DNA of 43,939 nt, from the IMG/VR virus record IMGVR_UViG_3300046755_000082, positions 1 through 43,939 of that record. The stretch is one strand, 5' to 3'. How positions within the stretch are numbered: position 1 is the first letter of the stretch; the number at the start of each line of letters is the position of its first letter. The DNA comes from a virus. This document shows positions 1 through 43,939 of the stretch, one piece after another. Position numbers and translations under genes: made by a program. The notes below the pieces were generated by a model that saw nothing but the letters and a program-made list of their open reading frames with translations, searched no databases and was not told the DNA's origin.

Positions 1-224
1 TCAATTTCACCCTCAACAATTATCAGTTCTTCACCACCCCTATCGAATATACTACTTCCATATAATTGTAGTATTCTGTCTGCCTTGTGTCGCCATACTT
101 TAGTATCATCTGATAAGTTTCTCTCTTGGGTAAAACCTTCTCCTATATAAGGCATATATAACTTATGAGAATCTGTATACGCACCATACTTGTCTAGAAC
201 TGTTTGAGATATTCCTCTAATCAT
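1..224 (-). CDS. TOPRIM primase/helicase, N-terminal part (runs off window)
   Basis: The minus strand reads an open frame from an ATG at 224 to the window edge (about 74 residues). It contains RGIS near the start and ends in LIIVEGEI, the first acidic motif of a TOPRIM domain. This arrangement matches the middle of T7 gp4-type primase-helicases (RGIS, a short beta-rich stretch, then TEGEID). The usual N-terminal zinc-binding module is absent: upstream in frame there is no plausible coding sequence, and the start coincides with a TATAAATA box. It would make RNA primers and/or unwind DNA at the fork. The C-terminal helicase part cannot be seen, so a primase-only or helicase-only protein remains possible. 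Confidence 0.6.
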   Translation of the reverse strand, partial: MIRGISQTVLDKYGAYTDSHKLYMPYIGEGFTQERNLSDDTKVWRHKADRILQLYGSSIFDRGGEELIIVEGEI

Positions 225-229
225 TTTTT

Positions 230-237
230 TATTTATA
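230..237 (-). promoter_or_regulatory. T4-type late promoter box, possibly leaderless
   Basis: TATAAATA is read on the minus strand with exactly five bases (AAAAA) before the ATG at 224. In T4 the box covers about -13 to -6, so the A of the ATG would be +1. It also overlaps the start of the divergent gp4 gene, whose ATG is at 237. Confidence 0.45.
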
Positions 238-713
238 TGGCATATTCTGGTAGATATCGGGTAAAAAACCCAACGAAATATAAAGGTGACCACACCAATG
301 TGGTCTACCGTTCCCTATGGGAGAAACATGCATTCAAGTGGTGTGATGATAATCCTAGTGTGGTTGAATGGTCATCCGAAGAAGTTGTAATACAATACTT
401 ATATGAAGTCGATAAGAGGTGGCATCGTTACTTTGTAGACCTAAAACTCAAGATGGACAATGGAAAGACCTATCTGATTGAGATAAAACCAGATGCACAG
501 ACTCAACCCCCTACAGGTTCAAGGAGAACAAAAAGGTTTTTGAGTGAAAGTTTTACTTATGTCAAGAACATGAACAAATGGCAAGCAGCAAATGAGTTCG
601 CAAAAGATAGAGGTTGGCACTTCCAGATATGGACGGAGAAGAACGAACCATTGAAGAGTCTTATTCCCAAATCAACAAAACCATTAAAACCTTTCCAAAA
701 ACGTAAAAAATAA
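237..713 (+). CDS. 4: Head completion protein (T4 gp4 family)
   Basis: A 158-residue protein starting MAYSGRYRVKNP. It has the family hallmarks YRSLWEKHAFKWCDDNP, WSSEE, KRWHRYFVDL and LIEIKP, followed by a Lys-rich tail. The E...D...E-x-K pattern is a nuclease-like core. T4 gp4 (also called gp50/65) finishes the filled head before tail joining. The frame is open further upstream to 204, but the ATG at 237 gives the N-terminus seen in the family. It is the first gene of the plus-strand late block, and a late promoter follows its stop codon. Assignment is by recognised sequence pattern. Confidence 0.88.
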   Translation: MAYSGRYRVKNPTKYKGDHTNVVYRSLWEKHAFKWCDDNPSVVEWSSEEVVIQYLYEVDKRWHRYFVDLKLKMDNGKTYLIEIKPDAQTQPPTGSRRTKRFLSESFTYVKNMNKWQAANEFAKDRGWHFQIWTEKNEPLKSLIPKSTKPLKPFQKRKK

Positions 714-714
714 G

Positions 715-722
715 TATAAATA
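715..722 (+). promoter_or_regulatory. T4-type late promoter, leaderless geometry
   Basis: A perfect TATAAATA, then GAAAC, then the ATG at 728. The five-base spacing puts the predicted start of transcription on the A of the ATG. No Shine-Dalgarno sequence can fit between box and start. Confidence 0.7.
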
Positions 723-727
723 GAAAC

Positions 728-1321
728 ATGAGTAATATCTTCAACAGACTGGAACTACAGGCATTCCGCGCTGGGGTGACGCCACGCACCAAAGAAAGTC
801 GTGATTGGTTTCGGAAGAAAGCATCGAATCTTCGTTCAATCAACCGTAATGAGTTGATGAAAGAAGAACCGCTCAAACGAAGAGCGCAACGTGGCGTGGT
901 CGGTTCGATGCAGATGTTCTTCTATGACCCGAAGACCAAAGACAAACTACCATATTATGATGTATTTCCATTGGTTGTCGTAGTCGGGCCTGCGGAAGGT
1001 GGATTCTATGGATTGAACCTTCATTATCTCCCACCAATTCTTCGTGCAAAGATGTTAGACTCATTAATGGAAACCGCGACTAGTAAGACATCTGATGATG
1101 CAAAGTTCGCAATAACATATAGTAAATTACAAAGTATTTCAAAGCTGAGATATTATAAACCATGTTTCAAACACTACTTGAATAAACACGTTTCGAGTAA
1201 ATTTGCAGAAGTCCCTGCACCCGAATGGGAGATTGCAACCTTTCTTCCAACCGCAGACTTCCGTAAGTCAAACTCACAAAAAGTATTCTACGATTCAAGA
1301 CAGATGATAGGTAAAGGTTAA
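728..1321 (+). CDS. Conserved T4-like virion morphogenesis protein (gp2-like?)
   Basis: A 197-residue basic protein belonging to a family I recognise from marine T4-like phages. Landmarks are an SMQMFFYDPK segment, the YYDVFPLVVVV strand, GGFYGLNLHYL and, near the C-terminus, PEWEIATFLP. It lies directly after gp4 and overlaps the next gene by one base. Relatives have been labelled DNA end protector (gp2), but I cannot see a convincing match to T4 gp2, and the sequence does not look like gp53, which follows gp4 in T4. A head or neck completion role is inferred from position only. It is preceded by its own late promoter. Confidence 0.55.
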   Translation: MSNIFNRLELQAFRAGVTPRTKESRDWFRKKASNLRSINRNELMKEEPLKRRAQRGVVGSMQMFFYDPKTKDKLPYYDVFPLVVVVGPAEGGFYGLNLHYLPPILRAKMLDSLMETATSKTSDDAKFAITYSKLQSISKLRYYKPCFKHYLNKHVSSKFAEVPAPEWEIATFLPTADFRKSNSQKVFYDSRQMIGKG

Positions 1322-2022
1322 TGACAACTCGTATCGATGATTTCAAATCACAGGTAGGTAAAGCTGGTGGTTTTGCAATGGGAAATCTTTATAAGATTTT
1401 CCTTCCGCCTATCTCTGGTGAAGCAAGAGAGATGAATTTGTTGTGTAGAGCCGCATCAATGCCTGGCAGACAAGTCCTCTCTACAGAGAAACAGATTGGT
1501 TTACAGACAACCAAAGTTGCATATGGATATGCAGTGGATGATATATCTCTATCCTTTCATGTCATGAATGACTATAAAGTCAGAACATACTTTGAGGCAT
1601 GGCAAAATCTTGCAGTAAATCAAGAGACACTAGAAGTAGGATACTACAATGACTATACACACCCTGTCGTGATTCAACAGATAAAAAAGGGTGTCGCATT
1701 TCCATTGAAAAAGAAAAAGATTTTTGATTCAGGTAAACTACCAAGTTCTATTGCGAATCGTTTACCTCGTATTGGGCCTCTTGATTTGGCGCAAGGCGAG
1801 ATTGACTTAAATCTACTTACAGGTGATAAGATTGCTTATACTTGTATACTAGATAAAGCATACCCAACTACATTGAATGCAATTGAGTTGAGTGATGATG
1901 GCCAGAACCTTCAACTAGACGTTCAGTTATCTTATAAGAACTGGAGAAGTGAAGGCGGAGATGCCGGCGGCGGTGGATTTATCGAAGGTCTTGCTGGTGA
2001 ATTGATTAGGAAATTCTTATAA
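1321..2022 (+). CDS. Tail tube/baseplate tube protein (gp54/gp19-like)
   Basis: A 233-residue protein with the layout of T4-type tube proteins: N-terminal short helix (IDDFKSQV), then NLYKIFLPP, a CRAASMPGR segment (compare the C-K-A-x-x-L-P of tail tube proteins), DDISLSFHVMNDYKVRTYFEAW and a C-terminal LDVQLSYKNWR strand. These correspond to the paired beta sheets of gp19, gp48 and gp54. Its place just before gp26 and the tape-measure candidate favours the gp54/gp48 role of starting the tube on the baseplate rather than the bulk tube protein. A glycine-rich linker and short amphipathic tail end the protein. Confidence 0.65.
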   Translation: MTTRIDDFKSQVGKAGGFAMGNLYKIFLPPISGEAREMNLLCRAASMPGRQVLSTEKQIGLQTTKVAYGYAVDDISLSFHVMNDYKVRTYFEAWQNLAVNQETLEVGYYNDYTHPVVIQQIKKGVAFPLKKKKIFDSGKLPSSIANRLPRIGPLDLAQGEIDLNLLTGDKIAYTCILDKAYPTTLNAIELSDDGQNLQLDVQLSYKNWRSEGGDAGGGGFIEGLAGELIRKFL

Positions 2023-2036
2023 TTGTGGAGTAAATA

Positions 2037-2744
2037 ATGGCGTTACCTAAACTAAACGACAATCTAAAATACGAGATGGTGATTCCATCAACTGATAAGA
2101 TTGTCACATTTAGACCATACTTGGTCAAAGAGGAGAAAGTTCTTCTCTCTGCTTTTGAGTCGCAAGACCAAAAACAGGCAATGAGAGCGATGATGGATAC
2201 TGTTATCGCATGTGTGAATGATGATATTAAATCAACAGAACTAACAACATTTGATGTTGAGTATATGTTCACTCAAATTCGTAGTAAGTCTGTTGGTGAG
2301 ACATCTACACTGATAATGAAGTGTGATGCAATAGACTGTGATAAGTCTACCGAAGTTTTGGTTGATTTAACTACGGTCAAGATTGAGAAGACCGATGTAG
2401 ACCCCGTGATTCAGTTGACAGATGATATCTATGTTGAGATGAGATATCCAACCTATGATGGTTTTGTAAAAAACTTCAAAGAGGGTATCAGTGAGGCAGA
2501 GTTTGGATTTCAAATGTTAGAAGATTGTGTTGTAGCAATTCTGACCGATGATGAAAAACATTTGGCCAATGAAGTAAGTAAAAAAGAATTGAATGATTTT
2601 ATTGAATCCATGACCAACACTCAGTTCGAAAAGATTGGCAAATTTCTTCAGACTGTTCCCGTCATGAGAAAAGAGGTTGAGTTCACCTGTGAGTGTGGTC
2701 ATCAGAATAAAGTAACACTGGAGGGTCTTCAAGATTTTTTTTAG
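2037..2744 (+). CDS. 26: Baseplate hub/tail assembly protein (T4 gp26-like)
   Basis: A 235-residue protein starting MALPKLNDNLKYE after a good GGAG ribosome site. It carries the gp26-type FRPYLVKEEKVLLSAFES motif near residues 26-43, a CDAIDCDK cluster in the middle and a C-terminal CECGH, which together could bind zinc. The end of the gene is a run of eight T residues directly before the TAG stop, and the -1 frame continues open for 63 codons up to the tape-measure gene. This layout is that of phage tail-assembly chaperones. The gp26 assignment is from motif and gene order. Confidence 0.75.
   Translation: MALPKLNDNLKYEMVIPSTDKIVTFRPYLVKEEKVLLSAFESQDQKQAMRAMMDTVIACVNDDIKSTELTTFDVEYMFTQIRSKSVGETSTLIMKCDAIDCDKSTEVLVDLTTVKIEKTDVDPVIQLTDDIYVEMRYPTYDGFVKNFKEGISEAEFGFQMLEDCVVAILTDDEKHLANEVSKKELNDFIESMTNTQFEKIGKFLQTVPVMRKEVEFTCECGHQNKVTLEGLQDFF
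2735..2744 (+). other. Candidate -1 ribosomal frameshift site
   Basis: The sequence reads GAT TTT TTT TAG in the gp26 frame. The T TTT TTT heptamer lets both P- and A-site tRNAs re-pair after a -1 slip, and the stop codon in the next position would pause the ribosome. After slippage the frame continues TTA GTA TGC to a stop at 2930-2932. Confidence 0.6.
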
Positions 2745-2932
2745 TATGCCTCTCGCATGATAATTTGGTCAATCATTTCAAGACCAACTTCGCGCTGATG
2801 CAACATTTTAATTATTCATTACATGATATTGAACATATGATGCCGTGGGAGAGGGAGATTTATCTAGTATTACTGGAAGAGTGGTTAAAAGAACAAGAAG
2901 AAAAAATGAAAGAAAATAATAACGGGTTCTAA
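2741..2932 (+). CDS. -1 frame extension of gp26 (tail assembly chaperone tail)
   Basis: Open frame in -1 relative to gp26, 63 codons, with no start codon near its beginning (the first in-frame ATG is about two dozen codons in, without a ribosome site). The translated sequence is clearly protein-like: HFKTNFALMQHFNYS, then DIEHMMPWEREIYLVLLEEW and an acidic/basic tail. A short segment with MPWEREIY just before the tape-measure gene is typical of the frameshifted half of tail chaperones. The stop lies two bases before the ATG at 2935. A slip at the T run would give a fusion of about 298 residues. An independently started short protein is the alternative. Confidence 0.6.
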   Translation, partial: LVCLSHDNLVNHFKTNFALMQHFNYSLHDIEHMMPWEREIYLVLLEEWLKEQEEKMKENNNGF

Positions 2933-2934
2933 AA

Positions 2935-4563
2935 ATGGCAGAAGTAACCATAGCACACCTCACCGAAGCGGTTCAGGAAGAAGGCGCAGAAAGTGAAAAG
3001 AGAGATAAAAAACAGATTGAGCAACTCGCCACTCTGAATAAATCTTTTGGACAATTTTTTCAGGCACAAAAATCTAGTAAACTCGACAAACTCGAAGAAG
3101 CACGAGAGAAGGTATCTGGCCCCAAACCCACTAAAGAGAACTTTAGTGATGCGGCCGCCGGTGCGAAAGATGCATTGGGGTTTGGTCTTCTAGGTTTTCT
3201 GGGTATTGTTACTGCAGCAATCTCTGGTCTTGCAACAGGTATCGCGGTAGGTCTAGGTAAATACCTTGCTGCACTTGGTAGAACCTTTGATAATTTGACT
3301 GGTAATAGAATTGGTAAGGCGATAACAAACCTTACACGACAAATTAGAGGTGGTGTGTTTAGACTCATAGGTCTGTTACCAAATGGAAAGTTAGACCCAT
3401 CTGCATCGAAGTTCGCAAGATTCTTGAGAGCGGTAAGAAGTCCGTTTGTTAGTGCCACGGGGTTTTTCAAGACTATTCAAGGTGGTATGTTTCGATTATT
3501 TGGACTAGGTATTGATGGTAAACCAGTAACCACTACATCAAACTTTGTCAAGTCAATACTTAAATTTGGTAATCTCTTCAAACCAATTACAAGTGTATTC
3601 GCTGATAGTTTCAAAGAAGTTGGTTCTGCACTGAAAGGGATTGGTAATACTATTAAGAGTGGTGTCAATTCTACCACTCAAGTTTTCCAGACTATTGGAA
3701 AAACTTTTAGTGCATTGCGTGGCGCATTGTCTCCGATATTTACAGTATTCAAGACACTGGGTCGAGTAATCTTTGCACCTCTTACTTTAATAATGAGTAT
3801 TATCGATGGTATCAAGGGTGCAATTTCAGGGTATCAACAAGAAGGGGTTTTAGGTGGTATTCTTGGTGCAATCGGCGGTGTTCTATCTGGACTGATTGGT
3901 ATGCCTCTTGACCTAGTAAAATCTGCGATTGGATTTATTGCGGGTAAACTTGGATTTGAGAATGTCCAAGCGGCATTATCTGGTTTCAGTTTTGCTGATA
4001 TGATTAAAGATACATTCATGGGTGTTGCCCGTGTATTTAATGATGTTCTTAAAAATCTATTCAGTGGATTTGAGGATGGGTTTAGTGCTGGTCTGTCACA
4101 GATGTTTAAGTCAATGATGGTTTATGTGAAACGACTTCTATTATTTGGGCCAGCAGTTTTGGCGGGTGGTGCTGCAGCATTGGGCGCTGTTCTGCCAGGC
4201 GGCGATAGTCCAATCGAAGCATTCCAGAAAACATTTAGTAAAGTATTGAAAACGGGTGAAGGTAGTGCTGAAACAACATTACCTACTGAACAAGGGGAGA
4301 CAGGCGAAGAAGAACCTGAACCTCCAATCGCTGCGCCACAAAATGTTGAGAGGGTTGTCGCGACACAAGAACAGGCAAGAATAAGACAAGCGAACATTGA
4401 AAGAATGCGGGCGAATAAAGAGGCAAATGATGCTAAAAAGGCTGCAATGGCAGTAAACACTGTAAACGCACCGACAACTACTAATATGAGTAGTAATACC
4501 GCAGTCTTTACTGACCCGACTCCCGCAACTGATGACCTAGACAGAGAAGCGGCATCTTTCTAA
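2935..4563 (+). CDS. Putative tape-measure protein (gp29 role)
   Basis: A 542-residue protein with a charged, helical N-terminus (residues 1-75), a central region of alternating Gly/Ala-rich hydrophobic segments (about 80-115, 275-330, 395-425) and an Ala/Thr/Asn-rich tail with a coiled-coil-like stretch near residues 470-505. Length and composition match T4 gp29 (590 residues), and it directly follows the frameshifting chaperone gene. It would set tail length and leave through the tube at infection. There is no signature motif for this family, so the call rests on context, size and hydrophobic pattern. Confidence 0.55.
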   Translation: MAEVTIAHLTEAVQEEGAESEKRDKKQIEQLATLNKSFGQFFQAQKSSKLDKLEEAREKVSGPKPTKENFSDAAAGAKDALGFGLLGFLGIVTAAISGLATGIAVGLGKYLAALGRTFDNLTGNRIGKAITNLTRQIRGGVFRLIGLLPNGKLDPSASKFARFLRAVRSPFVSATGFFKTIQGGMFRLFGLGIDGKPVTTTSNFVKSILKFGNLFKPITSVFADSFKEVGSALKGIGNTIKSGVNSTTQVFQTIGKTFSALRGALSPIFTVFKTLGRVIFAPLTLIMSIIDGIKGAISGYQQEGVLGGILGAIGGVLSGLIGMPLDLVKSAIGFIAGKLGFENVQAALSGFSFADMIKDTFMGVARVFNDVLKNLFSGFEDGFSAGLSQMFKSMMVYVKRLLLFGPAVLAGGAAALGAVLPGGDSPIEAFQKTFSKVLKTGEGSAETTLPTEQGETGEEEPEPPIAAPQNVERVVATQEQARIRQANIERMRANKEANDAKKAAMAVNTVNAPTTTNMSSNTAVFTDPTPATDDLDREAASF

Positions 4564-4564
4564 T

Positions 4565-4588
4565 AAAAAAGGGAGACCGAAGTCTCCC
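4565..4588 (-). terminator. Rho-independent terminator of gp32
   Basis: On the minus strand GGGAGAC-TTCG-GTCTCCC is followed by TTTTTT. The UUCG loop and perfect seven-pair stem sit about 30 bases past the gp32 stop. The same hairpin lies just beyond the plus-strand tape-measure gene but lacks a good T run in that direction. Confidence 0.88.
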
Positions 4589-4616
4589 CTTCCCATCATC
4601 CATAGGAGAATGAATC

Positions 4617-5543
4617 CTAGTCTTCTGCAGCAAGTTTCGCGAAGTATGATAGTGTATCATCCTCATCACCGTCTACAGTCTCCGTGACTACAGGTTCAGG
4701 CGCAGACGCAATCACTTGCGGTTCTACTACTTTTGGTGATACTGCCTCTGCGGTTTGTGCGAGAGACTCATTCTTTACAGTCGAACCAGCGCCGGTTGAC
4801 TGACCCAGAACAACTTCCAAACGACTCTTCAACTCTTCATAAGACTTGTAAGTCTTGGGGTCAGCGAACTCACTGACATCATGTAGTTGGTTGTAGGTCG
4901 CTTCAAGTTTGGTCTCATCTGATTCAAACAATGCAGAAGGTGATTTGAACTCCGACTTGTCGTAGTTACGATAACCCGCAACGTTACGAATCTTCAACTG
5001 GAAGTCTGCGCCAGTCCAGAAGTCAAACGGGTTGACTGGTTCTTCGCCTGGGAACTGTGGTTGCATCACATCCATAATCTTGTCAAAGATTTTCTTACCG
5101 AAGTCATAGAGGAATACTTTACCCTCATTGGTCGGATTGGACGGGTCACTCACAACCAGAATGTTTGCGACATAATGCAAACGGCGTTTCTGTTTACGAG
5201 CAATCTCTTTGTCCTCATCAATACCAGAGTTCCAAAGGCGCGAGTTGTGTTCACTCACAGGGTCATTGTTACCCAGAGTAGTCAAGGACTTCTCAACATA
5301 CCATTGACCAGTCGGGCCTTTGAAGAAGTGGTCGAAGTAACGAACCCACGGAAGTTCTTGACCTTCAGCGGCAGGAAGGAAACGAACCTGTGCAAAACCA
5401 TTCCCTGCTTCATCAACAGTAGGTTTCCAGAAACGTGTATCTTCATATTTGTTGGTGGTTTGTTTTTGACCAGAGATTTCCGCTGCTGCTTGTGCGAGTT
5501 TGGAAACGTCTGTTCGATTAGATTTTAGATTTGCAAAAGACAT
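4617..5543 (-). CDS. 32: Single-stranded DNA-binding protein gp32
   Basis: A 308-residue protein matching T4 gp32 in domain order: N-terminal cooperativity region with KSNRT (LAST-like), an OB-fold core containing HYVANILVVSDP and VFLYDFGKKIFDKI, and an acidic tail ending DGDEDDTLSYFAKLAAED. It coats single-stranded DNA in replication and recombination and organises partner proteins through the tail. It contains no cysteine at all, so the structural zinc site of T4 gp32 is missing. The start has a GGAG ribosome site. Both an early sigma70-like promoter and a late TATAAATA box lie upstream, and a strong terminator follows. Confidence 0.93.
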   Translation of the reverse strand: MSFANLKSNRTDVSKLAQAAAEISGQKQTTNKYEDTRFWKPTVDEAGNGFAQVRFLPAAEGQELPWVRYFDHFFKGPTGQWYVEKSLTTLGNNDPVSEHNSRLWNSGIDEDKEIARKQKRRLHYVANILVVSDPSNPTNEGKVFLYDFGKKIFDKIMDVMQPQFPGEEPVNPFDFWTGADFQLKIRNVAGYRNYDKSEFKSPSALFESDETKLEATYNQLHDVSEFADPKTYKSYEELKSRLEVVLGQSTGAGSTVKNESLAQTAEAVSPKVVEPQVIASAPEPVVTETVDGDEDDTLSYFAKLAAED

Positions 5544-5579
5544 ATGTATTCTCCGTATATTTGCGTATTGTGTGTATTA

Positions 5580-5608
5580 ATTGTATCATAATATAATAAG
5601 TTTGTCAA
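5580..5608 (-). promoter_or_regulatory. Early sigma70-like promoter for gp32
   Basis: On the minus strand TTGACA (5608-5603), a 17-base spacer and TACAAT (5585-5580). The leader to the gp32 ATG at 5543 is about 30 bases. Confidence 0.8.
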
Positions 5609-5614
5609 TACCTT

Positions 5615-5622
5615 TATTTATA
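5615..5622 (-). promoter_or_regulatory. Late promoter for gp32
   Basis: TATAAATA on the minus strand immediately upstream of the early promoter, just past the gp33 stop. It would keep gp32 expressed late in infection. Confidence 0.65.
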
Positions 5623-5623
5623 A

Positions 5624-5836
5624 TTAATCATTGGGTAAGGTTTCCCGTTTATCGAGATAATTAAGATTCATTGCTTCCATCTCAATTTTCTCTTTGATAG
5701 ATGTCGCGATATATTTCTTAACATCTTCAATCTCTAATTGATTGTCGTCACATAGGTGGACAACCGCATCCATATATGTCAAGGACTTCTTTTTCACGGT
5801 GTCCTCAACCATACGAGTAAATTTCTTTTTACTCAT
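5624..5836 (-). CDS. 33: Late promoter co-activator gp33
   Basis: A 70-residue protein from the ATG at 5836 (MSKKKFTRMVEDTV), which has a GAGGAA ribosome site. The frame is open to a TTG at 5893, but that start overlaps the upstream gene. SLTYMDAVVHLCDD, EIEDVKKYI and KIEMEAMNLNYL are the helical motifs of the gp33 family, which bridges host RNA polymerase and the sliding clamp-bound late sigma factor. It is shorter than T4 gp33 (112 residues) but near the length usual in marine relatives. Gene order gp33-gp32 follows T4-like phages. The presence of TATAAATA promoters in the window fits its role. Confidence 0.8.
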   Translation of the reverse strand: MSKKKFTRMVEDTVKKKSLTYMDAVVHLCDDNQLEIEDVKKYIATSIKEKIEMEAMNLNYLDKRETLPND

Positions 5837-5882
5837 GAAGTTGGATTCCTCTTCACTGGAATCCGTTCCACCGATAATTAAA

Positions 5883-6338
5883 TCAACTTTCAAATTCTTC
5901 TTCTAACTCCTGTGTCCACATACCGACATCATCATACCAGACACCGACTGTGCGTTTCACTTCACCTTCTTTATCATATGCCTTTGCAAGACAACGATAT
6001 TTGATTACACCCTCACGGTCTTCACCATAACGAAAATCCATCCAGACACCAGTAGTAAGATATTTCTTCATGTTGTAGATATAGACCTCAAGGTCTTTGT
6101 ATTCCGCCCTCTCTCTCCACGCTGTAGATTTCTTGAGATGACGTAGACCTTTAAGTTCCAACTCACAGGATTTAATCCATTGTTTTACTTTCTTCCAATG
6201 AATATAATGGTCTTCGGAATAATCACGAATACTTTCGTGAACACCCATCCGACCATCATGACCACGAACAGCTCTTGCTTTCGCAAGACGCTCGCTCGCC
6301 GCCTTCTTTTGTTCCGCAGTGAGTTTTCTTTTTGCCAT
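5883..6338 (-). CDS. Conserved phage protein, Lys/Arg-rich N-terminus
   Basis: A 151-residue protein beginning MAKRKLTAEQKKAASERLAKA, a start typical of a family next to gp33/gp32 in T4-like marine phages. A basic helical N-terminus is followed by a Trp- and Tyr-rich middle (HWKKVKQWIKSCE, MDFRYGED) and an acidic end (ELEEEFES). Its position is where T4 carries the gp59 helicase loader or dsbA, but no similarity to gp59 can be seen by eye. A nucleic-acid-binding or replication-accessory role is only inferred. The gene overlaps the TTG-started version of gp33 but not the ATG-started one. Confidence 0.6.
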   Translation of the reverse strand: MAKRKLTAEQKKAASERLAKARAVRGHDGRMGVHESIRDYSEDHYIHWKKVKQWIKSCELELKGLRHLKKSTAWRERAEYKDLEVYIYNMKKYLTTGVWMDFRYGEDREGVIKYRCLAKAYDKEGEVKRTVGVWYDDVGMWTQELEEEFES

Positions 6339-6352
6339 ACACTATATAGTGT
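6339..6352. other. Perfect 14-bp palindrome, possible operator
   Basis: ACACTATATAGTGT is a perfect inverted repeat spanning the stop codon of the gene at 6342-6611 and the base just before the ATG at 6338. It could be a protein-binding site or a chance palindrome. Confidence 0.25.
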
Positions 6353-6611
6353 CGAATGTTTGCAAAGAATCTACACGAAAAGAACGCCAATCCTCAATAT
6401 CTAAATCATAGACCCGAACCGCAATCTGGTTCTTTTCGGTCTTTACGTTTGCATCAGTCTTGGGCATTTTTTCTTCGGGGATAAATTTACTATCCAGAGT
6501 TGCTCGCATGTTGCGAACCTGACCATCTTTCACTTTGATGAAAGACAGACGAACAATATTTTCCCGCAGTGTGCCTACCACACTGTCATAACTATAATCA
6601 ATTCCAGTCAT
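6342..6611 (-). CDS. WYL_2/Sm-like SH3-barrel phage protein
   Basis: An 89-residue protein with the pattern of the phage WYL_2 (Sm-like beta-barrel) family: VRLSFIKVKDGQVRNMRATL near the N-terminus, FIPEEKMP, and a final AVRVYDLDIEDWRSFRVDSL. The function in phages is not established, but the fold binds nucleic acid or protein partners. The ATG at 6611 is chosen over 6617 because an AGGA lies seven bases upstream of it. It overlaps the end of the preceding gene by 14 bases. Confidence 0.7.
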   Translation of the reverse strand: MTGIDYSYDSVVGTLRENIVRLSFIKVKDGQVRNMRATLDSKFIPEEKMPKTDANVKTEKNQIAVRVYDLDIEDWRSFRVDSLQTFDTI

Positions 6612-6759
6612 TATCATATCCTACTGTTTCTTGATAAGTATCGGTAACACCAATCTCATCGAAATAATCTTTTGTGTCATTCCAATACAGAACGTCACGG
6701 TTATCATAGTCACCTTCGAACAGGTCTTCAGCAACTTTCTTTTTACGGCGGTCAATCAT
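6598..6759 (-). CDS. Small acidic protein, unknown
   Basis: A 53-residue, Asp/Tyr-rich protein beginning MIDRRKKKVAEDLFEGDYDN, with an AAGGAG ribosome site before the ATG at 6759. I do not recognise a family. It is tightly packed between conserved phage genes (TAATG-type overlap with the gene upstream), which supports it being real. Confidence 0.55.
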   Translation of the reverse strand: MIDRRKKKVAEDLFEGDYDNRDVLYWNDTKDYFDEIGVTDTYQETVGYDNDWN

Positions 6760-7298
6760 TATGCACACTCCTTCCACCAATCAGGTTCATCACGATTTGT
6801 CCATTTAGCAAATGAACGTTTCTCATTTAGATAGTAGATACGATATGCATCTACAGGGTCTTCGCGTTTGCAATAGTCAGGCATTGCTTGTGCGAATTTC
6901 GTCAATCCCGCTTTGGGGATTTTCTTAGGTATGTTGAGTAGTATATCAGATAAACGAGTATCTGTCAAGTGATATTTTCCATACCTACGGGTATACTCTT
7001 TGCAGCACTCACGGAAGTGACGATACAACCAGAAGTAGTTCTCGTCAGACTCACGCACCCAAATGTTTGACGGATGATTGACATGAGATGCTTTGTAGAG
7101 AAAACCATGATAATCAGGATGCGCCCAACGTTTGATTTTGCGACCATTCGCAGTCCTGTCGATATACAAGGCGCCATCAAGCACACGGTGTGCGGTTGAC
7201 ATCAGTTGTGCATACTCGACAATCATCTTGACGATATGCTTGTCGCACATTGCCTGTGCTGCCTTGATAGGGTCATTGTCCAGATGGAAAATATTCAT
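6759..7298 (-). CDS. Conserved phage protein of unknown function (MNIFxLDNDP family)
   Basis: A 179-residue protein of a family common in large phages and recognisable from MNIFHLDNDP, CDKHIVKMIVEYAQLMSTAHR, HVNHPSNIWVRES and a C-terminal AYRIYYLNEKRSFAKWT. The conserved Asp, His, Cys and Trp residues suggest an enzyme or metal-binding protein, but no function is known to me. It overlaps its neighbours by a few bases on each side, so it is translated as part of the gp33 operon. Confidence 0.7.
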   Translation of the reverse strand: MNIFHLDNDPIKAAQAMCDKHIVKMIVEYAQLMSTAHRVLDGALYIDRTANGRKIKRWAHPDYHGFLYKASHVNHPSNIWVRESDENYFWLYRHFRECCKEYTRRYGKYHLTDTRLSDILLNIPKKIPKAGLTKFAQAMPDYCKREDPVDAYRIYYLNEKRSFAKWTNRDEPDWWKECA

Positions 7299-7558
7299 GT
7301 TAAACTCTCAATCTCTTTCAATGTATCAACAACTTCTTGAAAGGTCAAATGACCAATCACATCATCAGTAATAGGTGTATCATAACACAGTTCACCATTA
7401 ATGTCAAGCACTGCAACTTCGAAAAGTCCATCAGTGTTACCATACGAACTAGGATTACAAATCACAGACGCACCATATCCATTATCAAAAGTATATGTCT
7501 TCTGATACTGATTACTTTTCCTTATCGACTCATGATTTACATTACGCTCCGACTGCAT
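7295..7558 (-). CDS. Conserved small phage protein (YTFDNGYGASV family)
   Basis: An 87-residue protein. The conserved core YTFDNGYGASVICN, GLFEVAVLDINGELCYDTPIT and a final helix with QEVVDTLKEIE recur in T4-like marine phages as a small beta-rich protein of unknown function. The ATG at 7558 lies inside the end of the preceding gene, so translation is probably coupled. Confidence 0.65.
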   Translation of the reverse strand: MQSERNVNHESIRKSNQYQKTYTFDNGYGASVICNPSSYGNTDGLFEVAVLDINGELCYDTPITDDVIGHLTFQEVVDTLKEIESLT

Positions 7559-7790
7559 TGTAGTAACCCTCTGCATAGACGCGAAACTTCGGTTCGTTCT
7601 CAATCTGTTCTACGACATCGAGAACAGAACCAGTGAACCACGCACATGCATCACGCATGTCATTCAGTTCGTTTACAGGAATGACTGTATCAATCGGGTC
7701 TTTCCAGTTATCCATGCCTTCCGTGAGAGTGTTAAACTTCTCACGGAGAACATCGATACGTTCATCAGTAGCAAACGTCAGTAGTGACAT
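7542..7790 (-). CDS. Conserved small phage protein, unknown
   Basis: An 82-residue protein starting MSLLTFATDERIDVLREKF. It has mixed helix and beta content with a conserved-looking MRDACAWFTGSVLDVVEQ helix. The ATG overlaps the preceding stop (TAATG). No function is recognised. Confidence 0.6.
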   Translation of the reverse strand: MSLLTFATDERIDVLREKFNTLTEGMDNWKDPIDTVIPVNELNDMRDACAWFTGSVLDVVEQIENEPKFRVYAEGYYNAVGA

Positions 7791-8020
7791 TATGCAGCCT
7801 CTTTAATCCGAGCGTTTTTCAAAAAGTTCTCAAGGGGCATATCGACTTCCCAGTCTTGTATACCTTCGACTGTGCAGTAGTCACGGCGGTCAGCGCCAGG
7901 CCCATCAAGGATATCAACAATACGAACCTCTTTCTCTGCATACGGATTGTCTATATCAGCATTTGGTTCAAATGTTTTATATAAAAAAGTGTTTTCAAAT
8001 AGTTCTGTATAATTAAGCAT
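7790..8020 (-). CDS. Small hypothetical protein, first strong-RBS gene of the unit
   Basis: A 76-residue acidic protein starting MLNYTELFENTF at the ATG at 8020, preceded by AAGGAGAGG. The frame is open further upstream through the promoter, but that part is not coding. It sits about 30 bases downstream of a sigma70-like -10 box and is thus the first gene of the transcript leading to gp33. No family is recognised. Confidence 0.6.
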   Translation of the reverse strand: MLNYTELFENTFLYKTFEPNADIDNPYAEKEVRIVDILDGPGADRRDYCTVEGIQDWEVDMPLENFLKNARIKEAA

Positions 8021-8050
8021 TGGTTTCCTCTCCTTTTCAACTATACTATT

Positions 8051-8079
8051 ATAATAACAAATCAATCAAGAATTGTCAA
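8051..8079 (-). promoter_or_regulatory. Early sigma70-like promoter
   Basis: Minus strand TTGACA (8079-8074), 17-base spacer, TATTAT (8056-8051). It is preceded by a T-rich run and GC, as in the other copies of this promoter family. It overlaps the 3' end of the gene at 8066-8233. Confidence 0.75.
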
Positions 8080-8233
8080 GCAAAAAAGATGCTGTAACAA
8101 TATTAAATTTTTCTTCCAAGAAACTCTTATTTTTATCAACATACTCTTCACATGTCATTGTTTCCTGTTTCCAAGCGAGACGTTCATCAACATTCTTGCG
8201 ATACATCTCGCGACAAAATTCTTCAAAAGTCAT
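8066..8233 (-). CDS. Small hypothetical protein
   Basis: A 55-residue open frame (MTFEEFCREMYRKNVDERL at the start), rich in Glu, Lys and Met, predicted helical. Its ATG overlaps the stop of the upstream gene (TGATGA), and its last codons run through the -35 box of the next promoter. No family is recognised. Confidence 0.5.
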   Translation of the reverse strand: MTFEEFCREMYRKNVDERLAWKQETMTCEEYVDKNKSFLEEKFNIVTASFLLDNS

Positions 8234-8427
8234 CAGTTCAACTCCCGAAATTGATAGAGGAACAGTTCTGCGTCACGCAAGTGTATGAACCCCTCGACAT
8301 AAGTTTCTTGTCCAAACGGATAGACCTTGACTTCCCAAAGACCGTCTTTGGTCTGACCCAAAAATTCTGCCATAGTTTCGTTATGCATTTTACTCTCCAT
8401 TACTGCATCATCAATCCAACCACACAT
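8233..8427 (-). CDS. Small hypothetical protein
   Basis: A 64-residue protein (MCGWIDDAVMESKMHN start, then beta-rich DGLWEVKVYPFGQETYVEGFIHL). The ATG overlaps the preceding stop as TAATG. Likely a compact beta-sheet protein. No family is recognised. Confidence 0.5.
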   Translation of the reverse strand: MCGWIDDAVMESKMHNETMAEFLGQTKDGLWEVKVYPFGQETYVEGFIHLRDAELFLYQFRELN

Positions 8428-8669
8428 TAAGCGGCTTCCTTAATAAATAACTTACTCATACCTTCATACACAATATTGAAAGCGTTTACTTCATAAATGT
8501 ATTGGTCATAGAAATCGTCTTCAGTCATATAATCATCCAAGACATCTTCCCAAATTATGTTCATGTTTTCCAGACCTTTAAGAAGGTCGCCACAACCACA
8601 ACCCGTAATGAGCGCAACCGCATCATCCCAAGACATATCCATTTTATAGTAATCAGAAATCTTAAACAT
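8427..8669 (-). CDS. Small acidic hypothetical protein
   Basis: An 80-residue protein from the ATG at 8669 (MFKISDYYKMDMSW), with a GCGCGD segment and a very acidic middle (WEDVLDDYMTEDDFYDQ). Upstream in-frame ATGs exist but lie inside the preceding gene. It is the second gene after the promoter at 8864-8892. No family is recognised. Confidence 0.5.
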   Translation of the reverse strand: MFKISDYYKMDMSWDDAVALITGCGCGDLLKGLENMNIIWEDVLDDYMTEDDFYDQYIYEVNAFNIVYEGMSKLFIKEAA

Positions 8670-8676
8670 TATATCA

Positions 8677-8835
8677 TTACCGGCCAGTGACCGCATCCTC
8701 TCCAAATTCTTCAATCAAAGCATCGTGTTCAGGCGTTCCCGCATAATACTCACAGAAACTATCGACACAGTGACCACTGATATCATTCTCTTCACCACAG
8801 AAATCACACTCTCCGTAATCAAATTCGCCTTCCAT
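8677..8835 (-). CDS. Small Cys/His-rich protein (zinc-ribbon-like)
   Basis: A 52-residue acidic protein starting MEGEFDYGECDFCGEE at the ATG at 8835, with a GAAAGGAAAG ribosome site. C-x2-C (residues 10 and 13) is followed by a His-Cys pair and another Cys (GHCVDSFCEYY), which suggests one zinc site. It is the first gene after the early promoter at 8864-8892. The function is unknown; such small zinc proteins often act as protein or RNA adaptors in phages. Confidence 0.6.
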   Translation of the reverse strand: MEGEFDYGECDFCGEENDISGHCVDSFCEYYAGTPEHDALIEEFGEDAVTGR

Positions 8836-8863
8836 AATCTTTCCTTTCAATCAACTATATCTT

Positions 8864-8892
8864 AATATAACAACAAGAACACAATTTGTCAA
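8864..8892 (-). promoter_or_regulatory. Early sigma70-like promoter (AAAAAAAGTGC-TTGACA type)
   Basis: Minus strand TTGACA (8892-8887), 17-base spacer, TATATT (8869-8864), preceded by AAAAAAAGTGC and followed by a GATATAGTTGA segment shared with the promoter at 33643-33671. Confidence 0.85.
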
Positions 8893-8901
8893 GCACTTTT
8901 T

Positions 8902-9153
8902 TTACCGTGATATCCGATTATACCGAACAACACCTTCTTCCCAGAGAATTTTGGCACCATCATCGGTTTCAAACCCTGAACCTTCGTCAGCAGCAAAATC
9001 CATACTAGAAGAAAAGTAAACATCTTGGTCTGCAATATTGAACTTCTCAAGGTAATATGAGAGAGTCTTCGCGGTTTTAATGTTCTGTGCGAGACATCCA
9101 TTGTCACCATTAAGTGTCAATCCACCATTTTCTGCAAAAACTGTAATCATCAT
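8902..9153 (-). CDS. Small hypothetical protein
   Basis: An 83-residue protein from the double ATG at 9153 (MMITVFAENGGLTLNGDNGCL). It is beta-rich with acidic segments (SSSMDFAADEGSGFETDDGA). GAAAGGAAC serves as the ribosome site, and the early promoter at 9180-9208 lies directly upstream, so this is a single-gene unit or leads into the next. No family is recognised. Confidence 0.55.
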   Translation of the reverse strand: MMITVFAENGGLTLNGDNGCLAQNIKTAKTLSYYLEKFNIADQDVYFSSSMDFAADEGSGFETDDGAKILWEEGVVRYNRISR

Positions 9154-9179
9154 GAGTTCCTTTCTCTCAACTATAATTA

Positions 9180-9208
9180 ACAGTAACATACAAAACATGT
9201 AATGTCAA
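9180..9208 (-). promoter_or_regulatory. Early sigma70-like promoter (GTGC-TTGACA type)
   Basis: Minus strand TTGACA (9208-9203), 17-base spacer, TACTGT (9185-9180), again preceded by AAAAAAGTGC and followed by TATAGTTGAG. The -10 is weaker than in the sister copies. Confidence 0.7.
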
Positions 9209-9231
9209 GCACTTTTTTAACGTTTTTTTCT

Positions 9232-9239
9232 TATAAATA
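9232..9239 (+). promoter_or_regulatory. T4-type late promoter
   Basis: TATAAATA followed by GAAGAAATATAGGAGACC and the ATG at 9261. The predicted leader is about 16 bases and holds a strong AGGAG. It is back to back with the early promoter at 9180-9208. Confidence 0.85.
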
Positions 9240-9260
9240 GAAGAAATATAGGAGACCAAC

Positions 9261-9530
9261 ATGGCAGACGATTTATTTGATTTTGGGTTTACCCTTGTAG
9301 ATGAGAACGAACTGGAAGCAGTCCAGACTGCCACCGCACAGGTCGCATCAGTATCTTCTAGTGTAGAAGAGACCCAAGATAAACTTGACAAACTTTATAA
9401 CGCAGTTCAACCTCTGTTAAATAATCTCAAAATGAACCCAGAGAAAGAATACATTCTTTGGCCTAATCGAACAGAGAAAATCGAACAGTTCGAAGACCAC
9501 ATTCAGGCAATCTATCAAGGCGACAAGTAA
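9261..9530 (+). CDS. Conserved small T4-like phage protein (late)
   Basis: An 89-residue acidic protein: MADDLFDFGFTLVDENELE at the start, a coiled-coil-like middle (ETQDKLDKLYNAVQPLLNNL) and a conserved C-terminus (KEYILWPNRTEKIEQFEDHI). This family is widespread in marine T4-like phages and usually sits among virion genes. Expression from a late promoter supports a structural or assembly role. The next gene starts at its stop codon (TAATG). Confidence 0.7.
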   Translation: MADDLFDFGFTLVDENELEAVQTATAQVASVSSSVEETQDKLDKLYNAVQPLLNNLKMNPEKEYILWPNRTEKIEQFEDHIQAIYQGDK

Positions 9531-10408
9531 TGATTCTATACAGGTCACAACCCAAAAGTTATGATACTAATAACATTATCAACTTAGAAACTAAAAGAAA
9601 TTTTGTTAACAGAATTTTAGAAACAGAGTCTAAATTCAATGACCGTGGTTTGGTCAGAGACGATATCATTTCCATGATGAGTGATGCCACAGTCATTGAT
9701 GGATTATTGTGTTTATCTGCGTATCAAACTATTCTTGTTGTAACTTCATTTAGTAAACATAATTACCCCGACAGAATGAGAGACACATTATACCGACCAA
9801 TAAAAAGTGCGGGTGACCATATGTTACCCATTGTTCATGCAATGAATGAGTCTTTACCTGAGATGTATGTAACTCAAGCAGATGATGTTAGTAACTATTA
9901 TACCAAACTTTATGATGAATTTAATATTCCTTATGTAACGGTTGATGATTATTTTAGATTAGATAATGATTTCAAACCAAGAAAATTTATGAAAACTCGA
10001 TTTGAAAATGGAGAAGAATTTGAGGGAACTAAAACAGGTAAAGGTGTTGTTTTTGATGCTGTTGTTCTTCTAGGTTGCGAATCTATGTTGCGTGGAAAAC
10101 ATAAAGCAGAAGATATTAGAAAAAAGTTTCAACCATATTGCACTGACAATTTTGATTTGATTGACATTTATCGGGGCGATTTTAGGAAAATTACGGGTAA
10201 ATCTGCCAATATAGATACAATAGTAAATAAGTTTATTAACGTTGTCAACACACCTAAAAAGGTATATGACAGTAAATCTTTATATGACACAAAACAATTT
10301 GACATACGTTATGTTGATGTTGTTCGGACAAAATATCAATTGATGTATGAAAGACTGGGCAAAAATATAAAGAATGTAAATGATTATTTCAGAGTTTATA
10401 AATCATGA
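9530..10408 (+). CDS. Late protein, tandem paralogue A, unknown
   Basis: A 292-residue protein. The second half has VVFDAVVLLGCESM, then a KAEDIRKKFQPYC and NFDLIDIYRG segment, repeated in recognisable form in the next gene (FDAVVLIG, ASDIKDDFASYC, DFELMDIYHRG). The alternating hydrophobic strands and helices (YQTILVVTSFS, VVFDAVVLL) suggest a Rossmann-like fold. I do not recognise the family. It is translated from the late promoter at 9232 and overlaps the next gene by four bases. Confidence 0.55.
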   Translation: MILYRSQPKSYDTNNIINLETKRNFVNRILETESKFNDRGLVRDDIISMMSDATVIDGLLCLSAYQTILVVTSFSKHNYPDRMRDTLYRPIKSAGDHMLPIVHAMNESLPEMYVTQADDVSNYYTKLYDEFNIPYVTVDDYFRLDNDFKPRKFMKTRFENGEEFEGTKTGKGVVFDAVVLLGCESMLRGKHKAEDIRKKFQPYCTDNFDLIDIYRGDFRKITGKSANIDTIVNKFINVVNTPKKVYDSKSLYDTKQFDIRYVDVVRTKYQLMYERLGKNIKNVNDYFRVYKS

Positions 10409-11262
10409 GTAACACAGATACCTATATTATCAGAAGTAGAAATAATGATGAATTCAAACTTGAATTATTATTTCCTCTCGCCGTAAATCGTTTTACGGCA
10501 AACATTATAGAATACGCACAAGACCCAACACACGGTTGGCAACCATCGGAAGTTGGTGGTCAATTATCTTATGATAAGTGGGGACAGTTAGTTCAATATA
10601 TTATAGTTGCATACAATTTAGTTACATATCAGGGATATGATAATGTTCTTATCATACCAAACTTTACAAATGATAAGTATCCTCGTGTTCAGAAAGAGAA
10701 TGGACTTGTCGAAGACAACATATCTGGGAATATGATAGGTGTAGTAAACACTGCATTTAGTCTTTCTGATACAACGAACATTTATACCGCATTTCCTGAA
10801 GGTGATAACTTTGCAAAGTATTTATTGGAAATGTATGATTCCAGTAAAGTCCTAACATCAAATAAAATGTATGAAATGGGGGATGAGACATACGAGATAA
10901 CTGTGCCTGAAGGAGTTAAGTTTGATGCAGTAGTTCTAATTGGTATTGATATCAATGAAGGAGAATCATTCTCTGCATCAGATATCAAAGATGACTTTGC
11001 ATCATATTGCACATCAGACTTTGAGTTGATGGACATATACCATAGAGGGGAGAGTGATATTGAGGCTTTCAAACGTGATGATTATTTAGAAACTCTGTCA
11101 CAAACAACTAGACTTACGGGTGATGAAAAAGATAATATTGCAATGTCTAACTTTATAAATAATTACAGTTATAGAAAAGACGGTTTCGGTGATACAGATT
11201 TTGTTAATCATCGTTTACCAAAGTCTGCTGAGATAATAAGAAATAGTGTAAAAATTTACTAA
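10405..11262 (+). CDS. Late protein, tandem paralogue B, unknown
   Basis: A 285-residue protein sharing the core block FDAVVL-x-G ... DI-x3-F-x2-YC-x2-(D/N)F-x-L-x-DIY with its upstream neighbour, plus a matching upstream strand (GYDNVLIIPNF against YQTILVVTSFS). The N-terminal 40 residues are beta-rich and differ between the two. The pair arose by an old duplication; identity by eye is low. It ends in TAATG, coupling to the kinase-like gene. No function is recognised. Confidence 0.55.
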   Translation: MSNTDTYIIRSRNNDEFKLELLFPLAVNRFTANIIEYAQDPTHGWQPSEVGGQLSYDKWGQLVQYIIVAYNLVTYQGYDNVLIIPNFTNDKYPRVQKENGLVEDNISGNMIGVVNTAFSLSDTTNIYTAFPEGDNFAKYLLEMYDSSKVLTSNKMYEMGDETYEITVPEGVKFDAVVLIGIDINEGESFSASDIKDDFASYCTSDFELMDIYHRGESDIEAFKRDDYLETLSQTTRLTGDEKDNIAMSNFINNYSYRKDGFGDTDFVNHRLPKSAEIIRNSVKIY

Positions 11263-11939
11263 TGATTAAATTTAAGACATTCATGAATGAGGGTGTAGAT
11301 GACCCCGCAATCTTTAAGGCAGTATTCCTTGCGGGTGGGCCTGGCTCTGGAAAGTCATTCATCGTAGGTAAGACTGGTCTCCCTGCATTGGGTATGAAAG
11401 TTGTAAACTCTGACGATGCATTTGAAACCGCAATGAAAAAGGCGGGTAAGAAAATGACATCAGATGAAATCTTCTCTGATGAAGGCCAAACAATCCGTGA
11501 CCGTTCCAAGAGATTGACTGCCAAAAGACAATCGATGTATATCTCAGGTCGTTTAGGTTTGGTTATTGATGGAACTGGCAAAGACCCTGATAAGATTAAA
11601 AAACAGGCAAAAACATTACAAGACCTCGGATATGATACCATGATGATTCTTGTAAACACCACTCTCGAAGTGGCGATTGATAGAGATAAAGATAGAGATA
11701 GAACTCTGGGTGACAAAGAGGTTACCAAATACTGGACAACGGTTCAAAAGAATATTGGTGCGTTACAACAGATATTTGGTAAGAAGAAGTTTATTATAGT
11801 TGACAACACCGAAATAAAAAATACCGAAAAAGAAACTGTTCGGGCATATCGTGATGTAAAGAAGTTTCTTGATAAAGAACCCGACAATGCACTTGCAAAG
11901 AAGTGGATTAAACAGGAGCGTGAGAAGAAGAAACGTTAG
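11262..11939 (+). CDS. P-loop kinase (zeta-toxin/AAA_33-like) with capsid-targeting-like N-terminus
   Basis: A 225-residue protein with Walker A GGPGSGKS at residues 25-32, a VVNSDDAFE segment after it, LVIDGTGKD (Walker B-like) and a late R-D-K-D-R cluster typical of a LID. This is the fold of small-molecule or polynucleotide kinases and zeta toxins. The substrate is not evident. The first residues, MIKFKTFMNE then G, resemble the T4 capsid-targeting peptide MKTYxEFIAE cut by the prohead protease. It is expressed from the late promoter. This suggests packaging and injection, which is an inference. Its end overlaps the convergent gene at 11908-12060. Confidence 0.75.
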   Translation: MIKFKTFMNEGVDDPAIFKAVFLAGGPGSGKSFIVGKTGLPALGMKVVNSDDAFETAMKKAGKKMTSDEIFSDEGQTIRDRSKRLTAKRQSMYISGRLGLVIDGTGKDPDKIKKQAKTLQDLGYDTMMILVNTTLEVAIDRDKDRDRTLGDKEVTKYWTTVQKNIGALQQIFGKKKFIIVDNTEIKNTEKETVRAYRDVKKFLDKEPDNALAKKWIKQEREKKKR

Positions 11940-12060
11940 TTTCTAACTCTTTGACTTTCTCTTCAAGTTGTCGAACACGTTCCTCAAGAGTAGGATTTCT
12001 CCTCACACTCTCCTGATATTTACGATACATGTATCGGTCATATGATTCACGTTGTGTCAT
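11908..12060 (-). CDS. Small coiled-coil protein
   Basis: A 50-residue frame: a basic, Tyr-rich start (MTQRESYDRYMYRKYQ) followed by a heptad-like helix (LEERVRQLEEKVKELE). Its 3' end overlaps the plus-strand kinase gene by 32 bases. The ATG overlaps the preceding gene by 14 bases. Probably a small oligomeric protein; function unknown. Confidence 0.5.
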   Translation of the reverse strand: MTQRESYDRYMYRKYQESVRRNPTLEERVRQLEEKVKELETNVSSSHAPV

Positions 12061-12220
12061 AATCAACCCTTCCTAGTCGATGAAAGAGACTCGAAATCTT
12101 ACGAGCCTCCTCATCAGTTAGACTGTTACCATAATTATGCATATACACTTGTAATGATTTACGAATGATTGCATAGTCATCTGGAGCAAAGACCGCACGG
12201 GGACGATACTCTTCGGTCAT
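12047..12220 (-). CDS. Small hypothetical protein
   Basis: A 57-residue frame starting MTEEYRPRAVFAPDDYAIIRK, with a helical C-terminal half (TDEEARKISSLFHRLG). The ATG overlaps the stop of the membrane-protein gene (TAATG). No family is recognised. Confidence 0.5.
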   Translation of the reverse strand: MTEEYRPRAVFAPDDYAIIRKSLQVYMHNYGNSLTDEEARKISSLFHRLGRVDYDTT

Positions 12221-12411
12221 TAGTTAGCACGTTCCCAATATTGGATACCTTCTGCAACCATAAGAAATACGCCCGCGACCAGTCCAACAATACTGAAATC
12301 TATAAGACTGAGAGCGGTTAACGCTCCGCCAAGACCAATACCAACGATGTTCGATGTAGTCGTGCTGAAGAAATTCAACACTTGTTCTTTTGCATATAAT
12401 ACTTTATCCAT
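12220..12411 (-). CDS. Small membrane protein
   Basis: A 63-residue protein with an amphipathic N-terminus, a Gly/Ala-rich hydrophobic span at about residues 20-36 (NIVGIGLGGALTALSL) and a second at about 38-53 (VGLVAGVFLMVAEG), giving a hairpin in the inner membrane. It has a strong GAGGAG ribosome site. A holin-like or superinfection role is possible, but a better holin candidate exists at 40098-40556. Family not recognised. Confidence 0.55.
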   Translation of the reverse strand: MDKVLYAKEQVLNFFSTTTSNIVGIGLGGALTALSLIDFSIVGLVAGVFLMVAEGIQYWERAN

Positions 12412-12415
12412 AATA

Positions 12416-12628
12416 TTACTCCTCTATATAAATGATTTCTGAATTCTGAACGACAACCAGTTTGTCGCCCTCTGTAAAACTATTTAGGTTTTTGTGATTT
12501 GTCAAATCACGTTCAGTCAACTTACCGAAGTTAAAACTTGGGTCAAGTTTGAAGAGACGATATGTGTTATCGTCTTCAGGAAGTTCAGGATACAAATCCT
12601 GAAGAATTTGAGATACAGTCACAGTCAT
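12416..12628 (-). CDS. Small hypothetical protein next to tRNA
   Basis: A 70-residue protein. The ATG at 12628 (MTVTVSQILQDLYPELPE) is preferred over one at 12640 because GGAG lies six bases before it. The C-terminus is beta-rich (GDKLVVVQNSEIIYIEE). It shares a transcript with the tRNA directly upstream. Confidence 0.5.
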   Translation of the reverse strand: MTVTVSQILQDLYPELPEDDNTYRLFKLDPSFNFGKLTERDLTNHKNLNSFTEGDKLVVVQNSEIIYIEE

Positions 12629-12642
12629 TTTTTGCTCCATGT

Positions 12643-12719
12643 TGGTGAACGCACAGGGACTTGAACCCCGAACCTACAGCTTAGAAGGCTGTTGCTCTAT
12701 CCAGTTGAGCTATGCGTCC
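12643..12719 (-). tRNA. tRNA-Arg (anticodon UCU)
   Basis: A 77-base cloverleaf on the minus strand: acceptor GGACGCA/TGCGTTC, D arm GCTC...GAGC, anticodon stem ACAGC/GCTGT around CTTCTAA (anticodon TCT), T arm CGGGG-TTCAAGT-CCCTG, and an encoded CCA end. It reads AGA, a codon favoured by AT-rich phage genes. An early promoter lies 16 bases upstream, and the next gene starts within 20 bases after the CCA, so RNase processing must separate them. Confidence 0.95.
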
Positions 12720-12734
12720 TTGATTGTGATTTAC

Positions 12735-12763
12735 ATCATATCACAGTTACGGTCTAAAGTCAA
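12735..12763 (-). promoter_or_regulatory. Early sigma70-like promoter for the tRNA unit
   Basis: Minus strand TTGACT (12763-12758), 17-base spacer, TATGAT (12740-12735), preceded by an A run. The TGA stop of the upstream gene (12762-12760) lies inside the -35 box. Confidence 0.75.
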
Positions 12764-13398
12764 GACTTTTTTTTGGTAACAACGTGTATTTTTACATTAT
12801 CAGAGACAGGTATTTTAATGTTGTTATGAGAATGATAAAGGTTGAACTCTACTTCGGAAAATTCTTTGAACATCTCCGTCCAGATAGGTCTCCAGTTATC
12901 CGCCAACCTTACTGTGTTTTGAGTGCTTCGGTCACTTTCCAGAATGAGGTCAGTAAAACTCTCTAGATTCATATCAAAGATACTGTCAAACCCATAGATG
13001 TGAACTTCAGTCGCTTTCATCTTGTTACATGCATAATGCACCGCAAAGTGACCGCAGTTAAAATTGGTTGCCGCTTGTCCAAGACTTTGGCCTGGCAGTG
13101 CAGCATATTCTGGAATGTGTTGATAAAAACCTTTGATGAGATGAGAATACTTTAGGTAGAATGACCCAGATGCTTCCATCCAAACACGAGGACGAGTTCC
13201 AAGAATCCAGTCATACATGTCCAGTTGAATCTTACCCTCTTGAAGTGCCTTCATCATTTTGAAGTCAACCATACAGGTTGCCCACACTTCCTTGCGAGGG
13301 ATTTCAAATGGAGGCATGTTACATATTAGTAATTTGCCCGGCAAACCACGTTCAAATAATCCCGCATGGTCACCATTACCTAAAACATTAACTCTCAT
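12760..13398 (-). CDS. Rossmann-like protein, glycosyltransferase-cluster member (DUF115/sialyltransferase-like?)
   Basis: A 212-residue protein starting MRVNVLGNGDHAGLFERG: a strand followed by a G-N-G-D nucleotide-binding-like turn. Later landmarks are CMVDFKMMKALQEG, SFYLKYSHL, GQSLGQAATNF and TEVHIYGFDSIFD. The GxG...start with a late YGFDS resembles DUF115 or CMP-sialic-acid-using transferases, which I offer only as a suggestion. It is the last gene of the 18 kb cluster, its ATG overlaps the sulfotransferase gene, and its stop sits in the next promoter. Confidence 0.45.
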   Translation of the reverse strand: MRVNVLGNGDHAGLFERGLPGKLLICNMPPFEIPRKEVWATCMVDFKMMKALQEGKIQLDMYDWILGTRPRVWMEASGSFYLKYSHLIKGFYQHIPEYAALPGQSLGQAATNFNCGHFAVHYACNKMKATEVHIYGFDSIFDMNLESFTDLILESDRSTQNTVRLADNWRPIWTEMFKEFSEVEFNLYHSHNNIKIPVSDNVKIHVVTKKKS

Positions 13399-13978
13399 AT
13401 CCAAATCTTTCAAAGTCTTCTTTATAGGTCTCTTGTATATACTCTTTTATATCAGGACGGATTATATCATTTCTGGTCGGATAATTGTAACCCAAGAGTT
13501 CATGAATACCGACATTCTTTTTAAGTAATTTTATCTTAGTTCCTAACACTTCTTCCATCTTGATAATATCATTTGATAGATTTTCATATCGAAGAATGAT
13601 ATCATTTTCCCTAATCCATGTTGTTAATGGTAGTTTCCATACATGATTTTTACCTTTGAGCCAAGATTCAAAGTTAAATCCTTGAGGGTAATCACCCTGA
13701 CCATAACCCCTGTCTCGAATCCAATGAAGAAATCCACTTACAAGTCTATCATAGGGATGCCGACATATAGAAAAGATAGGCAATGAAGACATGTATTTAG
13801 AAAAGTCTACATTCATTTGTTCTCTTGGTAAATGACCGCCATATACTTTATCACTCTTATATTGATTTGCAACATCAATAATACTTTCATCGAAACGATG
13901 ACGAATAAACTCTGATATTGTTGTTCCTGCTGTTTTAGGAACATGAACAAAGACCAAACGGTCAGGAACTATTATCAT
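13388..13978 (-). CDS. Sulfotransferase (Sulfotransfer_2-like)
   Basis: A 196-residue protein with the two PAPS-binding motifs of sulfotransferases: FVHVPKTAGTT at residues 10-20 (5'-phosphosulfate loop) and ICRHPYDRLVSGF at about 70-82 (3'-phosphate site). It would move sulfate from PAPS to a sugar hydroxyl or amine. The conserved Lys of the loop (K15) and Arg/Ser of the second motif are present, so it is probably active. It overlaps both neighbours by a few bases. Confidence 0.85.
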   Translation of the reverse strand: MIIVPDRLVFVHVPKTAGTTISEFIRHRFDESIIDVANQYKSDKVYGGHLPREQMNVDFSKYMSSLPIFSICRHPYDRLVSGFLHWIRDRGYGQGDYPQGFNFESWLKGKNHVWKLPLTTWIRENDIILRYENLSNDIIKMEEVLGTKIKLLKKNVGIHELLGYNYPTRNDIIRPDIKEYIQETYKEDFERFGYES

Positions 13979-14385
13979 AGTTTGACAAGTTCTCTATTCA
14001 ATACATGTTGTTCTTCAATCAAGTCTTTTGATTGTCCGAAATAACGAACCGCATGATGTTTTTCACACATATACTCATTGATTGATTGGTCTGCGAAGTC
14101 AGTGGTTCTCCACAACTCACCTAAAATACGACCAAACTTACCCTTACCATCTTTATGTGTTTTCAAGACAATGCCATTTGGGTCATCCAATAGACCAGTC
14201 AGAAATGCTTTTGCGGCAAGACCATATTTTTTCTCTTCTTTATCGCGTGTGCGTGACTCAGGTGTATCAATACCATACATCCGAATGCGTTGTTTACGCA
14301 TCCATACACCAAACCCTAAATCAATATCAACGTCAACCGTATCACCATCGATAATTTTGACGACATTACATCTATATTCATACAT
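13975..14385 (-). CDS. Staphylococcal nuclease-like (SNase) protein
   Basis: A 136-residue protein matching thermonuclease: IIDGDTVDVD at residues 11-20, RIRMYGIDTPESR at 33-45 and FGRILGEL at 84-91. The catalytic set R35, D40, E43 and R86 is in place, numbered almost as in S. aureus nuclease. It should cut single- or double-stranded DNA or RNA with calcium. No signal peptide, so it acts inside the infected cell, perhaps in host DNA breakdown. It sits between sulfotransferase and glycosyltransferase genes and is unrelated in function. Confidence 0.88.
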   Translation of the reverse strand: MYEYRCNVVKIIDGDTVDVDIDLGFGVWMRKQRIRMYGIDTPESRTRDKEEKKYGLAAKAFLTGLLDDPNGIVLKTHKDGKGKFGRILGELWRTTDFADQSINEYMCEKHHAVRYFGQSKDLIEEQHVLNRELVKL

Positions 14386-14387
14386 TA

Positions 14388-14609
14388 CTATTTGTGCCTT
14401 AAATCACTGCCCGTTCCAAAGTGGTCTTTGATTACACCAATCTTTTCTTCTGCGGTTGCGATATTTTCAATTTGTGTTTCAATTGCTTGCACCACTTCGG
14501 GATGTTCTCCGATACCAACGGAATTTTCCATATAAACTCTGATGTTTGCTCTTGCGATTGCAATTTCACCTTCAAGTTTTGTTACTAATGCTTCAAGTAA
14601 ATAATTCAT
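14388..14609 (-). CDS. Small helical protein, unknown
   Basis: A 73-residue protein, probably two helices (LLEALVTKLEGEIAIARANI and VVQAIETQIENIATAEEKIG), with a GGAGACAG ribosome site before the ATG at 14609. Similar small coiled-coil proteins occur in T4-like marine phages, but I cannot assign a function. Confidence 0.5.
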   Translation of the reverse strand: MNYLLEALVTKLEGEIAIARANIRVYMENSVGIGEHPEVVQAIETQIENIATAEEKIGVIKDHFGTGSDLRHK

Positions 14610-15261
14610 TTATCTGTCTCCTAATTGCGTCATTACCTTTTTTGCCCGTATGATGGACAATCTTTGGGTTTCTTACATTTATACCATCTATGTAGTCTAA
14701 TCGTAAAGTATTATATGTGTGGGGCAACGGATGGATATATGTAAGTTTTTGAAGAGGGTCGCCCTCCATCATTAGATACAATACTTCTTGGTCACCCTGC
14801 ACAGGATTCCGAAGACATTCGTCTGCCCACATCTTCACAATGTTTGGTGTGCCTTCAATCAAAACAACACCAGAGTTATACCATTCACCCAGTTCATTTC
14901 TACGTCTAGTCCACGGACGGTCTTCAACCATACCAAGACGATGTGGTTGTGACAGGTCAAAGATGTGTTCAATGTTACCCTTGATTTCACAATCAGTGTC
15001 AATCCAACATACCTTCGACACATCATCTAAACGAGACGCATCAAGTAATGCACGGGGTTTTTTGAACCACCCCTTTGCTTCACTCAACACTTCAAAGTGG
15101 TCATCAAAGTCATCATAGACTTGTTGCCACATATAATCACTCATACCAAAGTCAGCAATTACAAGTTGCGCCTCTGGATTATGTTCACGGAATTTCTGTA
15201 TGAACCACGGGAGTTGCCATTCGGTCTTCTCGTCACAACCTGTTACAAATATCTCACGCAT
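14593..15261 (-). CDS. GT-A glycosyltransferase (GT8-like)
   Basis: A 222-residue protein beginning MREIFVTGCDEKTEWQL, with VCWIDTDCEIKGN (DxD metal/nucleotide-sugar motif at about residues 87-89), YNSGVVLIEG and QEVLYLMM, the order seen in GT8-type retaining transferases. It would transfer a sugar from an NDP-sugar using Mn2+. There is no membrane segment. It is in the middle of the minus-strand block and overlaps both flanking genes. Confidence 0.7.
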   Translation of the reverse strand: MREIFVTGCDEKTEWQLPWFIQKFREHNPEAQLVIADFGMSDYMWQQVYDDFDDHFEVLSEAKGWFKKPRALLDASRLDDVSKVCWIDTDCEIKGNIEHIFDLSQPHRLGMVEDRPWTRRRNELGEWYNSGVVLIEGTPNIVKMWADECLRNPVQGDQEVLYLMMEGDPLQKLTYIHPLPHTYNTLRLDYIDGINVRNPKIVHHTGKKGNDAIRRQINELFT

Positions 15262-15901
15262 CGATTATATTGTATCCTTTCTTCCAGTTGTGTTTTGCAA
15301 GACAACCTTCTTCTACTTGAATTGTGGTAAAACTATCTTGCGCCTCTGCACAGAACGGATAGTATTCTTGTAACCACGGGAAGTTATCTAGATTTAGATA
15401 TATGTCTGTTGGTCGTGCAAGTTGAGGCGCGGCCTCTACAAGTTTCTTCGCGCCTGCGGGCGTGACCATGTATGCATGTGCGCCTGGGAAGTATCGTTTA
15501 GTGGTTAACTGATTAACTCCTATCAATGTTGGTGTATTCCAGTTACCATAAGAGGGATGACCAATATTCATTACATAATGAAACGGTTGAGTTGGGAGAG
15601 GTGCAGTGATGACCGCATCGTGTTCAAAGATTGCATAGGTCTCTTCACCTGATGCACACTCTTTCCATAATGAATAGTGTGATAGGAATGCAGAGATACA
15701 ATTCAGATTGCGAGAGTATCTCTCGTCAAATGCACTAGGTGGAATACCCTCACGTTCTAGTAGTTCAAGTGGTTCATCATTCGGTGTAATAGCCCGAAAC
15801 CATTTTACGGTCACGCCGTGTTTTTTACCTGACGCGATACAACGTTCTGCGACATCGATACTCGAAGAGTTATGCATTATTGTAATTACTTTTGCTTTCA
15901 T
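15254..15901 (-). CDS. Glycosyltransferase family 25-like
   Basis: A 215-residue protein from the ATG at 15901 (MKAKVITIMHN). CISAFLSHYSLWKECASGEETYAIFEHDAVI is the GT25/LPS-type core, with E-H-D in place of the usual E-D-D acid motif. GAHAYMVTPAGAKKLVEAA follows, as in GT25 proteins. It is closely related in layout to the next upstream gene. The ATG overlaps the upstream stop as ATGA. The likely target is a surface oligosaccharide. Confidence 0.75.
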   Translation of the reverse strand: MKAKVITIMHNSSSIDVAERCIASGKKHGVTVKWFRAITPNDEPLELLEREGIPPSAFDERYSRNLNCISAFLSHYSLWKECASGEETYAIFEHDAVITAPLPTQPFHYVMNIGHPSYGNWNTPTLIGVNQLTTKRYFPGAHAYMVTPAGAKKLVEAAPQLARPTDIYLNLDNFPWLQEYYPFCAEAQDSFTTIQVEEGCLAKHNWKKGYNIIDA

Positions 15902-16596
15902 GACGTTGTGGTTGAGACCAACCCCTTCTGAATAGTTGTATAGTAAGGATAGACTACTTGCATCCACGGAAAGAACTGTTTGTTCATAAGTGCGTCATTG
16001 GGCCACATTCCTATTTCCCCTACCTTCTTCAATACTTTCTTTGCACCCTTTGGTGTAATTATATATGCGGAATTTCCAGCGAGTCCGTGAGGATAGTTGT
16101 CCTCAAGGTCTGGAACTGGTTGTAATCCCATACGCGAACTGACCTTTGAATGAAACAGACTCGCCTTTCGAGTTGCACCACGAGGGTCATTGAGTCCTAC
16201 TATACCACCTTTGAACCCATCTGTCAAGTCCGAAAATCTAAACTTGCGAATGAAGAGTGCATCGTGTTCCAGAACCATAATTGGTTCTTCAAGGTCGATT
16301 GACCTCTGCCATAAACGCATGTGACTTACCATACAGGCAATACGATTCTGTAAGTTTGCGGTCTGATAATGTTGAAGATATAGTCCTGTCGCCATGTCCA
16401 TACGGTCTTGACTTGCATTGGTTGGGAACGTCCAATCGAGTTTCAACCACATATCTTCTTCGAGTGACTCAGGTGTAGTCGCACGAAAGATTATTGGTTC
16501 AAGGTCTGAACCTGTGTCATCAATAGACTTAATGACGCGATTACATGCATCACGAGAATTGCGGTCATCAAGAAGAGTAATTATAAATACTTTCAT
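15898..16596 (-). CDS. Glycosyltransferase family 25-like
   Basis: A 232-residue protein (MKVFIITLLDDRNSRDAC start). CMVSHMRLWQRSIDLEEPIMVLEHDALF and GNSAYIITPKGAKKVLKK correspond one to one with the neighbouring gene at 15254-15901, showing a duplication inside the cluster. An ATG two codons earlier (16602) is equally possible. It carries the same E-H-D acid triplet as its sister gene. Confidence 0.75.
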   Translation of the reverse strand: MKVFIITLLDDRNSRDACNRVIKSIDDTGSDLEPIIFRATTPESLEEDMWLKLDWTFPTNASQDRMDMATGLYLQHYQTANLQNRIACMVSHMRLWQRSIDLEEPIMVLEHDALFIRKFRFSDLTDGFKGGIVGLNDPRGATRKASLFHSKVSSRMGLQPVPDLEDNYPHGLAGNSAYIITPKGAKKVLKKVGEIGMWPNDALMNKQFFPWMQVVYPYYTTIQKGLVSTTTS

Positions 16597-17302
16597 CAGC
16601 ATCTTTCACTATTGCCTCATCTTTTATAGAATATGCTCCACCATGATAACACATATGATAATGACCCTGAGACTCAGATAGGACTTGATACCATCCCTCT
16701 TCTGCTCCTCTTAGTTTCTTCTCCTTATATAGATGATTCACATAATCCCATTCTAAAACTTTCTTCGGATGAATTATTAGTGCATCGTTGATATAAAAAC
16801 CAACTTCGGTTGCTCTCATCAAATCATGATGGTATTGATTTGCATCACCTTCAGTTCTTGTATTGAAACCAATAGGTATTTCTTCATCATAACATTTGTC
16901 AATCCACTCTTGCCAATCTATCTGATTTGATACAATCGTTTCAAATCTCGCTCTAATAATGATATCTGTTTCTATTTGTTCACATATCCATGCGTGTAAT
17001 AATATTTGTTTATGCCAATGTTCAGAAGCTTTTTTATATTTTCTATATTCTGACAAAATTTTATGTTCATCTCTTCCAAGAATATCTCTTCGACCTTCAG
17101 ACTCACTGTCTGGATATGGTTGTGTATCAAATAGTGAATGATAAGTATTTTCTGGTTCATCCATACGAAAATCTGGTTCAAACGGCATTTCGATACCAGT
17201 ATAGGTTGCAGTATAAAACTCATCATGTGGAATTCTTTCTCTCAAAAAATTCGTATAGTCTTCACCCGTCCACTTACCAGATACACATAATGCGACTCTC
17301 AT
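16568..17302 (-). CDS. Putative glycosyltransferase, LPS-type
   Basis: A 244-residue protein starting MRVALCVSGKWTGEDY. The strand-turn at the N-terminus and DIIIRARFETIVSNQ (an R-x-R-F-D/E-like motif) resemble putative glycosyltransferases found next to LPS and capsule genes, including in phages. The C-terminal part has a His/Tyr-rich segment (GHYHMCYHGGAYS). The ATG at 17302 overlaps the preceding stop codon. Family assignment is weak; cluster membership is strong. Confidence 0.45.
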   Translation of the reverse strand: MRVALCVSGKWTGEDYTNFLRERIPHDEFYTATYTGIEMPFEPDFRMDEPENTYHSLFDTQPYPDSESEGRRDILGRDEHKILSEYRKYKKASEHWHKQILLHAWICEQIETDIIIRARFETIVSNQIDWQEWIDKCYDEEIPIGFNTRTEGDANQYHHDLMRATEVGFYINDALIIHPKKVLEWDYVNHLYKEKKLRGAEEGWYQVLSESQGHYHMCYHGGAYSIKDEAIVKDADESIYNYSS

Positions 17303-18627
17303 CAATTCTCTCTCAAGTATTGTTCAAGGTCTTCAGGAGTTCCTAGTCCCCACATCTCTTCAACCTCATATATCTTAATACCTTTTCCTTCGCGTATCGC
17401 ATTATTATATACAGGACAGACATAAAACTCACCATTTACTCTCTGGTCAAGCGCAATCATGTCTTCACAGAAAGACACATAATCTCTACCACGTTTCCAG
17501 TAGTAAAACCCAACAGTCGCATTGTCACTGATTGGGTCTTTCTCCGCAACCTTCACGACATTACCTAGACCATCTGTCTGTGCATATGACCACTTGGGAT
17601 GTGTTGCTTTGAAAGTAACAATACCACCATCAACATCATGTTCCTTCATTTTATACATGAAGTGTGATGAATCCCATTTTACATATTGGTCAGAGTTTGC
17701 AATAAACAGTGGTGAGTCATTATTGATATATTCTTTTGCGAGTAGAGTTGTGCAAGCAGCACCTTCTGTCATACCTTCAATCTCCACAATCTTGCAGTTT
17801 GGTGCAATCATGTTCAACATCGAATCCAGATTGTATTTCTCTCGATGTGATTTTTGGACAATGAAAATATAGTTTGCTTCAATCGCGATATTCTCTACAA
17901 CTCTTTGAATCATTGGTTTCCCATTGACATCAATCAGTGGTTTAGGAAAAGTATATCCCGCATTTGAAAAACGACTACCCGCGCCTGCCATTGGTATGAC
18001 TACGTTTAGTTTCTCATCTTTCCATCGAGGAGTTGGAGTTTGACCTTTGATTCTTTCTATTAAACCAAGATTTACATCATCAGGACTGTTCACCCTAATC
18101 ACATTTGCACTAGACCGATGCGCTGCCAACAGACCAACATGAGAGTCCTCAACAATCAAAGTCTCTTCAGGAAGAACACCCATAGTTGACATCGCTTTCC
18201 AATATATTTCGGGGTGTGGTTTTGGATTAGTTACATCACCAGAACAGAGAAAAAAATCACATAGGTGAGTAATACCAACTCTGGATAGACATTTAACCAC
18301 AGTCTTTTTAATTGCGTTAGAACAAATTCCAATTTCATATCCTTCTTTCTTTAATTCTAAAAATAAATCAATGATATTATTGTTTTTTTCAAGTGAGTCT
18401 AGTCTTCGATAAGTATAGAGTTGTTTGTCATAAAATATTTTCTTGGATTCAGACTCAGAGAACCCCATGAAACGTAATTTGTTCATGGTAGTCATACCAT
18501 CATACAAGGACAAGTGTTCGTCACGGGTGACTGCACGTTCACCCAACGCCTCATTCAATGCATCAAAATGTATATTTTTTGTATTGACCAGAACTCCATC
18601 TAGGTCAAACAATATAAGTTTTATCAT
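17302..18627 (-). CDS. Fused HAD phosphatase-nucleotidyltransferase
   Basis: A 441-residue fusion. Residues 1-200 are a HAD hydrolase of the beta-phosphoglucomutase type: FDLDGVLVN (D8, D10), ICSNA at 101-105, K136 in NPKPHPE and VEDSHVG near 159-165. Residues 207-441 are a nucleotidyltransferase: VVIPMAGAGSRF, then FPKPLIDVNGKPMI, and FIANSDQY as the metal-binding Asp segment. Together they could dephosphorylate or isomerise a sugar phosphate and make an NDP-sugar, supplying the glycosyltransferases nearby. All visible catalytic residues are intact. Confidence 0.85.
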   Translation of the reverse strand: MIKLILFDLDGVLVNTKNIHFDALNEALGERAVTRDEHLSLYDGMTTMNKLRFMGFSESESKKIFYDKQLYTYRRLDSLEKNNNIIDLFLELKKEGYEIGICSNAIKKTVVKCLSRVGITHLCDFFLCSGDVTNPKPHPEIYWKAMSTMGVLPEETLIVEDSHVGLLAAHRSSANVIRVNSPDDVNLGLIERIKGQTPTPRWKDEKLNVVIPMAGAGSRFSNAGYTFPKPLIDVNGKPMIQRVVENIAIEANYIFIVQKSHREKYNLDSMLNMIAPNCKIVEIEGMTEGAACTTLLAKEYINNDSPLFIANSDQYVKWDSSHFMYKMKEHDVDGGIVTFKATHPKWSYAQTDGLGNVVKVAEKDPISDNATVGFYYWKRGRDYVSFCEDMIALDQRVNGEFYVCPVYNNAIREGKGIKIYEVEEMWGLGTPEDLEQYLREN

Positions 18628-19151
18628 TTCTTCTTACCGATGAAAACATGGTCTTTCCATCTTGCAGACCGTTCTTCCCACGGGCCAAAATCGATATAAT
18701 CTAACACAACTTTTAGACCACATTCCTCGGCGATTGCCTTGAAACTGTCATCCATAAATCTCCAACAGTCAATACTATCATGTCGAGGGCCAGTAGATGG
18801 TGCAATTAAAATAATATGTGAACCCGTTTTCAAAACTCGTGTCATCTCAGTAACACTTCGAAAGGGATTCTTGACATGTTCAAGGGTTTGACCACTCACA
18901 ACCAAATCGACAGACTCGTCCTCAAGGGGAATTGTATAAGGGCCAGGCATTGGTAAGTCAACATTCAATCCTGCCACAAGGTCTGCAATTAGATATTTCT
19001 CTGCAACATCTTCCCAGATTGGACGATATGACCTATCCTTATCTGCTTTCAATGCACGACCACCAACATCCAAAACTGTGATGTCTTTTCCGATAACTTC
19101 ATTTAGGTGTTCTCTACACCTTTTCATATTTGCGATTGATGAGGGATGCAT
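18624..19151 (-). CDS. SAM-dependent methyltransferase (Methyltransf_11-like)
   Basis: A 175-residue class I methyltransferase. VLDVGGRALK at about 26-35 is motif I, the acidic end of strand 2 is near IADL, SVDLVVSGQTLEHVKNPF is motifs II/III, and RVLKTGSHIILIAPS is the post-III strand. This is the Methyltransf_11 order. The likely target is a sugar or small molecule of the pathway rather than DNA, since there is no NPPY motif. It overlaps the fusion gene by four bases. Confidence 0.8.
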   Translation of the reverse strand: MHPSSIANMKRCREHLNEVIGKDITVLDVGGRALKADKDRSYRPIWEDVAEKYLIADLVAGLNVDLPMPGPYTIPLEDESVDLVVSGQTLEHVKNPFRSVTEMTRVLKTGSHIILIAPSTGPRHDSIDCWRFMDDSFKAIAEECGLKVVLDYIDFGPWEERSARWKDHVFIGKKK

Positions 19152-19152
19152 A

Positions 19153-19749
19153 TTATACCTTTATACTAAACTGAACTTGTCCGTGTTGTTCTTTCAATAA
19201 ACCATTACTATAACAAAACTTGTCTACCGCTCGAGTGACACCAGTCTTACCAAATTTTGTATCTGGCCATTTATAATCATCTCCAAGAATAAGACCGCCA
19301 ACTCTGACAACCTTTAGTGCATTGTTCAAGTCACGAAGACACCCCTCGTAGGAATGGTCACCGTCAACATAAATCCAATCAAGTTTCTTATCAAAACTAT
19401 CAAACCACTCATTAGAGTTCATTCGATAAATGGTAACACGAGGGTCTGTTCCTATTGTTGACTTCACTGTTCTATAAACACTATCATAGTATTTTTGGAA
19501 ATCTTTTTCGGTATTACCCCCACACATCTTGGAATATCTTTCTAGATAGTTTTCATATGTGCCATGTTCTGTAGATTCTTTATATGGTTCAATACTCCAT
19601 GCATCTACGAGATGAAGTTCTCTCACTCCTCGACCCAAGAATTTCTGTGAGGAGTTTCCAAACCAGACGCCCACTTCTGCGCCTATCGAGTTTGGTTCTA
19701 TCAACCCCATAATATTTACGGAGTCTTTGTTTATTGGGCTTCCCATCAT
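19153..19749 (-). CDS. SAM-dependent methyltransferase (Methyltransf_24-like)
   Basis: A 198-residue protein. IGAEVGVWFGNSSQKFL is motif I, HLVDAWS ends strand 2, LDWIYVDGDHSYEG is the D-G-x-H block of Methyltransf_24/cephalosporin-hydroxylase-like O-methyltransferases, and VGGLILGDDYKW follows. Such proteins methylate sugar or catechol-type hydroxyls using a metal. The start at the double ATG (19749 or 19746) overlaps the upstream stop. Confidence 0.8.
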   Translation of the reverse strand: MMGSPINKDSVNIMGLIEPNSIGAEVGVWFGNSSQKFLGRGVRELHLVDAWSIEPYKESTEHGTYENYLERYSKMCGGNTEKDFQKYYDSVYRTVKSTIGTDPRVTIYRMNSNEWFDSFDKKLDWIYVDGDHSYEGCLRDLNNALKVVRVGGLILGDDYKWPDTKFGKTGVTRAVDKFCYSNGLLKEQHGQVQFSIKV

Positions 19750-20435
19750 CTCCAATAGTTCCTTTGTGCAGCACTATCAAAGTCGAATCCCCAATAGTCA
19801 ATATCTTTTTTATACCAGTCAGCAACAATCTGAATTGTTTTATCGTTATAGTAATCAGTATATGTAGACTGTTTATATCCAGTCACATTGCGAGGTTCGG
19901 GATTGAATAGGACACCCAGATATGATTTTACGTCATCATCATAGTGTTCAAACCTAAGAATGTCACACCTAAGTTTACCTTTTTCATCAGTCACATAATC
20001 CAATGCGGGATACCACCCACGGATTGCACGATGCCAGAAGAACTTTCTACCACCCCATTCGTGTCGAGTTTCAAGGAATGCTTCAAACGAGGAACAGTCA
20101 ATATAATCTGTTCTACCAAAATGGTCAGAACCATCTTCTTTATAGATTACCTTTTTTGCAAATTCAAATCGCGATACAACTCGACTCCACGGGTTACGAA
20201 CAATTGCAAATGCACGATGATTTTCTCGAACCTGTTGATTCCAGTCTCTCCACCTTGCATGTTCAAAACCGTGATGTTCGCGGTTTTCTTGCATAACGCG
20301 AAAAAGGTCTTCTGTATACTGACGATTAATATGATTTTCTGGTGTTGCGAGTAATACTTTTGGTCGCAGTTCAGGATTTCTCCTGATTGTCATCCCCCCG
20401 TTTTTGGGGATATGGACGAAGATTTTCTTTCCCAT
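19746..20435 (-). CDS. Sulfotransferase-like protein
   Basis: A 229-residue protein with IFVHIPKNGGMTIRR at residues 5-19 (PAPS 5' loop, K11) and FAIVRNPWSRVVSRFEF at about 76-92 (3'-phosphate site). WSRVVSRF is a close match to carbohydrate sulfotransferases. It overlaps the upstream methyltransferase gene by 46 bases, the longest such overlap in the block. Probably active on the same glycan as the sulfotransferase at 13388-13978. Confidence 0.85.
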   Translation of the reverse strand: MGKKIFVHIPKNGGMTIRRNPELRPKVLLATPENHINRQYTEDLFRVMQENREHHGFEHARWRDWNQQVRENHRAFAIVRNPWSRVVSRFEFAKKVIYKEDGSDHFGRTDYIDCSSFEAFLETRHEWGGRKFFWHRAIRGWYPALDYVTDEKGKLRCDILRFEHYDDDVKSYLGVLFNPEPRNVTGYKQSTYTDYYNDKTIQIVADWYKKDIDYWGFDFDSAAQRNYWR

Positions 20436-20959
20436 TTCACATACATCCTATTATTATCAGGCATAAATTCTGTAACTTTGAAACCTGTATTTTGTGTCAA
20501 CATGATATGATGATTTATATTCCAATTAAAGAAGGGAACTTGGTTGACTAATTCATTCTCATGGTCACGATGGCCTGGATTACATCTCCAATAAATTCGA
20601 CATTCATCTTTTAGACACCTTCGTGTCAGTGAATTGATTTGTTCTACTACTTCAGACCAGCCGCCAAAATTAATAGAGCCGAGGCAAAAAGCAACATCAA
20701 ATTTAGTTTCTGGTCTATAGTCCTCGATTGCGACTTGTTCGTCACTCCCAATGTCTGTAATATCGATGCCATGTAATCCTTTAATATGTCTCTTAAACGG
20801 ATTAACCCCGCAACCGACATCCAAGACGGTTTCTCCTTCTTGTATTTCATCTATCAATCTCCATCCTGTCCAATAATAATCATCCAATCCCGCAGTGCGT
20901 GAACTGGGCCAATGGTAAGTAAAGTAATCTTTTAACCATTCTCTGTCTTTGGCGTCCAT
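20390..20959 (-). CDS. SAM-dependent methyltransferase
   Basis: A 189-residue class I methyltransferase: TVLDVGCGVNPFK at about 44-56 is motif I, LHGIDITDIG ends strand 2, and KFDVAFCLGSINFGGW is motif II. A Trp-rich N-terminus (DYYWTGWRLIDE) may bind substrate. The C-terminal 15 residues run into the next gene. The substrate is unknown; the context points to a pathway sugar. Confidence 0.8.
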   Translation of the reverse strand: MDAKDREWLKDYFTYHWPSSRTAGLDDYYWTGWRLIDEIQEGETVLDVGCGVNPFKRHIKGLHGIDITDIGSDEQVAIEDYRPETKFDVAFCLGSINFGGWSEVVEQINSLTRRCLKDECRIYWRCNPGHRDHENELVNQVPFFNWNINHHIMLTQNTGFKVTEFMPDNNRMYVKWERKSSSISPKTGG

Positions 20960-21468
20960 ATGTAATAATCTCTTTTTCCGTCATTATGTTTTTCAAGACC
21001 TTCTTCTTCAACAAATTCTTTGATAAGAAGGTTCTGCATTTGTATCTGTTCTATCATATTGTCATCGTCTCGATACCATTTATAGTCGGGATACTTGATA
21101 TTCCAACCACCACATTCGTGCCACCAATCAAAACATTCTTGATTAGTTCTATATACCAGATGAATAGGACAGTTCCATCTCATCAACCAATATATATGAT
21201 AAGCAAATGTATGAGACTTGATTATGCGAATACCTTCACCACTAAATGGTTTATCCCAATATTTCTCATCATTTCGAAACTCCATGCCAGGGTCAAAGTA
21301 TGCACCTCTATGCACTAAGTCTCTACAACCATCACGACCATGCCAATACTCTCGTTCAGGTGACCTATCACTCTTGTCTATATCGTCACGAATGTATAGG
21401 TGGTCTTCAACATAACCACTCCATCGTGAACCAGGCGCACCAGTGACAAAGATGTATTTACCGTTCAT
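20932..21468 (-). CDS. P-loop sulfotransferase-like protein
   Basis: A 178-residue protein with IFVTGAPGSRWSGYVEDH at residues 5-22, a modified PAPS loop with Arg instead of the usual Lys, and IRIIKSHTFAYHI followed by PIHLVYRTNQECFDWW in the position of the 3'-phosphate motif. The fold looks like a sulfotransferase, but activity is less certain than for the two clear copies. It overlaps neighbours on both sides. Confidence 0.6.
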   Translation of the reverse strand: MNGKYIFVTGAPGSRWSGYVEDHLYIRDDIDKSDRSPEREYWHGRDGCRDLVHRGAYFDPGMEFRNDEKYWDKPFSGEGIRIIKSHTFAYHIYWLMRWNCPIHLVYRTNQECFDWWHECGGWNIKYPDYKWYRDDDNMIEQIQMQNLLIKEFVEEEGLEKHNDGKRDYYIWTPKTENG

Positions 21469-22096
21469 TCTTTGGTCTTATCCCTTGCCATACTTGTTCA
21501 TCCAACCAGTGAGAGTCAACAGGCTCCACATATTTTGCATTTTGGTCTTTTGCAATATCTTTCTCAATTCGTTCATCATTATATGCAATCGGAAAGTCAA
21601 GAACCTTTGACAACCACTTCAGATACGCACCACCATACAAATATAACGACTCATGAGAAAGGAACTGTAAGTCGGCATCTAGTTTGTAATAATATCCTAG
21701 TGCTTGTGGCAATGTGAATTCGTTTCTAACCCTAAACTGTTGTTCCATATTTATATTACGGTCTCGAACTACAATACAGACCTTAACATCATACCCTACG
21801 TTTTGTGCCTCCTTCATGACTTCTTGTATCTTTGGAACTTGTTTCACTCCGTCATACACAAAAGGCACACTGACGTTTGCAACAACCGCAGAACTTTTCA
21901 ACATACTCTTCGTCTTTGATGGGTCTACCCAACATTCTGCAAAGGGTTCTTCGTCACTTGGTATCCAATACTTGTCACCAAAATCCCATCCACTCACATA
22001 TGGATGATAACTAAACACTTTACTGAATAGATGATTGCCAGACCCCTGTGGGCCTGTTATGATTAATAGTTTTTTATAATCGTTGTTGTCCGACAT
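21458..22096 (-). CDS. P-loop sulfotransferase-like protein
   Basis: A 212-residue protein with LLIITGPQGSGNHLFSKVF at about residues 10-28 (P-loop G-P-Q-G-S-G-N-H, as in phage sulfotransferase-like proteins) and VKVCIVVRDRNINMEQQF in the 3'-phosphate position. It could also be a small kinase, but the GNH turn and the neighbouring sulfotransferases favour sulfuryl transfer. It is adjacent to the similar gene at 20932-21468. Confidence 0.6.
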   Translation of the reverse strand: MSDNNDYKKLLIITGPQGSGNHLFSKVFSYHPYVSGWDFGDKYWIPSDEEPFAECWVDPSKTKSMLKSSAVVANVSVPFVYDGVKQVPKIQEVMKEAQNVGYDVKVCIVVRDRNINMEQQFRVRNEFTLPQALGYYYKLDADLQFLSHESLYLYGGAYLKWLSKVLDFPIAYNDERIEKDIAKDQNAKYVEPVDSHWLDEQVWQGIRPKNER

Positions 22097-22754
22097 AGGT
22101 TCTCACTTTCAATGGGTTGATTTCATCTGTTGGCCCTGTTCCAGAGTCAGGACTGAATACAAATAATGTAACATCCTCACCCTTATTACACATAAAATTA
22201 TGTAAAACATTTCTCTCCATGACCCAACAATCCCCCGCCTTGATAGGGAACATTACATCATTATCAAGTTCAATCTCACCTTTACCAGACAGGACTAATC
22301 CGATGCGTTGACTTGGATGAGTGTGGAGAGTCTGTTTCATCCCTGCGGGGAAGTGGACATAGTTGATGACGGGAAGTCCAAGACGGCCAGGATTGACTGC
22401 GGTGGTGTTCGTTCCGCCGTCCATGTAAGATAGGTTGCCTTTTGGATTATCATGTGGTATGAACATGCGGTCATCGTTGAGATGCAGACCATAGAACTTG
22501 ATGTGAGCAAACACAGAGGTATCATTATGTGTCTCAACCGTGAACTCATTGTCTGTCTGCCCTGCGAAACTGTTAGTCTCAACTGACCAACCGTTCTTCA
22601 TATGGACACTACAGTCTTTACCCATAATATAACTTGTTCCTATCGAGTTATTGTTATTGATATAAGTCGTATTGACACCCCTTATAACTTGGATATCATA
22701 ATTCCAAATATCGGTAACCTGATAAGTCTCTCCATTATCAATCTGTTTCATCAT
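22074..22754 (-). CDS. Cupin-domain protein
   Basis: A 226-residue protein. The C-terminal half is a cupin: KQTLHTHPSQRIGLVLSGKGEIEL and GDCWVMERNVLHNFM give the two motifs with metal-binding His residues (H-x-H early, H late). The N-terminal half is beta-rich and may be a second, degenerate cupin. Cupins in sugar pathways act as epimerases, isomerases or dioxygenases. Which one applies here cannot be told. Confidence 0.75.
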   Translation of the reverse strand: MMKQIDNGETYQVTDIWNYDIQVIRGVNTTYINNNNSIGTSYIMGKDCSVHMKNGWSVETNSFAGQTDNEFTVETHNDTSVFAHIKFYGLHLNDDRMFIPHDNPKGNLSYMDGGTNTTAVNPGRLGLPVINYVHFPAGMKQTLHTHPSQRIGLVLSGKGEIELDNDVMFPIKAGDCWVMERNVLHNFMCNKGEDVTLFVFSPDSGTGPTDEINPLKVRTYVGQQRL

Positions 22755-23302
22755 AATCCTGTCACCTTCCGTATCTCATCAGGTATAAAGGGTCTGGTCA
22801 TTCTTTCAGGATGCCAGACAATTGCACATATGTTGTCTTTCATCCAAGACTCAATGTTACCATTCCCATCAATATATAAGTATACACCATTTGGGGGCTG
22901 TTTGTCAATAGAAATATTATGAAAACTGTTCACACGGATGTGGGTAGGTGCATCTCCATATACAAGATGTTCGGTATCATAGTGACCTTCGATTTCCTTC
23001 GTGCTACCGCCAAGCATCTCTGTTAGGAGAAACGCACCATGACAGATACCAAGAATGGGTTTACCCAGTCTTGACATTTCGGTTATGAGAGATACTTCTG
23101 TGATAATACGAATCTCTTCGTTATCCCCACCTGTGACGATGAGAAGGTCGAGAGACTCCGCAAGGGATTCATAATCTAAGTCTTCACGATTTGGGATGGG
23201 GATAAGTTCATGACCCTTCAACAACCGATACCAGTTGTGGTCTAAAGAGTCATGAACTTGTCCGTTGTGCGTGAGGACTCGTTGTGTGAGTCCTACGTTC
23301 AT
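22751..23302 (-). CDS. Class I glutamine amidotransferase-like protein
   Basis: A 183-residue protein with the triad of class I amidotransferases: LGICHGAFLL (nucleophile C87) and AIVWHPERM (H164, E166), plus VTGGD near 57-60. The nearest type is the gamma-glutamyl hydrolase/PuuD-like C26 group. It could release ammonia for an amination in the pathway or hydrolyse a gamma-glutamyl adduct. No synthetase partner is fused. It abuts the ferritin-like gene. Confidence 0.8.
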   Translation of the reverse strand: MNVGLTQRVLTHNGQVHDSLDHNWYRLLKGHELIPIPNREDLDYESLAESLDLLIVTGGDNEEIRIITEVSLITEMSRLGKPILGICHGAFLLTEMLGGSTKEIEGHYDTEHLVYGDAPTHIRVNSFHNISIDKQPPNGVYLYIDGNGNIESWMKDNICAIVWHPERMTRPFIPDEIRKVTGL

Positions 23303-24001
23303 TTACCAACCGTAGACTGTGTTCACAAGTTCGCGTGAACCTTTTGCTTCGACTGTATTTGCACACGAGATTTCAAACAGGTCTTTACGCATTGCTTCGA
23401 TAATACGAAGAACACGACTCTGTGTTTTCTCATCGGTTGCAACTTTGCGTAACTTGTATGCACCGATACCACTATGGAAACCTTCGTCCTTTGCAATCTC
23501 GCGATAACGACCAGAAATGAAACTATCTTCGATAGTATCTGCCATCTGATTCCATACCGCTTCTGCACGACCTTCCGCAACCAACTGATATGCGGCGAGG
23601 ACTGCCTCGTCATTCTCTGCGTCATACTTTTCTAACAGAGATGCACCTTTGGCAGTATCCATTTCGCGTTCTTTTGCAATCGCACTTGCAGCATCTACTT
23701 CTTCACCAGTGATATGTTCAATAACTTCCTTGACCATACGATAGTGTTTTGCTTCATCTGCTGCTTGTTTTGAAAGTAATTCTAATTCTCTTGGGTCTGC
23801 ATCATCGTCTGCACTTGCGATTTGTGCGGAGATTTCAGACATGTTCATACGTTCATTGACCATGCGACCAATGAAGTGGTCAACCATTTCCTCTTTAGAA
23901 AGGTCGCCTTCGAAGTATGCCTTGACGTTCATCTTGGATGCTTCGAACAATGCTTGATTTTCGTTGCGAATTTTCTTCACAAACTCTTGTGGGTTTAACA
24001 T
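23303..24001 (-). CDS. Ferritin-like di-iron protein
   Basis: A 232-residue, nearly all-helical protein with two E-x2-H motifs, EAKH (E83, H86) and EGFH (E173, H176), and further Glu residues (E50, E56, E143) that fit a four-helix di-iron site. Similar scaffolds act as oxygenases, for example on amines or fatty acids. It is not NrdB, which is encoded elsewhere in the window. It has its own ribosome site (AAGGAAC) and a TATAAATA late box at 24036-24043, so it may be expressed at a different time from the rest of the block. Confidence 0.7.
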   Translation of the reverse strand: MLNPQEFVKKIRNENQALFEASKMNVKAYFEGDLSKEEMVDHFIGRMVNERMNMSEISAQIASADDDADPRELELLSKQAADEAKHYRMVKEVIEHITGEEVDAASAIAKEREMDTAKGASLLEKYDAENDEAVLAAYQLVAEGRAEAVWNQMADTIEDSFISGRYREIAKDEGFHSGIGAYKLRKVATDEKTQSRVLRIIEAMRKDLFEISCANTVEAKGSRELVNTVYGW

Positions 24002-24035
24002 GTTAGTTCCTTATTCACTCTATTGACAATAACAT

Positions 24036-24043
24036 TATTTATA
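24036..24043 (-). promoter_or_regulatory. Late promoter for the di-iron gene
   Basis: TATAAATA on the minus strand, 35 bases before the ATG at 24001. It overlaps the last codons of the upstream glycosyltransferase. The leader carries AAGGA. Confidence 0.6.
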
Positions 24044-24827
24044 CGATTTGTTTCATCAACTCTCCAACATTCTCACCAGCATTGGGAAGTTTGTCTTTTA
24101 GGAAGAAATGAATGAAGTGACAATCCTTCAGATTATCGACTGCACTATACAGACCATTCCATTTACCGTTCATATGTTTAGTTGGAATGTTATATCTCTT
24201 GAGAAAGTAGTTCAGTAGTGTCTGGTCGGTAGACCACTTCCATGCACCCACACCATCAACAAAGTCCTTAAACTCCATACGATTGATAAAACTATGTGGG
24301 TCTTGGCCTTTGAGGTATGGTTTGAAGAGTTTACTGTTCAACAGAATGAGACCCATGTTAAAGAACTCAAACCCCAGATTGTTTGGTTTGAAATCAAGGG
24401 TATTCCGATGAAGCGGATTGTATTGCATACGCGAGTAGTTGATAATCTTGTTTTTATACCAATCCTGAATATTCATCTCGCGTTCACATACCGCACCAAA
24501 CGCATGTTCTGTTCCAAAGTCTTCAAAGATATTTGGTGCGTCTGGTCGGATATAGATGTCTGCATCTACGATTGCAATCTGGTCATAGTCATCCAGATAC
24601 TCAAACGCATTCTCCTTCTCATAGATAGGCAGATATCCCCCATACTTCATATAGGATTCCTCACTTCGTCCACTGGTAAAGATGTCAGGTTTGATACGCA
24701 GTTTGGGTTGAGTCAATACGACATGTTTAATATTATATTTCTCACAGTATTGTGCAACACTTTCAATGCAGTGTTCATATAGTTTGGACGGTTTACCTAC
24801 CGCCACTTGGAAAATCATTCTATTCAT
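24039..24827 (-). CDS. GT-A glycosyltransferase (GT8-like)
   Basis: A 262-residue protein: MIFQVAVGKPSKLYEHCIES, then YDQIAIVDADIYIRPDA with the DxD motif (VDADI), EFFNMGLILLNSKLF and CHFIHFFLKDKLP at the C-terminus (the late His binds metal in GT8). The order is that of retaining NDP-sugar transferases. It overlaps the upstream GT25-like gene by eight bases. Confidence 0.75.
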   Translation of the reverse strand: MNRMIFQVAVGKPSKLYEHCIESVAQYCEKYNIKHVVLTQPKLRIKPDIFTSGRSEESYMKYGGYLPIYEKENAFEYLDDYDQIAIVDADIYIRPDAPNIFEDFGTEHAFGAVCEREMNIQDWYKNKIINYSRMQYNPLHRNTLDFKPNNLGFEFFNMGLILLNSKLFKPYLKGQDPHSFINRMEFKDFVDGVGAWKWSTDQTLLNYFLKRYNIPTKHMNGKWNGLYSAVDNLKDCHFIHFFLKDKLPNAGENVGELMKQIV

Positions 24828-25419
24828 GAATCATCGTTGCTCCAACTTCTTTGTCATACAGAGGATTTGTGTAATTTACAATTTTGTTTGTATCCTTACC
24901 CATGAATTCCCACATGTAATCATCAACAAATTTATTCAGTTTTGTATCTATAAGATTATAATACATCGTCTCTGCCACATCAGGTGTCATGTAATATGCA
25001 TGAGTGACTGGACAGAACATCTCTCCCGTCCCCCAATAGGGATGACCTCTAAATCTTGTGGCATAGTTTTCATGACTCTGTTCAGAGTCAAAATCGCAGA
25101 AGGCAAAGAAATTATCTATGATAGGCATATCATCTTTGATGCACATCACATCGTGTTCAATGATTGCGATAGGTTCATCCTCTTCAAAACATTTTTTCCA
25201 CAGTTCTAAATGACTATAGAACCCCGCCTTCTCTGATTGACTGAAGTCTCGAAAGTTCCAAAACTTTCCGAAGTTCAGATGGTCAGGCATATGGTCTGGT
25301 GTATATGCATCAAACATATTTACCTTATGATTATTCCACGAAGGTAAAACCCTATTCACATAATATTGTGATACCTCGTTATCAGGTATCTGTATCATCC
25401 AAATGTTATCGGAAATCAT
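24820..25419 (-). CDS. Glycosyltransferase family 25-like
   Basis: A 199-residue protein from the ATG at 25419 (MISDNIWMIQIPDN). FYSHLELWKKCFEEDEPIAIIEHDVMCI matches the core of the GT25-like pair at 15254-16596, and THAYYMTPDVAETMYYNL corresponds to their AY-x-(V/I)TP-x-GAKK segment. It is thus a third copy, separated by 8 kb. It overlaps the radical SAM gene by 14 bases. Confidence 0.7.
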   Translation of the reverse strand: MISDNIWMIQIPDNEVSQYYVNRVLPSWNNHKVNMFDAYTPDHMPDHLNFGKFWNFRDFSQSEKAGFYSHLELWKKCFEEDEPIAIIEHDVMCIKDDMPIIDNFFAFCDFDSEQSHENYATRFRGHPYWGTGEMFCPVTHAYYMTPDVAETMYYNLIDTKLNKFVDDYMWEFMGKDTNKIVNYTNPLYDKEVGATMIHE

Positions 25420-26365
25420 TGAGGTCAAACTCCGTGCCATACATGTGGTGGAGGTCGCGATTGTGATTTGTATAAATTAGAACTTCGGGGTCATCAAGAA
25501 GAAAGTCGCACCCACGGCAGTAATCAGGATAATTTCCAGTAGTATGGTCATCACGGAGTTGACTATACGCATCACCGAACCAGATTTCTTCAATTGTGTT
25601 TTCAGATGTGTGACCGAGAACTGCTTCCTCGTCTCTACCCAAGACTTGGCAACAAGGAGCGACAGCACCTCTTTTACCATCAAGGCCACCAACACGAATA
25701 ACAACGTCTGGACTAAAAGGTCGCCCACAGGTCTTTACCTCACCTTCGCGTTTATAAGACGGGTCATACACACCACTCCAGTTATGTAGTTTCCAAATCT
25801 CTGTTCTGACGCCTAGGTCTTCGACCAATGCTTTGTATTCGTCTAGTTCATTCTGTAGATTGTCATTGTCAGTAATCAGATGATATGTCGCAACTACACA
25901 TTTTGATTCGGTCTCTTCTACATACGCCTTCATTTCGCGGATGTTCTGAATAATTTTTTCGTATGTCCCACCGACTTTATTATACATCCACTCATCGTAT
26001 TTATCATGGTTTGACCCAATGAATGAGAACCGATAGAAGTCAAGACCCGCATCAACACAGTCCTTCATGTATTGACCATGCATCTTGAACCCATTAGAAA
26101 AGATAACAGCCTGTGCATTATATTTCTTGACAATCCTGATATAATCGGGTAGGTTATTGACTGCGGTTGCCTCACCACTACCATCAAGGTTTACGACCCG
26201 TAGACCATGTTGAGCACAATCTGCTACGTTCTGTTCAAACTCTTCAAGAGTCATCTTACCCTTGAATCGTTTATCCCGACCACCTGTTCGCATATCTTGA
26301 GGACACATACTACATGAGTAGTTACATCCACCATAGACTTCAATTACTGCTCTATCAATCTTCAT
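25406..26365 (-). CDS. Radical SAM enzyme with SPASM-like C-terminus
   Basis: A 319-residue protein with C-N-Y-S-C-S-M-C at residues 14-21 (the C-x3-C-x2-C cluster that binds SAM-cleaving 4Fe-4S), DGSGEAT (GGE-like motif) and SNGFKMHG in the barrel. The C-terminal part has cysteines in CGRPF, APCCQVLG and YCRGCDF with GHTSENTIEEIWFGD between them, the pattern of a SPASM/twitch domain holding auxiliary clusters. SPASM enzymes modify peptides or sugars (for example epimerisation, dehydrogenation). No precursor peptide is visible next to it. Confidence 0.88.
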   Translation of the reverse strand: MKIDRAVIEVYGGCNYSCSMCPQDMRTGGRDKRFKGKMTLEEFEQNVADCAQHGLRVVNLDGSGEATAVNNLPDYIRIVKKYNAQAVIFSNGFKMHGQYMKDCVDAGLDFYRFSFIGSNHDKYDEWMYNKVGGTYEKIIQNIREMKAYVEETESKCVVATYHLITDNDNLQNELDEYKALVEDLGVRTEIWKLHNWSGVYDPSYKREGEVKTCGRPFSPDVVIRVGGLDGKRGAVAPCCQVLGRDEEAVLGHTSENTIEEIWFGDAYSQLRDDHTTGNYPDYCRGCDFLLDDPEVLIYTNHNRDLHHMYGTEFDLNDFR

Positions 26366-27194
26366 GATATTTTTTTAGATTTTTCAAATAAACTTTTGCT
26401 TTTGTTTTCATTTTAGTAAGATTAGGTTCAAACTTTTTATTACCATCACCAAAAAATTTCTTAACATCCTTGCGACCAACAGCTGTCGCCCCAGAGGGAT
26501 TGTCTTTATATTTAGATAAATCTAAAATAGGTCTTCTTATTGCCTGTGGTGTGTTGTATTCAGTGATACCTTCCCAAGATGGTATGAACATAGGTTTACC
26601 AAAATTTCTTGCAATCAAGTGCCACATACCATCATAACATACAATAAAATCTGCCTCTGATATTTGTTTGAATGCAACACTGATAGGAGTTCGATAAGTT
26701 AATTCTACTAGTATCCAACCCTCCCAAGAAAGTAGCTTAATTATATCATACCAATCATCACTTGTCAAGAAGTTTTTCCAAGTTCTTGGTGCTTGACTAT
26801 TATATGTAGGTGTCCAGATAACTATCTTTTTTCTTTTGGGAACAAATGACTCTGGTTTGAATATCCAGTCATTTTTTGGAGATGCAACAGGCTTGTCATC
26901 AAAATAACATCGGGTTTTATTGGCTGATGTATCGAGGTTATTATACGGAAATAGTTGAGAATTAAAAACATGCGTGACTGTCACATCATCCTGACGATGA
27001 TATTGTGTGTGTAGCCAATCCATTCTTTGAATGATTGTTTCTGGGTCTTTAGGATGATGAAGGTAGTCTTCATCATGTCGCCAGTGCATCTCAAGATTTA
27101 CTGTTGTCTTATTTTTGAAACAATAATTATGAGAGGCGTTGAGTGCTTGCATGAAGTCACCAACACCCCAAGTTCCACGCCATCTTATTTTCAT
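26355..27194 (-). CDS. Putative GT-B glycosyltransferase
   Basis: A 279-residue protein beginning MKIRWRGTWGVGDFMQALN (G-x-x-G-D like heptosyltransferases), with KIVIWTPTYNSQAPRTW as the second-domain strand and a late block ADFIVCYDGMWHLIARNFGKPMF, which resembles the donor site of ADP-heptose and related GT-B enzymes (D-x-x-x-x-H-x-A). A basic tail follows. Assigned with moderate confidence from these blocks and location. Confidence 0.6.
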   Translation of the reverse strand: MKIRWRGTWGVGDFMQALNASHNYCFKNKTTVNLEMHWRHDEDYLHHPKDPETIIQRMDWLHTQYHRQDDVTVTHVFNSQLFPYNNLDTSANKTRCYFDDKPVASPKNDWIFKPESFVPKRKKIVIWTPTYNSQAPRTWKNFLTSDDWYDIIKLLSWEGWILVELTYRTPISVAFKQISEADFIVCYDGMWHLIARNFGKPMFIPSWEGITEYNTPQAIRRPILDLSKYKDNPSGATAVGRKDVKKFFGDGNKKFEPNLTKMKTKAKVYLKNLKKYHED

Positions 27195-27523
27195 TACTTT
27201 TTGTTCAGTGCAGATGCCCCGAAGAATGCTGCAACGATTGCTGCAACCGATACGAAATAAACAGATGCGATATCTGCAATCAAAGATGCTGCAATATCTA
27301 ATCCAAATATACTTGCTACACCAATACTAGGTGGATATAACAACATACCCCACAGAGCAAACCACGCCATCTTACGTTGTGCGTCTGCCTTCGCATCTTC
27401 ATTATCAAATCTACGCATCTCTTCGGCTCGAGCGAGTTCTTCATCTGTCACTGTTCCATCCCCATCTAAATCATACTTATCATAAATTGATTGTTCTTGT
27501 AATTGTTTTTGTTTTTTTGCCAT
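27194..27523 (-). CDS. EF-hand membrane protein
   Basis: A 109-residue protein. Residues 18-29 (DLDGDGTVTDEE, after KY) form a canonical EF-hand calcium loop. A charged helix follows, then two hydrophobic spans at about 50-72 and 78-103 that should cross the inner membrane. There is no signal peptide. Calcium-binding membrane proteins of this size occur in marine phages but have no known role. It is packed between the GT-B-like and carbamoyltransferase genes. Confidence 0.7.
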   Translation of the reverse strand: MAKKQKQLQEQSIYDKYDLDGDGTVTDEELARAEEMRRFDNEDAKADAQRKMAWFALWGMLLYPPSIGVASIFGLDIAASLIADIASVYFVSVAAIVAAFFGASALNKK

Positions 27524-29025
27524 TAGAATACTCTTACGTTATATTTTTTTTCCCATTCTATAGCGTCCTCAATGGTATTTACCATAGGTTGATTTCTTAT
27601 GTTCAAAGAAGTATTTAGTAACATTGGGACTTGTGTAAGTTCAAAATATTCTTCTAATATCTGTCTAAGAACAGATTTGCAATCAGGTTTTACTACTTGC
27701 ACCCTTGCAGTATTATCTATATGTGTTACAGAGTCATAAGGATGTTTTGCAATTGCAGCATACTGCATATATTCATTTTTATGACCATCAAAATAGTGGT
27801 CTTGAAATTCTGACAGAATTGCAGGGCCAAAAGGTCTGAACTTGTGTCTCTTTTTTATTTCATTAACGGTATCCTTGACATCATAACGAACATCTGCAAT
27901 CAGAGACCGATTACCCAATGCACGAGGGCCATACTCTGCTCGACCATTTGCAATACCACAGACTCGATTTTCAACGAGATACTTTGCAACTTCTTTTGGA
28001 TTGATATCACGGTCAATATTATGACCCAAATATGGAGACCAGTCTAGATGTGTTCCCCCCGTGTTTTTATGCCATGTGTATGCTGCACACCCTAGAGCAT
28101 TGCCTGCATCATTAGGTGCGATTGCAATATGCATGTCATCAAAGAGTTCGCGTATCATAGAGTTTGCAATAACATTTTGGGCACAACCACCACCATAGAC
28201 AAGTTTAGACCCATACTTTCTTGCTTCCTTCATAATTTTAAGAACTTCGACCTCAAAGAAATTTTGAACAGTTGCAGCGGCATCCTCCATAGATATCTCC
28301 TTGCACCTATTTTTTATTCTTGTTTCATATACAACAAATTTAGCGCTTAGGGAACTTTCTGCGATTGAAGTTTGTTCAAAATCTACAATCATTTTCTCGT
28401 ATAATCCCTGTTCACTTTCAAACCAATAATAACCGTTATATAATATGTCGTAAAGTTTTTTGTCAACCTCACCATACGAAGAAAGTCCCATGACGATATA
28501 TTCATCTCTAAGAGATTTCAAACCTATTGCTCCAGTCACAGTCCCATATAACATTCCAAGAGATTGTGGCCACATAACTTTTTTTATGGGTTTTAGATTG
28601 TGGTCATGAATTGCAACCGATTCAAGTTCACCCGAACCATCTACTGAAACACAAACTGTGTCTTCTTTTGATTGCCACGGCCGAGTGAAAAATGCGAGAG
28701 CACAATGACTTTCATGATGTAGATTAAAATCATCATACAGGTATGAATTACTAATTGGCGCTGTTTGTTCTTCTTTTTGATTCCTAAATTTAGGGGCACC
28801 AAATGTGCGATAACCGCCCATCATTTTTTTACGCAAATTTATATCTTCATAAAAGGTAACATGGTCATCATCATTGACAAAATTCCACATCTCAGGGAAT
28901 ATCAATTCATCGTTTTTTATTTTACTATATCGTTCTGATTGTGACGCATATGCGACTTTACCATCGGGATTGACGATAGCCAATGCCGCATCGTGAAAGT
29001 ATTCTGAATAACCAACATATCTCAT
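27523..29025 (-). CDS. O-carbamoyltransferase (NodU/TobZ family)
   Basis: A 500-residue protein from the ATG at 29025 (MRYVGYSEYFHDAALAIV). The N-terminal kinase-like domain has SVDGSGE and HESHCALAFF (metal-binding His), and the C-terminal part has GRAEYGPRALGNRSLIAD and HKFRPFGPAIL, diagnostic for NodU/CmcH/TobZ. These enzymes make carbamoyl-AMP from carbamoyl phosphate and ATP and place the carbamoyl group on a sugar hydroxyl. Length is usual for the family. The natural target here would be the cluster glycan. Some phages use relatives for nucleotide modification, but no base-modifying partner is present. Confidence 0.9.
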   Translation of the reverse strand: MRYVGYSEYFHDAALAIVNPDGKVAYASQSERYSKIKNDELIFPEMWNFVNDDDHVTFYEDINLRKKMMGGYRTFGAPKFRNQKEEQTAPISNSYLYDDFNLHHESHCALAFFTRPWQSKEDTVCVSVDGSGELESVAIHDHNLKPIKKVMWPQSLGMLYGTVTGAIGLKSLRDEYIVMGLSSYGEVDKKLYDILYNGYYWFESEQGLYEKMIVDFEQTSIAESSLSAKFVVYETRIKNRCKEISMEDAAATVQNFFEVEVLKIMKEARKYGSKLVYGGGCAQNVIANSMIRELFDDMHIAIAPNDAGNALGCAAYTWHKNTGGTHLDWSPYLGHNIDRDINPKEVAKYLVENRVCGIANGRAEYGPRALGNRSLIADVRYDVKDTVNEIKKRHKFRPFGPAILSEFQDHYFDGHKNEYMQYAAIAKHPYDSVTHIDNTARVQVVKPDCKSVLRQILEEYFELTQVPMLLNTSLNIRNQPMVNTIEDAIEWEKKYNVRVF

Positions 29026-29036
29026 AGGAGTATATA

Positions 29037-29612
29037 TCAAGTTAAATATTCGTATATATCTTTCCAGTTTTTCATCAGGGGAAACTCTGTATTATCCATG
29101 TTGAAACTGTGTTCCATGAGAATAGAGTCAAGACCAAAACTTGCACCACACTGGGCATTCTCAATCTTGTCTTCAACCCAGACATAATCTTTACCTTCAT
29201 ACTGACTTAACTCTTGGTCTTTGTCAGCCCCAGTATCAAGATAGATAAACTTCTCAAACACAGTTTCACCAAACAACTTCTGAAGGTTCTGTGTCCGAAG
29301 TTTCTGTGCGTTAAAGTCTTTACTCAAACTTGTGATTGCGTGAAAGACATACCCATGTTCTTCATGGAGTTTCTTGATATAGTGCATTGCATCGCGGAGA
29401 GGTGGTAGAAAACCAATCGCAGCACTTTCGTTGAACAACCGAACCATTTCTTTTGATTCAGAAGGTTCAAGTCCATAGACCTTACCTATATCATAGGAAT
29501 CGGGGTCTTTAACAACATAACCCTTTTCTTGCATCCAGATATCAAAGGCATATCCCCAGTTAAGGACAACACCATCAATGTCGGTAAGAACTACTTTGTG
29601 ATATTTTTTCAT
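29037..29612 (-). CDS. HAD-family phosphatase
   Basis: A 191-residue HAD protein: LTDIDGVVLNWG (D11, D13 nucleophile pair), a helical cap, AITSLSKD (motif II) and YVWVEDKIENA (motif IV). Related phage HAD proteins act on nucleotides or sugar phosphates. It is the first gene after the early promoter at 29636-29664, with a GAAAGGAA ribosome site, and thus leads the cluster transcript. Confidence 0.8.
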   Translation of the reverse strand: MKKYHKVVLTDIDGVVLNWGYAFDIWMQEKGYVVKDPDSYDIGKVYGLEPSESKEMVRLFNESAAIGFLPPLRDAMHYIKKLHEEHGYVFHAITSLSKDFNAQKLRTQNLQKLFGETVFEKFIYLDTGADKDQELSQYEGKDYVWVEDKIENAQCGASFGLDSILMEHSFNMDNTEFPLMKNWKDIYEYLT

Positions 29613-29635
29613 ATATTTTCCTTTCTTATACTATT

Positions 29636-29664
29636 ATAATACAAGAAAGGGCACAGTTTGTCAA
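29636..29664 (-). promoter_or_regulatory. Early sigma70-like promoter of the glycan cluster
   Basis: Minus strand TTGACA (29664-29659), 17-base spacer, TATTAT (29641-29636), preceded by AAAAAACGC. It is the only clear early promoter seen upstream of the block down to 12760. Confidence 0.85.
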
Positions 29665-29810
29665 GCGTTTTTTGTGGGTCGTGCATGTATTTTTTCATGC
29701 ATCTCGGCAACAGACAGTAAGTCTTTGACCGCTTCCTCTATAGAAAGATACGGGCCTGCGACAACATCACTATAATATTCATCCGAACAGATAATCTCGT
29801 AAGTATTCAT
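29661..29810 (-). CDS. Small acidic protein
   Basis: A 49-residue frame (MNTYEIICSDEYYSDVVAG start) whose TGA lies inside the -35 box of the next promoter. The same frame is open upstream to 29889 with protein-like sequence (ETVKIEDRTYAIVQILNF) but no ATG, directly after the in-frame stop of the glycosyltransferase gene. The true start may therefore be a non-ATG codon such as GTG at 29834. Function unknown. Confidence 0.45.
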   Translation of the reverse strand: MNTYEIICSDEYYSDVVAGPYLSIEEAVKDLLSVAEMHEKIHARPTKNA

Positions 29811-29870
29811 AAAATTAAAGTTGAGTATCTGCACGATTGCGTAAGTGCGGTCTTCAATCTTTACGGTTTC

Positions 29871-29933
29871 AAGTATTTGAATTTGCCCTTTTTATGCCTT
29901 TACATATTTGAATTTTTTTAAGTATTTGAATTT
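29871..29933. repeat. Three short direct repeats at a gene junction
   Basis: AAGTATTTGAATTT occurs at 29871-29884 and 29920-29933, and a 12/14 match (ACATATTTGAATTT) at 29902-29915. On the coding strand they give repeated K-F-K-Y-L/V at the end of the glycosyltransferase. They look like replication-slippage products. Confidence 0.7.
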
Positions 29934-30737
29934 ATTATTTGTATAATCATCAAGCATGATAACTTTATTACCGCCACCCGTGTAGTGCAGAAAATTCATA
30001 TCATATCCACGGTCATCTTCCCAATGGGTGGGTGTATCATTCCAAGTCTGGTCAATACCCTTGATGTCAAATCCGTGTTTGGTCAATTGACCAGAGATGA
30101 AGAACTGGTCATTGTTTACCCAAAACGCATCCTTACCCTCTCCTGCCATCATGTATTCATACCAGTCATCAAAACACTCTCGTGCTTTGAGTCGTGCATC
30201 TCTTGACCAAACCATGACACCAGTATTGAAACAGGTTATACTTGATGGTTCTTTACCCCATCGGTTCTCAACGATAGGGACACCCGTTCTATTAAATCTT
30301 GTTGCAACTTCTTGATATTTTTTTTGACTATAATCCCAACTATTATATCCACCCCCTTTGGTTGTCCGAATATCAGACTCAAACACACCATAAACATCAC
30401 AGTCTTCTATGTCAAAGATGTTCTCTTCAGTATTTGCAATAATATCCGTATCGACAAACAACAACTTATCAAAGTCATCATAGAGAGGGTCGTAAACTAA
30501 TCGTAGAACTTCAAACAAAGGAACAGTAGTCCCAGATTTACCTTTAGTAAACACCTTATTATTCGTATAATGGTGTATTGCGCCTATCTTATTTGCATAG
30601 GTGCGAAATGATTCCGCAGAGAGGTCTGCGGTTTTTTGATATAGTTCTGCGCGAGTGCCTTGAGGATACTGAGGAACTTTACCCCGTTTGTTAGTATCTT
30701 CATCAATTATCATATATTGATAGATGATATTTTTCAT
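29892..30737 (-). CDS. GT-A glycosyltransferase (GT8-like)
   Basis: A 281-residue protein with LLFVDTDIIANTEENIFDI (DxD motif at about residues 96-98), CFNTGVMVWSRDAR, NNDQFFISGQL and a late FLHYTGGG (metal-binding His). The order is that of GT8/glycogenin-like retaining transferases. The C-terminus has short K-F-K-Y repeats encoded by direct DNA repeats. It lies upstream of the promoter at 29636, so it is transcribed with the endolysin and PhoH genes rather than with the main block. Confidence 0.75.
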   Translation of the reverse strand: MKNIIYQYMIIDEDTNKRGKVPQYPQGTRAELYQKTADLSAESFRTYANKIGAIHHYTNNKVFTKGKSGTTVPLFEVLRLVYDPLYDDFDKLLFVDTDIIANTEENIFDIEDCDVYGVFESDIRTTKGGGYNSWDYSQKKYQEVATRFNRTGVPIVENRWGKEPSSITCFNTGVMVWSRDARLKARECFDDWYEYMMAGEGKDAFWVNNDQFFISGQLTKHGFDIKGIDQTWNDTPTHWEDDRGYDMNFLHYTGGGNKVIMLDDYTNNKFKYLKKFKYVKA

Positions 30738-31195
30738 TCAATTAGTCCAGTCTTATAGACTGTCTTGCCATCTTCTCTCATTGCGGTCAATACTGATTTA
30801 CGATTACCTTCCACCTTATACGACACATGAACCCAACCAGAGTCAGGAATGCCAGGCGTATAGAACTCAAGGATGAGTTGGTCAAAGTCCAGATTGTCTT
30901 CAATCCACTTTGCGACTTCGTAGTTAGATGTGCCTGGACATTCGATGTCCACTGCCTCACCCTTACAATGTTGGGACTTTGACGAACCGCCAACCGCTTC
31001 ATTCAGTGCAGGGCCACGGTATCCAGAGTTGATTACGGTAACACCAAAGTTATCTCGAACAGGTTGAACGACCATCAGGAACAACGCCTGTGCCGCAACC
31101 AAGTGTTCTTCATTCGGTGTGTTGTCGATACCTTGTCGCAGAGCAGTCTGGGACTTGGTAAATTCACTCAAGGTGAAGTTTGGTGATAGTCTCAA
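30734..31195 (-). CDS. Peptidase M15 endolysin
   Basis: A 153-residue protein of the M15_3 family: SGYRGPALNEAVGGSSKSQHCKGEAVDIE carries the zinc His and Asp (S-x-H-x6-D), and WVHVSY the second His. It cuts peptide bridges or stems of peptidoglycan at lysis. The N-terminus LSPNFTLSEFTKSQTA is the standard start of this family, reached from a TTG codon at 31195 with GAGG upstream; no ATG fits. The TTG overlaps the PhoH stop. There is no signal peptide, so a holin is needed for release. Confidence 0.9.
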   Translation of the reverse strand: MRLSPNFTLSEFTKSQTALRQGIDNTPNEEHLVAAQALFLMVVQPVRDNFGVTVINSGYRGPALNEAVGGSSKSQHCKGEAVDIECPGTSNYEVAKWIEDNLDFDQLILEFYTPGIPDSGWVHVSYKVEGNRKSVLTAMREDGKTVYKTGLIE

Positions 31196-31878
31196 TTTAG
31201 TTTTCCTCTTTCGACCATTTCTTTGGTCATGATATAGTCTCGAACAAAGTCTGACCTTACAATATCTGCCCATCCGAATTCTACGGTTGTAAAGTTGTTC
31301 ATGACTTCCATGATGTTCATAAAGTCCAGAATACCGTTCTTGTCAGTCTCTTTATTTAGGTCTGATTGATAGTAGTCTCCACTGAAGATGATGCGTGTAT
31401 TGCGTCCCACACGAGTGATAATACTATCCAGTTCGTGGTATGTAAGGTTCTGCATCTCATCAACCAGAATGATTGCGTCATCGATTGTCTGTCCCCGAAT
31501 GAATGAAGTGGACATAAACGAGATTGCACCCTGTGTCTCAAGCATATCATATGCGAGTTTCTCATTGAATAGTTCGGTTGCGATTGACCGATACGGTGCG
31601 GTATATGCATCAACCTTCTCCTCGATTGAGCCAGGCAGATACCCCATCTCCCGTGTCGGAACAACGCTCCTTACGATAACAAGTTTGTCTTGTTCATACG
31701 ATTTATCTAGAACATCCGCGAGTGCGAGATACATTCCGATAAAGGTCTTACCCGTTCCTGCCGAACCACAGAGAACCAAATGGTCTCTGTCATCCCACGA
31801 GTCGTATGCTATTCTTTGATTTTGTGTGATTGCTTCGTAGGTTAACAGGTGGTCTATCTTGAGACGTTTCATAGTCAT
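31192..31878 (-). CDS. phoH: PhoH-family ATPase
   Basis: A 228-residue PhoH protein: LCGSAGTGKT at residues 36-45 (Walker A), VVPTREMGYLPG (PhoH signature), YDMLETQGAISFMSTSFIRGQT and AIILVDEMQNLT (Walker B, D and E), then IIFSGDYYQSD. PhoH is widespread in marine phages, and its role may be RNA-related but is not settled. It overlaps the genes on both sides, and the downstream endolysin uses a TTG start within its stop. Confidence 0.93.
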   Translation of the reverse strand: MTMKRLKIDHLLTYEAITQNQRIAYDSWDDRDHLVLCGSAGTGKTFIGMYLALADVLDKSYEQDKLVIVRSVVPTREMGYLPGSIEEKVDAYTAPYRSIATELFNEKLAYDMLETQGAISFMSTSFIRGQTIDDAIILVDEMQNLTYHELDSIITRVGRNTRIIFSGDYYQSDLNKETDKNGILDFMNIMEVMNNFTTVEFGWADIVRSDFVRDYIMTKEMVERGKLN

Positions 31879-32108
31879 GTCTTGATAGTATTCCCTTTAC
31901 CCGAACCTTTTTTGACATTCTCCATCAAGTTTTTCCAATCACCTGATGTTTTGTTGATTACATTGCCTGTTTGTGTCACCAGTGCAGGCGCACCGATTAC
32001 TCGACACCAATCAGGGTTTTCTTCAAGAAATTTTTGAGACTCATCATAAGAACAGAAGATATCTTTCTCTTCTTCAGTCTCTTTATGCATCATTGTATAT
32101 GTTGGCAT
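31875..32108 (-). CDS. Conserved small phage protein (FmdB-like N-terminus, no zinc)
   Basis: A 77-residue protein starting MPTYTMMHKETEEEKDIF, like FmdB-type zinc-ribbon proteins and their phage relatives (MPTYTF...), but the four zinc cysteines are not present. FLEENPDWCRVIGAPALVTQ and a Lys/Gly-rich tail follow. It is common next to phoH or other replication genes in T4-like marine phages. GGAGACAAA is the ribosome site. Function unknown. Confidence 0.65.
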   Translation of the reverse strand: MPTYTMMHKETEEEKDIFCSYDESQKFLEENPDWCRVIGAPALVTQTGNVINKTSGDWKNLMENVKKGSGKGNTIKT

Positions 32109-32123
32109 TTTGTCTCCAAGTAA

Positions 32124-32150
32124 CGTTGAGGGTGGCTAGCACCCCCAACG
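32124..32150. other. Strong hairpin between genes
   Basis: CGTTG-A-GGGTG / CACCC-C-CAACG around a GCTAG loop. It lies between the stop at 32171 and the ribosome site of the gene starting at 32108. There is no T run on either strand, so it is an RNA-stability or processing element, or an attenuator, rather than a simple terminator. Confidence 0.55.
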
Positions 32151-32170
32151 AGATACTTGACCACCTACCT

Positions 32171-32338
32171 TTATGCTAGAATTGAACTTTCGTATTCGGC
32201 AATAGTCTGATTGAGAAAACTTTGTTTTTTCGATAACCTATGAGCAAGGTTGTCTCTTCCCTTTTTCTTGAGACGGTGGATATAGTTATCGAGTTCTCTA
32301 CTGTCGTTTTTCAATCTCTCTATTTGCGTTCTTGGCAT
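32171..32338 (-). CDS. Small basic helical protein
   Basis: A 55-residue Lys/Arg-rich protein (MPRTQIERLKNDSRELDNYI start; LKKKGRDNLAHRLSKKQSFL middle), almost certainly helical. GGAG lies five bases before the ATG at 32338. Composition suggests RNA or DNA binding. No family is recognised. Confidence 0.55.
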   Translation of the reverse strand: MPRTQIERLKNDSRELDNYIHRLKKKGRDNLAHRLSKKQSFLNQTIAEYESSILA

Positions 32339-32382
32339 AATTGCTCCTTGTTGTTAGAGTTGAAAGAAAACATAACGAAAAG

Positions 32383-32802
32383 TTAAGATATCAGATTCGG
32401 GAATGCCTCCTCTGCAATCTTTTTAGTCAAACCTTTAACTGGTGACTTCTTGTTCACCATGTCCAGAACGATAAGTGCATCTTCTGGATGAATTGCTTCT
32501 AACATTTGAATGAATTGTTTTTCGATTTGGAACTGTTTCAACTGTGCAGAACGAGCGCCTTTCACATAGTCGCCAAACTCACGGTGTTTCTTTCTCAAAG
32601 TTGAGGGAACACTCTCTGGTCGATTAGGGGTGTATGGGGGTTTGCCTGCGGGAAGGATGAATTGTAGTCGGTCATCAAATGCACCGCGAATGACATCCTT
32701 GACTGCGGGGATATTGCCTTTTTCTTTTAGAAAAGCAATCTTATCTTTTCGAGTTTTCATTTGCGAAAACTGGTGAAAAATTTCAAAAACTTCAAGTTCC
32801 AT
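32383..32802 (-). CDS. Conserved phage protein (DUF6433-like)
   Basis: A 139-residue protein of a family frequent in T4-like marine phages. VFEIFHQFSQMKTRKDKIAFL at the N-terminus, AVKDVIRGAFDDRLQF, PPYTPNRPESVPSTLRK, FIQMLEAIHPEDALIVLDMV and AEEAFPNLI are its conserved blocks. The DUF6433 name is from memory. It has a CGGAG ribosome site. Function unknown; usually grouped with replication and repair genes. Confidence 0.7.
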   Translation of the reverse strand: MELEVFEIFHQFSQMKTRKDKIAFLKEKGNIPAVKDVIRGAFDDRLQFILPAGKPPYTPNRPESVPSTLRKKHREFGDYVKGARSAQLKQFQIEKQFIQMLEAIHPEDALIVLDMVNKKSPVKGLTKKIAEEAFPNLIS

Positions 32803-32840
32803 TATTTCTCCGTATATATTATATAGTGTTTTAGGGTTCT

Positions 32841-33029
32841 CTACAGGTCGTAATATTCATCAAATTCTTCTAACATTATCTGATATTCACCTACAAGATA
32901 TGTATAAGTTGCCACAGATTCCTTGTTTCCACGCTTCTGTGCCTTCTCTAGGTCATTTTCAGCCGACTCTAGAAACCCTTTGATTGCATACCTCTTCTGC
33001 AAAATTTCTGGGTCAAGATTTAGTTTCAT
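32841..33029 (-). CDS. Small helical protein
   Basis: A 62-residue protein (MKLNLDPEILQKRYAIKGFL), helical and charged, first gene after the early promoter at 33054-33082. No family is recognised. Confidence 0.55.
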   Translation of the reverse strand: MKLNLDPEILQKRYAIKGFLESAENDLEKAQKRGNKESVATYTYLVGEYQIMLEEFDEYYDL

Positions 33030-33053
33030 AACAATATTCCTTTCATCATATGT

Positions 33054-33082
33054 ATACTAACATATTTTCCAACTTTTGTCAA
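33054..33082 (-). promoter_or_regulatory. Early sigma70-like promoter (GTGC-TTGACA type)
   Basis: Minus strand TTGACA (33082-33077), 17-base spacer, TAGTAT (33059-33054), preceded by TTTTGTGC. It follows directly on a terminator, separating two units. Confidence 0.85.
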
Positions 33083-33087
33083 GCACA

Positions 33088-33120
33088 AAATAAAAGGGGC
33101 AGTCTGACACCGCCCCCTTT
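33088..33120 (-). terminator. Rho-independent terminator
   Basis: On the minus strand AAAGGGGGC...GCCCC is followed by TTTTATTTT, ending the unit at 33185-33613. A smaller hairpin (ACGGG/CCCGT, 33162-33176) lies between the stop codon and this terminator. I see no gene in 33121-33184. Confidence 0.8.
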
Positions 33121-33184
33121 ACCCTACTCCCTACTCCGCAGAGATAGGTTTCGCACTTATAACGGGGATGTCCCGTATTCCTAT

Positions 33185-33613
33185 TTATGCGGCGAGCGAC
33201 TCCACACCCGTTTGGATGTAACCTTTATCAAACTTACCAACATTGACGTTTACATAGTATGCGATGTCAAAGTAGTCAGTCATGATATCGGTCTTGTCAT
33301 ACCACTCACCACGACTCGTTACACCTTTCATGGCGGCAACCAACTCATTCAGAAAGTCAGCAGTCTCTCCAGTGTAAAATTTATCAACGTGGTATGTATT
33401 GACTTGACTGTGGATATTGCCATCAGTAGCAGGGTAGTAAATATTCTCACCACGCCGGTCAACACCAGTAAAAGACAAAGGCCCTTCTTTCAGGGTCACA
33501 ACCAAAGAACTATAGTTGTTGATACTGATAGAACCTTTCATACCATACTTCTTGAGAACCGCCTTGATGCCAGGCGCCAACTCTTTTTTCATCTCTTGTG
33601 TTACATAAGCCAT
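33185..33613 (-). CDS. Conserved phage/plasmid protein, unknown
   Basis: A 142-residue protein of a recognisable family: MAYVTQEMKKELAPGIKAVLKKYGMKG at the start, SLVVTLKEG strand, FLNELVAAMKG, WYDKTDIMTDYFDIAYYVNVNVGKF near the end. Members occur in large phages and on plasmids without known function. It is a one-gene unit: early promoter at 33643-33671 and terminator at 33088-33120, implying strong early expression. Confidence 0.7.
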   Translation of the reverse strand: MAYVTQEMKKELAPGIKAVLKKYGMKGSISINNYSSLVVTLKEGPLSFTGVDRRGENIYYPATDGNIHSQVNTYHVDKFYTGETADFLNELVAAMKGVTSRGEWYDKTDIMTDYFDIAYYVNVNVGKFDKGYIQTGVESLAA

Positions 33614-33642
33614 AGTTTCTCTCCTTTTCTCAACTATATCTT

Positions 33643-33671
33643 ACTATAACAAAAAGAACATGATATGTCAA
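33643..33671 (-). promoter_or_regulatory. Early sigma70-like promoter (AAAAAAGTGC-TTGACA type)
   Basis: Minus strand TTGACA (33671-33666), 17-base spacer, TATAGT (33648-33643), preceded by AAAAAAGTGC and followed by AAGATATAGTTGAG. The TGA stop of the upstream gene (33670-33668) is inside the -35 box. Confidence 0.88.
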
Positions 33672-34627
33672 GCACTTTTTTCGAAAATAATATTTTTTTC
33701 TGCCTCCCAATAATCGTGGAATTCTCCTCTTTCTTCGGTAATTATAATCCTGATAGTCTCAAGAAAGTCATCATCTCCCATTATTTCAAACAAATTACTC
33801 ATACTATCAGGCCCATCCGTATACATCGCATTGACACCGTATCGTTTCATTTTGCGTGTTGTTCTACGAAGAAACACTTTCACTCTCTCACCATATAGTT
33901 TAGGAGACGGAGTGAACAGATACACCAATCTTTTTGAGTTCATCAATGCGGGTAGGATACCTTTTTGTAGAATGTCATGGTGGTGAAGTGATGTGCTGAA
34001 TCCAAACACCTCATCCTTCGGAAAGTCTTTCAATCCAGATAGAAGTTCTTGATGGGTAACATCTTTGAATTTAGGTTCGTCCGAATCCAGATTATAGTTC
34101 ACCACGATTGCAACATCTTCTTTACTGACCCACCACGGTTGGATATCATCTGTCGGCATACCCTTTACACCCTCATACGAATGTCTAAATCCAGTCTCCC
34201 TGAGAGCATCCATTGCCTTTGCCCAGTAAGGAAACAACTCATAGTTTAGGTCTTCATCAAATATCGTATGTTGAATGAAATGACGATTGGTATTAAACTT
34301 AGATGTCCAGTTGGTGATATTGTCAATGACCCTATCACTTCTCTTTACAAAATCTTTCGCGCCGCCATGTATGTGTTCGTCATTTGTGATATCCCAGAGA
34401 AAGTCATCCCATATGAATAGTGGTAGTCCCAGTTCAAGACATGCGATATAGGATGCAATATATGATACACCATCAGGCGGAAGGTTGAGACATACGACAT
34501 CACCCTTCTCCATACCCTTTGACAGAAAGAAACGTTTGTGTTGGTTGATAGAAAGACATAGATTCTCATAATCGACATCATCGATTAGGAGGTCTTTCCG
34601 AATAATCTCACGACTTATTGCGTTCAT
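33668..34627 (-). CDS. ANL-superfamily (AMP-binding) homologue, degenerate
   Basis: A 319-residue protein sharing the N-terminal ANL layout with the next upstream gene: GMEKGDVVCLNLPPDG, YIACLELGLPLFIWDD and TSLHHHDILQKGILPALM. Where the intact partner has the ATP-binding SGTT loop, this protein has VVNYNLDSDEPKFKDVTHQE, with no Ser/Thr/Gly-rich turn. No A8 motif or catalytic Lys is evident. It is likely a non-catalytic partner or binding subunit. The last codons overlap the next promoter. Confidence 0.65.
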   Translation of the reverse strand: MNAISREIIRKDLLIDDVDYENLCLSINQHKRFFLSKGMEKGDVVCLNLPPDGVSYIASYIACLELGLPLFIWDDFLWDITNDEHIHGGAKDFVKRSDRVIDNITNWTSKFNTNRHFIQHTIFDEDLNYELFPYWAKAMDALRETGFRHSYEGVKGMPTDDIQPWWVSKEDVAIVVNYNLDSDEPKFKDVTHQELLSGLKDFPKDEVFGFSTSLHHHDILQKGILPALMNSKRLVYLFTPSPKLYGERVKVFLRRTTRKMKRYGVNAMYTDGPDSMSNLFEIMGDDDFLETIRIIITEERGEFHDYWEAEKNIIFEKSA

Positions 34628-35876
34628 TTAGATATCCACGAAGTTGTTCGAAGTTTATCTTCGTATCTTGAAAGAAGGGTTCTAGGTCAACATCATCTGG
34701 AACTTCGGGTAGTTCTCTTGGTTCGATAAAGAAATGACCGTCAATCAGATATAACGTGTCCTCGATATATCGTGGTTCGTCCCAGAGTTCACACCGAATC
34801 TCTTTACCATCGAACTGATAGAAGTCATCTGCCAACACACCCAGACCATTTTCTTTGACCACACTATCCTCGTCAACAAAGTTTATCAGTAAAGGGATTG
34901 CAGTATCAATAGACCCGTAGTGAGAATGAAACTTCACATTATATTCTCGTGCGAGGTCTACGAAAGTCTCATTAAGAGTGAACCCACACATATTGATGTT
35001 CAGGGGTTTCTTAAATGGTTTATCAAATTTATCGAGAAATAGTCTCAACGACTTTTCGTTTGCTATCATAACATGAGTAAACTCGTCATTATAAATCATC
35101 TGCCATGAACTCTCATTCGCACCATTCACATCTAGGTTTGTATCGTGACTTATTGGAAGAGTCAGATGTCTATTTGCAACCATTAGAGATGGAATGAGAG
35201 ATGTCAACATTGCAGAAGCATGATGTAGGTTTCTTGAGTGAACAACCTTTGAGTTCTCATCAAACTTAAATATATCCACATTCCTACGGGAGATTGTCAT
35301 AACTTCTCGATGAGAGAAGTAAACTGGTCTAGATGGTTTAGTTGTTCCAGAAGTAGAACTCATCAATAGAGGGTCATCAGGAGAAATTTCATAATTAAAC
35401 GTTGTATCTTCAGTTGACATTTCTGGCAGTTTTACCGCATCTATCGATTGTCCCCCATATCGTCTCATCATCTCACCGTGGAGACCACCATACACACCAT
35501 CACCCTCATGACTAAAATGTAGATAAAAATCAGATGGCCCATGTAGCGCAAGTTTGGTGTATGGAAGAGATTCTTCTGTCGCGGGACTGTCTAACAATAT
35601 AATCTTTAGACCCATCTCTGCACATGCGATGATTGCAGAGACATGCATAGTATCAACACTTAGGAGTGAAATTGTTACGAGATTGCCTTTTACTACACCA
35701 CTAAGTTCTAATAGATGTTTCCATCTATTGATTAGTCGAATAAAATATTCGCGTGATTCTCTAGGTTCTGGTTGGTTTTGATGGTCAGACCACCAAATCT
35801 CTCTATTGATTATATCACGATTTAAGATGTCTTGAGTGTATTTTACACCCGATGAATTCATTGTAGTAGTCATCAT
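34608..35876 (-). CDS. Adenylate-forming enzyme (ANL/acyl-CoA synthetase-like)
   Basis: A 422-residue protein. GVVKGNLVTISLLSVDTMHVS and ACAEMGLKIILLDSP are the N-terminal ANL blocks. SSTSGTTKPSRPVYFSHRE at about residues 171-189 is the ATP-binding P-loop (usual form TSGTTGxPK, with the second Gly replaced). LHHASAMLTSLIPSL and FHSHYGSIDTAIP (A5-like Y-G-x-x-E/D) follow. The C-terminal mobile domain is short. It would activate a carboxylic acid as the adenylate. The acceptor is unknown, with no fused carrier domain. It overlaps its degenerate partner by 20 bases and the nuclease gene by 62. Confidence 0.75.
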   Translation of the reverse strand: MMTTTMNSSGVKYTQDILNRDIINREIWWSDHQNQPEPRESREYFIRLINRWKHLLELSGVVKGNLVTISLLSVDTMHVSAIIACAEMGLKIILLDSPATEESLPYTKLALHGPSDFYLHFSHEGDGVYGGLHGEMMRRYGGQSIDAVKLPEMSTEDTTFNYEISPDDPLLMSSTSGTTKPSRPVYFSHREVMTISRRNVDIFKFDENSKVVHSRNLHHASAMLTSLIPSLMVANRHLTLPISHDTNLDVNGANESSWQMIYNDEFTHVMIANEKSLRLFLDKFDKPFKKPLNINMCGFTLNETFVDLAREYNVKFHSHYGSIDTAIPLLINFVDEDSVVKENGLGVLADDFYQFDGKEIRCELWDEPRYIEDTLYLIDGHFFIEPRELPEVPDDVDLEPFFQDTKINFEQLRGYLNERNKS

Positions 35877-36219
35877 TTAACAATACGTCATTTTCAAATT
35901 GCAGTTTTGCCTCATAGTAAGAACATTCACCTTTAGTCTTACAAAGTCGTAGTATCTCTCGATTGAAGGAAACACCCTGTTCTAATAGGTCTAGAACGGC
36001 GCCAGAAGACCCGTGGTAACTTTGCCAATCAGACTGGACTCTTGTCCTCACTTTTCTCTTTCTGGTTTTTGTCTTGGGTAACACTTTGGGTTTCCAGAAA
36101 AACTTTTTACCAATATACTTTTTACCGTTCTGTAGATTTGTAATACAGTAGACGAACCCCTGATATTCTTCAAGGAATTCGTCTACTGGTTCAAATACTT
36201 TATTTTCATACATCCACAT
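35815..36219 (-). CDS. GIY-YIG-like (Seg-type) endonuclease
   Basis: A 134-residue protein. GFVYCITNLQNGKKYIGKKFF at the N-terminal third is the GIY-YIG block (here V-Y and Y-I-G), followed by a basic stretch, QSDWQSYHGSS, REILRLCKTKGECSYYEAKLQ (with the catalytic-type Glu) and NEFIGCKIHSRH. It is the single-domain form common in T4-like marine phages beside nrd genes. It may be a homing-type or repair nuclease. Several ATGs are possible; 36219 is chosen. Confidence 0.75.
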   Translation of the reverse strand: MWMYENKVFEPVDEFLEEYQGFVYCITNLQNGKKYIGKKFFWKPKVLPKTKTRKRKVRTRVQSDWQSYHGSSGAVLDLLEQGVSFNREILRLCKTKGECSYYEAKLQFENDVLLNDDYYNEFIGCKIHSRHLKS

Positions 36220-36233
36220 GAATGTATATATGG

Positions 36234-36350
36234 TTATGATATTGGTGTTCCGCACATAGGGCAGAATGAGGGCTCTTCCTCGCTATCGTAAACTAGGACT
36301 TCAGTTCGATGGTCACAAACTTCACATTCGAGTTCATACGATTCGTCCAT
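36234..36350 (-). CDS. Small zinc-ribbon protein
   Basis: A 38-residue protein with two C-x2-C pairs: CEVCDH at residues 9-14 and FCPMCGTP at about 29-36, a complete four-Cys zinc ribbon. The ATG overlaps the nrdB stop (TAATG). Homologous tiny ribbons sit between nrdB and the endonuclease in related phages. Function unknown. Confidence 0.8.
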   Translation of the reverse strand: MDESYELECEVCDHRTEVLVYDSEEEPSFCPMCGTPIS

Positions 36351-37312
36351 TATGCTGCAACTTCATCCCAACCCCAGTCACCTTCCATACCATTTACAGA
36401 GTATTCGGTAACACGTTTCTCGAAGAAGTTGTCATGCGATGCACCATTTAATACCCAGTCTAACCACGGTAGGGGATTATCCTTGACACCAAACTTTGGT
36501 TTCATACCAAGTTGTAGGAGTCTACGGTCTGCGATGTGACGGATATATTGTTTGACATCCTCTTCGGTCAGACCTTCCATCTCCATACCATCAAAAGCAA
36601 GTTTGATGAAACGGTCTTCGAGTTTGACTACATCTTTTGCCATCTGATAGATTTTAGATTTCAGTTCATCGTTCACGATGCGCGGATGTTCTTCACAGAA
36701 CTCACGGAATAGTTTCGCGTTACCCTGAACATGCAGAGTCTCGTCACGAATAGACCACTCAACAATTGTTCCCATACCCTTCATCTTACCATACCGTTGG
36801 AAGTTCAACAACATCACAAACGATGCGAACACTGACAGACCTTCGTTGAATACAGACTGTGCGAGGGCCAATGCCAGACCCGTATGACTGTTGATGTCAC
36901 CCTGTTTCATGAAGTCAATCTTGTCGGACATCTCTTTGTATTCGAGGAACATATGGAAGTCCTCATCAGGCAGACCCAGAGTATCATTCAACAATGCATA
37001 TGCACGTTGGTGAACTGCTTCTCGACCCGCAAACGATGATAACATATTACGGACTTCATTATTCTTGAACTTTGGAATCAGAAGTTCGTGGTAGTTCTCA
37101 CCAACTTGAACATCTGATTGTGTAAACAGACGGAGAACCTGTGTGATAAAGTTCTTCTCTGGTTCACTCAGTTTAGTCTTCCAATCCTGAACGTCTTCGG
37201 ACAGTTCTGCTTCGTCTTCAATCCAGTGTATCTCTTCGTGTTTCTTTGATAGTTCCACTGCCCACGGGTAGAGGAACGGCCGGTATGTTTTTGAAAAATC
37301 TAGTAATGACAT
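36350..37312 (-). CDS. nrdB: Ribonucleotide reductase class I beta subunit
   Basis: A 320-residue NrdB. Di-iron and radical residues are visible: REAVHQRAY (E-x2-H, with the radical Tyr four residues on), NEGLSVFASF and IRDETLHVQG (second E-x2-H). It makes the tyrosyl radical used by NrdA to turn ribonucleotides into deoxyribonucleotides. The start at 37312 follows GAGGG and the NrdA stop by a few bases, so the two subunits are co-translated. Confidence 0.96.
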   Translation of the reverse strand: MSLLDFSKTYRPFLYPWAVELSKKHEEIHWIEDEAELSEDVQDWKTKLSEPEKNFITQVLRLFTQSDVQVGENYHELLIPKFKNNEVRNMLSSFAGREAVHQRAYALLNDTLGLPDEDFHMFLEYKEMSDKIDFMKQGDINSHTGLALALAQSVFNEGLSVFASFVMLLNFQRYGKMKGMGTIVEWSIRDETLHVQGNAKLFREFCEEHPRIVNDELKSKIYQMAKDVVKLEDRFIKLAFDGMEMEGLTEEDVKQYIRHIADRRLLQLGMKPKFGVKDNPLPWLDWVLNGASHDNFFEKRVTEYSVNGMEGDWGWDEVAA

Positions 37313-37316
37313 TTTT

Positions 37317-39302
37317 TTATCCCTCGCAAGCACGACATTCATCGTCTTCTTGTGTTTCTAATGATTTGTTTAGGTATTCCATAAGTTCTTCATATCCGCC
37401 CACATATTCTCCTTCCAGATAAATCTGTGGGACTGTTTTGACATCTCGGCCTGTCACTTCACGAGCGGTCTTACCTATCTCTTTCAGGTCGATGTAATCA
37501 AAAGGAATACCCCTCAAGCGGAGTTCTTCCTTTGCCATAGAACAGAATGGACAGTCGGACTTACCATAGACGATAGAACGCATATCACCTTGTAGTGCGA
37601 CACGTTCTACCTTCTCAGACACGTTCTCTGCCCGTTGTTTTGATTCGGTGCGTAGGTAATAGAGACCTTTCAATCCTTTCGCCCATGCACTATAGTGAAC
37701 CTTGTTTACATAAGACTTATCCGCACCAGACGGGAAGAACAGGTTCACAGATTGACCTTGACAAACAAACTGTTGACGTTCTGCGGAGTGTTGCACCACC
37801 CACATCTGGTCAAGTTCATCTGCGGTCTTGAATACTGCCTTCTCACCTTCGGTAAGGAACGGTAGATGTTGAACAGAACCTTTCTTGGTAATAATAGATG
37901 TCCAAGTGGATTCGGTGTTCTCACTTCTCTCATCAAGCAGTTGTTCGAGGTATTTGTTCTTTACCAAGAATGAACCCGCACGAGTTCGATGAGTATATGC
38001 ATTTGCCTTCAGCGGTTCGATAGAAGGACTTGTTGATAGAATTATTCCTGAACTTGCGTTGGGCGCAATGGCAAGCAAGTGTGAGTTGCGCCTTCCAGAC
38101 CCATCGCCATCAGGATATTCACCACGTTCTTGGGCAAGGAGTTCAGTTTCTGCAACTGCTTCTGATTTAATGTGGTCAAACACGGTTCGGTTGATTTCTC
38201 TTGCGGCTTCGGACTCCCATGCGACTCCATGTTTTTGGAGGAGACTGTGGAATCCCATTGCTCCAAGTCCGATTGACCGTTCTCTTGCTGCACTGTATTT
38301 TGCTCTGGCAATGGTGTCGGGTGCGTTGTCGATAAAGTATTGCAAGACATTATCGAGCATCCTAACAAGGTCACGCACAATAGTTGTATCTTTCCATTCA
38401 TCGTAGTATTCTAAATTCAGAGATGACAGGCAACACACCGCAGTTCTGTCTGCGCTGGTTGGTAGGTGAATCTCATTACACAGGTTTGACCCGTGAATCT
38501 TTAGTCCTTTATCTTTTAACGGTTGCGGTAACGCATTGTTTGCCGTATCTATGAAGTTAAGATAAGGTTCACCTGTTCGAAAACGAATCTCAAGGAGACG
38601 TTCCCACAACTTACGAGCATTAACTGTTTCTTTTACTTCACTATTCTTTGGGTCACGAAGGTCAAAGTCTTTGTCTTCTCTGACACACTCCATGAACTCA
38701 TCAGTTATATTTATAGCGTTATGAAGGTTCAACGCCTTTCTTTGCACATCACCTGTAGGAATTCTCATGTTCATAAATTCTACAACGTCAGGATGTGAGA
38801 TATCCATATATGCGGCATAAGAACCCTTGCGTGTCTTACCCTGACGGTAAGCAATCATGTCTGCATCTACCGTATGCAGAAATGGGATTGGCCCTGGCGC
38901 AATGTCACTGACCGTTCGCACACTAGACCAATGTCCGCCAACACCGCCACCGTAAACAGAAAGCCACCGAAGCTCACTAGAATGGCTAATAAGACCCTCA
39001 AGAGTATCGGGGACATATGTGAGGAAACAAGAGATAGGCATCCCTTTGTCTTTTTTCTTTCCGTTGGGAGCGTTAGATAATACTGGACTAGCAAACATAA
39101 AATGCTTATTACTAACATAATCATATAGACGTTGTGCGAGTGCATCATCTATTTCCTCTCTATATTTTGACCACGCCCTTGCTGCTCTTGCAAAACCTTC
39201 CTGTGGTGAATCTTCATAATCTAGTAGGTAGAAATCTTTTAACATTCCGACAGCGTATTCTGCAAGGATGTCATCTTTGTTTCGGTCAATCTTTACGGGC
39301 AT
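37317..39302 (-). CDS. nrdA: Ribonucleotide reductase alpha subunit fused to glutaredoxin
   Basis: A 661-residue protein. Residues 1-575 are NrdA: PISCFLTY (C92), SNLCNEIHL (N273, C275, E277 catalytic set), AVCCLSSLNL (C290) and the radical-path pair GLYYLRT. There is no N-terminal ATP-cone. Residues about 577-648 are a glutaredoxin: IVYGKSDCPFC (CPFC near 584), TVPQIYL and GGYEEL. The protein then ends in ECRACEG, the NrdA C-terminal thiol tail. The Grx domain is thus inserted before the shuttle cysteines. The start at 39302 has AAGGA; the frame is open to a TTG at 39323. Confidence 0.95.
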   Translation of the reverse strand: MPVKIDRNKDDILAEYAVGMLKDFYLLDYEDSPQEGFARAARAWSKYREEIDDALAQRLYDYVSNKHFMFASPVLSNAPNGKKKDKGMPISCFLTYVPDTLEGLISHSSELRWLSVYGGGVGGHWSSVRTVSDIAPGPIPFLHTVDADMIAYRQGKTRKGSYAAYMDISHPDVVEFMNMRIPTGDVQRKALNLHNAINITDEFMECVREDKDFDLRDPKNSEVKETVNARKLWERLLEIRFRTGEPYLNFIDTANNALPQPLKDKGLKIHGSNLCNEIHLPTSADRTAVCCLSSLNLEYYDEWKDTTIVRDLVRMLDNVLQYFIDNAPDTIARAKYSAARERSIGLGAMGFHSLLQKHGVAWESEAAREINRTVFDHIKSEAVAETELLAQERGEYPDGDGSGRRNSHLLAIAPNASSGIILSTSPSIEPLKANAYTHRTRAGSFLVKNKYLEQLLDERSENTESTWTSIITKKGSVQHLPFLTEGEKAVFKTADELDQMWVVQHSAERQQFVCQGQSVNLFFPSGADKSYVNKVHYSAWAKGLKGLYYLRTESKQRAENVSEKVERVALQGDMRSIVYGKSDCPFCSMAKEELRLRGIPFDYIDLKEIGKTAREVTGRDVKTVPQIYLEGEYVGGYEELMEYLNKSLETQEDDECRACEG

Positions 39303-39378
39303 TGAGGGTGTCCTTAGAGTCAAAGGTTTTGTTTGGGGATAGTTATATCTATACCCAGACGAGTTTTCAGATTATAGT

Positions 39379-39407
39379 ATTATACCCTAAATGGGCGGAA
39401 AAGTCAA
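39379..39407 (-). promoter_or_regulatory. Early sigma70-like promoter for nrdA-nrdB
   Basis: Minus strand TTGACT (39407-39402), 17-base spacer, perfect TATAAT (39384-39379), preceded by an A run. The leader to the nrdA ATG is about 70 bases. Confidence 0.88.
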
Positions 39408-39417
39408 ACTTTTTTTA

Positions 39418-40098
39418 TCAAAAATTGTAACCAAGTGAAATATAGGTCACACTATATTCTTCTTCGGAATCATCGCTGATATAAAGGTCGTTGAGAGAGA
39501 ACATTAAATTCTTACTGACATGGTAATCGATACTGAACTGATTCTTGGTCAACTCATGATAGTCACCATTTTCCCACAAATACTTGTTAGTGATACTGAT
39601 AGGAGAGTCAGGGTGTTTGTATCTAATCCAAGTAGAGTTTCGCCAAACGAGTTCTGTATAGTCCTCAGTTCCCATCTGTGTGATGGTGAACTCATGAGAC
39701 ATCTTCCATTTATCGTTGCGGAAGAACTTATATCCCCATCCCACACCTGTATGCGGCCGGAACTCTGCCATCAAACGATTGGCATTGTAGTTAAAACCAA
39801 AGTTTGCAATACCATAATGTCTTGGTGTGAAATTAAGAATAAACTCATACTCACCATCTGCGCGGTCAGTAAGGTCTTCACCATTCACTGAAGTTTTATA
39901 GACATTGGTTTCAGTTTCAATCTGAAAGTCTTTACCTTCAGGCTCCCATATAAACTTTTGATGTAGATTGAAACTCTTGGTATTACTATCTTCTACTTTG
40001 TAACCAAGTTTGATATAGTTCTTACCGAATGCAGGCCCTGACCAAACAACACAAGCAGTAACCAGTGTTGTTAATAAAACTAAGAATATTTTATTCAT
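39418..40098 (-). CDS. Outer-membrane beta-barrel protein (DUF481-like)
   Basis: A 226-residue protein with a signal peptide (MNKIFLVLLTTLVTACVVWS, cleavage near AFG-K) and then alternating aromatic strands (YIKLGYKVED, YGIANFGFNYN, WKMSHEFTITQMG, SVTYISLGYNF), ending in Phe as barrel proteins do. It resembles DUF481/YdiY-type porin-like proteins acquired from bacteria. VTAC would also fit a lipobox, so a lipoprotein is an alternative. It is probably placed in the host outer membrane during infection. It sits next to the holin gene. Confidence 0.8.
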   Translation of the reverse strand: MNKIFLVLLTTLVTACVVWSGPAFGKNYIKLGYKVEDSNTKSFNLHQKFIWEPEGKDFQIETETNVYKTSVNGEDLTDRADGEYEFILNFTPRHYGIANFGFNYNANRLMAEFRPHTGVGWGYKFFRNDKWKMSHEFTITQMGTEDYTELVWRNSTWIRYKHPDSPISITNKYLWENGDYHELTKNQFSIDYHVSKNLMFSLNDLYISDDSEEEYSVTYISLGYNF

Positions 40099-40556
40099 TA
40101 TCTACGAGCCTTATCAATCGCACGAGAACCAAACCAGAACGAGATAATGGCAGCGAAGATTGCTTTTGTATCGTCATCCCAGAGAATATTAATTGCATCA
40201 GCGAAGTCTGTTCCCTTCTCTAATGCCTCCATTAGGAGTGTTATCTCAATAACAGCAAACAACCCAAAAAAACAGTATGTGATAATAGGGCGAACTGACT
40301 TCTGTAAACCAGCAATAAACCCTGTGCCTTGATTAATAGAGATATCATGTTGAATTAACCTATCATGTTCATTATCTGCGGCCTGTGCTTCCCATGCCCT
40401 TAACTCATGGTCGAACCCTGCTTTACGCAGTTCTGCCATAGTTTTCATTTTTTCTAGTTCAAACTTCTGTTGACCTTTTTGTTTGAAATGGTCTGTGATA
40501 GCAGGGACAACCGAACCACCAAACCCTAACACACTACCTAATAATCCACTTAACAT
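40098..40556 (-). CDS. Three-TM holin (GTA-type holin family)
   Basis: A 152-residue protein with a glycine-rich N-terminal hydrophobic stretch, a charged coiled region (30-78), then hydrophobic spans at about 88-108 (SVRPIITYCFFGLFAVIEI) and 130-146 (KAIFAAIISFWFGSRAI). RPIITY and FWFGSRA are marks of the 3TM holin family first described in gene transfer agents. It would open the inner membrane for the endolysin encoded at 30734-31195. Confidence 0.82.
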   Translation of the reverse strand: MLSGLLGSVLGFGGSVVPAITDHFKQKGQQKFELEKMKTMAELRKAGFDHELRAWEAQAADNEHDRLIQHDISINQGTGFIAGLQKSVRPIITYCFFGLFAVIEITLLMEALEKGTDFADAINILWDDDTKAIFAAIISFWFGSRAIDKARR

Positions 40557-40723
40557 TATTTACTCCAATATGTTTTACTTTCTTCACGTTTATCTATAAA
40601 TCTTTTGAGGACTTCAATATCCTTCTTCTTTTTCTTTTTCATATGGACAGGGACAATCTTTTCTGGATTTTCTCCCGCACCCGCAACCGCAGATGTGCCC
40701 ATAAATTCTCTAAAACTCTTCAT
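40556..40723 (-). CDS. Small basic protein with capsid-targeting-like N-terminus
   Basis: A 55-residue Lys-rich protein starting MKSFREFMGTSAVAG at the ATG at 40723 (GGGGAG ribosome site). The MKSFREFM start resembles T4 internal-protein targeting peptides (MKTYxEFI) and the start of the kinase at 11262. A run of six Lys follows in the middle. It may be a head-packaged internal protein. Its ATG overlaps the stop of the virion protein upstream. Confidence 0.55.
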   Translation of the reverse strand: MKSFREFMGTSAVAGAGENPEKIVPVHMKKKKKKDIEVLKRFIDKREESKTYWSK

Positions 40724-41319
40724 CGGGTAATCTCCCCTGTCGAAAAGTATACCCACTGTTTAGAGTTTTCGTGGATACCCTTGTATATGTTGATACCTAA
40801 AATTTCATCAATCGGAGATGCATCGGTCTCAACAACACGAATCTTATCATCCTTCTTTACGACATCTTCACATTGAACAGTTAGTGTATCGTATCTCATT
40901 CGGTATATGCCTGGCGATAGTTCATTATTATCAATCACAAACCACTGGGAGTCCTCAACCAGAACATCTAGAATATCAATCCCCGTTTCTTCGTGAATTT
41001 GCATCACTCTATCATCTGATAATTCACCATGTTCTCGTATGAGTGCGAGTGCTGCACCATAACGTGCAATGACAGATTGACCGCCTGGCGCCTTTGCCAT
41101 TATTCTTTTTAGATTGATAACAAGTCTGATGAAGGGAGTATAGTGTGTTCTATATGCCTCACGGTCATCAGTCTTCAAAGTGTTGAAGTCTGGATTCTTC
41201 TTACCATCTGCATCGATGATGCCTGCCTTATACGCACCCATCTTCTCGAATGGTGTTACGAGAAGTTTCAGGAATCGAATCGTATAAACGAGGTCTGCTG
41301 CTGACTTTAATATACCCAT
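40720..41319 (-). CDS. Conserved T4-like virion-associated protein
   Basis: A 199-residue protein. MGILKSAADLVYTIRFLKLLVTPFEK, AFxGIIDADGK-like, REAYRTHYTPFIRLVINLKRI and MAKAPGGQSV are conserved in a family found in nearly all T4-like marine phages, where relatives are listed as virion structural proteins. The N-terminal helix and a beta-rich second half are seen. A late TATAAATA box lies five bases before the ATG. Confidence 0.7.
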   Translation of the reverse strand: MGILKSAADLVYTIRFLKLLVTPFEKMGAYKAGIIDADGKKNPDFNTLKTDDREAYRTHYTPFIRLVINLKRIMAKAPGGQSVIARYGAALALIREHGELSDDRVMQIHEETGIDILDVLVEDSQWFVIDNNELSPGIYRMRYDTLTVQCEDVVKKDDKIRVVETDASPIDEILGINIYKGIHENSKQWVYFSTGEITR

Positions 41320-41324
41320 AGTTC

Positions 41325-41332
41325 TATTTATA
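41325..41332 (-). promoter_or_regulatory. T4-type late promoter, leaderless geometry
   Basis: TATAAATA, then GAACT, then the ATG at 41319 on the minus strand. The spacing of five bases is the same as at 715-722, so the predicted transcript starts with the ATG. It overlaps the end of the preceding gene. Confidence 0.7.
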
Positions 41333-41684
41333 TGTTTCGAAGTCTTTCAATGACTAATTTATCCATTTCAATATTGGTATACATATCGTTTTTGATTGCC
41401 TTGAGAAAGATAAGAAATGGTTTGAGTGTTTCCCAATGGTCGAGTTCAATCTTGAGTTCGAGGATGTCTAGTCCTGCCTCATGACCAAATACGTTGAAAA
41501 TTACTATGAGATGATTAATGATGAGTCTTTCAGACAACTCACCTGTAGTTTTGTATCGATTGAGAAGTCTTTTGATATACTTAAATCTTTTTAAGTCCTC
41601 AAAAAACTCCTCACTGTCGATACATTTAGGATTATAATAGTGCTTCGCAGCGTATACTATTAAATTATCTTTTGTTAATTGCAT
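41328..41684 (-). CDS. Conserved phage protein, unknown
   Basis: A 118-residue helical protein: MQLTKDNLIVYAAKHYYNP start, FFEDLKRFKYIKRLLNRYKTTGEL, RLIINHLIVIFNVFG and LKPFLIFLKAIK. The family is common in T4-like marine phages next to virion genes. No function is known to me. Confidence 0.65.
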   Translation of the reverse strand: MQLTKDNLIVYAAKHYYNPKCIDSEEFFEDLKRFKYIKRLLNRYKTTGELSERLIINHLIVIFNVFGHEAGLDILELKIELDHWETLKPFLIFLKAIKNDMYTNIEMDKLVIERLRNI

Positions 41685-41720
41685 TATGAAAAATCCAAAC
41701 AGAGGGTATATTACCTCTAT

Positions 41721-42047
41721 CTAGTCTTTCAGTATGCCAGTCATTCTTTCAACAAGGGTTGACTTCTTTTTACGGCGGTCAAGTTCTACGCCATGTTGGC
41801 GACCCAATGCTTCAAGTTCAACCTTTGACATATCATCAAGTGACTTATCACCAACAGGTGCTTCGGTCAATGTCTGAACTTCCACAGGGACTTCAACTTG
41901 TTCTACAACTGGTGTAACACCAAAGAACTCATCAATCTGTTCTTGGGTGAAACCACCAGATGCATACAATTCACCAGTGTCAGGGTCTTCCCATCCACGG
42001 GCAGTAGGGATAGCGTTTTCACACCAAGCAGGGGCTTTAATTGTCAT
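41721..42047 (-). CDS. Virion-associated protein with SAP/HeH-like C-terminus
   Basis: A 108-residue protein from the ATG at 42047 (MTIKAPAWCENAIPTARGW; AAGGA upstream). The N-terminal part PTARGWEDPDTGELYASGGFT occurs in virion proteins of T4-like marine phages. An acidic linker with repeated V-E-V-P follows, and the last 35 residues (DMSKVELEALGRQHGVELD...TLVERM) form a helix-extended-helix, SAP-like DNA-binding motif. A head or neck component is likely. Confidence 0.6.
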   Translation of the reverse strand: MTIKAPAWCENAIPTARGWEDPDTGELYASGGFTQEQIDEFFGVTPVVEQVEVPVEVQTLTEAPVGDKSLDDMSKVELEALGRQHGVELDRRKKKSTLVERMTGILKD

Positions 42048-42058
42048 CTTTATCATCC

Positions 42059-43261
42059 TTATTTTACATAACCACGGCGTTTTGCCATTCTTTCGAGAAA
42101 CTTTCTTGCTTCTCTTGTTCTTGCATCATGTGGATTCTTTTCTTTTTGACCCAGTTCAGCAATTTCACTCATTGTCTTACCAGAGATTATGTCTTGTGCT
42201 TTTGCTACAAGTTCATCAGCGGTATCTTCTTTGACAGGCGCTTCGGTTGACTTCACAACATTTGTATCACCTGATGCATTGTCCTGTGGGCGTTTACCAG
42301 ATTTTGGTTTGGTTGCTTGACCAGCTTTGGTAGTCTTGTCTTTAGCGTCTTCTACATCGTCTTCCATTTTCTTGTCAGACTTGTTATGAGCATTCGCAAA
42401 TTCTTTAGACTTTCCAGATTCCTTGTCCATCATACCTTCTGGTTTGGTGGCATTGGACTTCTGTTGTTTTGCAGCAGTCTCAAGCATCGCAATCAACTGT
42501 TCAGTTGACTCACCGATTTTACTGATTTCCGCAGTCTTGGCGTTAGATGCAACTTTCTTCTTGTCATCTTTTTTACCAGCGACCTTTGGCATATCTTTCT
42601 TTTCTTCGCCGTCTTCTTCGCCACCATTCTCTTCTTCGCCGTTTTCTTCATCTTTTGCCATCGCTTTACCGATTGCTTTACGGCGTTTGTGTAAGAATTC
42701 ATCAGAGTCATCAACATCGCCATCATTGTCGATGTCTTTGTCTTTACGGTCTTTGAATTTCTTCTTAGCAGCCTTTGGGTCGGCCTTATCAAGACCATCA
42801 CCGTCATCTGACTTATCATTAGAAGCGTCTTCTTTTGCAAGTCTTGCTTCTTCTGTTTTCACATCATATTTTTTACCGGCAACAACAAATGTATCATCAC
42901 CTTTTTCTTTGGCGGCTTGCAATGCTGCTGTGAAGGCATTACCTTCATCAGTTTTCTTTTTATCTTTCTTCGTATGACTGGATTCTTCGATGACTTCCAT
43001 GTCGGCGACAGGGACACGTTCCTCGATACCATGTTTGAACTGGACATCATACCACTCAACAAAACCATCGTCTGTAGGAATCGCGTGTGATTCATAGACA
43101 GGTTTTCCAAGACCCCATTCAGGGTGGTTGACTGTGATTGCACAGTTGTGGTCTTTTGAATGACACAGTTCACGAATTTCTTCTTCTGTGTAACCTTGTT
43201 GTTTCTTGGATGTCACGGATGCCCACGCTTCACCCAATCTTTTCATATCTGATGTTCTCAT
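42059..43261 (-). CDS. Charged virion protein with EF-hand/dockerin-like loop
   Basis: A 400-residue, very Lys/Asp/Glu-rich protein. Residues 1-90 are folded-looking (EEEIRELCHSKDHNCAI, SHAIPTDDGFVEWYDVQFKHG). TFVVAGKKYDVKTEEA and then DKDIDNDGDVDDSDEFLHKRRKAI are repeatedly seen in marine T4-like virion proteins; the second is a calcium-loop motif. The rest is low-complexity, and the C-terminus is basic (ARKFLERMAKRRGY). A capsid-associated or injected protein is likely. It has a CGGAG ribosome site. Confidence 0.6.
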   Translation of the reverse strand: MRTSDMKRLGEAWASVTSKKQQGYTEEEIRELCHSKDHNCAITVNHPEWGLGKPVYESHAIPTDDGFVEWYDVQFKHGIEERVPVADMEVIEESSHTKKDKKKTDEGNAFTAALQAAKEKGDDTFVVAGKKYDVKTEEARLAKEDASNDKSDDGDGLDKADPKAAKKKFKDRKDKDIDNDGDVDDSDEFLHKRRKAIGKAMAKDEENGEEENGGEEDGEEKKDMPKVAGKKDDKKKVASNAKTAEISKIGESTEQLIAMLETAAKQQKSNATKPEGMMDKESGKSKEFANAHNKSDKKMEDDVEDAKDKTTKAGQATKPKSGKRPQDNASGDTNVVKSTEAPVKEDTADELVAKAQDIISGKTMSEIAELGQKEKNPHDARTREARKFLERMAKRRGYVK

Positions 43262-43273
43262 TGTTATCTCCGT

Positions 43274-43588
43274 TTACATCCACATAAATTTAACCAGACC
43301 AGCGATTATCGCTGCACTGATAAGGTATACTACCTTGTTAATGATTGAGACGGTTCGAGCATTATCGTCTACCTTTTTCTCAATCTCGTCTAGTTTCTTA
43401 GAAAATTTATTCATGCGCTCGAAATTATTCTGATTATTACTTTCAAGATTAGATAATTTCTCTTCCACACGAGCAAGAGAAATCAATGCATCCGCAAGTT
43501 TGTCTATCTTATCTTCAAGACGGTCAAATCTTACAGAGGATTCTGTCTCAATCCTTGCGAGGCGTTCTAATTGTGTTTCCTTAGCCAT
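43274..43588 (-). CDS. Coiled-coil membrane-anchored protein
   Basis: A 104-residue protein: a long heptad region (about 5-75, with RFDRLEDKIDKLADAL and NKFSKKLDEIEKKVDD) and one C-terminal membrane span (VVYLISAAIIAGLVKFMWM). The layout resembles XhlA-type holin-associated proteins and T4-like spanin or antiholin accessories. GGGAAG lies before the ATG, and a late promoter at 43612-43619. Confidence 0.65.
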   Translation of the reverse strand: MAKETQLERLARIETESSVRFDRLEDKIDKLADALISLARVEEKLSNLESNNQNNFERMNKFSKKLDEIEKKVDDNARTVSIINKVVYLISAAIIAGLVKFMWM

Positions 43589-43597
43589 GTCTTCCCA

Positions 43598-43939
43598 TTA
43601 AACTATAGTTCTATTTATAAGTTGTTTGTTCTTTATTCGATATTTTTCTATTTTTACCGACCATTCATCAAATAAAGAGTCATCCAGTCCTAAATAATTT
43701 ATAATGGTATAGAGAACATTCTCTGACCACTCTTCATCATTATGGAACAAATCGTATGGGTCAACCCCAATCCAATCATGTCCCTCTGGAATCATATTCT
43801 TGTATAGTTCGGTCAGTTCTTGACACGACTCCCACGGACGATTCCAAAACTTATCAACATCAAATCCATTCTGAATCAACCAGTGACCATCAGGATTATT
43901 CTGTCCTAGACCAAGTTTTGCTCTCGCAAGTTGGTCTAT
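43598..43939 (-). CDS. Partial protein, 5' end outside window (sulfotransferase-like C-terminus?)
   Basis: An open frame enters from the window edge and stops at 43598 (113 residues seen). DGHWLIQNGFDVDKFWNRPWESC, DWIGVDPYDLFHNDEEW and IINYLGLDDSLFDEW resemble the C-terminal helices of P-loop sulfotransferase or kinase-like proteins, such as those in the cluster at 20-22 kb. The diagnostic motifs would be upstream, so this is only a suggestion. Confidence 0.4.
   Translation of the reverse strand: MDQLARAKLGLGQNNPDGHWLIQNGFDVDKFWNRPWESCQELTELYKNMIPEGHDWIGVDPYDLFHNDEEWSENVLYTIINYLGLDDSLFDEWSVKIEKYRIKNKQLINRTIV
43612..43619 (-). promoter_or_regulatory. T4-type late promoter
   Basis: TATAAATA followed by GAACTATAG on the minus strand, 24 bases before the ATG at 43588. 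It shares the extended TATAAATAGAACTAT with the box at 41325-41332. It lies within the end of the gene at 43598-43939. Confidence 0.75.

Follow-up and report, generated by a model that had tools for sequence, protein, structure and literature searches.

A P-loop kinase encoded by a marine T4-like phage is proposed here to be an internal head protein that is carried to the next host with the phage DNA. The kinase gene lies in a 43.9-kb stretch of virus DNA (referred to here as the window, i.e. the whole stretch analysed), and its product starts MIKFKTFMNEG, the layout of which is that of a T4 capsid-targeting propeptide (CTS). According to this proposal, which as a whole is considered probable, the kinase would be synthesized late from the late promoter of its operon, after which residues 1–10 would bind the prohead core, with F4 and F7 responsible for targeting. 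A gp21-type prohead protease would then cut after Glu10, so that the intact kinase (residues 11–225) remains among the packaged DNA, and the kinase would enter the cell with the genome and phosphorylate a host or phage target ahead of phage gene expression. Packaging and cleavage, taken by themselves, are judged likely because of the conservation of residues 4, 7 and 10, the gp23 sites of relatives, the disorder predicted for the tag, the tags of homologues and fusions, the late promoters and the detection of T4-GC190 in virions.

The source phage has isolated relatives in Pelagibacter phage HTVC008M and in Methylophilales phage Melnitz. A DNA search for near relatives returned matches to a tRNA-Arg gene and to one 74.5% stretch, and nothing more; the tRNA-Arg gene (about 12658–12714) was the sole part of the window to resemble other phages widely at the DNA level. 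The kinase gene comes last in a conserved operon of four genes, which is flanked by genes on the opposite strand and for which the following features were identified:

9232–9239, + strand: exact T4-type late promoter -10 box (TATAAATA) serving the kinase operon, 29 nt before gene 1 (9261)
9261–9530, + strand: operon gene 1, 89 aa, FDFGFT family, conserved in 10 loci
9530–10408, + strand: operon gene 2, 292 aa, paralogue of gene 3
10405–11262, + strand: operon gene 3, 285 aa, paralogue of gene 2, with weak methyltransferase-like fold matches
11154–11161, + strand: second exact TATAAATA, within the upstream gene, 108 bp before the kinase ATG
11262–11939, + strand: P-loop kinase ORF, 225 aa, zeta-toxin/polynucleotide-kinase-like

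The kinase ORF starts with ATG and overlaps the upstream gene via TAATG; the stretch from the preceding in-frame stop to this ATG contains no alternative start codon. Met8 was rejected as a start because this position is occupied by I or L in several relatives. Genes 2 and 3 (9530–11262, + strand) are fast-evolving paralogues which also precede the kinase in close relatives. Searches of Pfam and PHROGs yielded nothing significant for genes 1–3, and the predicted structure of the gene 3 product, aligned with its paralogue, revealed no convincing fold (best E 1.1e-3, TM about 0.3). A search of the PADLOC defence library returned nothing for the two paralogues or the kinase.

The sequence-only reading had placed the kinase under a late promoter, and this holds for the operon, as an exact TATAAATA box was found 13–29 nt ahead of the first operon gene in all 10 operon copies, at a + strand density of about 0.10 per kb in the sequences concerned. 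The kinase would thereby be driven as the fourth gene of the operon rather than directly. The second box is also found in several relatives and may be a coding coincidence, while in two loci (L026 and L029) TATAAATA is located directly ahead of the kinase. The kinase operon is accordingly described here as putatively late-expressed.

Two further features were assigned at the N-terminus of the kinase:

11262–11291, + strand: predicted capsid-targeting propeptide MIKFKTFMNE, residues 1–10, based on conservation, pLDDT and proteome statistics
11289–11294, + strand: predicted prohead-protease scissile bond Glu10-Gly11 (M-N-E↓G, the arrow marking a known or predicted cut), based on the T4 gp21 rule and the gp23 sites of relatives

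Packaging of T4 IPIII requires no more than its first 10 residues, of which residues 4 and 7 are involved in targeting and residues 8 and 10 in processing (PMC9026906). IPII and IPIII both begin MKTYQEFIAE↓A, and an E10D change in IPIII prevents processing while leaving targeting intact. Among the seven ungapped window-type homologues, residues 2–10 were invariant only at positions 4, 7 and 10 (chance 1/84), F4 and F7 representing the invariant aromatics, and residue 8 was always I, L or M. In the 92% identical homologue L005, five of the nine tag residues were changed, compared with 6% across the rest of the protein. Furthermore, the AlphaFold model (mean pLDDT 87.5) fell below 50 in one segment only, residues 1–8, with the folded kinase starting at about residue 11.

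To place the tag in a proteome-wide context, N-termini were searched with the pattern M..[FY]..[FY]x0-8[ILMV]xE, the expectation being derived from shuffled N-termini. The earlier observation that MIKFKTFMNE-G fits the T4 internal-protein targeting pattern was borne out, the sequence being as reported and the kinase representing the sole match among the 78 ORFs of the window (0.12 expected). In T4, 4 of 277 ORFs matched (IPII, IPIII, 61.1 and 24.2; 0.34 expected), in HTVC008M five matches were obtained (0.18 expected), and in the part of S-SM1 searched a single match, SSM1_190, was found (0.07 expected). The tally for the 149-kb relative G001 is one too low, the start of its kinase having been misplaced by ORF calling.

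The same N-terminus could be read as the constrained, ordinary tail of a cytoplasmic late kinase of nucleotide or RNA metabolism, its CTS likeness being coincidental. Short F..F motifs easily arise by chance, the operon neighbours (genes 1–3) lack a CTS, and E10-G11-x-x-D14-P15 is also kept where the kinase sits inside giant proteins. Because EG-x-x-DP is retained inside such large multidomain proteins, E10-G11 may in part reflect a constraint of the fold. This reading is nevertheless considered unlikely, as the invariance is restricted to the three CTS positions, the tag is predicted to be disordered, and CTS-like tags recur without the G-x-x-DP part in other kinases (the RB43 type and the L045–L058 clade). 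In addition, such tags are found instead on fused or neighbouring enzymes, one of which has been found in virions.

With respect to the favoured reading of a cleavable tag, gp21 of T4 cuts after L/I-x-E (PMC9026906). T4 sites carry L or I at P3, whereas the kinase of the source phage carries M. Alignment with T4 gp23, which is cut at FLTE↓A, predicted the capsid-protein sites FMTE↓N in G001, FLSE↓N in the relative G002 and FLGE↓I in HTVC008M. As the gp23 site of G001 is FMTE↓N and its kinase starts MIKFKKFMTE↓G, that of the source phage starting MIKFKTFMNE↓G, M at P3 appears plausible in this lineage. A gp21-type protease is encoded by both G001 (149 kb) and G002 (144 kb), and gp21 and the head genes are absent from the 44-kb fragment of the source phage. 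The small gene immediately before gp21 in G001 was observed to start MKSYKEILQELSE↓A.

Comparable N-termini were observed throughout the kinase homologues. Besides MLKFKQFLSE↓G and MLSFNQFQYIEE↓G, they include MKTFAELQE↓G in Melnitz and MIPFILKE↓G in HTVC008M. RB43-type kinases, present in about 200 phage records, mostly of Straboviridae, are monocistronic or form a pair with a HAD nucleotidase gene, and are located near hoc. The RB43 member (RB43ORF241c), already noted in 2006 as a weak Zeta toxin match (PMC1524935), starts MKSFKDFVSLDE↓A, and the corresponding kinases of Klebsiella phage KLB25, Aeromonas phage 65, POP12 and S13 start MKSFKQFTESTLTE↓A, MKKFSEFIKLEE↓K, MKSFIEYINLDE↓A and MNFKEFCQLDE↓A, respectively. 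In some distant homologues the tags are degenerate, with Q-N-E in L042 and L043, and with longer or divergent N-termini in L026, L029 and L037.

Multidomain relatives of the kinase were also identified (L038, L039, L041, L044, L059, L060 and Atu_ph07 gp053). In the fusions L059 and L060, the tag is located at the true N-terminus (MVKNFYTFISE and MKSFLELVEE, respectively), and the fusion gp053 of Atu_ph07 starts MKWNDLNE↓A and carries VTE↓G before its kinase. Judged from these sequences, the tag is a feature that tracks the true N-terminus of a protein, even with the kinase fused behind another enzyme. Several large fusions contain L/V-x-E↓G directly preceding the kinase domain, as if they were cut into units. 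Four of them (L038, L039, L041 and L044), 1,140–1,240 aa in length, join the kinase, with L-x-E↓G in front of it, to a HIGH nucleotidyltransferase and to a HELVHH segment that looks peptidase-like by eye; in those that were scanned, DUF6321 was present as well. In their sequence organization, these four proteins look like head polyproteins. In Atu_ph07, four tandem genes (gp056–gp053; L063, 2184–7584) start MRWEQLTE, MRWEQLNE or MKWNDLNE. By eye, all four contain a YRGM motif like that of ADP-ribosyltransferases, and they may possibly constitute a packaged ADP-ribosyltransferase array with one member fused to the kinase. The Atu_ph07 virion proteome comprises 131 proteins, with CDS 31–76 as a structural cluster.

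The strongest outside support for packaging of the kinase is provided by the cytidylyltransferase T4-GC190 of S-SM1 (SSM1_190), which starts MKKFSAFLNE↓A and was detected by proteomics in purified S-SM1 virions (PMC3037559). This support is ranked highest because the same tag is present on a protein of purified particles and because the T4-GC190 family is the fusion and operon partner of the kinase, being fused to it in L059 and L060 and adjacent to it in HTVC008M (gp129–gp130). No kinase homologues turned up in cyanophage records. The literature search retrieved no virion proteomics for the source phage or any kinase homologue and no virion proteome for the RB43 group; term searches of papers on the virions of Klebsiella Jiaodavirus and of Morganella MP1 gave no such kinase. 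As a homologue is carried by the laboratory coliphage RB43, the packaging idea is open to standard T4 methods.

A packaged and processed kinase might alternatively serve head assembly or DNA packaging in the producing cell, or be a passive passenger, and so have no part as an early effector. Relatives indeed adjoin head or tail genes, such as hoc by the RB43-type kinase and, in Vibrio phage V09, a gene with a capsid vertex protein annotation close to the kinase homologue. This V09 homologue (L088, 1456–2901) has a decayed P-loop and has nonetheless retained a CTS-like N-terminus, MLGNFDSFLSE↓N. Strict conservation of the catalytic motifs in the window-like group argues against such a role, which is regarded as quite unlikely. 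The T4 internal proteins and Alt are, moreover, injected (PMC3012670, PMC5512222), and by analogy with them the kinase would also be expected to be injected into the next host.

The identity of the protein as a P-loop kinase, suggested by the sequence-only reading, was confirmed by Pfam matches to Zeta_toxin (2.4e-11) and AAA_33 (6.4e-11), and a PHROG match to polynucleotide kinase (1.5e-6) was obtained. Alignment revealed the following motifs:

11334–11357, + strand: Walker A P-loop GGPGSGKS, residues 25–32
11406–11417, + strand: N49-x-D51-D with the putative catalytic Asp, matching the position of NRDD in T4 Pnkp and DND in zeta toxin; N49 invariant, D51 at least 90%
11568–11579, + strand: D103-G-T-G acceptor-site motif (EGTG in zeta toxin)
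11682–11702, + strand: LID arginines R141, R145 and R147; R141 and R147 invariant, R145 at least 90%

By analogy with these enzymes, D51 is the putative catalytic residue. Because the P-loop, N49-x-D51, D103GTG and the LID arginines are all kept across the window-type group, the kinase looks catalytically intact.

Regarding its substrate, a nucleotide, nucleic-acid 5'-OH or NAD-precursor acceptor is favoured, with moderate confidence, over UDP-N-acetylglucosamine, which is thought appreciably less probable. Phosphorylation of the latter by a delivered zeta-type effector would weaken cell-wall synthesis or aid entry. In agreement with such a role, the features of the zeta fold (P-loop, catalytic-type Asp and GTG acceptor motif) are all present, Zeta_toxin is the top Pfam match, and zeta toxin is the best solved match of the sequence profile against the PDB (5.5e-8), T4 polynucleotide kinase and others being weaker; a precedent is offered by zeta-like kinases occurring in polyvalent proteins and in phage proteins fused to MuF, for which such a role has been proposed (PMC5512222). 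When the predicted fold was compared using Foldseek, however, the kinase domain of a bacterial polynucleotide kinase, C. thermocellum Pnkp, ranked first (E 6.5e-7, TM 0.54/0.69), followed by zeta toxin, and the acceptor motif reads DGTGK, compared with EGTGR in zeta toxin. No epsilon-type antitoxin gene adjoins the kinase, both large upstream genes being unrelated paralogues conserved with it. Furthermore, the partner enzymes point toward nucleotide or RNA chemistry, since they comprise a HIGH-family nucleotidyltransferase, DUF6267 with KWDGAP, and HAD nucleotidases, the genes of which neighbour the kinase in RB43 and Melnitz. A zeta-type effector is thus held to be doubtful.

An NadR-like salvage route, in which the kinase would convert nicotinamide riboside to NMN and the HIGH nucleotidyltransferase NMN to NAD, so that NAD is replenished as infection begins, would fit the nucleotidyltransferase-kinase fusions L059 and L060 and the adjacency in HTVC008M. 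One cyanophage partner is annotated as NadR-like, and NadR-like enzymes have been discussed for jumbo phages (PMC7824862). The fused kinases of L059 and L060 have, however, lost the catalytic Asp, and no NadR family match was obtained for the kinase in Pfam or NCBIfam, making this route improbable.

The DUF6267 partner carries KWDGAP ... EGFV ... VKL motifs; a comparison with solved structures gave no match, so that its apparent ligase likeness is one of motifs. In G001, the DUF6267 protein (L073, 1643–2860), with its ligase-like motifs, starts MKFNDFITE↓Q, and the gene after it encodes a cytidylyltransferase preceded by DFKSYLVEE↓A, which makes both proteins candidate co-packaged enzymes. The kinase, nucleotidyltransferase and DUF6267 protein of G001 each carry a tag of their own that is predicted to be cleaved in the prohead, or one closely similar to it, and the three are fused or adjacent in other phages. 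A tentative extension of the proposal is that marine T4-like phages pack these enzymes as a co-delivered head kit, which might repair host-cleaved RNA or restore nucleotides or NAD before phage transcription.

The proposed protein resembles T4 IPI, IPII and IPIII in its aromatics at positions 4 and 7, the hydrophobic-x-Glu at positions 8–10, the small residue after the cut and its predicted late expression. Unlike these small proteins, for which no enzymatic activity is known (IPI acts as an inhibitor of a restriction enzyme), its cargo is a kinase with intact motifs. T4 Alt is likewise an enzyme that is packaged in the head and processed by a protease, and it modifies host targets right after injection, whereas packaging of the kinase is a prediction; the kinase also differs from this ADP-ribosyltransferase in its chemistry, in its much smaller size and in its IP-type rather than Alt-type N-terminus. 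Delivery with phage DNA has been proposed for the zeta-like kinases of polyvalent and MuF-fused proteins (PMC5512222) as well, but the present kinase is a stand-alone protein with a T4-type CTS and a predicted gp21-type cut, consisting of a single domain where polyvalent proteins are defined by two or more effector domains. RB43ORF241c and its homologues are similarly P-loop kinases with a clear CTS (MKSFKDFVSLDE↓A in RB43), although only distantly related, the S13 homologue sharing 28% identity over 64% of the source-phage protein. The tag of S-SM1 T4-GC190 is nearly identical, on a different enzyme, i.e. a cytidylyltransferase.

No description of a CTS-tagged kinase was found in the literature searched; carried by an established delivery route, such a kinase would represent a new type of cargo. 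Few injected cargoes of the T4 type are known, namely Alt and small anti-restriction proteins. If the proposal is correct, a CTS-tagged kinase with a wide distribution in abundant marine phages and Straboviridae would mark the capsid-targeting tag as a general address label for enzymes acting ahead of phage gene expression, and a rule would be available for finding more packaged enzymes by sequence alone.

Elsewhere in the window, a long island on the - strand (about 13000–29600) was observed to contain, by eye, glycosyltransferase-, sulfotransferase- and methyltransferase-like genes. Finally, an inner ATG of the ORF at 40556–40723 (- strand) gives a product starting MKSFREFMGTSAVAGAGENPEK, which resembles T4 gp61.1 (MKTFKEFIKEDMVAGDSGGNPENIS), the N-terminus of which is itself CTS-like.
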